From Prostheceraeus crozeri (lineage: Eukaryota; Platyhelminthes; Polycladida; Euryleptidae): DNA of 64,000 bases. Below, piece by piece: positions 1-64,000 of the stretch. Within the stretch, counting starts at the first letter, position 1; the number at the start of each line of letters is the position of its first letter. The notes beneath the pieces were generated by a model that was given only the letters and a program-made list of their open reading frames with translations, had not been told where the DNA came from and ran no database searches. The position numbers and the translations under genes are program-made. The stretch lies in contig CAJQUW010005361.1 of assembly GCA_907163375.1 (NCBI GenBank), positions 124,001-188,000 on the forward strand, written 5' to 3'.

Positions 1-50
1 TTGCCACTTCGAACTTGTCCAAAAAAGTACTGAAAATGGAAGGCGTGAGT

Positions 51-242
51 CTAAGAAAGTTCGAAACCGGCATTACTCGTTATGGCGTAGCGAAGCTTGT
101 CTCGCAATGTTGATTTATGGGAATAGTTTGGCAATTTGAGAAGATTGAAGCATGTAGAGGCTGTTGGAAGTCTGTGTACGTCGTCACGACGTCCCATTCC
201 AAAGAATCCACGAATAACAGAACCAAGTGTGTCTCCCGTGTC
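51..242 (-). CDS. UBE3B: UBE3B-like last exon (HECT C-lobe, active-site Cys)
   Basis: Exon begins after acceptor TTTACAG with [14 protein letters not shown] and runs to the stop after FELS. It contains [14 protein letters not shown], whose cysteine forms the ubiquitin thioester in HECT ligases. Length 192 nt, phase 0. Confidence 0.95.
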
Positions 243-3200
243 CTGTAAATGGCAAGAAAATATCATAATAAGAAAATCAAGAAAATCATGGATTTTTTAT
301 TGCATGAGGGGAGGTAAAATATTCGATAGTTTTGGGATCTTCTGCTGTATACTAAATCCTTTAACACCCGAAAAATGATCTGTTGGCAAAAGATCAGGGG
401 AACGCGGTGGCCAGTCGATTCATCCACACCAATCCAAGAGTTTGGGAATTTGACATCAACCCAGTCTCGAACAATCACTGCAAAATGGTCGTGCTGGAAA
501 TCGATTCGTTCACCTTTCCGAATTCGTGGCTCAATCTAAGGCCAAAAACCATTTCAATAGCACTTCAAAGGTAAGACGAGTTAGACACAGCACTGTCGAG
601 GAAATCGGGTCCAAACACACCACTAGATGAAATGGCACACTGCACTGTTATTGTAGGAAAATTCACACTTTTCGATGATTTCGCGGTTACTTCTCCGGCA
701 AATGCAGTTGTATCTGTTCATCTATCCATTCAGTTCAATAAAATTGATTATTCATATTGTATTAAACTATTACAATATTATTAGTCATTATATGACAAAA
801 AATACAAAACCGAAGGTCAGATGCCTGTAAAGTCATCAAGATGTTTGGCCGCAGATACTTTCATCTACACCAGAAATGTTGAATTGTGCGTAAATTCAGG
901 GCACATATATACACACTGATTGCTTTATTACATCCAGTAACTAAGTTTCCTACCATTGCTGATAAGTTGACATGATGAAGATTAAAACAAATTGGTAGAC
1001 ACTGATTAACAGTGTTATAAAACTTCAGGGACAGAATGTGAAATCTATTATCTATCTCAATGTTGCATAAATAATAATGCAAAAATACCTACATGCCGTA
1101 AATCGGTTAATCGCTTTTGCAACGTGTCGCAGGCCCTGCTGATTCTTCAGACGATAATAACACTTCAGATGGCAAACATCGACACGAGGGGCATGTAACT
1201 AGTCTTAACTAAAAGTACAGCTACACAGTAGTAGTGAATAATATTACTCTTTTTTATGCTCGGAAGCACATTAGGCAAGACGACTCCCTTCTTGTGGTTG
1301 AGTCATCTATCCTACTATTATTATTTTGAGCAGTGTTAAGAAGGAATTCAAAGTCTGCCTATCAGCGAATGACAAGTTCACGGAAATTTTGAACGGCGTT
1401 CAGCTCACGTTCCTTTTAAAAATCGTGAACTCCATTCAGTTCAAGTTCACCAATTAGTCCATCTCGTTCACTAAACGTTCACCTTTCCCTTTCCGTTCAT
1501 TTCAAAAGTTACTCGTATTGTGATATTTACTTTGACTACGCAGCTACCTATCTACATAATTGAGTAATCGCTTCTTTCACATGTCTAAATATTTCAGTAT
1601 AAGATACTACGAACTAGAATGTCACTGCAATTTGGAGAATTCCCGGGTTATAAGCTTACATGGCTTGATAGCACCGATACTTTTCCTCTTTGACATTATG
1701 GCAGTTGTATGAAGGCATGCTTGTCTAAATCTATCTTTAATAGATGGAACAGCACTGCAATTTGCAAAGATCAATCCTGTAGGAGGCCTACAGTTTTTTT
1801 GTCGTAAAATTAAGTTAAATTGTCGCTGCTTTAGTCATAAGAGTTAGCACTGAAGTTTCCCTTATTCATTGGTCTTCCTGCTGCATTCGTCAGGGTGTTC
1901 CAAGTTGCCTTGTCAGAAACCAACGTCATCATCTAAGATTTCCAAGAATTCTATATTGTGCATGCGCTTCATCATGAGCATCAGGCGTCTGACAGTATGG
2001 ATAAAAATAGCTACGGGTGAAGCATTCTGACTACGTAATTTCGGTCAATCATGTGTGAACGTTTTAAGGTAGAAATGAACGGGAGCATTGAACTCCCATT
2101 AATCTCCGAAATATGCGAACACCGTTCAGTTTCAGTTCACGAAAATCGTGAACTGGTTCAATTGAACGGCGTTCAGTCACACTCTGGTGCCTATTTGACA
2201 TGTCTTAGGCTTGACCCGACCAAGATCTTCTGGACACAGAGTAAACACTCTGCCACAAGACCACTGCGCAAGTCTGGATTAGCTGAGATAGCTCGCTTTG
2301 ATTTCTAAAATTTCGTAATCAAGCGCTGGCTTCTAAAAACCCGTTATTTTCGTGATAACGATAGGAATACACAAGGAAACATCTACGATTTTTGTGCAGG
2401 AAAAGACGACCATGTTGTCAATCGATTTCGAGTTTATTAAAAACTCATCTTCAGGACAATACAATCAGAGGAAACAAAGGGTTATATACAAACTGCATGG
2501 TTACAACACAACTCACTTAAAACAGTTGGAAAAAGCTAAAATCAGAACATGTGCAGAGGAATTGATAAACAGTTCTCATTAATTAGGTGGGCACTGGTTG
2601 ATTTGATGCACAGTGCTTCAGCGATGCGAGTGTGAGCTGTTTTAAAGATGACCTTGAAGTCCATTAAGCTTGCCTCATGCGGGTGGTGGGTGATTTCAGT
2701 TGGCGTAGGCTTGCCTTTCAAATGTTCTGTCACTCTCGTAGACAGATGTCTCCGTGTCTCACCTATATAACAGTTTGAGCACTGTCGACATTTAAACTCA
2801 TAGACTATGCCGACTCTTTCAAAAATGCTGGAGAAACTCGTTGCTAATAAGTGGATATTGCCTTACGCTGTCGACAAACTTGACAAGTCACAATTCGCAT
2901 ACTTGCCCGGCCCTGGAAAAGGAACGACTTCTGCGCTCACTCTCCTTTATCATCGTATCCTCGAATTCTTGGACAAGGAGTCAGGAGCAGTTCGAGTCAT
3001 GACACTGGACTATGCTAAGGCGTTCGACCGATTACCCCACCCTGTCATTCTGGAGTCAGCAATCGCTCTCAAACTTCCTTATCAGGCCATTCAATGGATC
3101 AGTAACTTTTTGACTGATCGTCGACAGAGAGTGCGCATCGCTCATTCGACTTCAGAATGGTTCAGTGTTCCGAGTGGAGTACCGCAGGGGAGCGTGCTTG

Positions 3201-6200
3201 GACCCTTGCTGTTTTGCCTGGTGATCGACAGCCTGTGCGCTGTTTGTCCAAACTCAGACATGCTGAAGTTTGCTGATGATGTCACCATCCTTCACTACGT
3301 TCGGAATACGAATGACGACCATCTAGTCGATGAATGGAGAAACATCACTTATTGGTCCACAGCGGTTGGTCTACCCCTCAACGTGGAAAAATACTCAGTG
3401 ATGGACATTAACACCAAACGAGGTTTGAGCCTTCATCCCATCGATGATATTGCAAACAAAGATAACGTGAAGATCTTAGGCGTGATATTTTCTAAAGACC
3501 TTTCGTGGAATAAGCACATCGACAGCGTTGTCTCCAAAGCCAACAAACGGATTTATGTGCTTCGGAATCTGAAACGATCCGGCTGTCGAACCGATATCTT
3601 ACTTCGAGTCTACAAGGCCCTGATCCAATCTGTACTCACTTACGGGTTTCCTGTATTTTGTAATCTTCCTGATTATCTGATGGACCGTTTAGTGCGTGTT
3701 GAGAGACGCATTTCAAAGATAATCGGAAACAATGAAGATCCATCCTTCGCTTCTGCTGCTGAGAGGCAATGTACGAAGCTTTTCCTAAATGTTTTGTATG
3801 ACTCAGACCATCCCCTGCGGGAACTGTTCCTAGCCCGAACACCCACACTCCGGAATCAGTGTATTTTGCGCCCTCCACGAACACGGACGAAGCGTTTGCA
3901 GAATTCATTTATAAGATTTTGCTTGAAATGATTTGTACTTTGCGACAACTTGACTTCAACTGAATTGCATGTAATGCGTGTACCGAATTTCCATTGTGCA
4001 CCAATAAAGATTATTATTATTATTATTATGTTCGATGATAAACACGGAGAGACTTTGTCTTTGTTGGGAAAAATACTAGCGGTCTTAAATGTTTTAAATG
4101 CAACTTGCAATTTATAGTCAGTTTTATCTAACATAGAATTAATAACTTGAACAGATTTTAAAGTCTCGCGCTCTTTCTCTTTGACGTACGGTAATGACGA
4201 AAAAATAGCCGTTTTACTTTCATCAGTAGTGGTATTATTCTCAACTTCACGTTTGATAGACTCGATCAACTTAAGAGGGTAATTATTACTGAGAAAAATG
4301 CTGGTGATTTCCTCACAAGCTTTCTCATAGTTATTATGCGAACTACTAAGGCGTTTAGCTCTGATAAACAAGGAACGAACCGCAGACCTTTTGTATTTCA
4401 TTGGAGCGTAAGAAGCAAAAGGAACGTAAGTTCCAGTATTCGTAGGTCGGACTCTCCACGCAGTCGCAAAAGAGGAATTATGAAAACTGACCATCACATC
4501 CAAGAATGGTAAATTATGATTATCTTCCTTTTCGATGGTAAATTGGATGTTACTATGAATGGAAATAATGCTCTGTCTTTTACCTGATCTTCGCTAACTT
4601 CTACACATCGGATTGAAAATTGCGGTTCAAGGTGTGCGAATCCGAGCAGAGGAGCCTTGGAACAGCTGGTGACAAACTGTAAGTAATAATACTATGAGAT
4701 TAATTATTTAAGGTCATGAGAAAGTAGAGTTACCTTGAGAAAGCAGCCGCGTTCCTTCGGTGTAAAGTCACTTTTCAAAATATCCCACAACCACGCAATC
4801 ACTCGATGACGACCATGAAATCCTCCGAAGTATTGTACATTCCGTCTAAAAATACAGTCAACATTTCGCATGAATTCCGGATATTTATCGGGCAGCAACT
4901 GCAGGAGAAGACTTAGCAATGAAGTGTAACCGAAATACAATGTCTTTTTCGTTTAGGCTGATAGTTAAGAAAGACTTCAAGATCTGGAAGGCAGATTCTG
5001 TTATAAATGTTCAGAATCTAATGCAAATTGAAGAAGGTATTAAGAAAATTCAACGAAGTGATAAGGCTTCTATTGACTTTATTTTGCCAATATTTGCAAA
5101 AGTGACTCTCATCATACTTAAACGCAACTAGAAAATGGTAAAAAGTTGCATTGACTAAATTACTAAGTCAGTGGACTAGTAAATTACTAGCTGAGACGAC
5201 AAGCACGTTGTTGAGTTTCATAATTATGACTCGAAGAATGACTGAAGGGATATGTTCGAAAAATACAATTCTTTATTGTGCGAGCTCATCAACAATGTAC
5301 TCTAATGTCTGTGATTAATCGCTAAAATATCGTGAGATAGATCACATGCTCAAAACTTTATTCATTAAATCGGTCCCGGGTATGCCTGATGCCTATACAA
5401 GCATGCTCAAATTAGAGATGTCGAATAGTCGAGATCTCGGCACTCGGATCGCAAGATATCGAATGCTTCAAAATGGTCGAGATCTTGAGATTGAATTCAC
5501 TAATGAAGACAAAGTATATATTCATCGAGCTATAAGCGCGGTATATACTGATTTGTTAAGTTGTCCCATAGTCTAAAAGTGCCACCTGGGGTACTTATGG
5601 GTGACGACTGATTCATTTTTGCAGATTTTAGACAAATTTGAAAACCTGAGGGGAGATAACCCATAAGTACCCCACCTGGTCGTCAAAGACGCGCAGATAC
5701 ATTGACTTTTGACTTTGATTTTGTCATAAAATTAGCTGCGTTGAAAATATATGTCAATGCAAGTTTGGCATTGGAATTCAAATTTCGTAAAAGAACTCGT
5801 GAACTAGAATAGGGGCATGTCCTATCTGTCTGTATATGTACCCGTAAATAAGATAGCACCCGCACCTCAGCAATCGATAAATAAGCAGGCCTACTATTCG
5901 CTTTGTATTCTCACTTTCAATAAGTGAGTAGATGAGCATGCTTGTCACGCTTGAGCTCGTCTGTGCATTTTACACAACTCGTATATTACTCGTTTCAAAA
6001 GACACTCGTTTCTGATTTGACAGAACATCAATTATCCACCACTGGTATTTAGACAAATATGCTCGTACATAAATTTGCATCAACAAAAAAAAGACGGACT
6101 TACTACATAAGGAATGCATGACAAATATTGAAACTAATTCAAAATTATCAACTTACTTGAGATCTTCAATGTCAATGTCTCCAGTTTCCCCAGAGATAAG

Positions 6201-9200
6201 TTTCTGCAACTCCGGTCCAGAGAACATCTTCAACCAATCAGGATTGACTATAGATTTGAAGCCACGAATGAAAGCTTGTGATTGGTTCTTTATTTGACTA
6301 TACATACGGAATCGCGCGACCAAATGAACGTAACTAATTCTGAAACAAAGTAATTTCGTACATTGATATATTAATCTAGTATGAGTTGCACTTAATAATT
6401 ACTACGCTACAAGTGTATCACCTCAATTATTATTGACTACCTGCGCTATTTTCTGATTTATTTGTGTTCAGTATAAAAGCGGAATCTGTCAATGACTGAT
6501 TGCTACGCGGGTCTTTAAGAGTAGATCGCAACAGGGTTGGACAATTAGCTTCTCTGTTGATTCCTAGTCAATGCTATAGAGATTAGCATATAATGGCCCA
6601 CATCATTTGTGTAAAAATGCTTACAATAAACACAAGTATACTTAAGAGCAAAGACAAGAGTGAGCTACACAGGAAGGCTTACTTCTTCTGCATGTAATCG
6701 CAGTCGATAACAAAATGGTGGCGTTTGTGTGTTATGACAAGTGAATAGATCAAATGCATTTCTCTAAAGTCTCATCTCCAAAGACAGTTGAAATCAAAAC
6801 TGAATATTGAGTGGGAAAAAAACTTGTAAAATTTTGAGAATGGAGCCCGTGTCGCGATTCAGGACAAGGCCGGATTTTACTATGCTCCGAGGGCCGTAGA
6901 GCTTCATCAATCACCAAGTGAACCTAGACGCAGATGAGAGGGAGGAGACGGTCACGCCCGCGAAAAGCAAGTCATAAGATGAGGCAGTTATCGTCATTGA
7001 GATTCCAACATCACCAGAAGGAGAGGGAGAAGAGGAAGAGACAGAGCCGCGGCAGAGTTTGCCGGCCGGGGGGGGGGTTGTTTGAAAACGACCTTTTACC
7101 CACAGGGCCGCATAGTCTTTCAATGTATATATGGGCAAAGTTTTTCTAAGTTTAAATACCACTGAAACTTTAATTTTTTAAAACCTCTGTCTTAGAACTC
7201 ACAAACATATTGTGAGGGGTGGTACGTAACCGAAAAATTTTTTGATTACATTAAATCACGGCACGGTGAAATTATCCGGAGAATCCAGGAAGCGGAAGAA
7301 AACAAAGCTAAAGCAACTACCTTCGTGGAAATTACGGCTAGTCGACCCAACCTTTAAGCGGCCACGAAATGAATCAAAATCTGTAATTTAGTCTATTTAT
7401 ATCTATAAACTAAAGATGACAGGTCGGCATGAAACATGACGAGAAGCTAACCAAAAATCATGATGAAGAAAATCAAGAAACATAAGAAACCAAAATAAGG
7501 TCGATATACACGGAGTCATCAGGGAGGAACCATGAGGCTCCATTAAGCAAGGTTCAATGGACGCATTTGTCATGGTTACGGATCCTACTAGCCAAGAGGT
7601 CCATTGGGTAGATTTTCGGAAGGATCTTATCGAAGTTCTTATATAATTAAATATACAAATGTCGTCAACATACCTAGTACAAGAGACAAGCTTGGCCAAG
7701 CCAAATTTCTTGCTAGCAAGAAGACCCGTCAGGTATCTGAACACCCTAGATGCCAGGAAAAGATCAGCCAAGAATTTTCAGCTTCTTCCTCTTTATTTCT
7801 GCCTCTTTTTCCTCGCGATATTTCTTAGCAGCTTGTTGGTAATGAAGTATCATTGAGTTCGAAATGTTAACATTTTAATTCCTTTTCCATCAATGAGAAA
7901 ATCTTTCACTGTTCTCAGTCCTACAATCGATGATTATGACAAGCAGAATCGATTATCAGTTATAATGTCTTTGTTTATACTAAATCCCCGCTGTGGATCA
8001 GCACGACATCAAACTTTTTGCCAATTTACTCAAAATTGGGAATTTTAGTGAATCTGTAGGAGTTTTTATTTCGGACACTCCTCGCCAGTAATCATCATCA
8101 TGATCCTATTCTTTCTGAATATGTTCACGCTCTTGATTGTAGACATACCACTCAGTTTCAAGCTGATCAATCTGGGTTGACGGAATCAAATGTGGTATTT
8201 GACCAGCTGATCTTTTCACACTACAAATAGGGCTTTCGGGCCAGAAGTTTGATGATTGATGCATAACTTATATGTCTCGGTGAAAGTTCTCATGAATAGG
8301 AAACTTTTCGCTGATATACTTAGTAACAACAACATAAAATGCCTTCACTTGCAAAAGGAACTGCTGGTTGAATTTGCATCTGGAAATTATTCCTTCAGCT
8401 CCTTCTTTGCCTCATTCCCAGGATCAATTCCAAGGAAAACCTTGTGATATTCTGATTTGGAAGGATCGATCATCGCGAATGATTCATTCCAAGATTCCAG
8501 AAAATCACTTTTGATGAACCGGTGATACATTATTCCGAGAAGCTCATAAATCGAAGCATACAAAGCATGTATCATTGGCTTCTTTTTCTAAAAAGGTCGT
8601 AAGAACTCATTTAAAAGAGACCCGACAAATTTCAAAAACAGCATATAAATTTCAGACCAGCGCGAGTTCAGAAAGTTCATAATTCTCTTATACTTCGGTG
8701 AATTCAGCACACTTTTGTCCTTCAGATGCGAAAAGCATGTTTTTAAACTCATCAACTGTGAGATGTATTTTTGAAGAACTTCAGTAAAGTTGTCCATCGG
8801 GACTGGACATATCGGGCGAAAGAACTCAACTTCGGCTCAATATCGGGCTCCACTTCTAAGAAATTTTGAACACGACGAAAACTTTCTCTTATGCTTGCCG
8901 AATATTTGAACCAAAAAAAACATCTTGAATAAACTCTTCAACTTCCCAATGCAAAATAGTATCATGGCCTTTTCTAAAACTTATGAACAATAGTAGTAAG
9001 CAAACCTCCACAATAAACATAGCCCCCCCTCGGTTATGAGTCTTGGTTGTCCAACCGTGTTGACTTGGGCGGCCGACCAGGTTGGTAAACGGTAGAGTTA
9101 TTGGTGAATGTGAGTTGGTTTTGGTCTGTAGAGCCAAAGGGAAGCCTCGGATGGGAAAACGGAGGTTAGATTCGGAATCTACGTGAAATTTTGGGTTAGG

Positions 9201-12200
9201 AAGGTTGTTTCCAGCGAAATCGGCGAGAAAAAATTTTTGGGACGTCCCCCCCCCTCGGCAGCGTTGCTTCCAACTTTGGTTCTAGAGATCGTAGAAAGTC
9301 GTGCAATAGCTCGTTTGAAAGCTAACAGTGAGACAACCTCAATGAAAGAAACGGCTTGTTCATATCTGTCTTCCTTAAGATATGAGACGCCATTTAAGAT
9401 TTGGGAGATTGGCGAAAAACGACAGGGTTAACGGCGAATTTGGGATGTTTTGGGCTCTAGCGTCTAAACGGCTGAAGTCGTGCAATAGGTCGTTTGAAAG
9501 CTAACAGTGAGACAAATTCAGTGAAAGAACGGCTTGTTCATATCTGTCTTTGTTTAGATGTGAGACGCCATTTAAGATTTGGGAGATTGGCGAAAAACGA
9601 CAGAGTTAACGGCGAATTTGGGATGTTTTGGGCTCTAGCGTCTAAACGGCTGCTCCAATGGCAGATCTGAGACCAGATTTGGAATGAGCGTCAAATTCTA
9701 CATCCGTAGGGTGATTTCCAGCTCAATCGGAGAGAAAAAAGTTTCAACATTTTTCGGAAAAACGACTTGAGTTAACGGCGAATTTGGGATGGTTTTGGGC
9801 TGTAGAGCCAAAGGGAAGCATCGGATGGGAAAACGGAGGTCAGATTCGGAATCTACGTGAAATTTGGGTTAGGAAAGTTGTTTCCAGCGTAATCGGGGAG
9901 AAAAATTTTTGGGACGTCTCCCCCCCTCGGCAGCGTTGCTTCCAACTTTGGTTCTAGAGATCGTAGAAAGTCGTGCAATAGCTCGTTTGAAAGCTAACAG
10001 TGAGACAAATTCAGTGAAAGAACGGCTTATTCATATCTGTCTTCGTTTAGATGTGAGACGCCATTTAAGATTTGGGAGATTGGCGAAAAACGACCGAGTT
10101 AACAGCGAATTTGGGATGTTTTGGGCCCTAGCGTCTAAACGGCTGCTCCAATGGCAGATCTGAGGCCAGATTTGGAATCGGCGTCAAATTCTACATCCGT
10201 AGGGTGATTTCCAGCTCAATCGGAGAGAAAAAAATTTTATTCATTTTTCGGATAAACGACAGAGTTAACAGCGAATTTGGGATGTTTTGGGCTCTAGCGT
10301 CTAAACGGCTGCTCCAATGGCAGATCTGAGGCCAGATTTGGAATCGGCGTCAAATTCTACATCCGTAGGGTGATTTCCAGCTCAATCGGAGAGAAAAAAA
10401 TTTTATTCATTTTTCGGATAAACGACAGAGTTAGAATTTGGGACGTTTTGGGCTGTAGCTTCAAAACGAAGCATCGGATTGGAAAACGGATTTCAGATTT
10501 GGAATCAGCGTGAAATTCTCTATCTGTATGGTGAGTTTCAAGTCAATCGAACAGAAAAAATTTTCAACATTTTTCGAAAAAACGACAGAGTTAACGGCGA
10601 ATTTGGGTTGGTTTTGGTCTGTAGAGCCAAAGGGAAGCATCGGATGGGAAAACGGAGGTCAGATTCGGAATCTACGTGAAATTTGGGTTAGGAAAGTTGT
10701 TTCCAGCGTAATCGAGGAGAAAAATTTTTGGGACGTCCCCCCCTCTCGGCAGCGTTGCTTCCAACTTTGGTTCTAGAGATCGTAGAAAGTCGTGCAATAG
10801 CTCGTTTGAAAGCTAACAGTGAGACAAATTCAGTGAAAGAACGGCTTGTTCATATCTGTCTTCGTTTAGATGTGAGACGCCATTTAAGATTTGGGAAATT
10901 GGCGAAAAACGACAGAGTTAACAGCGAATTTGGGATGTTTTTGGCTCTAGCGTCTAAACGGCTGCTCTAATGGCAGATCTGAGGCCAGATTTGGAATCGG
11001 CGTCAAATTCTACATCCGTAGGGTGATTTCCAGCTCAATCGGAGAGAAAAAAATTTTATTCATTTTTCGGATAAACGACACAGTTAACAGCGAATTTGGG
11101 ATGTTTTGGGCCCTAGCGTCTAAACGGCTGCTCCAATGGCAGATCTGAGGCCAGATTTGGAATCGGCGTCAAATTCTACATCCGTAGGGTGATTTCCAGC
11201 TCAATCGGAGAGAAAAAATTTTCAACATTTTTCGGAAAAACGACTTGAGTTAAAGGCGAATTTGGGATGGTTTTGGGCTGTAGAGCCAAAACGAAGTATC
11301 GGATGGGAAAACGGAGGCAAGATTCGGATTCAGCGTCAAATTCTACATCCGTAGGGTGATTTCTAGCTCAATCGAACAGAAAAAATTTTCAACATTTTTC
11401 GGAAAAACGACAGAGTTAACGGCGAATTTGGGTTGGTTTTGGTCTGTAGAGCCAAAGGGAAGCATCGGATGGGAAAACGGAGGTCAGATTCGGAATCTAC
11501 GTGAAATTTGGGTTAGGAAAGTTGTTTCCAGCGTAATCGAGGAGAAAAATTTTTGGGACGTCCCCCCCTCTCGGCAGCGTTGCTTCCAACTTTGGTTCTA
11601 GAGATCGTAGAAAGTCGTGCAATAGCTCGTTTGAAAGCTAACAGTGAGACAAATTCAGTGAAAGAACGGCTTGTTCATATCTGTCTTCGTTTAGATGTGA
11701 GACGCCATTTAAGATTTGGGAAATTGGCGAAAAACGACAGAGTTAACGGCGAATTTGGGATGTTTTGGGCTCTAGCGTCTAAACGGCTGCTCCAATGGTA
11801 GATCTGAGACCAGATTTGGAATCAGCGTCAAATTCTACATCAGCATGGTAAATTTGAAAGCTATCGGAGAGAAAAAATTGTTCAACATTTTTCAGAAAAA
11901 CGAGTTAACGGCGAATTTGGGTTGGTATTGGTCTGTAGAGCCAAAACGAAGCATCGGATGGGAAAACGGAGGACAGATTCGGATTCAGCGTCAAATTCTA
12001 CATTGAAATGGTGTATTTCCAGCTCAATCGGACCTCTAGAATCGGTGATAGAAGCGTTTAAAGTTTTTGGATGATGGATATTACGTCATCAGCTGATCGC
12101 CACAAACTATATAAGCTGGGAACCGACAGAGACTTGTCATTAAGACGAGAGATTGTCAACGGTAGGTCGTCTCTCTGAGCTCTGATGATAGCATCGGACA

Positions 12201-15200
12201 TTCCAAATTTCGGGTTTCTGTAAGAAACCGACTTAGAAAATTTCATTGCTGATATCAGCTAAGGCGTCAGACTTAAAGGTTAGCCAGGAGATGGCCTTAG
12301 TCTCCAGGCCATAAAAGACTCCAAAACTTTAAAGGCTTGTAACTTTGCTTCTACAAGTCCGTTTGACTTGATTCAAAAAGGTTCGGTCGCTATTGACCTG
12401 CCCTAAGTGATAGACTACTTATAAAATTTCATAAGTAGTGCTAAAAAGTTGAAAAATTTAAATTCGCTATTTTTGGTGATTTTCGGGGTTTTCAAACCTT
12501 CTGATTTCAATAAAGACCTTTATAAAGTTGTCAGAGGCGAGCTTCGGCTCGAGACTTGCTTCCTGATGTAAATAACTCCACCGGTTTTCATGTCAAAATC
12601 GGGGTCCGAATACCAACACAGTGATATGACGCACGCTCTGTCCGCGGGAGGTTGGATTTGAGGGCCGAGGCCTTGGAGTCGGGATAAGATCCCCTCTGAG
12701 TAATGCCTGTAACGGATTCATCAGCCTAGCTTGTCTATCCTCAAGTATTGAATGACATATTAGTTGTATTTTTAAAATGATTGTCAATGTATTCATTCGT
12801 TGAAGTTATAAATGGTATAAGTAGTAATTCTATTTCATCCTTCCTTTACAGAAAATGGGAGGAAATTCAAGATTTTTGCTTAAAAAGTGCTCTTGTGGAG
12901 AGATTAAGAGAGGCGGCGAATTTAAACGCCACATTAACAAATATAAGAATACTCCTCACTTTCACGAGGAAAGAGCCGTTATTTCCGGCTGCATACATTG
13001 CCTGAAATTTTTAAAAGGCAAGGATCAGACAGCATTTTATGCCGCTCACGCCGAATGTCCGATCAAGAAGGCTAGCAATTATACGACATCAGACATCGGC
13101 AAAGTGATCACAGCCTTCTTCAACGAAGCAACAGTCGATCTAGACGCAGAATTGCAAGATGCAATTGATACCATCTTGAGTCCGACTGCACCGACCACAG
13201 AACAACTAAGTGGATCGGACAGCTCAGACGACTCCGATTCTGAGGAGGTCGTCATCAATAAAAACGCGGAAGAGATAGGAAAACCGGCAAATCAGTCTTC
13301 CCCGATAAAGAAAGTGATCGCACCTTCCCCAGTAAAGAAGGGGATTAAGCAGCAGACGGATAGCTGGAATAAGGATGCCCAGATCGCGAAAGTGAGCCAG
13401 GAATATGCACTCACGAAATTAAAAGACGAACTCACTCGTTACAAAAACGAATGTGCGGCCCTTAGGGACGAGAATTTTCACCTTAAGGGTCAACTTAGAA
13501 CCTTTCCGCGAAAGGGCGCTTACCAGCGAAAAACGCGTGACTGAGCAGGCGACGTATATAAAATCTTTAAAAGCTCACGAAGAGGCGTCAAAGCTAAAAA
13601 TCGAACAACTGAAGATTAGCCTGACTGAGAGCCAGAAAAAGAGGAGAAAAAACAATGCTCCACCTTCCCGTTGTCAACAGCAGAATTGTTGATAACATAA
13701 TAATAGAAAGCGAGGACTTGGACACCACATTCGAGTGCTACGATGGGGCGATGGCGGAGATGCGCTGCTTACACATTTCAATTAAGCACGATGTTGACAT
13801 CAAGGAATTGCGCCACCGCAAGCGGAAACTGCCGGCCAAATACCTACCTCACCCACCACCATCGAAGGTTCAACGAACCGATTAAGTTAATTTATGGTAA
13901 GTTAATATCATCTCTATCACTTGAATATAATTTCATCTATTTTCTTTCTATTTTTCAGATGCGACGTGAACGAACCAACGGTCTTTAAGAGGCCACCATG
14001 GGGCAAAAAGTGATAGTACCTCCACGTGGTTTGCCCTGGACAGACTTCGGTCTGACTGAATCTATCACATAATTAGAAAGACTGAGTCATGTCTTTGTAT
14101 CAGAGGGGTATATAAACCATTACCTCTCTTTCATTTTCATTCTATACTCCATCATGAAAACACCTAAGACGACAGTCAGCTCTCCTGACAAGACTCGGCT
14201 TAGACCGAGAAATTTATTTATTGAGTTTTCAGAGATGGAGGAGCGAGAGCGAGTCTATAACAATCTTGCTCGAATCGGCTCATCGGTTACCGATGATGCC
14301 GATTCAACAGAGTGGAGATATATTCCGCCCTCTGACAGTCGGATGGAAGTAGAGGAGGTCGATGCCGCTGACATAGAGAGATTAAAAGTCTCTCTCAGCG
14401 GAATCGGCCAAATCTAGACATGTATCCGAGAACGAACCATCGGTCTTTAAGAGACCACATGGGGCAAAATGTGATAGTACCTCCTCGTGGTTTGCCCTGG
14501 ACAGACTTTGGTCTGACTGAATCTATCACACGAATATAAAAAATATAATCATAAAGTTGTATCTGCTATCAGTCAACTTTAACGTTGCATGGCACGGAGA
14601 ACTTCGGTATAATTCTTCCTGTTGGTGGGCGATCTCTCTTGAGACAGCGGATGATATCGTAGTGATGAGTGTGGCAAGGGCTTGAGACTTACCTTAATCC
14701 GACTTTCCAACGGTCGTCGTGGTCTCTTCGCTCAACGTAGCACTTTGAACGCCAATCGGTTGAGTCTTAGCTATCTGCCGCAGGTTACTTTTTTAAATTC
14801 TCCATTGCATACGTTATCTGAGAATGAATCATGAGTTCTCTTAAAAACTGCCTCTATTATTGAGGCTAAATGATGAAGGGATGAAATGGGAGGGCACTCT
14901 TGCGCCACACGCAAACATATACATCTTCTCTCTTTACTAATGATACGATCTCTTTTGATAGAAAAGTAGACCGATAATAAATGTGATGACATTCGCAACC
15001 ATGTATACAATAAACCCCATATCTAAATTCTTCCCTTTATTTCCATTTCTAGATCAATACATTGCAAAACAAAGACATGTAGTTCTTTAGATTTATTTAT
15101 CAAAGTTCAGTGGGACTGGTTTCAAGTCATTATAAATCCTGTAATATACCACTCGCTTTGGTGCATCCGGCACTCTTCTGAGTCGCGTCGTCTTCGGTGT

Positions 15201-18200
15201 GAACTCGCCCTCACTCCATACAACTTGGGTGATTTCACTTTTGCTACCACTCTTCTCCTCGTCATTGGCGATTTTGGGTTTATTGCCACTGTTCACATCC
15301 TCGTCCCATTCATCGACAACTTCGAAAATTTTGTGGAAAATATTTAAGGCTTCAGAAGAATTTGCCATACTAGCCTGTTCGATCGTATGATGTGAATGAG
15401 AAGTGCTACAATCTTCTGATTTATATAGGATATTCAACAATACTTTCCTCGACAGCCAATCAGAATCACTCTAATTTAGATAAAGACTGTTAAAGTCAGA
15501 AGATTGCAAGATATACCAATCTCAGCTAAAATGACAATTTTGTGATCGTCAATGAGTGCGATGAAGGCATGAGTAGTCAGGAGAGTGGTAACAAAACTGT
15601 AAGAATTATCTGGACAGACGAAGAGTGGACACCGAAAACAACTCGTGAGAGAAGAGTGTCAGATGCTCCCAAACGATCAAGTATGCTTTGATTTTAAATA
15701 AATCTAAAGAACCACATGTCACTACTTTTTGATATTTTCCCTCAGTGATTGAGGTAGTATTTAGGAAAAATGATAGTGTCTAGCATCAGCTGCTATGATT
15801 TATACTGAGCTGTCAAATGATTAGATTTTCACTATGATGTTGATGACTACATTACCCAGAAATAAGTGAAAACAGACAGATATAACAAATGAAACATATA
15901 TTCAGAAATTACAAATAATTTAGAAGTTCTTCAGTACTAATATTGTCCCACAGCGATTCGCAGTTACTGCAGTCACATTTCAGTTGTCGCAGTCTTTCCT
16001 CCGCTGCAGCCAACACACCAAAGACGTACTTCTATTCAATCTCGTTCCTGGGTTGAGACGATGGGCTGTACCATCTCCGTATGTCATGGAGAAGACTGAT
16101 ATCATCCTCCTTCGACACATCCTCCTTGTTGTATAGTAGGTACTTCCACCTCACATACACCATTTCCATCTCCTCTTCCTCAGTCAGAGACGGATACTCC
16201 AAACTTGGAATATCCTCGACTGTTTTCTTCTTCTCCAACTTCACCTTCTTTGGAGCGGGAGGGCAAGTTGATGTGTCCACGGAGAGAGTTGCTGTTGGCG
16301 AATTCATGACTTCAAATTGTATGCTATAAACTTGATTTCTTAGTGCTTAAGTACAAGTAAGTAGCCAATCAAATGAATAGCCAATGAATGCCGAGTATGA
16401 GAGTATATAAAAGGGGGGAAACAGACTTATTTTTCATTCTATATTTGATACGTATTGAGAATAAGTGAAGTCTCTATTTTGATAAACTATACAATTTTCT
16501 AACATTGAAGTATCATACTTAAACTTGTTTTCGTTGAAATGGTAAGTTGAAGATTTCCTCACTCATCTCCCTCAAACGTTTGGTTAATAGCATCTTTCTC
16601 AATTTCAGCCATCTACTTCATCACCAAAACGCTCCCTTCTCGAGGAAACTTTAGAGCTGTTAAGTGAAGGTAGGTTGTAACAATAAACTATAACTTTAAT
16701 AGAGATGATAGAATGATTTCTCTTTCAGGTGATGTTAGTACCAGCTCAAGCGGTCAGTCGCGGGAATCTAATGAGCGGGAATGTGCTGATTGTGGTCACA
16801 TCTTTACAAGGAAGCGTGATCTCGCCCGACACATCAGACAACGTGTATGTCAACCAAGACATCATCAATCTCCCGAGGTGAGGATGATTCTATTCAACAT
16901 GTCTCCTTTACTTGCGACTTTTGCACTCTATCTTTTGAAACACGTTTTGAATTATCTTCACATAGACTTCACCACACGCATACAAATGATAGTTATAGTA
17001 ACAGCACCTCCTCTATCCGTCTCACTGAAGTGTCGCTCAATAATGTAGTGAGAAATTACCATATGGAATCCTCAGAAACCATTGCTGATTTTCCGGAGTG
17101 GTTTCATCAAAATTCAATATTAATAGATGCGCTCTTTAGAAATTTAGACAACTTTAGAATAAAAGCGCTCATCTATCTTAAAATAAAATATGTTAAAGTT
17201 GATCATCATACTGGCGAAATAGTGCAGAGGTTGGAGTTTCACATACCCTCCTCTCCTGCTACAGAGGTAGTAGATAAAGAAGTATGGTTAAATTTTCACA
17301 TTCAAGGGCTAAAATCAAATATTGATAAATTTAACGAGCGCGATAGTGGTCTGATTTTTGATGGTGTAGAATCTGCCATGTTTAAAATTACTCTATTAGA
17401 AAATTACAGTGGACGAGGCTCCTTCAATCTTCCAAAAACGTTAAAAGATAAGAAAGCAGTCATTTCTATAGATTGTGAATCGCACTGTTTTAAGTATGCG
17501 GTTTTATCCATTCTCCACTATCATGATGTACAGAACAACCGTTTCCGTAAAACCAAATATCATCAATGGGAGAATGAATTGAAATTTGATGACTGCAATA
17601 GTGAAGATATGAAATTGAAAGATATAGAGAAATTTGAAAAATTAAATGAAATTAAAATAGTTGTTCACGTCTGGCAAAAAGGACTTAAAGGTGTACGCTA
17701 CAACAAACGTTCATCAACTTATGATCGTGTTGTCAACCTCTTGTTGGTATATGAGGATAGCAGTCAACAATGGCATTACTGCGGTATTCCAAATATTCAT
17801 CGACTATATTCCCACTTAACATCCAAAAGGGGGAGCATTTCATATGTGACCGTTGTATGAGATCCTTCTGGTCAAAAGATAAGTTTCAAACACATTATGA
17901 ATGGTGTAAGCGAGGTAAATTGCAAATGGAACGCATGCCCAAAGATAAAATCTTTTCATATAGAGAGAATGGTAGTGAATTAAGTCCTCTTCGTGTCATC
18001 TATGCTGACATCGAATGCTATATTGATGATAACATCCACAAGCCAGCAGCCATATCCTGTTATGAGGTATGGCATAATCATTTCCAAAATAAAAATAATA
18101 AAATGCACGTCTGGCAAGGTGAGGATTGTATACACAAATTCTTGCAATTCCTGGAAAGTGCTAGTAAATTTCAACAAAAATATGATAGTGAACTCTATCA

Positions 18201-21200
18201 CAGATCATTAAATATGACAGCAGATGATCAGGTAAAATTTGAAAGTTGTAAAGTCTGCTCAAAATGTAATAAAACGTTTGATGAGGGTAAAATTAAGAAA
18301 GTGCGCGACCATGATCACATCACTGGTAAATTTAGAAACGCACTGTGTTCAAGATGCAATTTTTCTCTAAGAATGAAACGGCGCACTCTACCCGTAATTT
18401 TTCATAACTTCAAAGGCTATGACAGCCATATGATAATAAAAGGGGGGTTAGGAAAAATGAAGGGATGGTTGATGAATGTTATAGCTCAAACGAGGGAAAA
18501 ATTTATGTCCATGACAGCAAAAGTACCAGTTGATAAGACTAAAGAAAATAAGACAGTCTACTTTGATATAAAATTTTTAGATTCCTATCAATTCATGACT
18601 TCATCACTAGCATCTCTCGTTCAAAATCTTAAGTCTCTTCCACTAACTCAAAATTTGAAGAAACAATATCCTAACTTGACAGATGAAGTCATCACATGCA
18701 AAGGAGTGTTTCCATATGCATACTTTGACAACATTTCTAAACTTAGTGAGACTTCTCTTCCATCAATAGATAAATTTAAAAATGATTTGACTGGTATAGA
18801 ATGTAAGGTAGAAGATTACAATCATGCTCAAGTTGCATGGACAAAATTTGACTGTCAAACGTTTAGCGATTATATGATCGCCTATCTAAAATTAGATGTA
18901 TTTTTGCTGGCTGATGTATTTCAGGAGTTTCGACGAGTGACATTAGAAGAAGATAAATTAGACCCTATCCACTTTGTCAGTCTTCCAGCCATGTCATTCC
19001 AGTCTGCTTTTAAAATGACTGGAGAGAGCATCCATCTTTTACAAGATCCAGAGATGTATAATTTATTTGAGCGAGGAATTCGCGGTGGTCTCACATTTGT
19101 AAATAGACATCAAATAAAATCAAAAATAGTAGATGATGATCAGATTCATCTAAAGTACTATGACCAGAATAATTTATATGGTAGTTCACTATCCAAACCT
19201 CTACCTCACTCTGAGTTTAGCTGGCTAGGTGATAGTGAAATTCAACATTTCTCCAATCCTTCAAACATACTAGCTATTCCAGATGATGGTGATTGGGGAT
19301 ATTATTTTGAGGTAGATCTTATCTATCCAAATAGTATTAAAAATAAAACTGTGGATTTTCCACTTGCGCCCGAATCAGGTGAAGTGACTGAAGATATGTT
19401 TTCGGACTTTATGAAACAATTTCATAAAGATTTAGAAGGGAGTGGACAGCCCAAGTATAAGCCTTGTCGCAAACTTTTGCTTACTCAATTTGATAAAGAA
19501 AATTATCTAGTCCACTTTTCCATCTTAAAATTTTATTTAGAAATGGGCATGATTTTAAAAACAGTTCACCGCATTATCAAATTTAGACAGAAAGCCTTTC
19601 TGAAACCATATATTGATAGTAACAGCCAGAAACGTGCACTAGCCCAAAATAATTTTGAAAAGGATTTTTATAAATATAAGAATAATAGTCTTTTTGGTAA
19701 GACGATGGAGGATGTTAGAAAACGTATAAACTATAAACTTGTGAATCATAATGATAAATTTCAAAAGTTAGCGGCATCACCTCTCTTTATTGATAGAGAT
19801 ATTATAGATGATGAGTTGGTTGGTGTTAAAATGATAAAATCAGAAGTAGAGTTGTGCAAGCCCATCTACATTGGACAAGCTGTATTAGATTATTCCAAGC
19901 TTGAAATGTATCAACTCTTCTATAGAATATTAAAACCATGTCCTCTAATTAAAGACGTGCGTTTGCTGGGTGGTGATACAGACAGTTTCTTTTTAAGTAT
20001 CGCTGCTCAGAAAGAGTTAAACTTCAATGAAATAGGAAAATCTTTAGAAAATTATTTTGATACGTCAAATTATCCTACAGATCACCCACTATACTCTACT
20101 AAAAATAAAGCAAAATTAGGATGCTTCAAAGATGAAATGGCAGGAAAAGAAATTAAGGAAATGATTCTTCTTCGGCCTAAAATGTATTCTATGAAACCAA
20201 AAGACTCCAGTGACAGTATTAAGCGCGCAAAAGGCATATCTAAATCGATTGTTGTAAATATGAAACATAGGGTCTATAAGAAGACCTTTCAAAATAAGTG
20301 TGTAACGTTTGTCAACATGACCATCTTAAAATCAAAGACGCATGAGGTAAAAACTCATACATTTAGAAAGCGAGCACTTTCAGCGTGGGAAGATAAGAGG
20401 TGTTGGATAGGGCATAACATATCTCTTCCACATGGTCATCCTGATACAAACATATCACTAACCAAAAGAATTAAACTCACACTACCACATTCAGGAGATG
20501 TGTAGATAGATTCAGTCTCAAATCAGTATTTTGATGATGCTTTTGTTGACATTCATTGTTGTTTTATGTATCGCTTTAGATTGCACTTCCTTGTGAATAT
20601 ATGCCTACAGTCAGCCCATTCCCCCTATATCTGTGAAAAGACTTTTTCATACACATATTTTTATTTCAATAAACATATCACAATGACTTCACTTTGTTTT
20701 CCGAAACACTAAAGTTACGAGGGATTTAGTATCTTTGACATGGATGCACTCATGTAGACCATTTGTAATTTTGATAGAAATAGATGGTATAGTTTGTTTG
20801 ATAACAGGATGGTAGAAAATAGGTTGAAACATCTTCTCGACTATTCCATATAAAGCATCCTTATCATGAATGAAATCACGTAAAATGTGTTCTTTTTCCT
20901 CGCCAACAGAAATAGGTAGAATCAAATCACTTTGAATGTAAAGGTGTTGTTCATGTTTATCAAGTGTCATTGGTGTTTCTATACCAATCGTATGCGCAGC
21001 AGTAAACACAGTTTGTAGCATTGAAAAACCAAAGAGTTTTTTCAAATTTTTGCTCAATTGACATTGAATGTCATCACCCAGTTTCAGAACAACGCGTTGA
21101 TTTTCAAATGAAAACGAAATGTGGTGTGTCTTTACATCATATTTACTTTTCATCACATGCTTCAACTTCTGTTGTATATAAGGATTTATTACATGAATGA

Positions 21201-24200
21201 AGCTTTCAACTGTATGATATAGACGCGGCATTATATTGATAGCAACTTTAGATTCTTCATAAGACTGGTAAATTTTCTTGATGCGATCACCATAGATGTC
21301 CACCCACCATTCATCATTAACTGAATCAGCTTTAGTGTGATATTCATGAGAAGCATAAACCAAACCGCTTCCAATAATAGGTGTTGGATGTCTTACAAAA
21401 TGACGCAAGGTTGGAGAGAAATAAACTGTAAGTTTGTCATTATATTTCTGAATAACCAACTTATCTTTGTCCGCCATAATTTTCTCTCCATACTTCTTAC
21501 CCACAGTCTCATTCCATCGTTTTACTAACTCAATAAGTGATAAAGGTTGAACACCACGCTTTTTCAAAATGATGCGTTCTTCACATTCTACAACATCTTC
21601 ATCAAATATTTTAAATTTATAATGAAATTTGTTGATTCGATTTGAATAAACTTTTTTAACATTTGCAGTAGCAATTGACGTTAGATGTAGTCCATGGCCA
21701 AAACCGAGATGTGGATAGAATTCATTATCCAACCTCAGTGTAAGACCTTTAGTAAAAGAATGAAAGCGAAGGAACTGTCTCCCACTCCAATGATAGATAG
21801 TAAACTCATAAACTTTCTGATCCTTATTCTTCATGATGGAAGTATTACCACTATTGAATGCCTTAATAATTTTCTCATCCCCAAATGGACCATAATAATC
21901 TGATTTTATCTGAATCCATTCATAGTTCCACTTTCCATCTGACGTTAAATTGTATGGGAACTGGAATGCATTATTCATCGTTATTCCATCATGGGTGCGA
22001 GGAGTCAATATCATTTCTTCCAAATCATTCACATTCTGAATATTGCTATCATAGCAAATGCTGGAAACACCTACTTCCCATTCACCTTCTAGATGTAGTG
22101 AGCGACTTAATTCTACTCGAAAGTCTGATGGTTTATTATTAGGAAATTTATTCATAGAAGCATTACTGGGTAAGTAAATTAGAAACGAATCCTTATTTTC
22201 ACTTTCCATACTAATCACATTGGAAAAATATATTAGCATACTTTTGCATTAACTCTTCATTCGGAAATGGAGTGTGATACTTGTCACAGCATCTTTATGA
22301 AAAGGAATCAACGCACCAGCATCGTCATAAATTGCAATATCAATTTGTGGGATGTAGTTTGATTTCAGCTTTGTATAATGCACTTTCTTGAAAGTATGCT
22401 CAGATAAAATACTGCAGCTTTTTGGCTGGTATGGTATCATTGCTAGCAATGGAGCTTCAACATCTCCCACACGTACATCTTCACCAATATTGGAATATAT
22501 CTGAAAATAGTTAATACGACGCGATAGCGACATGTCTGCGCTAGCTTTGGTTACAGTACCACTTTTAAAGATATTTTGATCAAAACCCAAAATGTCCATT
22601 AGAGTTTTATCCATAATTAGTTCAATACCTTTTCCACTTACAGTGAGAGACAAAGCACCTTCTTTTTCAGAAAATGAAATATGTTGCTCATTAATCACTT
22701 CATTTAAATAATCTACAACCAATTTAACTGAAGTAATAATGCGAGGCATCAACACTCTTGTTTCATGCAAGATACCACCTTAAGGCTCTATACGCTTTCT
22801 GTATAAAGATACGGTCCATTCTGTATCAAATTGATTTGACCTTTCACATGGCAAATGTTGCATATCAAATTTTCCATGAACAGCTGCAGAACGATGTCGT
22901 AAGAACTGATGAAAATCTTTTGAACAAACTAATACTAGATCATCATCATTTAAATTACTTATTGCAATATGATTGGATGATTTGATATAAGTCAATGTTG
23001 CCACTTGTTTACCATCAACTCGAAGGAGATAATTAAATTTCTTCAATAATGTTTCAGGAGTCATGTTTGTCTTTCTTGGCTTAATCACAATCTTCTTCAC
23101 CAACGTCTTCTCATTTCTTGGAATAAGATCTACATAATAAGCTTCCTCTCGATATATTAACTGTTTATGACCACTTGGGTGGTAATTAACGTTATAATTA
23201 TCATAGCTTGTTAAGGCGCTAGCGAGGTAACCTAAATCATTTCTTAAACTTGGACTTAAACCAACAATCCAATCTTTCTCAACTACATGATGTACATAAT
23301 TATGATCATCATTGTGCGGAGTAAATTGGACAATATGTTTACACGCTTTATTCAGGAAATCATATATAAACTTTTTACATGATAAGAGATCTTTCTTTGG
23401 CCACTGTGGAATGTATACTCGGCAGCCCTTTTCACATTGGTAAGCAGCTGCGCGTCTCATATTAATAGTCATCACTTCATGATCAAAAGTATAGACACAG
23501 TTACTGTGAACAACTTGTGTGAGCCCTACTTCCCACTCTCCATTCAGCTGTTGTATATTATCAATGGGAGTAGAAAAGAGTGCGGCTCGATTACTAGCAA
23601 ATCTCTTTGTAGCCACATTGCTAAGCAAAATATGGTAAAATGACATTTTCATATTCAGGTTATCTATATATTACCAATTTGGATAACATCATGAAGACTT
23701 GGATTTTGGATTCTCAACAATACATCAAAGTTGATCGCAATGGAAACGTTCATTTCAAAAATTCTCATGGAAATACATCGAGAGGAATTACATTAACATG
23801 GCGACAATTTTTAAATCTTAATGACATCATGAGGGATTTGGAATATTTTGAAACGCTAAAATTCATCTCTTTGGGTAATCAAGTTTGGCTTCAACATTAC
23901 AGAAATGAAATTCAAATCTGTCATTCTGATTCCTGAATCTACTTTTCATTTCGCAAATACAATTGGGAAAAATATAAAAGATGGATACATCGCTCCATTA
24001 TGTCATTTATTCGACGAGAGTTCATCGCTTTGCTATGCAAATCTTAATCAGACACCACCTTCAACACAATGTTACGCTCCATCATGAAGAGTTGGAAATT
24101 AGATTCCCTACAACATGTTGAGATTTAAAACGTTTTCAAAAACATTTCAATAAAACGATCAAAACGTTTATTTCAAAGACTATACTGGAAATATGAGAAG

Positions 24201-27200
24201 AGAATTTGCTTTATCTTATCGACATTTTCAATGCCTAAATCATATCATGAAGGACTTCAAATACTTCTATATGGAAAGACATTCACGCATAGGAAATCGC
24301 ACATGGTTGCGACTAAAAAAGCAACGAATACAAATCTATCATTCCCAACTTTCTATCTGCTTCACATTTCATCAAGGTAGTTGGGAAAAGTATAAAAGGA
24401 AGATACATCGCTCTATTTACTCATTTCTTCATCATGAGACGTCATCGTTACACCATCGTCAACATTCTCCGCCGCTTCAGACTCTATACCAAAATCGATC
24501 TCGCAACATTACATCAACAAATTCCAAACAGCAAGTATTATCCGGGTCGACCTGAAATGTTAGTGGTGAAGATGAGCAATTCACGGAACCTTCAACTCTT
24601 TCCAAATGGGACGGTACAAATTCTCGGCGCCCTTTCTCATTCATCGGCGCGGTTAATGCGCTTAGAACTGCAGAAGCTAGTACGCCGGATATGGAAGAGG
24701 GAGAAGTGTGTGATGTCGAATCTGACTGTGAACAATATGGTGATCTCTACTCAATTGAGTGAAAATGTATCGTTTTCGAAGATTCATAACAGCAGCTACA
24801 ATTTCTGTTATGAGCCAGAACTTTTTCCTGCAGCTCTCATTAGTTGTTGGTTACCTGTGCATGTTGCAATCTTTCATAATAGTAAAGTGATCATTACTGG
24901 ACTAAAATCTCATGTACAAGCAAATGTGATCCTAGACTATCTCATCGAGTATGTACGTACCCAGCGGATTGTAAAATAAAAAACAATTTTTCCAACATGA
25001 TGTTTTTATTTCAAATCATGATAAAACTTACAAATCATTTTTTCATTAGAAGATGGGTTACATGAAAATTTTTGAATAACATTTAAATCGACGTACATGC
25101 AAACGTTTTAAAATGAAGTACAATACGAAAGCACCACAAGTTGATGAAAGTGGATGTTGTAGTATGCGCTCATTTCGTTGATATTGACGAGTATGTTTTC
25201 TCAACCACTGCTGTGTTGCTATATTTGGAGGTTGAGCAAGAGAGTCAAATAGTTCACCGCGTCTGTCTTTTCCAATAAAGATCGCTTTCCAATGTTCACC
25301 TTCTAAATTCTTTGACTGAGTGTTCAATACAATAAAGATGGGATACTGCTTTACTGTAGTTGGTAGGGCATCTAGCGAATAGACATTATCAAAAGCTTTC
25401 AACGTAGCTTTATCTGCATTACGCTGTACTTTAGCTTTAATATCGTCAGCATTCAACCAGCTCATTAACGATTATAGTGAAGACGCACGTCACGATACTT
25501 AGTTATTTCAATATTTTAATCAAAAACTGCATAAATCAATACATTGATCGTCGGAGCTAGCGTTGTTTTAAACTCCAGATCCAAGCGAATATCATGAGGA
25601 ACGTTAGCTTGACGATAAGGTGCACTAATATCACTGTCGGCAGTCAAATCAAATGCATAAATAGTATAGCCATTCTTAAACTCTTTCATTGTAAGCCCGT
25701 TGGTGTCGTCTGTGTTGTAAAAGCCAAAGACATGTAGTCAACATAGCTGCGCAAAAATTGATAAGATGAGAAGTCTGGTCTATAGGGCGGTCCAGGATGA
25801 CTGACACCATTTACACGTAAAGCAATTTCGCTCAAACTGTTGTGTTTGAAGTTGAAAGGATTCTTCTTGATATTGCCATTGAATTCATCATTTTCAACCA
25901 TTGCTACCATTAGGAGTTTTGGTGCTTCTGATGGAAATAAACCTTTCATAAAACTCTTTTGATCTTTAGGAATAGTAAATGTGAGAAGCTTTGTATGTTG
26001 AATGGGATAAATAGCATTGCTACGGTTAAGACCCTCAGCATGTCCTCTAATTACACTTGGATTAGCTACTACTCGACGAATGTATAGCGTAATATCTTCC
26101 ACATGGATTTTAAAATTGACAACTTTAGCATATGCATTCAACAAAAATTCAGGCTTGTTCAATGTAAGTTTGACTCGCATGCTGGTATCACAGAGTAAAA
26201 ACTTTGACTGTCTGAAGAAGTCAAGATTTAATGGACCATATAGCTGACATACTTTACTATCTTTAATCAAAGCAGATCGCTTTACAAAACCAGTGTTTGT
26301 CTCACTATCAAATTGTGTTGCTTCATCTCTATATCATCCCATTGCTTCCATATGACTCTTTTGTGCTGACGGATGAAACTGTGATAGGGCATTGAAATAT
26401 GCTTTATAGGGATAATCGCTTTGTCCACCTTCTACCTGCTGCTCTCCAATAGTTAGAGAAACATCACGAAATAGTGTTGCCAGCGGTAAATTGTTCAGAC
26501 CAACTTTATGTGCATCATCGATGTTAGTACCATCTGCTTGCTGAATTCTGAACCGCACATCAACCATCGCATAACTTAAATCAATGTAGTCATCACTAGC
26601 ACCAGGAATGACAAATTCAATTGGACCAGTATTCTCAGCAGTTCGAGGATGATAATCTACAATACTTGAACTACGAATATCTGCCTGTATCGCTTTTTGA
26701 TCAATCAAACAAAAATTTGAAGTTTTACACTCCATGATTAGAAGTTATGACAGCGTCGTCGTTTAGCACGCGATGAAGGATTAGAGCGCGCACGGCGTTT
26801 GCGTGAATGCCTTTTCTTAGATTTGCGTGAAGTTCGCCTCTTACCAGCTCCGCGCTGTTTTCTTTTTCTTCTAACATTCATTCGTTTAGGTGCTTTCTTT
26901 TGTTGTGTAGCATTAAAAGTTTGTTGTAATGTTCTTAAACCGCGTTCCTTCCCACGATTTAGTAAACTACTCTTTATATTTTTCCACTGGCAATATCATT
27001 GACAACATCACCAGCAAAGCCAACAGCATTACTTAAAACAGATCGTTTTAAAGTTTTTCCGACAGTAGATTAGAGAGGAGATACAACAGATTTCAGCGCG
27101 CCAAATATACTACCTCCACGTTGACGGCGAGATCCACTGTAAATTGTACCCGCTCCACTTACATAGGAGGGCGTGAATAAAACGATGCAGTCGGATTCAT

Positions 27201-30200
27201 TACTTAAATCTTGAACTCGCAAGTTATAGTTTTGCATAAATCACTTGCGATCACTTTGATGAAAAATGGCTGTACGACGCATCCAAGAGTTCATACTTGA
27301 AGCATTATACTTGCATTATTACGCTTGCGTTGAAATGTTTTACGCACTTCATCTACATTGTCAGCATTCACATCTGCTGGTCTGAGTCCAATAGAGCGAT
27401 GTACAGAGTGATTGTAGGCATGTACCGTATCTTGTAGAATCTTTGTCCAATTTTGTGTTAAGTTGGCAGTAAAATGTCGCCACAAGCGATTTTTCAATGT
27501 GCGGTTAAAACGTTCAACTAATGCAGCCTTATAGGCACTCTTTACACTAAACAACTCAATGTCATATCTCTCGAACAATCTTCCCATATGCTGATTTTCG
27601 AACTCTTTTCCTTGATCACTCTGAATTCTGTTTGGAATGCGACCCTCTTAAAAAATTGACTGAAATGCGTTTGCTACTCGTTTACCTTCTTTAGTTTTTA
27701 ATGGTTGAGCCCACGCATATCGCGGGAAAATATCAATTACTGTCAAAATAAAATTATTTCCCGAGTTATGTTTTTAAATAGAGGCAACGTCACACAAATC
27801 TGCTTGCCACTGTTCATCAATGTCATGAGTAATATAATGACGGGTACGGTACTTCTTTTTCACTTGTTTGTGGAGTGTATAGATAGCCTGACCCTTTAAC
27901 CATTGTTTAACTTGTGATTGTGGAAGACCACTCGCTTTTGACAATTTCTTTATAGATGCAAATCCTGCTGGATGTTTTATATCATAGTATATTGACTTTA
28001 AAAGTTCATGTGATGACGACTGACTCTTCCTCCTTCTTCTCATGTTTTTGCTTTGTCTTTTTACACTTACAACAGCCACAAGATTTAGCAGATTTGCGTT
28101 CATGTTCACATTGCTTAGGAGTCTCACTGTAAGAGCTGGCACAGCAAGTACATGTTACATCAACATGCACCTCCGGCGGTTCATTACATGGCATGCAACA
28201 CATCTGCTTCATATTAATAGTCTGAGAACATATATTTCTTTGGTGGAGATCTTCTACGTCTATCTCCTTCTCTTGTTTGCCTAGAGGGTGTAGATCTACG
28301 TCGTTCTCTTCCTCTTGTGTAACACTCCTAATTTTAGGAACAGAATTAACATTTGAAGTAGTACCAACTTCTGAAGTAGAATCAAGTTCTTTCAATGTTT
28401 CATTATTCAATGCAAATTTTGGAACATTATGCTTTTTCAATAGTTTAAGAAAGTATGACCAACCATGTGGGACATAACCTTGTCGACGTTTTCTACGCGT
28501 TGCATACTGAATCAAGTCTTCATAACGCGAAGCGCTAATAATTTTATCATCATCTGTAATGATTTCACCTCTATCATTCACATTGAGATATGGTTCAATG
28601 CTGTTGAAAAGAGCTATTGCATGTGCACGAGATGCTAGAGGTGTAGCAGTCGAAACAGAGTCACGCATCTTATTCTTCAAGTTTTTCAATTGCTCAACAG
28701 TTTCCGATTGTAATAAAACTGCGCGATATGGATCTTTAATATGTGCATTTTCCTCATAATCCAGCTCTTTCTTATAAATTTGATTTGCTAGAGGTTGCTT
28801 TACTTGCTGTAAAGCAGTTAATTGCACATATTCATCCTGAGGAATAACAATCATGCGAGAATAGGAGCTCATAGTTTGCAGATAATCATAGGCTTTTTCA
28901 AAATATCACTTCGAAATCTAAATTCTTCCGGACACTCTTGTGTAAAATCAATAAATAAGTAACCGTGTGGTTTTTCAGTTGCTGCTTGAAAAATTTCAAT
29001 TAAGGCTTTTGAACCTCTTGGTGAAACTTGTCGCGCTAAAATTTCAAATTGACTTCTATCTCGTGGATTCTCAAAGATAGCGTAATAGTGCGTATTCAGG
29101 CTTCGTGTGCGGGCTTCTTTCCCATCAGGAAACAAATTTTGCGTGATATAGATTATAAAGCACCTTTTGTGATGTGCTACGCGGTGAATATATCTGTAAC
29201 GTCTTTAGAATTCTTGCTTTCCTTCAATAGACATCCAATACAACGACATCGTTGGACTCTATCTTATCAGCTCGAATAATTCCTTCAGTTCGAATAAAGT
29301 TACGACGTTGCAATTCCTGAAAGAGTGACGGCTGATAAATACCATAACACCAAATAACTCGATTGATAGGTTCCCTAAACAACTCTTTTCTTTTGTCTAG
29401 CAAATTCAGAGTGAAAACAGTTTTACCTGCATGGGATGGACCTGATACAGTCAGAACTTTATCACATTGAAGTCTGAAATCCATTTTAATACTTTGAGAT
29501 TCAACATTTGCATAATTAACGCTTAGAGCCAAAGATACTACCCAATACGTTGCCCACTACAGGAGCTAACATCGGAAGTAGTGCTGAAAGGAAACCACCC
29601 TTTTGTGACAGAGTTTTCCTCTTTCTTTGAAGGGTGATTTTAGGATTGGAGATAAATCGTAATTTTGTAGCATATCGCTTAAGTAACTTTCGTTGTTGTG
29701 GTGATAATTTCTTTGTCCTCAAACTTCTCACATGAGAAACAATTTCTCGAATAAATTTATCATTAGCATGTCGTATAGCATTATATCGATGATTTCCTTT
29801 CATTCGTTGAAGAGCTCGAATGGCTGCAGAAAATTTTGAAGACTTTTGACTTTTACGTCTCGCCATTTTTCTCTTTATCATTGTCGCAACTTGAGTTTTC
29901 CATATTTGCATAGGTACTAACTTTTATGGCAGAAGTGACACTCAAATTGAGCTATATCACAGTGGCTACATTGACAGAGTTGAATACAGCAGGGTATTAA
30001 ACAGCGCTGGCAGAAAGTATGCCTACATCTCTTAAAGATGCGTTTTTCACTTCCATCCTTTCGCTTACATACATCACACATATTTTCACTCTTACTAACA
30101 ACTTCTAAAGCAAGTCTTTTTGACGACATGAACTTGCTAGCCTTTTCTAAATAATAGACGCATGTACAGAAGGAATATACTTCGAGAGTAAGTAGACATA

Positions 30201-33200
30201 ACTCGAAAACTAATTGTGCTACGATCAAGTACCATTGCATCTTCAAGTTTCTTTTATAGAAAGTTGAATGTGAATATGTGAAATTGCTTCAATCACTAGA
30301 CTGCTACCATGATAGTTAAATGCATGAAGACGTTGAGCAATTTTTCCCATATGTCTTTCAAAAATTCTTCAGGATTATCTACAACTTCCATTGAATAGGA
30401 AGCAAAGTGGAAGAAACGATCTTCTACCTCTTCTTTCCCAAAATGACTGAAATGAATTTTTGCAACTAATCGCGCCATTATTATTTTATCAGAAAACGTA
30501 TCCATTAACTTCAAAAATAGTGTGCTAGTATCACCAATAACTGATTTGATGTTAATCTCATCTTTATGAAATGTTATCACATAATCTTGAATATTATTCC
30601 CTTTTAAACTTTGTCTATGAAAACGCAATGTTCCACAATCATTTGAGAAAGACATTGTCACCCTGCATCTATCCCTCCAATTGCATGAAAAACAGCAAGT
30701 CTTTACATAAAGCTTTAATTGAATGACTTATTCAAGCATGCATTACAAATTTTGGGTTTGAAACAAATAAAATAGATACAGTTGGTAAATATCATACAGA
30801 GAGCAATGAAAACCAAACCTTACTTTGGCAGTGTTGAGGTAAGGAGGAAAAGAACTTTGATTATGAATGTAACTACTACAACGAACATTTGAAATGGGAA
30901 CACTCAGTTCCTTGAAACGTTTCGTAACTTCATGATAGTGTTGATTAACTCTACAATCCCATGACACTACATGACTAGATTAGGAAAAGGCTTTCTCTCC
31001 TTGGAGGGATAATTACAAAAGATACGTACAACATTGAAGGCTGCTAGCCATCTTTTAAAGTCAATAAGAAGAGCACTTTCACTAGGAAGACCAAAGTCTT
31101 GTAAATATTGTTGATTAAGTCCATGAATATGTTTTCTCGCCTATCCATCAGCTTTGGGATCACACTTGGCATGATGATGATAAACACTAACAATCTGATA
31201 TGAGCAATTGTCCATGGCAATAGCACTGAGCTCCTGTACAGGTTCACCCTCACAATCCATAAAAATAATGGTGGATGACTAAAAAGAAAATTACATAGTT
31301 TTACTCATCGGATGAAAAATCCTATAACATATTACAATATGAAGAAGTGCAACGATGCTGTTCACGACAAAATACACAAATAACATGATGACAGCGAAGA
31401 AGTAAAATGTATCTGATAAGACCACGTCTACGACACTCAAAGCACATAAGCGAATTGTCATAAGGTAGAGATAGGAAAGGATTAGCGATTCTCCTTCTTT
31501 GATTTGCGTTTTCCGGCAACATTCTTCTCTGACTTGTGCTTCCCACCGCTCTCGTTGAGGATTTGATCAATAATGTTATTAACATCTGGCTGCTTCGGTA
31601 TATATAGGATGGATTGAGTATGCATTGCTATAGAGGCCAATTTATTATCCTTATGATAACCATAATATAGTCCGCTTATTGTGAAACGAATATTCCAAGT
31701 GCCTTCTGCAAGCTCTTCACACCTGATGGGTGTTATTTGTTCTCCATCCTTTCGATAGTAAGAACACCAATGCGATAGTGGTAGAGAAAGTCGTTCACCT
31801 TCCCATATCTTTTTATATGGTGTATCCTTGTCATCTCTCGCTCTCCATACTTCGTCAAGGGGAGTAGGGATATCCATATTTAGTGTCACAAATTCTTCAA
31901 TAATGTCAAGCTGGCGACGTATGTATGGAGCTCCAGGAATGATGACATAGTCTCCATACTGATTCCTCTTCACACTCACGTCTGTGGAAGGGATCATTTT
32001 CGTTTACAGTGCTATAGCATGATCAAAATAGCGTATGCCTTGTCTAAATTTACGCTGTAGGGGTGTAGGATTATGTACCTGTGTTGCTTCCTCCACCGGT
32101 CTCAACTGTAGATGGCCTGATTGTAGCGAACCTTGCACCGTCTGGACATCAGCATCAAGTCTGGTAAGTGATGTAGAAGCCTGAAAGCGGAAAGATGCGA
32201 TTAGGCAAACACTCAAGAAACGAGGTGGAGGGAAGTTTTCAGACTTACTATTCTAGTTGAAAAGTAGGATAGATGAGCTGAGAGAACGTGCGTCCGTCAC
32301 TTATACGATTCAAAAATAGAATGATTGCCACTCTGAAGTCTCATTATTTATAGAGAAATCCATGATTCTCATTGGATGATGATCCTCATTGGACAATAAC
32401 ATCAAGCTGATTCCAAATCTGGTCTCCGTTTACCAATCCGAGCCTTCGTTCGCCCGCTGGAGATGTTTTTTCGAAAATTCTAACTCTGTCGTTTTTCGCC
32501 AATTTCCCAAATCGTCAATGGCGTCTCATATCTTAACGAAGACAGATATGAACAAGCCGTTTCTTTCACTGAATTTGTCTCACTGTTAGCTTTCAAACGA
32601 GCTATTGCACGACTTTCTACGATCTCTAGAACCAAAGTTGGTAGCAACGTTGCCGAGGAGGGGGAGGACGTCCCAAAAAAGTTTTCTCTCCGATTGAGCT
32701 GGAAATCACCCTACGGATGCAGAATTTGACGCTGAATACGAATCTGACCTCCGTTTTCCCATCCGATGCTTCGTTTTGGCTCTACAGCCCAAAACCATCC
32801 CAAATTCGCCGTTAACTCAAGTCGTTTTTCCGAAAAATGTTGAAACTTTTTTCTCTCTGATTGAGCTGGAAATCACCCTACGTATGTAGAATTTGACGCT
32901 GATTCCATATCCGGTCTCAGATCTACCATTGGAGCAGCCGTTTTAGACGCTAGAGCCCAAAACATCCCAAATTCGCCGTTAACTCTGTCGTTTTTCGCCA
33001 ATTTCCCAAATCGTAAATGGCGTCTCACATCTAAACGAAGACAGATATGAACAAGCCGTTTCTTTCACTGAATTTGTCTCACTGTTAGCTTTCAAACGAG
33101 CTATTGCACGACTTTCTACGATCTCTAGAACCAAAGTTGGAAGCAACGCTGCCGAGGAGGGGGAGGACGTCCCAAAAAATTTTTCTCTCCGATGGAGCTG

Positions 33201-36200
33201 GAAATCACCCTACGGATGCAGAATTTGACGCTGAATCCGAATCTGGCCTCCGTTTTCCCATCCGATGTTTCCCTTTGGCTCTACAGACCAAAACCAACCC
33301 ACATTCACCAATAACTCTACCGTTTACCAACCTGGTCGGCCGCCCAAGTCAACACGGACGGACAACCAAGACTCAACCGAGGGTGGCGCTGTGTTTATTG
33401 TGGAGGTTTGCTTACTGCTAACAATGTGCAAAGAACAGAACGATGTTGGCAAAATACCGGTGAAGACGGTTTTTCTGACTTCATCATTGATCATTCGCAT
33501 AATCGTTCGTCTTTTGCTCACATTAGGTCCATCACTTCTCAAATCAATCAAGCGATACCCACACTTCTGTAACGCGGGAATTGTTGTAGGAGCAACTGTT
33601 TCGATGCTTGCCTCTCCTAAGAGCTACGAGGTCAAATATCTTACTGATTGATACCTTTGAAGGAGTGAGTTCCAGTAGAGAGACGGCGGTTTGATTCAAA
33701 ATTTCCGACGCCTAGCATATCAACAGAAAGCAGGCCACAAAGTAGTGACATAGCGAAATAACTTGTATTATTTTTTCATTTTTAATGTTGAATGATGGTT
33801 GGGTTGAAGAAATTATATTTAATAGTTATCTGTGATTTACATGGGCTATTTGCTAATCTGCCTGAAGGCATTGAAATTCCATGTTCACTATGGTATCCAC
33901 TTAATTCATTATTACATAACTTCCTTTATATGAATATCTGCAAATTTTAGGAAAATTTTAGGAATTTTAGGAACGGTCACAGGCCTGAGTTTCTACACTC
34001 TTTAGATCTTAGTACTTCGTGAGAATGCAAGAATGGACATTTAGCACTCAGGAATAATAATCAGGAAGGAGATGCGATTACCAATGATCTCAAGGACAGC
34101 CTCAGACCAATCCAAGAAGTCTGAATTCTTGAGGGCGCATTATCTACAGGAGTTAGAATCGACTAAGTGACTACTAAGTTAGAATCTACTAAGCTGAAAA
34201 AAGTGGTCGTGTGTGAAGGGGCCGTAGGTCAAACAAGTAAACGATATTTCATGAAATGCGCGTATGCAGACAGCGCTTTGGGAACTCACTTGTTGCCGTT
34301 AGTGACGCCTACTGCCCTTCCACCAGGAACCAAGTCGTGAGTAACCAGTTGACCAAGAATATCCTCGTCCAAAGAAAAAGTCAATTCAAGGTCACTCATT
34401 TCACCTTCATAATGCTGCAATAAAAGTAACGTGTATTTTGTTGGGAGTCAGGGAATTTCTAGTGAATTCTCTCGTAAACTATTTGCAAAAATTTCATAAA
34501 TATTCTCACCTTAATACAAGTTAAACTCTTGTACAGCTCAGGATCTAACGATGCCAATTCGTCAATGAAGCTGTAGGTAACATCTTTCTCGCGGCCCAAC
34601 ATTTGCGTAAGGAAAAAATTAGCGAATGGAACATCCACAACGATACCCTGTGAAATGAAAGCTTCTGTCGCGACACTCAGGTATGTGATACTCATAGAAA
34701 TAGATTGCTCATCCGAAGTTGACTAGAATGAAAATGGACTCAAGGTCACGGCACATCCGGGGTAACTAAGTTGGGGCATGAACCACCGATGAAAAGCTTA
34801 GCATTGCACACGTGACCGATTTTAACCCTATGATACAGACGTTGACAAGTGTATCTAAGCAAAAATGCGTGCGATTTTTGTGCCAGTATTCTGTATTGCA
34901 TGAAGCTATACCTCCATTCTAGAGGTTTTATTGTCATCAATTTCTATGGTGACAATCTGCAGTTATGAATGATTTGGAATATCTAAACTCAATTTATTTG
35001 CGTATCTTCTTGAGCGCGCAGCGTGAAATAATTTGGAATAATTATAATTGGAATAATAATATTTAAATTACAATAATTTACTCGTAGATAACACTGGTTT
35101 GATATCACGAATCATTTAGAATCCTCTTATGTCAGATAGCATCAAAGAAACACATGTAAATCCATTGGGAAACAGACTGATGTTCTGGGAAAACTGACAT
35201 TTTTTGTGCTTTCTCTGATTAAGTCCCAAGATTAAAAATCAACAGCCACAATTTGTGGAATGGATTGTCGTCAAGCCATCTTCAATCATATTCGAGTACC
35301 TTTGTTTAGCAAGCATATCTTTATCAACTACATTATGTGTTACTAACACATTTTGATTAAAATTTAGATTAAACTCAATTCTTTGAGTTTGTGTCTCCTA
35401 ATGTTAGGAATTATAAACGAAATCAAATTCACTCTTGCAAATCGATGAAATTCCATCACTATAATTAATATTCGTTGCATTAGGATAGCTGGTGTTAATT
35501 GTAACATAAATCATGTGCATATGGCTTTATCACATCCGGCAGCAGCATATTTTTAATCAAGATAATACCAGCATATGAAATCAATTCACTTGCCTACCTC
35601 ATAGATGGCTTTAGCGAGCATCCTTCCAACGAATTCGAACAGATGTAGATGATTCTCCTGCAGATACGAAGTAGGACTAGGATATAATCTCTGATCAGAT
35701 GTTAATTTGAAAAGGTTTAAACTGGGATCAAACACTCGCTTCAAAATTTCTTCCAGAAATTCTTTAAAAACGCCATTTTGATCGATGCCAATTTCATCTC
35801 GTCCCTGTTATGAAAAAAGTCTTGTACAGGTCACACATGCAACCAAGAAAATATTGTGACTTACCAAATCATTGACAAAACGAACACGTATCACCTGTTT
35901 CAGTTTGTCTGTCGGCAGAGATGCCAGCTGCCTATAACCATCCTGAAAATATGTAGACTTTGCATTTGGATTGTATTTTTGTATTTGTATTTGGTTTGTA
36001 ATTTTTATCACTCGAATTAGTTAGTTATTTTAGAGCTCGAAGAGAGATGGATACTCAATAGGAACCAAAAGTGTAAGTAAAAGTAAGGCACAACAATTTC
36101 ATAGCAAATGTATTCAGAACCTTAATAATAGATTGTGGGGAAGTAATCTCTTGAATATACCGGATGAACCATAAATCTATCTATGCAATAAAACTTGTAC

Positions 36201-39200
36201 ATACATGAAAGCATTTGTTGATCAGGAAAATTATTGAAAAAGAAGATCAAACTTCATTCGGTTTGGTTTGACTTTAATTAAAATGTGTATAGTGGAGAAA
36301 CCGCAGGGATCAGTCTCAAATGTAGAAATGTTCGCCTATAAGATTGACATCACAAGGGTTCATTTTGCAAATGAGGACAATTTAGAGCGCATTCAATATA
36401 GCTTTAATGAGTTTGTTTCTTTAGACTAAAGACAAACGTTATTTACAAACAGTAAATATTAATGGAAACCCTCACAAAAATAGTTCTCTCACTGAGCAAG
36501 TTCAAACTGTGAAAGTGGTTGAGAAATTGACATACAGCAGCGCTCAGCAAGTTTGCATCAAGCATCAAAATATAGCTATGACTCCTACCATCTCTTCAGC
36601 TGCTCATTTTATCGTCAGTCAGCCGTCAGCATCATATTGCTCTAGTACATTGCGTTCCGTGAGATGCATAGATATCTACAGATATAAAAAAATTTAAATT
36701 TAAATTTATGAATGATCGATCGCATACCATGAGTCTGTATGAATACGATCAGTTTGTGACTCTATCACGAGTAGAAGATGACTGACAGAAACCAACGACG
36801 TGCGCAAATAATTATCTTGGCTGACCATACTTCAAAAACCCAGAAAGAAATCGCCGAGGCTGTCGGAACAAATCAATCGACTGTCCAACGTGTCCTTAAG
36901 CAATACCGAGAGACTGGCGATTTCACGACAAGCTACGAGTACTGTGGCGGACACAACAAAATTTTCGAGGACCGCGACCTCCGTCATATTCGCCAGTTGT
37001 GTGTGAAAAGCCCGAAAGCCACAGCCCAAGACATAAAGACAGAACTTGGAGCTAAAGGTGAAGACGTCAGCCTCTCAACAATGAAGAGGGCCTTGATCGA
37101 GGCGGGCTGTAAAACTCGATCGCCGGCGAAACGACCATTCCTGACCGAAAAGCACAAGGAAGCTCGACTGAAGTGGGCCTTTGAACATCGCGAATGGACG
37201 ATGGAGGACTGGAAGAAGGTTGTCTGGAGCGACGAGACCATGGTCTACGCAGGCAATCGAAAATGTCGGTATGTTCGCGTTATTGACGGTCATCCGCTTA
37301 CAGACGAACATCTCCAGCTGACGAAAAAGTTTCCCATGAGTGTCATGTTCTGGTCGTGTTTCTCCTGGTATGGGACCGGTAGAATGCACGTCGTCGAAGG
37401 CAATATGGACAGCACCTACTACATCAAGCATGTCATCGAAGGAAGAGTCCGCCAGCAAATGTTGGAATGGTTTCCAGTTGGCTCTGGTGTGTTTCAACAA
37501 GACAACGCGCCATGTCATACCTCAAGAAGAACCAAGGCCTGTCTTGAACAACTGGACTTGAACATCATGACCTGGCCGGCCCAATCTCCCGATCTCAACC
37601 CGATTGAGAATTTGTGGGGAATTGTCAAGTACAGACTAAAAGACTGTAAAACTACATCTCGCAGTGACTTAACCTCGTCCTTCGTGCGGATCTGGAATCG
37701 AGATGAAGAGGTCCAGGCAATGTGCAAACATTTGGTGGAGAGTATGCCAAGGAGAGTAGCCTCGGTAATCGAAAGCCATGGTGGGCATACGAAATATTAG
37801 TGACTTTGAGTGTTTTCTATCTTAATTACCTGTTCTATTGCAAGTTTCAATAAATTCTTTCTTACCACTTTGAGCTTCTACTTTGATTTTGATTTCAAAG
37901 GGATATACGTACATTAACTGCAAATTTCAGGCTTGATGCAAACTTGCTGAGCGCTACTGTATAAGAGACAATATTGCTTGATTTTTCAAAGGTGGGATGG
38001 CCTGAAAGCAAATCTGTAAAGACCTCCCACGATTTGTGACATGTGGCTAGAATTGCAGAGCGAGTCTTGCTTGGACTTAGGAAATATCTGGGATTGCCAC
38101 TATAAGCCATAAGAGGGGATTCAAACTGACGTGCAGCTGTGGGAATTGTTTGTTTATTGGAAAGTGCCGTACAGGATGACCACTAACAAGAGGTGTTTCT
38201 TGATTCACATCTCAACGGCAAGTGTTATTCCTCCTTTTTGACTATAATTGGTGATCTTCCTCAAGGGTAATTAAAATTACCAAAATTTGTCAGTTACTAT
38301 TTTGACAATCCCAAATGCTCTTCCGAAGTCCCAAGGAAGCGTTATTACGCTTGGTTATTATTATGCTCGAGCATGTATTCTTGCCTTCTTGTTTGCACTA
38401 CTCATTTACCGCCAATTATAGTCAAAAATGAGGAACAGCATTCGCAGCTCAGATATGAAACATGATTGGAAAGGTAATGAAGCAATTTGCGAGCACCCTT
38501 AAATTGAGTATTGTGCAGTTCTCTGTTTTTCTACGTTGGATTCTTGATGTGCGTGTTCAAAGAGTTGTTGCACATACTCGTACATGTAGATTGAATCAAC
38601 GCCAAATACATGAGGGAATTAGCACGCACCAATCCGTAGACAGACATTAAAATGAATAATAACTCACCTCGACCATTCTGGATCGGTGCACAATAATTTG
38701 CGTCGACATTTGAGGGGAGAATTCTGCATATACAGGCATATTAGATAATGCTGCATTATCTGCCTTAACATAATCCCGAAACAGCATTACTCTCTGAAAC
38801 AAAAGAACTTGTAGGCTTCCAGTTCGACGTCAATTATGAATACTTACATCTTTATGAGGGATAATGAAAGGAACAGTCTGCAGGATGAACATGGCTTGAG
38901 GTTTACCTTTTCGTAATTCTGACATAAAGACTGACGGTTTGAGATCCCTGAAATAGGAATTCATGAGTGAAGGAAAAAGCTCTCCGGATGATGAGAATTA
39001 TGTGAAGAAATCTGTATTCAAGGAAAAGTTTCTGGATTTTTCCTTTGATGATTGCATGTACGCTATATAGTGACTTCAAAGAAAATGATAGAGGAGTTGA
39101 TCTTGATCAAGTTAGTATTTTTTGCTCCACTTGAATTTTCCATGATGAATTTTCAACGTAATTTGCTCAACATTTACTGACCTTGGTCCGACACACTTAC

Positions 39201-42200
39201 TTGTACTTGTACCTGTATCGGTTGTCGCCATTACTGGCTTAGCCGGCTCCGATGATGGCCGAGTCTCGGACCAGGGCAGACCAAACTCCACGGTCTGGGC
39301 CAGGTCAGTTACGATATGGGTCCATTGTATGTCCCAACGTTGTCTGCCGTATGTTTGCGCTCCCAGCAGCGGTTGAAGATCAGCTTTGATAGTGTCCATC
39401 AATTTTAATTGGCCTCCACGCCACCGACGCCATCCGGTCCATGTTTTACAGCTATACAACAATATTGATTTAACAAGGCCACATAAATGCGGATCTTTGT
39501 TGTCAGACTGATCTCACGACGGGACCACAGTATCTGACCACGGTTAGACACAGTATCTGATACATATCCAAATGCAGAAAGTATTCATGCAAGTATCAAT
39601 GCTAGAATTTCTAATAGTGCCTTTTGCATTGAGTAACTATTTAGAGAGCAACAATAACAATTTGAACTCAGTCATTGAGCAATCAAAAACGTAAAAATGC
39701 AAGAAATAAATGTCGTCTATAAACTCCAATCTCTATTAACAAATGCACTTCGAAAATACGATTAGACCACTACATACTCGTACATGAATACGTGAACACT
39801 TTAAATTCGACAAAATTCATCAGTCTGCAAGTACTTAACATCCTGTCAACTGAACAGATATCTCAAAATGACAACAACAATACTCGGACGTCACCATGAA
39901 GCCACGAACCGACCTTGCAAAGAAAGCATCAACAATACCATTCCAATATGAATCCACAGTTGTGCGAGTTTCATTCACTTGACAGGCTTATTCTGTCATG
40001 CATGCATCCATTCCTCCATAATAGTGACTCGTCTCAAGGTAACATCAACATCCTTGTAACTTGCATACATATTTTAAATTTTTGTGAGAGTTTAGATTGT
40101 ACGTACATGCAAGCTTGATAACTGCATCTCTTGAGAAGGCCGGTTGAAGAAATACTAAGAAGACATTTAAATTAGTCTCAGTAGCTTTAACAGCAAAAAA
40201 AGCATTGAAGCAATCGCATACACTTAGGGGCCATCCATAAAGGACGTCCGCAGCGGGGGGGAGCGGGGTCAGTCAAATGCGGACAGTTGCGGACGGGGAG
40301 AGGGGGGAGGGGGCAAGAAAAAGCGGACGTCCGCTTATTCACAAGTTAAATCACTTTTGACACCGGATGGTTAGCGTTTTAAGTTCATCTCTTCACTGTG
40401 AAGGAATGGTAGACTAATGACTTGTTAATCTGCGATCCCACGAAACAGAGGATGTTTCATTATTCTATTGTTCCACCTTGCCATCTCAACGGGGGCCTCA
40501 CTCACACTTGGCCGGGCAATGAGACAATGTCGTCGATGGGTTAATATCTTCCCTAGTCTTCTAACAAAAGCGTGTGTCATAATCATACCAGTGTCTCGGC
40601 TAAGCATGCCTGACGCTTTTCGCCTCTATCTATAACTCGTCACGTCACACAATGTCGATCATGTCACCATGGTCTCGACCAATGTAAGGATAGGATAGTA
40701 CAGTATCCTGTCCTCATTTGTCGAGTAGTCTGTGAAAACGAATTAAGAGAGATGCAAGAGAGAATTAGTACATCAAATCGTTGACTAGTTTATAAAATCG
40801 TATAGATCTATAAATGTGCTGTCATGTAGTATATAGTATTCAAACGGGAGTTTGGCTTTTCTGTTATTAAGCTTTATAGTATATGTTACTAGAGTGTAGG
40901 TTGTGAAGGTGTTTAATCTGTCTTTTAAGAATGTAAAATTTAAAAATTTGAAGATTGAGCAAGAAAATCGGTTGAAATTATTCCGTGGCTGACGTAGGAT
41001 CATTACAACAAATCTGACAGGCTCTGTTATAACATGTACGTCTATCAAGAAATAAGCTAATAAATTATATAGGTTACAGACATATAGGCCTATGCACCAA
41101 AACGAAAAATAAGATGCAAACAAGGCTAAGATGCAACGAGACTAAATACCTAAGTGATAGTAACTCAGTTTCATAGCTAATACTGAAGGCTTATAAATGC
41201 GGACGTCCGGGGGGAGGGGGGGTCCGAAAATCCGGACACCTGCGGACAGAGGGGGGAGGGGGGGGGGTCAAAAATAGTCAATTTTCTGCGGACGTCCTTT
41301 ATGGATGGCCCCTTAGCAGCAGCAATTGTGAATTTCGAATTAGCGGTTCAGTCTTTGATTGTGATTGAAATATTCTCCGAAATTAACTGCATCGAAATTT
41401 CATGTAAAAATTACAACTCGCGATTCTTTCCATCAATCGCAAAGTGAAAAGCCTAAGCCAATACATTAACAAATTCATCACATAAAGTAGTAGAAAAAAT
41501 CCTCCCATGTGTACATTTCAATCATTATTAAGGGTCAATATTTAACACATTTTATCAGAAATGTTCCATGTTATAGAACAAAAATGCTGCGGAATCTCAT
41601 ATTTTTGATTAAGATAAATAGTGTCCAGGGATACCAGTTCTACAATATTTTCGATTATATACGCAATCAATTTCACTTCAATAAGATAAGAACAGTTTGC
41701 ATTGAATTGGATATTCATTTCATGAAAAGAAGTTTATTGTCGGATGAAAACTTCAAAGAAGGGAAATACTATCGAAACGTTTTTGTGGTGGCTTACTTGA
41801 TGATCCAATGATTGTCTAACATAAAAGGTCGTCGATTATCACGTTCATAGATGACTAAGAGCAACTTGTGGCAGACACGAAAAAGCGCTAAATTTGGCTC
41901 ACAGTCAAACTTTCCGTCTAGTAAAGCGGATACTGAAAATAAAATATCAAATTTAGTCCATTTTGCATAAATTTTTGTCATAAACAATTACCATTCAAAG
42001 TTTTGCTGATTGCACGGTAAGCAAAGTCGTTGAGAAAAGTTCCCATCTGAATTAATTCACTGTATTCAAATATCTTCTGCTGCTCGAACAATTCAACATC
42101 ATCTAAAATTCTAAAAATGAAGTTCACATTATACGAGTATTTCAAGTTGACATGCAAGTTGCGAACTTTTGAAGATTTGGTGTTGTCATAGAGTATTCTA

Positions 42201-45200
42201 CACGTTGTGAATGACTTGGTTCACAAAATGACCTTTATTAACTTACAATGTCTATTCTAATCGGGAGTATCATTCTATTGAAGATTATCACAATCGTTGA
42301 GAACAACGACACATTTATTATCTTCGTTTCCGATACCCGCTCTGCAGTAAATATAATATCATTTTTCTCCAAATACATTCATGAATTCGAATTCATAGTT
42401 GATTCATGAATGAAAGTGCTTTGTTAAGGAATTTCGATGTGCAATTGGTCACCCTGTCCTCAGAAAAGGTCAGAATTGTCGGTTGCTATGTCGAAAGTCA
42501 ATCATTTCTGTTAACGAAAATTCAGTAACATTTGGTATCAGGCAGAAGGACGGGGATGGAGCAAGCCGCGAGGTGGCCTTACGTGGGTTGGATTTTCCTA
42601 TCGCGCAAGCATGCCGCGTGCCAATTCAAAACCGTTTTCTCCGCGGTCCCGCGCGTCCCTGGAATATGGCATGGAATATGTTTCCACAACGACGGGCAGT
42701 GGCGAAAAAAGCCCCATCTATTTACTCATTAAAAAAGTGACTTATATCTACTCAGCTTATGAAGCTGTGATCCTGATTGTCGTCACTACTTTCAGTGTTT
42801 GACGCCGTTTTTTGTAAATACGCTAGCTCCAATGAAGAGCCCTGCATATTCTACAGTATATCTGATTTATTTGAGTAATTCTATATTTTCTCTTCTCATT
42901 TGAACATCACCTTTTCACAAAATTTGAAATTTGATGATATTATTATGCATGATCATCCTTCTATCCCCTGACGCGATCTTTGTAGGCGAAATTTGGGAAT
43001 AATCAAATCTTGTAAACAGTAACTGCCTTTTAAATATTCATTCTGATTATACAAAATTTCATCATTTAAATAAGAAAGTTTCGACAACACGAAAAGTATC
43101 AAAATACTTCTTTAATCACTCTGTAGCTTCCTCTGCTGATTCTGCATCCTTCCGTTTCTTTGTTGGGCTTCTGTTTGTTCATTCGTTTTGTACTCTATTT
43201 GCTTTCCTGTGATCGTTGGTTATAAGGCTTTCTTTCGTTGCTGATAAGCGTGTGAATGAGTGCTCGTCCATTTGCACCTATTTGTTCGTATTCGTATTTG
43301 TATGGTGCAGTAGGTACAGAGTCAATTTCATTTCACAGCTCAATCGTAGATAAATACGTCATAGAGCGTATTTCGTATCTCTACTGCAGGTTCAATTTTT
43401 GAAGTGAACTTTTTTGCTTTCTCAAACAGTCATCAAACGCGTGCGTTCAGATACCAAGATCAGCATTCCCTCACAAGATTCCATCTTTCCATGCAAAATG
43501 TGGCAACACCTCTCTTAAACATCAAGTCAAATGTGATGCAAAACATTTGACTGACCTGTGCGCTGCTTTTGAAAGTTTGAATACACATTAGGTCGATTCC
43601 ATATAATCCCGGTCGTTACATTTCGATTGTTTTCGAACTGGCAAAACGAAACTACATTGCTCAAGAAGCTGAAACTTCTTGTGCATTAATAGCTCATGGT
43701 AGGCTATCATACCATGAATTTTCGGCCAAAAGAAACTGTAAATGCTTCTATATCCCTGTTTCCCTTCAATTCATAATATGTAAGAACACATTATGTTCAT
43801 ATGAATGTATTGCTGCAAAAAGAACATCAACGCTTCTAATAAAGTTCAACGGAGAGTAAAACTCAGACACAACGGTCAATCAGATTAATAAAAATTCAAA
43901 AATGGAAAGAGTGATTGCTCAACATTTTCAGGAGCTGAAATTTTTCTTGAAATATCCTTGCCATGGTAGAAAATGTGATCTCTAGGTTTTGGCCACCTGA
44001 ACAATCCCCGTTGTCGGTGCATAATATTCACTTTATAGTCGTCTTCTATAACAAGTGTTATTTGTCCGGGATACTCAATGTCGTCATAACTGACAGCCAC
44101 CCAATCGCCGACATTATATCGAATGCGTATTGGTAAATCGTGCGACAAAGACAAAACTATATCAGAATCTGAAATTTACCAGCAATGAGATTTTTTGATA
44201 GCAGATTGATCTGGTGCGTCATCATGTACCAAGTTAGTTATGCGTTCTTTAAGAAAGGCAGAGCTCACATGAAAGCATCGAATTTTGTGTAAGTCGACGC
44301 AGGAATCGGGCAAATTCTTTTGCATTATGTACTATCGACTTATGTGACCTTATCTTGTTGAAGACATGGCGCTTTAGTGTACCGCCTACTCCGTCGATGG
44401 CGCCCTTACTATGCGACGTGGCGAAAAAATACCATGAAGTGCCGTCTAGGTAATACCGATCCTTCAAATTTTTCAAAAAAAGAACCATAAATTGGTTCTT
44501 GAATTGCGACGACGGTCCGTCGCTTCATAAATAGTCCGTCGATGAACTCGTCCATGATGAATGAAGACTGGAATAGTCGCTGTTGTCTGATCCGGCCGGA
44601 TCATCGGATACTAGAGCGATCATTTGTGGATCATGATCACGCCTGTAGACAGCAACGGTGAAGATTGTCATTGTTGACTGCGCCCAATATGCGCTTTGAA
44701 TGGCATCTTGCTGCATCCACAAGCAAACTTCTCACTAAAGTCAAAGTGAATAACAATAGAGTCCTCTGAGAGAGACTCTTTCTGTCGTCGAAACTCTTCA
44801 ACATGATATCGTTTGACAGTGTGGTGCTCGTAGAAGATAGGAAGCATCTCAATCAGAATTTCCTGAGCATCATCATCTTGATGAATTCTTGTCTGCTCCA
44901 TCTGACCTTCCTCAGATCTGCTCCACCACACGTAATTGATGGCACTGGAATCTCTCACCGGACCTATAAACCTGAAAACCCTACCATCTTTGCAAGATTC
45001 ACATTTAAGACTTCGACAGGTGTCAGTTACACAATCACACAGAACAAGCTTTTCAATCCATCGTTGGTCGTATGCATAAAACCCGATGATAGGAGCCAAT
45101 GCATTGCGCGCAAACCAAAATCAATAATGGAAATTATCAGGACAGTTAACATGAATTCATGCTTGACTTACATGCAAGTGCTTTGTCATTTCCAAACCAA

Positions 45201-48200
45201 ATAGACAGGTGCACGATGGGATGCACACTATCCCGGTTGTTACAGAGGTAATGTAACGACTGGGATATCCCGGTCGTTGTATTTTTGAAATTTTTACAGA
45301 CAGTAAACATTCGATCCGGTAGGTATTTCATGCACACACGTGGTACCAGGGATTGCAATTCACCCAAGAAAAAAACCGGAAAATCGGGAAAAACCAGGGG
45401 TTGAATGCATAAATTTGAATATTTACATTAGATTAATTTCGCAAAAAAAACGGAAAAACCGGAAAATTGCGATACCTGCGTGGTACGTCCAATAAGTTTC
45501 CGGACAAATGTAGAAAAAATGCAAATATTTTAATTCTGACATGATGAATCACTAATATGGTATATATAGGCTAGGAGATTATGCAAAGTTTTAAAAAATT
45601 CCCATTTTTTTATTAGTCTGCTGAACCATTTTAAAAAATTCGAAATTTTGAATATTTTGATGAATTAAAAACAAAAATAATGTTTTTCCTAAGAATGTTG
45701 AAAATTTGTCGACGGACATGTGTTGTTTGAACATTTATCAACACAAGCATTCTGCATGTACGAGTCAGGTAAAAATTGCAGGTTTTCAGAAGGTCACTTT
45801 TTCAAACCAATTTCTCTCTCTTCGAACACATTTCAACTTCCTGACACCTAAGTCGTCAAACATTTCAAACTCTTCTAAACGAAATTCACCCAGAATTTCG
45901 CGAACAGATTCCTTTAGATCTGAGTTGCATCCGAATGACTGTCCACGCAAATGCTTTCTTCTCTGTGTGCATCTCTGAGTCCTGAGCAACCAGAAGTTGG
46001 TTGAAGAGAGATCCAATTTGCACGAGGATAGTTAATTGATGCCCAAATTCTGTCGTCAAGCTTCCATGTCTTTCAATGAGAAAACGGGAGACGCGAGAAA
46101 AATCCATGGGTTGACTTATCAATGCTCAGTAAAAGTCCAGGAGAGTCCCAATACTTCCATTGGATACATTCAGCTTCTCACTGAGAGTGGTAATCGATAT
46201 GCGTCGATCCCTGTTCCATCGACTCGGACTTCATGGTTGCAACAGACTCGGTAGGCCTACATTCAGGCTTCAAGTGGATCATCACTGACACTCTGCCGAC
46301 CTCGTCTAAACTCTGCTTGCTTCCCAAAACAGGATCGTCGACTGTGAAGGACATTCGTCACTGAAAGCAGCTGCCAATCTGTTTCGTAAATCGTGATTCT
46401 GATAGTTAAGCGGGACACGAAGACGAGTTGCATACCTCTTCAATTTTTTCAATGCGAAACTCGGTTTAAGACATTATTGCACAGTTGCAATTGAATTTAC
46501 ATCGAATTAAATAAAATAATGGACGGTTGTGTGGTGAATAGAGTTAACTGTTCGAACTGAATGCCCCATTGTTGTCATGCACCTGAATTCCTGCATATCC
46601 AATATAGCAGATTCGATAGCACTCTCCACAACCGCTAAAATCCATCAAGGTATTCAAAATTTTACATTTTTTTAAAATGTTTCAGCAGAATACTAAAAAA
46701 TGGAAATATTTTAAAACTTTGCATAGCCTCCTAGCCTATATACATCAAATTAATGATCCATCATGTCAAAATGAAAATATTTGCAGTTTTTCTATATTTG
46801 TCCGGAAACTTATTGGACGTACCACGTATAAGTGTTAATCGTCGGCACATGCCTTCGTTCCACGAGTTGGTTCTTAATTTTAGCAATTGCATATTGTTGC
46901 AAAAACTAAACACATGAAATTTCATCCCGGTCGTTACATTGTAACTTATCATTCAAATGATGCCTTACGATGTATTTACAGGATTCGAAGTAAGAAATCA
47001 CGACTTGTATCGTGGTCTTAGTGCTTCAGAAAATATGTAATTATATCGCATTCGTAAAATCAAATGTTAGTGGACGGAAAATCAAAACTTTCAAAAATAG
47101 CTGAAAAATATTGAGTTAATAATAAAAATAATTATTTATCGACTTACTGTGGCGGCATACCCTTGGCAAAAAATCAAATTTTCGATGAAAGATGCAGTCA
47201 TCGCATTGTAATTCATTATTGTAAAACTTAGACTCTAATTGGGAAAATAATTTTCACGTCCAAATGTTGCCGTTACATGGAATTGGCCATTATCACATGC
47301 CTTGTGAGCGCCATCCCCATAATATCCGAAAGGGATGTAAGAAATGTTCCAGACTGTACCGGCCGAGATCAGCGACCAGATACATCTCAGATGTTTGGTC
47401 TTTGAGTTCTCGTCATCAAACCTGATTATTGCAGCCAAAAGCTGCGTTGTACTTTGACTTGAGGCGATTGAGTTCCTTAATCCTGTTATTGATTCTAGTC
47501 TTAATTGAGGTGTCTGATTGGTTTTGACATTGGCGAAGATCAACTTTTGTAAGTTCAGGTCTCTATGATTTACATAGCAATAATAACTTTATAAGGTATA
47601 CACATCAGAAATGCAGCTGGGAATTTACTGATGTTACCCAGAAATTCATACAGTATCATTCATGTGGATTTTTCGATGAGGATGCTAATAAAAACATTTC
47701 ATTTGAATCAACTTACATAATCAAGTTGGCGACACTACAACAGTAGAGATACAGGAGATGATACTCGCTTGGTGACTGTCTCCATTCTTGAGTTCTCGGT
47801 AATCGATCAGCCCAGTCCTTAGCAGGAGCGAATCTCGAGATGAGTCGCCAACAGCGAGGCAACAGGCTGCCAAGACTGAGTCCTGCAAAATCAAACATTC
47901 TATAAATATTTGATATAGTTTGAAAGAAAATATTTGTCGATGCTTCCAGCTCAAATTTCTCATTCAGAATTACATGTTTAACCGGAAAAACTTACACGAG
48001 ATCTTTATGAGTCAGCAGAACAGACAAATACATGCTCTGCATGAATCGTTGAATGGAGAAATTCTTAATTGCCAAGCAAATAAATAGTAATATTTCTAGC
48101 GCCACCTTTCATCAAAGGGAGGTTGGTCAGACCTGATTTCGTCAAGACTATGAAGTGTTGTGATTTCATAGGATTCCTTCACGTTGTAACTGACATCCTC

Positions 48201-48571: not shown

Positions 48572-48859
48572 CTGAGTGGACAAGGTTTCCGTTAAGCAAT
48601 TGCTCATGCCCCACCGCCTTTTTATCCTCGTTGTCATCAGTTTAACAATTAGCGAGCGACATCTGCGTTAATTACATGACAGAGTATTAACTAGAACCAT
48701 CTCTTGGACTCATGACCTCGATTACTACCGTCAATCTTCCGTATCTTCAATCAGCCGATGCTACCTTCAATCCCTCCGTGATTGAAGTCTTAAAGCGACT
48801 GGAGCGAGGAGCACGGGAACCTTTGATCTTAGCTCGCTTCCAATCCATGGGATCTATAG

Positions 48860-49588
48860 CAGGGATGCGGAGTCCTATCATTTTGATAGGACTCCCACTC
48901 CGGGTGGCAAGTATATAAAGGCTAGTTTTTTGGAAAAATTAACTTAACCCACATCATAGATCATTATAGGTTTACCTGAACTTATCTTTAGTGATGATTG
49001 CTGTATCAATTATCAATAATTTTCGATGAAATTTGATCAGATGTTGCTTTCAGTTGAATGCATACGACTCGGCTCCTCCCATCTTCTTAATGTGTGCTTC
49101 ACACGGTTAATCTTCAGTCTCTACCAGGCAGGAAAATCCCCCATCCTTCTTCAAAAAATATGAGCACATTTTCGATTTTAATATGCGCTTTAGAGGAGCC
49201 ATCGCACATGATTAACGTGAGGGCAAGAAGTAGTGTTCTCAAACAAACTAGTATTTCATTCTTGTCTCTGATGTGACCTTTGGTGCGTATGATCGAGGCT
49301 AGGAAGGCTTGTCTTCTCTACTAAATCACCGAGTGAAATGACAATCCTTTATTCACTATCACGGTTCATTCCCTCAACTATTACAAGCTTTGCATGTACT
49401 GCTGTGTCTACTTTTGTTTGACGGAGAAAGTTGACATCAAGACAGTGACAGCTACGCAAGAGAGTAAATAATTTGTTTGTATTATATTTCGGGTCTAGTT
49501 ATAGGCCGGAGTCCGGAGTCCTATCATTTGATAGGACTCCGACTCCAGCAAAATGATAGGACTCCGGGACTCCGACTCCGCACCCCTG
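48860..49588. mobile_element. Non-autonomous hAT-like element, 729 bp
   Basis: Termini CAGGGATGCGGAGTC and, complemented, CAGGGGTGCGGAGTC, flanked by ATCTATAG (48852-48859) and ATCAATAG (49589-49596), 7 of 8 matching. Subterminal palindromes GGAGTCCTATCA/TGATAGGACTCC occur at 48869-48895 and 49515-49540. A TATATAAAG lies inside at 48911. Confidence 0.7.
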
Positions 49589-49739
49589 ATCAATAGTCCC
49601 GACGAGCGAAACGACTACATGCAATGGCAGAAGCAGAAGCAGTGTCTCAGTATCTGCCTACAGCGCGGAAATATGCATCTACTCGTCCGACGAATGTCCA
49701 TTCAGCCACTGAGACTTCCTGAGCACGAGGCTTATGACT

Positions 49740-50823
49740 TTAATAGATAACATCATTTATTGCTATCTTTATGATCTCTGAATATCTTTGTTTCTGACTA
49801 TCTGTTTCACCATCGACCTTGGCGATATGAGAAGACGTCTTGTGCAGCAAATGCATTCTACACACACGTTGCGTACTCCAGGTGGCGACGAACATAGGAT
49901 TTGTACAGACGAAGAACATCAGGATCACGGTATACGAAAGTTCGCAGAATGGCGGAAAGTACCGCATGTGAGCTCTCTGGGTTCTTATAAGGACATGTTT
50001 GTGAGCTTTGAAGTCGTTCGAGATGACCACACCGAGCTCTTCCGAGCAGGCCGAATCCTTGAGGGACTGGTTATTTACTACGTAAGCATTGGAGGGATTA
50101 CGACGGCCAAAGGAGACAACGTGGGATTTGGAAGGATTCAACCGAACTGGAAGGTAGTAACCGAACCGATTCTTGAGGGTTTCCACGCTTGAATTCAATA
50201 TAAAGCTTGATATCATCTGCGCATTTGAGAATAGAAGATTTTGCAACAACATCATCGATATCTTTAATGTAAGCTACAAACACATCAGGACCAATAACGG
50301 AACCTTGAGGGACACCAGAGGTCATAATATAGGGAGAAGAAAAAACAACATCAACAACAACACTCTCTAATCTATTACTCAAAAAATCTTTAAAAAAGGT
50401 TGTGAAGATCACCTGAATACCTATAGCGCGCAATTTGGTCAATAGTTTTTGGTGTGGTACGATGTTAAAGGCCTTTTCAAATTCAATGTGTATCGCATCT
50501 GCCCATTTGCCAAGATCGACATAAGAAGTGCTATCTTCTAAAAACTCGATAAGCTGGAGACAGCAAGCTGAAGTTGAGCGGAAACCGAATTGAGAGTTCT
50601 TTATCAACGAATGTTTGTTCCAAAACTGCCACAAACTATCCCTGATTACACATTCCATAAGTTTGCAAGCTGTGCAAGTAAGACTGACGGAACGATAATT
50701 AGGCGTCTGTTTACGACTTCCCTTCTTGTAAATTGGAATAACATTTAAAGCAAGTTTCCATATACTTGACAGAAAGCCCTGAGAAAAAAAGAAAGAAAAC
50801 ATGTGTGACAGTAGGGGAATCAA
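49740..50823 (-). pseudogene. CR1-like reverse transcriptase
   Basis: Blocks visible: VIPIYKKGSRKQTPNYRSVS, FGFRSTSACCLQLIEFLED, FEKAFNIVPH (first Asp replaced: FEKAFN), [24 protein letters not shown] (DD kept). The frame changes near 50200. The changed residue at the first catalytic position and the frameshift indicate it is inactive. Confidence 0.75.
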
Positions 50824-51032
50824 AATAGCAGCGGTTTCCTTATAACAGACGCATGGGAGACCATCTGGACCAGGAGACGCAAAATTCTTACGTTTGGAAA
50901 GATAAAAAAAGTCTTTCAGGTGAAAGTCAACCGCGGAGATGCATAGGAAAGAGGGAATCGGTACATCAGGTAGAGGATAAGATTCTTTAGAGAAACACTT
51001 TGGTAAAATTCCTTTAAGATATTGGCAATTCT

Positions 51033-52208
51033 TTAAGGATCATAGACAACATCATCGGAGATTGGATCTTTTATCGGACCGATCGTTGGGGAAGATCGCT
51101 GTTTTGATTTCACATATTTGAAAAAGAACTTGGGATTATTACTACATCCTAATGACATTTCATGCTGCTTGATGGCTCGACGCGCTGAACTCTTCAATAA
51201 ATTGGAGCAATGATTACGAGAGCGGCGATTTTCCTCTGTGGGGTTGGCCAGAAAGGACCTTTCAGACTCTCTCCTCAATTTCTTCAGTCTACGAATATTT
51301 GTGAAAGCCAAGGAGGTCTAACAATTGCATGAGTGCACTTCAAAGGGACCGAACAAGTAAGTGCATGCTCGACGGTTGAAACGAAAAATGACCATATTTC
51401 GTCATCATCAAATGCATACAGAACATCACAATTGACTTATTGAAGGACTGCTAGATAAAGATTTCAGTTGGCTTTATAGAAATTGAAACGCGGATTATGA
51501 TCTTTGCAAAAGTTAGATGATCCTCTAAGTGGCATTTCTGCTAGCACCATATTATGATCGGAAGAGCCTAGAGGCTCAATGATGTCAACACGTGTGATAA
51601 GATCTGGCGAAGAAGAGAAAATCAAATCAGGGATTGAGTTCCGGCGAGTTGGCTCAAAGACATTTTGATGATGACCACCTTCAAAAGTAACTGTAAGAAA
51701 ATTTTCTGATGAGTTAGAACAACTCAAAGTGCACCAATAAATGCTAGGGTAATTGAAATCGCCTGCAATAATTCTCATATCAGGAGAGAAAGATGCAGAA
51801 GCGCGAAGAGATTCATAAAGTAGTCATTGTGAGGGGTAGAGTTGAGTGAACGATAAACAGCACTGATGAGAGCAGATGAACTATTGGGAAAAATGATCTC
51901 ACACCAAACTGAATCAAAAGCCCTATATTAACCACAGGTTCAAAAACAGAAGCACGGAATTGATTGGAAACATAGAGAATGGTTCCACCTCCTCGACTAT
52001 CCCTATCACCTCGAAACATGTTATAACCCGGAAAGGAAAGAAAAACATCACTGTGATGGGAAGCAGCCCACGATTCAGTAACAAAAATGAAATCAGGCTT
52101 CAAATCATCGATACATACAAGAAAACTGTGTAGTTTATTTAACAGACTGCAAGCGTTACAGTTGAGAATTTTAAAAACTTGGTTACCTGTATTCAGTTTT
52201 TTGATCAA
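51033..52208 (-). pseudogene. CR1-like AP endonuclease and linker
   Basis: Fragments read FKILNCNACSLLNKLHSFL, PDFIFVTESW, RGGGTILYVSN, then AGDFNYPSIYW, SIPDLIFSSS and LGSSDHNMV: the EEP endonuclease motifs in order (E in VTESW, GDFN, SDH). A basic linker with SLGCSNNPKFFFKYVKSK follows before the RT. Three frame breaks. Confidence 0.75.
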
Positions 52209-52959
52209 TCAGTGTCAGTCGAAGGTCTGTATCTTTGCCAACTACAATCATCTCTTTTGACGAACCGCCAGATGACACCAGACTCTCGCAAGCTGAAGCT
52301 CTCTGCTTGTAGGTCATGCATATCTTTAATGCCGCGGGTGTTAAGATCGTGACAGCATCGCCTTAGAGACTGACCTGCTGGGGAAAGGCTATATCGGACA
52401 AGAATGTGGCTAGAATCAATCTTTAGGGGTGAAATGGAGAAGGCAGCTTCAAAAAGTTTAGCCTCAAAAGGAGATTTGAAAGTCAGCTTTACTAGTCGGT
52501 GAGAATTAGGTTTTGTTTTCCCTAAGTGAGAACATCAACTGGCTTCGGCAAAGATGAATTCCCTGACCTGTCTTTGATGGAATGGAACAGTGAAGCAAGT
52601 CCTAATGAAATGTCTTTAGTTTCTGGGAAGTTAGAGAGGACAAGTTCATTAAGAACAAAAGATCCATGAGCAGGAAATGTTGGCGGTTCTGCTACTTTAT
52701 TGACCGACTGAGACTGGGACTTAACGAGTAACTTGAGTGGGGGAGACGAAGTAACCGCTTGTGAGAATAAGAGTGCAGGAGATGCAGATGGACAGTCTTG
52801 AATGTTCGAAATATTATCATTTTCAATACGAGTAGAGTGACTGAGGATTGGAGCATCAGGATCAGGAGGACAATGTAAGTATTTATCTTATAGCGAGTTA
52901 GTGGCCGAGGTAATATCAGACTCTAATATCCGCGAAAGAGACGAGAAAGAGTTTTCTAA

Positions 52960-53295
52960 TTATTGAAATTTTGACAGTAAAGGGTGGAAAGGGGTTTCGA
53001 CTTGGGGTTTATCCTGATTAGCGATTTTGAAACAATTGTCATTGAAGCAATATATGTGACCGTATGCGCATTTTTTCAATAAATCCATTTTAATCGATTC
53101 TACGTTTGGAGAGTGGGAAGAAGCATTGCAAAGATAAAGTCCAGGATCATCATTGACAACAGAAGAAAGTTGACGAATGGAAAGACCCAAGCAAAGGTAG
53201 TGCATCCACGAACGGTAGTAAGAGCATTCGATTTCCGTAGCATTGGTCTGATACACGCTTATTCTTCAAAGCTTTCGAAGACCTTGGCATCATAG
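52960..53295 (-). pseudogene. CR1-like ORF1 PHD-type finger remnant
   Basis: RSWMHYLCLGLSIRQLSSVV and a nearby C...H...C layout resemble the PHD-like finger of CR1 ORF1 proteins. Region 52209-52959 between ORF1 and the endonuclease shows no clear frame. Confidence 0.45.
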
Positions 53296-53858
53296 AAAAT
53301 TGAAAGACTGAATGAAGAAAACTAAATCTCAATGTACTAGAATAGAACCCGGAACTTTCGTTTGGTAGTCTGACACGTTTCCGCCAGACTACTGTAACTT
53401 GTCCTTCAGTTGACTGCAGATGAGTATAACTTCACGCTTTCAAAGAAGAAATCGAGCAGGGAGAAGACAATGAAGAAAGAATAACATAGAAATCCGTCTT
53501 GACAAAATAAGCCAGGGATGTCTATGAACCATAGATATATACAGTATACAGATAGAACTTTCTACGGTTCATATACATCCCTGCTGCTACAGCAAACATA
53601 ACAGCAGAGAAATCGGAGGCAAGTGAATCACGGACAAAGCAGTGGCATTAACCACTGTGTTGAACTATGGAGCTGGCATAGAAAGCGCACGTTGATACTC
53701 TAAACTGAAATGAATGACAATTGCATTCACGAAATGGTTTAAGATGCTTTGGTAGACAATCGATCCCCGCCACTTGCATTAATTTCGGGGGTCACAATTG
53801 TGACGACTTATTTATTCATTGTTCATAATTGCTATGAAAACTGATGTGTGGTGGTGAG

Positions 53859-55481
53859 CAGAGCTGGAAGAATTCCACTGAAATTTTTCAATTCCAATTC
53901 CAATTCCATAATAAGATTCAATTCCGATAATTGCATGTCGCGTGTAGTGTCTCATTTTAATGCATCTAACGTCTGTTCGTTTCAATCTAACCCATGTGCC
54001 CTTATCCTATCCTCGTTGTTGCTGTGTCCCGTTCCCTGCGTCGTTCCTATGTGCGTTCTCATGTTCATAGTTCATCTTTCTTGTGTACATGTATATATGT
54101 AACCGGTCAGCCCACGCCATTTTTGTTTCGTAAACGAGATATTCAATATCTCGTGAAAAAAAGAAAAGAAAATTAACGGTCAGCAAAGAATCAAACTCAG
54201 AGAGAGAGAGAGAGAGAGATGAGATGCGAATAAATCTATTAATAAACTGACAGAAGAAAGAAATTCAATGTGCAAATAACGTGATTATTGATGAATGAAA
54301 AAAACGACGATGAAAATGATATCATGAAAACTGATTAATGGTTCATGTTAAAAAAGGAGATTAAAAATTCCATGAAAAGAACGAAATGTGGTCGGCAGAG
54401 ATTAAAGGAAGCTCTTTCAATTTTCAAAAGAAAGTGGATTTATCGTCAAGTGTCAAAAATTTGTATAAATTAGAAACGATGAGAAATTGACACAACAACA
54501 ACTACCAACAACAACACATACGACATCTTCAGTAGCTGTTCGAAGAACTCCGGGGTCTCGCGGTGTAACTTAATTACAGAAGTAGCAACAACAACTGTCT
54601 GCCAGTGAACAACACAGCAGTGTATAGGGCAACACATCAGCGAGCGCGATTGAAGATTGACGGTATAAGTGATATTTATGATATTATTTTGGTATAAGTG
54701 AATCCGATCGAATTTAAGTGAATTCAACATTAAGAAGTGAACTGTAAGTGTTAAATTTTTCTTTTACCGTTGCGTATCGTAGTATTAAATTATTGTATTA
54801 GCGTAGACTTATTGTAGTCTTAGAAATTAATATTGTTAATTGTTGTGATTGGAAGTTGAATAATAGTTCATGTCATTGCCATTTTAATAGAATCATTAAT
54901 TATTAGAATAATTTGTTGACACTGTCTATATTGTGATTTGAACTGACAGGGTTGCTGCCCTTTAATATAGTGTTAATTTTCCTCTTTCCAAGCCAATTGT
55001 TTTTCGTGTGTAGGCCTACAACAATTAAGTAAATCTCCCATTTTTGTGCTTATCCTATCAGGAACTAAATTCAACAATTGCTTTATTTTGATTAATTATC
55101 TTATTTGATAAATAACTAGATAACAGATTGAACAAAGATGATCGTCTTTTAATTGTTTGCTTAATCGCTGAAATAACATTGTCCGGGGGCTGTATGCCCA
55201 TCGAAGTCACAATTAACACCCTGTATTCAACAATAGAATAAAGCTACCTCCATCAATCTATCTCTCTCTATCTCTGCGTGCAGTTACCACAACGGCCGAG
55301 TAGGCCTACTGTGATTTCAATGTTTGTACAAATAGATTTATCACAGGTCTATCGAAAAAGTGGAATTGAGGTTTATCAAGGTCAATTCCAATTCCAATTC
55401 CAGTAGATTTGAATATCGTCAATTCCAATTCCGACAAAAAATGGAATTAATTCCGGATCGGAATTAACTTTTCCAACTCTG
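53859..55481. mobile_element. Non-autonomous hAT-like element, 1623 bp
   Basis: Ends CAGAGCTGGAAGAATTCC and, complemented, CAGAGTTGGAAAAG, flanked by GTGGTGAG (53851-53858) and GTGTTGAG (55482-55489), 7 of 8 matching. Both subterminal regions consist of repeated CAATTCCAATTCC. Interior non-coding with a short AG microsatellite at about 54199-54219. Confidence 0.7.
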
Positions 55482-55522
55482 GTGTTGAGGGTTTGATCCT
55501 GCCAATTGACACAGTCGCATAA

Positions 55523-55594
55523 GTGGCTCGTAGCTCGGTTGGTAGAGCACAGGTCTAGTTTACTTGGTCGTAGGTTAGAATCCTACCAGCCGCA
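55523..55594 (+). tRNA. tRNA-Thr(AGT)-like sequence, probably a pseudogene or SINE head
   Basis: D arm GCTC...GAGC, anticodon stem CAGGT/ACTTG with loop CTAGTTT (anticodon AGT), T arm GTAGG-TTAGAAT-CCTAC and acceptor GTGGCT/AGCCGC, followed by TTTT. Departures from a good tRNA: three bases between acceptor and D stem, a C-C mismatch at pair 7, and TTAGAAT in place of TTCGAAT. Confidence 0.5.
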
Positions 55595-56211
55595 CATCTT
55601 TTGCATGGCAATTTGATCTATCGTTTATTTCATTTCATTGTTGTTAATTCGATCACGTGATAAGGAAGTTTTTCTTAGGGAAACAGAAAATTGCCGATAA
55701 CTATCAAGAACCGGATTACCCGACGTAATAAATCACACCAAATTTCCTAATAGATCAAGAGCAATAAAATGATAGTAGTAAGGGAACACTATCTACAACA
55801 AGTGGATGCGAACCTGGATGAGAACCGAATAGTTGAGAACCGATTAATGGATTGGAGCAGATTTCATTCGTGTGTTAATGTTTGGTACAATGTTTTGAGT
55901 TGAGTAGAGGATCGGAACGTGAAATGTGTAAGTGAATATTCAAACGGTCATGGATGAGAACAATGTTTTATAATTTTTCTAAGAGATTTGAATTGATAGG
56001 GATTTACATACCGATAGCGTAACTTGCTTTTGAATCGCAGTGTTCGACTGGGACAATTGTGACAATTTAAAAGGACTAGGTTCTCATTCTATATAGACAT
56101 GTTTTATCAACGTTGATAAAAGTTAGATCCATTGAAGGCTGCCCGTTTAATCAGAATCCCATTTACAGACTTTGTAAAGTAAAAAACAAGAGGTTTACAA
56201 TGTATGTTTAA
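55595..56211. other. Intergenic
   Basis: Nothing recognised. Confidence 0.5.
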
Positions 56212-56454
56212 TTAAGCATGGAAAATGAATGACGGATGCAAGTCACGTCCCTCAGGGGACTCCATGATCTTTAAGAAATCCTCTGCCCATTCGAGGAATG
56301 TCACATTGTCACTGAAATCGTGGTCATAGTCATGAACAGGGCACTTCGCCGGCAGTGCCTGTCTCCTTTGGAGTGCGGTAACAGTTAGAGTCTTCCACAA
56401 CTCTACGTTGCATCCACAAGATAAATTCACGGTCGTATCTAACGGTCCACCCAT
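56212..56454 (-). CDS. Small Cys-containing protein, 80 aa, Polinton 2
   Basis: Starts MGGPLDTTVNLSCGCNVELW; also has CPVHDYDHDF. Own TATA box at 56579-56585. The CxC..LW pattern recalls the tail of the 15909-16307 gene in Polinton 1, weakly. Frame intact. Unknown function. Confidence 0.55.
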   Translation of the reverse strand: MGGPLDTTVNLSCGCNVELWKTLTVTALQRRQALPAKCPVHDYDHDFSDNVTFLEWAEDFLKIMESPEGRDLHPSFIFHA

Positions 56455-56578
56455 TATAATCTAGCTTTCATTCTTGAAGCAGAACAGTTGTTTCTGGGTA
56501 CTCATGATTCGTTCTTAGTGTTTGGTGTTTGATCAAGTCACGAGGATTAGAACTTACTTAATTGGAACAAAGACATCC

Positions 56579-56653
56579 TTATATACTTTATTGGGGAGAA
56601 TCAGAACCTCTCTGATTGGCTGTTGGGAATTCCTTTGTTTAAAAAGTATATAA
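56579..56653. promoter_or_regulatory. Symmetric divergent promoter
   Basis: TATATAA on the minus strand (56579-56585) and on the plus strand (56647-56653) lie about 30 bp to either side of TCTGATTGGCTGT (56611-56623), the complement of the CCAAT element at 15452-15464 in Polinton 1. It drives the genes at 56212-56454 and 56732-57131. Confidence 0.7.
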
Positions 56654-56731
56654 GTCCTAGCTTTGTACCAATTCTTATCAAAGGTTCTAATCCTCAAGGT
56701 TCTCAAGGCATATCTTTTAATTGCATTAACA

Positions 56732-57131
56732 ATGGAACGCACCGCTACACCTCCCACTTCTCATGCTGAAAGGATTGAATCGCCATGTGAACCCATAGTG
56801 TTGGGAACAAGACCAGCAACTCCTAATCCGGAATTATCTGAAGATGAAAGTTTGGTACTACAGAGGAGTGATCGAAACACCGCTGGAAGCTCTTATAACA
56901 ATCAAGACACGTAGTGGAAGTCAGGTTCGAAATGCTCCACGAAAAACAAACACGAAGCGGATATGTGTGCGATTGGAGCCTGAAGAAAAGAATTTGACAA
57001 CTGCGCTGGAGTTCAGCATAATAGATCCAGCCACGCCTCGCCGCTACCCTGGTGCCCCCAAAAAGACAAGAGTATGTGTTCGAGTTGACCTGAAGAGACT
57101 GATTCCTTTCCCCAATATTGACAATATGTAA
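56732..57131 (+). pseudogene. Small gene with repeated AP(K/R)K motif, frameshifted
   Basis: First frame (from 56732) is Thr/Pro/acid-rich to 56914. A second frame continues with VRNAPRKTNTKRICVRLE and later YPGAPKKTRVCVRVDL, an internal repeat. The motif and the end (RLIPFPN) resemble [13 protein letters not shown] and PVPLNF of the APKR gene at 15093-15368. One frameshift near 56880-56910. Confidence 0.5.
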
Positions 57132-57419
57132 TTTTTTATCTTTAATAACATTTACATAAATGAACAATCTTGTTTAATATTTTCACAAATTGAATCCCTG
57201 ATAAGGTTTGAATGGGAACTGGGGATATACTCATCTCTGAAATAGTTATCTACAAATGTTTCTAAGTTTGATATTTTTAAGTTAAATATTTCAAATTGCT
57301 TGTTAGAGACTTTGAAACAGCACCGAACATACTAGAATAAATTAGAAGTGAATAGTTCTGTTTAATTCAAATAATCATCAAATTGGATGAAACATAGAAT
57401 AAATTTACAATGTTTTTCA

Positions 57420-57770
57420 AATGCTTTTACCACTTCAGGATGATATCATACACATTCCTAATACATCATTAGGTAGAGAATGAAGAGAACTTTCGAATGA
57501 TATAAGGTATGTACCCATTCGATGAAAAAATCCCTGTTGCATGCAAGTGCATGTAATAAGCAAATTTATGATTTCAAATTTCAAGTTTCTCAACTAAATT
57601 CTATCTATTTTTCAAAGGTCTTTAGCTGCTCTGGATGGTGTCACACATATTGCATACAATACATCGTTGGAAAGAGAATGAAAAGAGCTTTCGAATGATG
57701 TACGGTATGTACTGATTTGATGAAAAAATCCCTGTTGTATGCAACTTTGTGCAGCAAGAAAAATTCTAAG
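57420..57770. repeat. Two diverged direct repeats of about 190 bp
   Basis: GAACTTTCGAATGATATAAG... (57490 region) matches GAGCTTTCGAATGATGTACG... (57688 region), each followed by GATGAAAAAATCCCTGTTG and preceded by a CA-rich block ending TACATC. Non-coding. Confidence 0.6.
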
Positions 57771-57936
57771 TTTTATCACAAAATGGCTAAGTTTTTAAAT
57801 TTCTAAGAATTTTCAAAGTTAAAGTTTCCATCTCAAAATCATTCATATACATGACTGTTTGATCCCTGACCTTTGACCTGACCTTGATTTTTAACCTTCA
57901 TACACGGCGGGGGGCCTCAAAATTTTTCGGATTATA

Positions 57937-57987
57937 GGGTAAATAAATTTTCTCGTGCGCTTCGTGCGCTTGAAAATTTATTTACCC
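57937..57987. repeat. 16-bp perfect hairpin with duplicated loop
   Basis: GGGTAAATAAATTTTC (57937-57952) pairs exactly with 57972-57987; the 19-nt spacer contains CGTGCGCTT twice in tandem. Confidence 0.8.
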
Positions 57988-58022
57988 ATGGGTTCCGGGC
58001 GCCATAACTACTGTTTTTATTT

Positions 58023-58040
58023 CCTAACCCTAACCCTAAC
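58023..58040. repeat. Short interstitial telomere-like array
   Basis: Three consecutive CCTAAC/CCCTAA units. Short enough to be chance, but next to the perfect hairpin. Confidence 0.4.
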
Positions 58041-58460
58041 CTTAGGATTAACTTTGAGTTTCCAATTTTGGCGGGGAATTTGAAATTTCGAATTTTTGGC
58101 GCGAAATTTGAATTTTAAAAATTTGGCGCTAATCTTTAAACTTAAATTCAGCGTTTAGTTATAACCCTATTTTAAACAGACTTTAAATAATTCTATGACT
58201 TAACTAAAAACTATAGCATTATATTCTTCCATGATTAATGTCTTTCATATTTATTAATGTACAGTACAATGAGATAAAATAGGAATCTCCTCCTACTTGC
58301 ACATGTCTGTTACATGTACCATTTGATGGCCCTTATGGATTTATGCGAATAAAATAAACCACTTCTTTAAAATTTGTTTGAATTATCGTTTTGTTTAACT
58401 GTTCCAATTCGAGGCTGTGATGTCATAGCGTCTTTGTTCACCGTTCCTTTGTTAATTTTA

Positions 58461-58468
58461 TATATAAA
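58461..58468 (+). promoter_or_regulatory. TATA box of the Polinton 2 zinc-finger gene
   Basis: TATATAAA, followed about 95 bp later by a GTGAGT donor (58566). The matching acceptor is at 59257-59259 just before the ATG, so a non-coding first exon is likely. Confidence 0.5.
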
Positions 58469-59260
58469 GAACTTGCTCGATAGTCCTCCTCACTCATTTT
58501 TGAATAATTCACTGTGCATAGCAGACCACGTTCTCCGTTCCCCGGTTGATATTGCAATACTAAAGTGAGTTCCATTGATATTTCTTTATTACTATCTTAA
58601 GTTCGGAAGTAGGAACATTAATAACTTCATATAACCACGTAGAATTAAAAATTTAGTTGACTGACTAAGTTAAGGCTTTCATATGTTATATTATTAAACA
58701 GTTTTTTTAATTTTCTTCTAGTAATTAAAATAGTTTCAAATGATGATAATTCAATGGTCATCAGATTTCGTTGACATAAGACTGTATTAACCACAACAAT
58801 TCGAAGAATATTTAACATTTCGAAATAATGTTTCAATTTCATCTTTATTTTCCTAATGAAGTGCATCATGTCTTCATCTCTTGTTAATGAATATATTTCG
58901 AAATTAAAAAGTGCATTATCAGCTGTTTCCAATTTAAACTGAATTCATATTTAAAGAGTCTTTAAAATAATTTAAGTTTTCCAATTTCACTTTCGAATTC
59001 AACTTAGGTTTTTTAATTTCCATGACATATTACGACATTATTGTGACATTACCTTCCACCAATCAAATAAGTAGCTAAACAAATAACTTCTTATGCATTA
59101 CAGAATCACATTTTAATTATTTCTATCACAGAATGATTCGCACTTGAACTTGTTTTTATGACATTACTGCGGTTGTATTTTCCACTAACCATAGTAGTAG
59201 CTAAATGAAGAAGTTCTAATCAACTACATGATTATAATTTTGAATTCTTTCTCATACAGA

Positions 59261-61014
59261 ATGGTTCGAACTACAAGCCTCCCACGTCAACGTTTGCTAT
59301 TCCATTACTGCGAGACATGTGATCAACCAATCCGCCATTCCACCAAGAGCGGACACAAGAATTGTGTTTTTAAGTCGAATTCGACTTTTTTGTATTGCCT
59401 GTCATGTAGGGCATACACGAAAAGTGATGAAGGTGCGACGACGGAAGAGACGAAGAAGTTCATAGATGAGCATACTTCGTGTGCACTCCAAAATGGCATA
59501 GGTGGAGTCAATCTAACCTCGAAGGTGGAGAAGAGAAAGCTCAAGCGGCTATTTGAAAAGAAGGAGAGACCAGACCACGGCGTGCTGAGTCAGCAGAATG
59601 GTGAGGCGAAGCCTAAACCAAAGTTCAAGAGTTCGTTGACTCAGATGAGAGTGACTTTGAGGTTAGCGATGCTAAGAGATTAAAAACATCTTCCATATAT
59701 AAATTGAATGAATCAAAAGTTCCATTACGCATGTATCTAATGTTTGTTTGTAACTTTTCAGAAAAAAGCTCCTCCTACCAAAAAGGGCAAGCTGAGCTTG
59801 AAGAAGCCAAAGGATTTGCCTCGAAGTGTAAGATTTCCATATTTCAAATGAACATATTTTATAATGCACATTGATTATTTGTCCTCTATGAAACAATTCA
59901 ATCTCTACTTACAGGCGTTCCACAGTATAAGGTTGGATTCCCCGGAACACGAGGAGCCTTCACCGATAAAGAAAAGTGCTCAACAAAAAGTAAGTATCAT
60001 CAAATTGTTGTGCGTTAATTAATCTTATAATTGTGATGAATGCAAAACGTACATATATCGATGACGTCCAATTGTTTACCTTTCTATAGGTTGGGCGATC
60101 TCTGTCTCTTAAAAAGACACGAGAAAAGAGCTTCGTCTCAACCCCTGAGACCACAACGTCAATGGAGGATAATGAGGAGAGGCACTATACAATAACCGAG
60201 TCCTCATCGTCTGATTCCTCCTCCGAAGATGAGTCGGCTGACTCGGATGACAGCACATCCACCACTTTATCCCCTACCTCTTCTGCTGAGAGTGACAACT
60301 CATCTGATGTGAGTAGCAAATAACTACATGAGTGAGGAACTTTTCGAATCTGTCGTGATCATCATCCACTCAGCAGTAATTTCGATAGCAACACTTATTT
60401 CACATTCTTTTCAGGATGATTCCAAAGCTGTTGAACCTCCGAAATACATCGGAACGTCCGAACAGATCGGAACACGAACCTCAGCATCCGAAGGTAAGGT
60501 TGACCCTTTATATGAAATTAAAACATGTGAAATGATTTACTATATCTGGCTCTAACATGTCTAAGCTCTAGTACGATAATTGTTTTCTACATCAATCTTT
60601 GAGAAAGATTTCATTTAATTGCAGGATTCCTTTCTACTCGGACCTGAGGAGGAGATCGCGTTCTCCCAAATACGCGCTTCGCCCTCCATCAATGTAGAGT
60701 TCCCAATGACCCCGTTGATGGAGTACCGGTCGTCATTTTCACCCCCTGTACAACCTTCAACCTCTGCCGCACCTGCACCAAGTCCCTTGGCTGCTACCAT
60801 ACCTCCACCTCCACCAAGTCCTTCGGCTACTGTGATGGCAATAGTGCGTGTGAACACAATTGCAAACATATAAAACTGTTTAACAGCGACATGATTAGAT
60901 GTATCAAGGAATAATTTTATCTCTTAATATTAAATTTGTCTTGTAAAAATAGTTTTATCTTTGTAGCATGGAGGGAGCTTGCTTTCACAGTTGGGAACAA
61001 ATGTTAATCGATGA
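59261..61014 (+). CDS. Zinc-finger/acidic protein of Polinton 2, spliced over about 7 exons
   Basis: Coding exons about 59261-59661, 59762-59827, 59915-59989, 60090-60308, 60415-60493, 60625-60843, 60967-61014. The N-terminus has CETCDQPIRH...GHKNC and CLSCRAY...H..C fingers, then Lys-rich linkers (KKAPPTKKGKLSLKKPK), an acidic Ser/Asp block (SSSSDSSSEDESADSDD) and a Pro-rich part. Same order as the Polinton 1 gene at 12855. The frame does not pass cleanly from exon 2 or across the 60493/60625 junction, so there are lesions or other splice sites. Function unknown. Confidence 0.6.
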
Positions 61015-61045
61015 TGACCCCAGTGACGTCGTAGGACTAAGCATG

Positions 61046-61053
61046 TATATAAG
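61046..61053 (+). promoter_or_regulatory. TATA box of the Polinton 2 polymerase
   Basis: TATATAAG 34 bp before ATG 61087. Confidence 0.6.
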
Positions 61054-61086
61054 GTTTGTGGAAAATCATAATCCTCAACAATCAAA

Positions 61087-64000
61087 ATGGTTGTCTGTTC
61101 CAAGTGTGGAAAAAAAATACTCTAAATTGGAACTTGCAGCGCCATGAAAAATTCTGTAAGTTAGGAAAGACCTATGAGTGCAACAAGTGTCCATTTAAGA
61201 CAAACAGAAGAGATAATCTAAAGCGTCACAGCCTAGTTTGTGATAAAGAAGTACATAGGAAAAATACATTGAGTGATCAAAGCAAAACAGCGAATCCTGA
61301 TGAGTTACCCAAGTCTTACAAGTCAATGCCAACAACCGTTTCAAATAATGAAAATGTCTATGCAATGCTGCTCTCGATGTGTTAAAACATATAAATTGTC
61401 AAGTAAATTCCGTCAGCATATGAATGTACATGACGCAAACTTAGAAATGAGTATTCATACTAATATAGGAACTATAAGTCTTAGTGCAAGCGCACTTAAT
61501 GGTCATGCGCGTGTATATGATATCACTCCAACAACTCATACATTGGACATCACATCCTTTATGTTGAGCATGCGTCCCATCTTAGGTAGCTTAGTGGCAG
61601 ACATACAAAATGGCTTTCAACTCCGTGGTCGTTTAATCGCACAAATTCGTTATGTCCGATCCAATCCTCAAGAGGAGGAAACTTTTCTCGCACCCTTTAC
61701 CTCATCAGCTTCAAATTATATTTATAAGTATGATACTTGGTTTCAATGCCACTTAAATAGTCTAACAAATCCTATTGAAGCATTTACGAATAAGGGGAGC
61801 AATTGGGTAATAGATGAAGTATGAAATGTAGAATTCAATGTGATAACAAGTCCTATACTGGGTGGTGGTCAAGTATTTCCTTTACCGAAGAAACTAAAGA
61901 ACTCTAAAGCTGTGATTAATGTAAACTCAAATGCAAACGACTGCTTCTTGTATTCAATTCCATCAATACTGCATTATGATGAAGTATCTCATTCAAGGAA
62001 TGAAATGAAGACATATAGCAAATGGTCATCTGAGTTAAATATGGATGGCATTTCTACCCCTGTGTCAATTAAAGACATTCCAATATTTGAAAAAAATGAC
62101 AATATTAAGATTAACATTCACTTATATGAAAATGGACTCAAGGGTGTCCGATACAACAGCAATTTCATTAACAATCGAACTGTCAACATATTACTAGTTC
62201 TAAACAATGAATGTGCACATTACTGTGGTATTCCAAAGCTATCAAAAAAATTATAATCAGTACAACAAAAAATTTATAAAGGACAAGTATTTTTGTGAAA
62301 GATGTACACAGGCATTTACATGCAAAAGAGCTTTAGAGCGACATTTCCAGTTTTGCATTCGAGGAAAGGCACAAATAGAAAGAATGCCAACAGAGCTTGA
62401 AGTGCTCACAAGCAGTATGGAATATCAATTAAGTCCTCCTTTAGCTATTTATGCTGATATCGAGTGCTTTATAGAAAATAAAATTCACAAACCTGCAGCT
62501 GTTGGAGTATATCACGTTTGGCACAGTGCCTTGCAATCAAAGTTTGAAAACAAGTATTACGTCTTTAAATGAGAAAATTGTATTATTGACTTTTTGAATC
62601 ATTTAGAAAGTGTTGCTCAAAATTTATATGATAACCAAAGCGCAATAACTAGACAGCCAATGTCACTGACTTCTGATGAAGTAGCAAAACATGAGAATTC
62701 AAAACATTGTAACAAATGTAAATCTAAATTCAGTGATGACATTGTAAAAGTTCGTGATCACGATGATATAACAGGACGATATAGGCAAGCATTATGTAGT
62801 AAATGTAATCTCCGTTTAAAATTAAATAGATGAGAGCTTTCAATTTTCTTCCATAATTTCAAGAACTATGATAGCCACATTGTTTGCTATAAGGCGATTG
62901 GAAGAATGAAAACTTGGAATTTAGATGTTGTGGCTGCAACAGCTGAAAAATACAAAACTTCATCCGCCAGTGTCCCTGTGAATGAGTATAGAGATAGAAC
63001 AATTTACTTCAAACTAAAATTCCTAGACTCCTATCAATTTCTAAGTGCATCTTTGAGTAAGTTAGCAAAGAGGTTGCAAGTTTATGAGCATGTAGAAACA
63101 TTAAGGGATGAATTTCTACAACTAAGTGATGAGATTTTATATCAAAAAGCAGTGTTTCCATATTCATATTTTCAAAGTTTAAATACTTTGTCTGAAAACT
63201 GTCTACCACCTCAGTGTGAATTTTATAATGACCTCACCCGAGAGCATTGTTCTGACACTGACCATGAGCATGCTAGGAAAGCATGGACTGCATTCAATTG
63301 CAAGGACTTTGGTGATTACATGCTCGCATACCTGAAGTTAGATGTTTTGCTGTTAGCAGACATCTTTGAAGTTTTCAGATCACTAAGTCAACGTGAAGAT
63401 GGGGTAGATCCCGTGCATTTTGTAAGTCTTCCTCATTTTAGCTTTACCTCAGCACTAAATTTCACTTCTGGCAATCCTCCACACTATATACAAGATGAAA
63501 ACATGTACAATCTTTTTGAAAGAGGAATCAGAGGTATGACTTTCACAAACATACACAGAGCTCGAGCCCGTATATGAATTAGAAAATAACCAAGATGAAA
63601 GCCGCCACTTGGCATACTTGGACGTTAATAATCTTTATGGGTCATTGCTGAGTAAGAACCTTCCACACTCAAATTTGAAGTGGTTAGATGAAATTGAACT
63701 AAATCATTTTTCAAATGAAGAAAATGTTAAAAACATTGATGATAATGGTGAAGTAGGCTATGTATTTGATCTAGATCAAGAATATCCCGCAAATATTCAC
63801 GATGACACTGCTGACTTTCCACTTGCTCCAGAAATTCAGATGATAGAACGAAGAATGTTCTCATCATATCTGAAAGATTTTTATGAAAAAGTGATAACCC
63901 GATAGTAAATTCACATCAATTAAGAAGCTTTTGCTGCACCAATTTGACAGGGAAAATTATGTTGTTCACTACTCCATATTAAAATTCTATTTAGATATGG
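61087..64000 (+). pseudogene. Protein-primed family-B polymerase of Polinton 2, decayed and cut by the window end
   Basis: Same architecture as 16539-20505. C2H2 fingers (CNKCPFKTNRRDNLKRH), a domain with NDCFLYSIPSILHY, finger YFCERCTQAF, exonuclease motif YADIECFI, zinc module VRDHDDITGRY (His changed to Asp at one position), YLKLDVLLLADIF, and polymerase motif A VNNLYGSLLS. Breaks include a shift near 61115, near 61370, stop near 61824, shift near 62240, stops near 62571 and 62833, a shift near 63570 and a stop near 63905. Motifs B and C lie beyond the window. Confidence 0.85.

Follow-up and report, generated by a model that had tools for sequence, protein, structure and literature searches.

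Two HDV-like ribozyme sequences are located on the + strand of a Polinton-like element, each behind the stop codon of its own gene, in the window (the whole stretch of 64,000 nucleotides of Prostheceraeus crozeri DNA analysed here). According to the sequence, the two 69-nt copies are very probably HDV-like ribozymes, and self-cleavage is predicted for both. Each copy forms a repeated unit together with a leader of 35–40 nt, so the unit is longer than the 69 nt first described. We presume, at roughly even chances, that the two units are self-cleaving ribozymes which generate the mRNA 3' ends of two adjacent Polinton genes on the same strand. The features are as follows.

9037–33375, no strand assigned: Polinton-like element, with inverted repeats of ~166-nt units at both ends
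12855–13885, + strand: gene A, in the frames 12855–13544, 13423–13692 and 13625–13885; the last stop codon is TAA at 13883–13885
13897–13958, + strand: predicted intron of 62 nt (GTAAGT...TTTTTCAG), read from the sequence, between the gene A stop codon and ribozyme 1
13959–13999, + strand: leader of copy 1, beginning at the predicted splice acceptor; similarity to copy 2 is clear from 13966 (pairwise alignment)
13980–13994, + strand: leader hairpin of copy 1, 6 bp with a 3-nt loop, ending 5 nt before the predicted cut
13998–14072, + strand: 24-codon frame over ribozyme 1, with Kozak-like GCCACCATGG (rival reading)
14000–14068, + strand: HDV-like ribozyme copy 1; predicted cut 13999/14000, predicted catalytic C14056
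14109–14116, + strand: TATA box of gene B (motif scan), between ribozyme 1 and gene B
14154–14417, + strand: gene B, encoding an 87-aa protein; stop codon 14415–14417, ending 43 nt before the predicted cut of ribozyme 2
14420–14460, + strand: leader of copy 2; similarity to copy 1 is clear from 14427 (pairwise alignment)
14442–14456, + strand: leader hairpin of copy 2, 6 bp, ending 4 nt before the predicted cut
14459–14539, + strand: 26-codon frame over ribozyme 2 (rival reading)
14461–14529, + strand: HDV-like ribozyme copy 2; predicted cut 14460/14461, predicted catalytic C14517

All helices of the HDV fold are present without a mismatch in both copies. P1 consists of 7 bp (GGGGCAA/TTGCCCT) with the first pair, G.U, at the predicted cut, P2 of 7 bp (GTGATAG/CTATCAC), P3 of 3 bp (ACC/GGT), P1.1 of 2 bp (CC/GG) and P4 of 5 bp (CAGAC/GTCTG). 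The nested double pseudoknot of P1, P2, P3 and P1.1 is present in both copies, together with P4, which is optional for the HDV-like class, and all 24 ribozyme pairs counted in copy 1 are standard. L3 is UCC(A/U)CGU, and its conserved U and G are found in both copies, where they would form the reverse wobble; the cut would then fall 5' of the first P1 base. J4/2 is ACUGAAU and contains C14056 in copy 1 and C14517 in copy 2. With P4 counted as 5 bp, this C takes the second position of J4/2, and it aligns with the C of the Rfam family RF02682 and with that of the model R1 described below. In R2 ribozymes, replacing the catalytic C abolished cleavage (PMC3774820), and the equivalent L3 G and C are present here. 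J1/2 is 3 nt in both copies. Another report describes a related ribozyme as inactive without a J1/2 spacer and as having little activity with 1 nt, and gives rate constants for 3- and 7-nt spacers (PMC4908430). One extra U is present in J2/3, and it was counted against the preferred reading.

The preliminary description had placed the two copies at 14000–14068 and 14461–14529 on the + strand, with every HDV helix, the G.U pair at the cut and a C in J4/2, and all of this is borne out by the helix inventory. Its statement that the copies differ only in J1/2 and the loops also holds. The ribozymes differ at three positions, namely 14009/14470 in J1/2, 14024/14485 in L3 and 14048/14509 in L4, and none of these differences breaks a pair.

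The strict descriptor, which combined all helices with a fixed L3 pattern picked with the target known, matched twice in the window and never in 200 dinucleotide-shuffled versions of it, with both strands searched. The two matches are the two copies. No match to this descriptor was found in a second Polinton-like element in the window, nor in the loci L001–L006, which carry distant relatives of the polymerase gene. The loose first descriptor gave 24 start positions in the window, four of which are at the two copies. In a third version the copies were top ranked with 54 each, and the next best place, at 44523, reached 47.4. Thus, the tightness of the descriptor matters, and Rfam provides evidence that is independent of the choice of the L3 pattern.

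In the Rfam search, 114 bases around each copy were compared with 4227 families, and the best two families for either copy were HDV-F-prausnitzii (RF02682) and the CPEB3 ribozyme (RF00622). Copy 1 scored 22.8 bits (E 0.011) and 18 bits (E 0.0088), respectively, and copy 2 scored 20.0 bits (E 0.05) and 13.5 bits (E 0.27). The alignment to HDV-F-prausnitzii covers the full model length and begins exactly at G14000 and G14461. Both copies miss the curated gathering thresholds of 44 bits (RF02682) and 35 bits (RF00622), their scores being about half of the gathering scores or lower. As both families are narrow, these sub-threshold scores are no test of the whole HDV fold class. At gathering thresholds, no Rfam match was obtained over the whole window. 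When 701 bases were searched, the CPEB3 ribozyme ranked third in score and first in E-value of eight weak matches and was the sole HDV-type family there, HDV-F-prausnitzii being absent from the list.

A covariance model, R1, was built with the window left out. The core pattern ACCTCYNCGTGGTN7GGNC matched 75 stretches in IMG/VR, of which nine satisfy the complete HDV descriptor and constitute the training set; the other 66, which do not satisfy it, were left out. R1 assigned 31.6 bits to copy 1 (E 5.4e-5) and 31.0 bits to copy 2 (E 7.4e-5), the E-values of the tool being rough, and up to E 1 it detected nothing else in the window. As the selection had relied on the core, the fair control consists of the 66 non-training loci that share it, and two of these reach at least 31.0 bits (L055, and L076, which is cut at the contig end). 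Outside the training nine, L015, L027 and L045 (one sequence) and L076 may also be ribozymes. The nine training sequences were chosen by descriptor, and thus their pairing is not counted as evidence of covariation. The exact pattern ACCTCCNCGTGGTNNGCCCTGG does not occur in the collection viral_contigs. The HDV-like fold given in the preliminary description is therefore upheld by the best two Rfam families for each copy, although sub-threshold, and by a model built without the window.

The similarity between the copies is clear from 13966/14427 to just beyond P2', and an ATG at 13959/14420 is common to both units. The flanks beyond the unit show no clear similarity. Six substitutions and a single-base gap separate the copies over leader and ribozyme. 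The comparison covers two paralogues at the DNA level, with no pair broken and with one pair of the leader hairpin changed from U.G in copy 1 to U-A in copy 2. When three random substitutions were placed in the ribozyme, all pairs were retained in 8.4% of trials, and with six in leader plus ribozyme, in 2.2%. Thus, taken alone, the two copies are only moderate evidence for conserved pairing. At −4.8 and −5.4 kcal/mol the leader hairpins are weak, and their strength is ordinary, since equally good hairpins were found at 11 of 40 control positions for copy 1 and 6 of 40 for copy 2. A histone-type 3' end, which could protect such a message in a eukaryotic cell, was considered because the leader looks similar by eye to the histone stem-loop. 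Rfam gives it no support, as no histone 3' stem-loop family appears among the matches listed up to E 10.

The host element was described earlier as Polinton-like, and this setting agrees with the findings here. Long terminal inverted repeats are present at 9037–12044 and 32481–33375 with about 24 kb between them. The polymerase carries the motif GDTDS, invariant in 30 aligned sequences, which places it in the family B DNA polymerases, and its relatives include DNA_pol_B_2 (PF03175) proteins; in Pfam, the polymerase protein of the window itself matches only Endonuclease_7, an endonuclease VII-like domain. The C48-type protease, of the adenovirus cysteine protease type, matches Peptidase_C48 just over the Pfam cut-off (21.3 against 20.7 bits). 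An integrase fragment matches rve_3 (19.2 bits) and rve (17.2 bits), both under the cut-off. Two further genes are what we take to be those of the capsid and the packaging ATPase, and the pieces tried gave no match in Pfam or PHROGs. The putative capsid gene has an in-frame stop, and the putative ATPase and integrase genes are split. The element is thus partly decayed, and expression of the two ribozyme copies may have ceased.

The last stop codon of gene A precedes unit 1, and the stop codon of gene B precedes unit 2. The three frames of gene A are probably one gene, whose breaks may reflect decay or an assembly error; the first frame (12855–13544) matches no Pfam family above cut-off and shows no significant similarity (E 0.71) to the gene in the corresponding position of the second Polinton-like element. 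The distance from stop codon to cut is 43 nt for gene B and 52 nt for gene A (spliced, counted by hand). Gene A has a TATA box at 12108. Behind the TATA box of gene B stands TTCATTCTATA, which also occurs at the polymerase gene (TATA box at 16404). As gene B has its own TATA box and initiator, ribozyme 1 most simply belongs to gene A and ribozyme 2 to gene B. Neither AATAAA nor ATTAAA is found within 400 nt of the gene A or gene B stop codon. This absence was dropped as evidence. Among 21 ORF ends, hand-picked from the ORF list, 8 of the 19 others also lack both signals.

Two relatives of the gene B protein were detected among 5.8 billion proteins, both metagenomic: P0121 (80% identical) and P0122 (55% identical). 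P0121 extends in frame beyond the position of the gene B stop codon, across the leader and on into the ribozyme frame (...[31 protein letters not shown]). Therefore the unit stands behind gene B in another element too, as seen at the protein level. In the P1 region of P0121 there is a single change, P to S, which is compatible with a G.U or an A-U pair, the sequence being known as protein only. The source contig of P0121 is 686 nt. The gene B alignment gave no match in viral_contigs.

The arrangement suggests the following scheme. RNA polymerase II would transcribe gene A (TATA box at 12108) or gene B (TATA box at 14109) beyond the stop codon. The leader hairpin would fold first and the ribozyme next, and the ribozyme would then cut 4–5 nt 3' of the hairpin, at 13999/14000 or 14460/14461. 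The product on the 5' side of the cut would be a message with a short 3' UTR, a terminal hairpin and a 2',3'-cyclic phosphate, without poly(A). The downstream product would carry a 5'-OH and the ribozyme at its start. The element might benefit from 3' ends that do not depend on host polyadenylation, or from a means of punctuating genes in tandem.

A similar layout is observed in the viral contigs from which R1 was built, whose surroundings played no part in their selection. Judging from the source collection, these contigs are probably phages. Eight of the nine ribozymes are preceded by a hairpin (−13.5 to −19.4 kcal/mol) that ends 1–2 nt before the cut. For seven of the nine, no more than 2 of 40 control positions are equally good; the exceptions are L046 (7 of 40) and L028 (15 of 40), the latter ribozyme lying behind a tRNA. 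The L028 ribozyme begins at the last base of a tRNA-Met gene, which is the layout published for theta ribozymes (PMC10879173), and L028 thus serves as a positive control. In L075, model R1 detected a second ribozyme starting at 3417 in addition to the first at 2541, and the two flank an ORF of 249 codons (2643–3392), as gene B is flanked here.

At six of these ten sites, a stop codon lies 24–47 nt before the cut (L030, L026, L080, L046, and both sites of L075). At the other four it lies 131 nt before the cut (L021), at the cut itself (L078) or is absent within 300 nt (L009, L028). A start codon is found 17–32 nt after the ribozyme in L009, L078, L080 and at the first site of L075. The short distance from stop codon to cut is common to the Polinton-like element and most viral-contig sites, and it points to the upstream gene. 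Counting against the formation of message 3' ends, a mechanical ORF of at least 60 codons on the same strand runs across the site in four of the ten cases (L021, L026, L028, L046).

The contigs L026, L075, L080, L030 and L046 share with the window the order of stop codon, hairpin, cut and ribozyme. L026 further agrees with the window in GGA and ACUGA around P4 and in CAT at the cut (CAT|G). The viral-contig hairpins are, however, much stronger and closer to the cut than the Polinton leader hairpins, the P1, P2 and P4 sequences of the viral-contig ribozymes are unrelated to those of the window copies, and L026 and L046 are unlike the window in that a mechanical ORF spans the site. More tentatively than for the two units themselves, we propose that a eukaryotic virus-like DNA element could form its mRNA 3' ends without host cleavage and polyadenylation, by means of a reusable cassette of hairpin and HDV-like ribozyme that would cut the message behind the stop codon and leave a terminal hairpin, that the same cassette could stand between phage genes, and that this could be a general and so far overlooked punctuation of tandem genes in DNA viruses.

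Other roles were also considered for the same units. Hammerhead ribozymes have been reported in the 3' UTRs of mammalian genes, and by analogy the two ribozymes could act as an off switch, which would remove the poly(A) tail from the gene A and gene B messages and lower their level, in a tunable manner if folding is regulated. They do sit between the stop codon and any AATAAA or ATTAAA. Such a switch leaves the conserved leader hairpin unexplained, as well as the similar layout in the viral contigs, where messages would probably gain no stability from poly(A) tails. We regard it as rather doubtful.

Somewhat less probable still is that the ribozyme pair excises the RNA of gene B. In read-through transcripts both would cut. 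The piece would be 461 nt (14000–14460), would have a 5'-OH and a 2',3'-cyclic phosphate at its ends, and could be closed by a host RtcB ligase into a small circular RNA, for which retrozymes, with their excised and ligated small circular RNAs, offer a comparison. The flanking of gene B by two ribozymes on the same strand fits excision, and so do the two ribozymes around one gene in the viral contig L075 (2541 and 3417), although the latter layout is equally compatible with linear 3' ends. The TATA box of gene B would lie inside the excised piece, however, so that ribozyme 1 would be unnecessary for gene B.

It is improbable that the units are fossil 5' ends of retrotransposons or inactive remnants carried with the element. 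In favour of this, R2 typically has HDV-like ribozymes, which are also present in other non-LTR elements (PMC3774820), and the host element is decaying. Against this, the similarity between the copies extends 34–41 nt upstream of the first ribozyme base, which is unexpected from a retroelement 5' end alone; every pair is intact in both copies; and the unit is also present behind the gene B relative at the protein level.

In each of the two short frames over the ribozymes, the G of the start ATG is also the first base of the ribozyme. Both copies keep the frame open, and the three differences between the copies are all changes at the third codon position, one of which alters K to N. The ATG of copy 1 has a perfect Kozak context. 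In P0121 the frame is fused to the gene B protein, and 23 of 24 residues match copy 1 and 22 of 24 match copy 2. These features would fit a conserved short peptide, MGQ(K/N)VIVPPRGL(P/S)[11 protein letters not shown], with the fold as a by-product. Under synonymous recoding with the codon usage of the polymerase gene, however, only 5 of 200,000 sequences keep all 24 pairs (mean 17.3), and thus the peptide alone does not force the fold. We consider the peptide reading highly improbable, as in addition copy 1 has an in-frame stop 9 nt upstream of its ATG, the frame of copy 2 is out of frame with gene B, and the leader and ribozyme stretch of P0121 has no further relative among proteins of 72–229 aa.

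The two units can be set beside known systems. Published HDV-like ribozymes come from HDV itself, from CPEB3, from non-LTR retrotransposons and from phages. HDV-F-prausnitzii (RF02682) is the best-scoring Rfam match, has its first base at the predicted cut and shares the core ACCUC-YN-CGUGGU. The window copies have a shorter stretch from P1 to P4 and lie in a eukaryotic-type mobile element, whereas HDV-F-prausnitzii is a bacterial family. The CPEB3 ribozyme has the HDV-type fold. It is located in an intron of the Cpeb3 gene (PMC10919898), whereas the window copies lie behind stop codons. The ribozymes of R2 and other non-LTR elements also belong to mobile elements and share the fold, the conserved L3 G and the catalytic C; they free the 5' end of the element RNA (PMC3774820), whereas here the element is a DNA element and the ribozymes are at gene 3' ends. 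Theta ribozymes of phages likewise cut behind an upstream structured RNA. That class was defined by its association with tRNA and by a minimal motif described as without P4 (PMC10879173). The window copies differ in having P4 and in being preceded not by a tRNA but by a small hairpin, which itself follows an ORF.

The fold is therefore of a known kind. What is new is the element in which it occurs, its presence behind two stop codons, and a layout also seen in the viral contigs. No report of HDV-like or self-cleaving ribozymes in Polinton or Maverick elements was found in the literature searched, most subscription papers lying outside the search. Messages are ended with a delta ribozyme in laboratory practice. 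If the predicted cutting is true, the two units would be natural counterparts of such message ends and would link a eukaryotic virus-like element to the comparable layout of the viral contigs. According to PMC10879173, little is understood of what most HDV-like ribozymes do. The present setting is unusually informative, with the ribozyme occurring twice and behind a separate gene each time.

For the polymerase, 2696 relatives reach E 0.001 or better, and thus further such elements exist. No close relative of the element was found in the DNA collections searched (viral_contigs and genome_contigs). The window PolB as a single sequence gave no relative in viral_contigs, and the PolB alignment gave one distant relative there (L001); in genome_contigs, five distant relatives of the window PolB were found (L002–L006). 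A blastn search of the phage collection returned 12 records with short matches that cover at most 8% of the query. A single tRNA was found in the window, at 55523.

In viral contigs from IMG/VR, HDV-like ribozymes were picked by the descriptor, so that pairing was the selection criterion and the surroundings were not selected on. Contig L075 contains one ORF between two HDV-like ribozymes (2541–2610 and 3417 onward, the latter located with a covariance model), and each ribozyme is preceded by a hairpin, the second of which was recognized by eye. In seven further contigs (L026, L030, L080, L046, L009, L078 and L021), the ribozymes possess P4 and a strong hairpin is located directly upstream; several of these ribozymes are located between ORFs. 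A different neighbour is found in contig L028:

L028, 5549–5693: tRNA-Met (5549–5623), then a directly adjoining HDV-like ribozyme

This layout, with the ribozyme directly behind a tRNA, is the same as that of the phage theta ribozymes, whereas the L028 ribozyme differs from them in that P4 is present.

In the window, the following features accompany the ribozyme-bearing Polinton-like element (9037–33375) and a second element:

9037–12044 and 32481–33375: inverted repeats of the main element, diverged tandem units of ~166 nt each
15093–15470, minus strand: small gene that has a TATA box of its own at 15427 (minus strand)
25686–26744, minus strand: putative capsid gene, interrupted by an in-frame stop
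27291–28154: putative integrase, split between frames
28869–29556: putative ATPase, split between frames
61273–63905: polymerase frames of the second element, broken by stops

Because of the stop in the putative capsid gene and the frame splits of the putative ATPase and integrase, this copy of the main element looks decayed. The repeat units are more numerous in its left inverted repeat than in the right.

The region 57400–64000 seems to be the start of the second Polinton-like element, continuing beyond the window edge, and a DNA_pol_B_2 match is located at 62906–63577 within its polymerase region. No ribozyme was found in 57400–64000 with the strict descriptor, and a looser version gave a single weak match at 61716 on the minus strand.

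In the polymerase of the main element (17770–20505), Pfam places an endonuclease VII-like domain at about residues 159–199, and the same domain is assigned to most of the 120 polymerase relatives listed. Judged by eye, the region ~15540–15690 (plus strand) looks like a degenerate second copy of the small gene, on the opposite strand.
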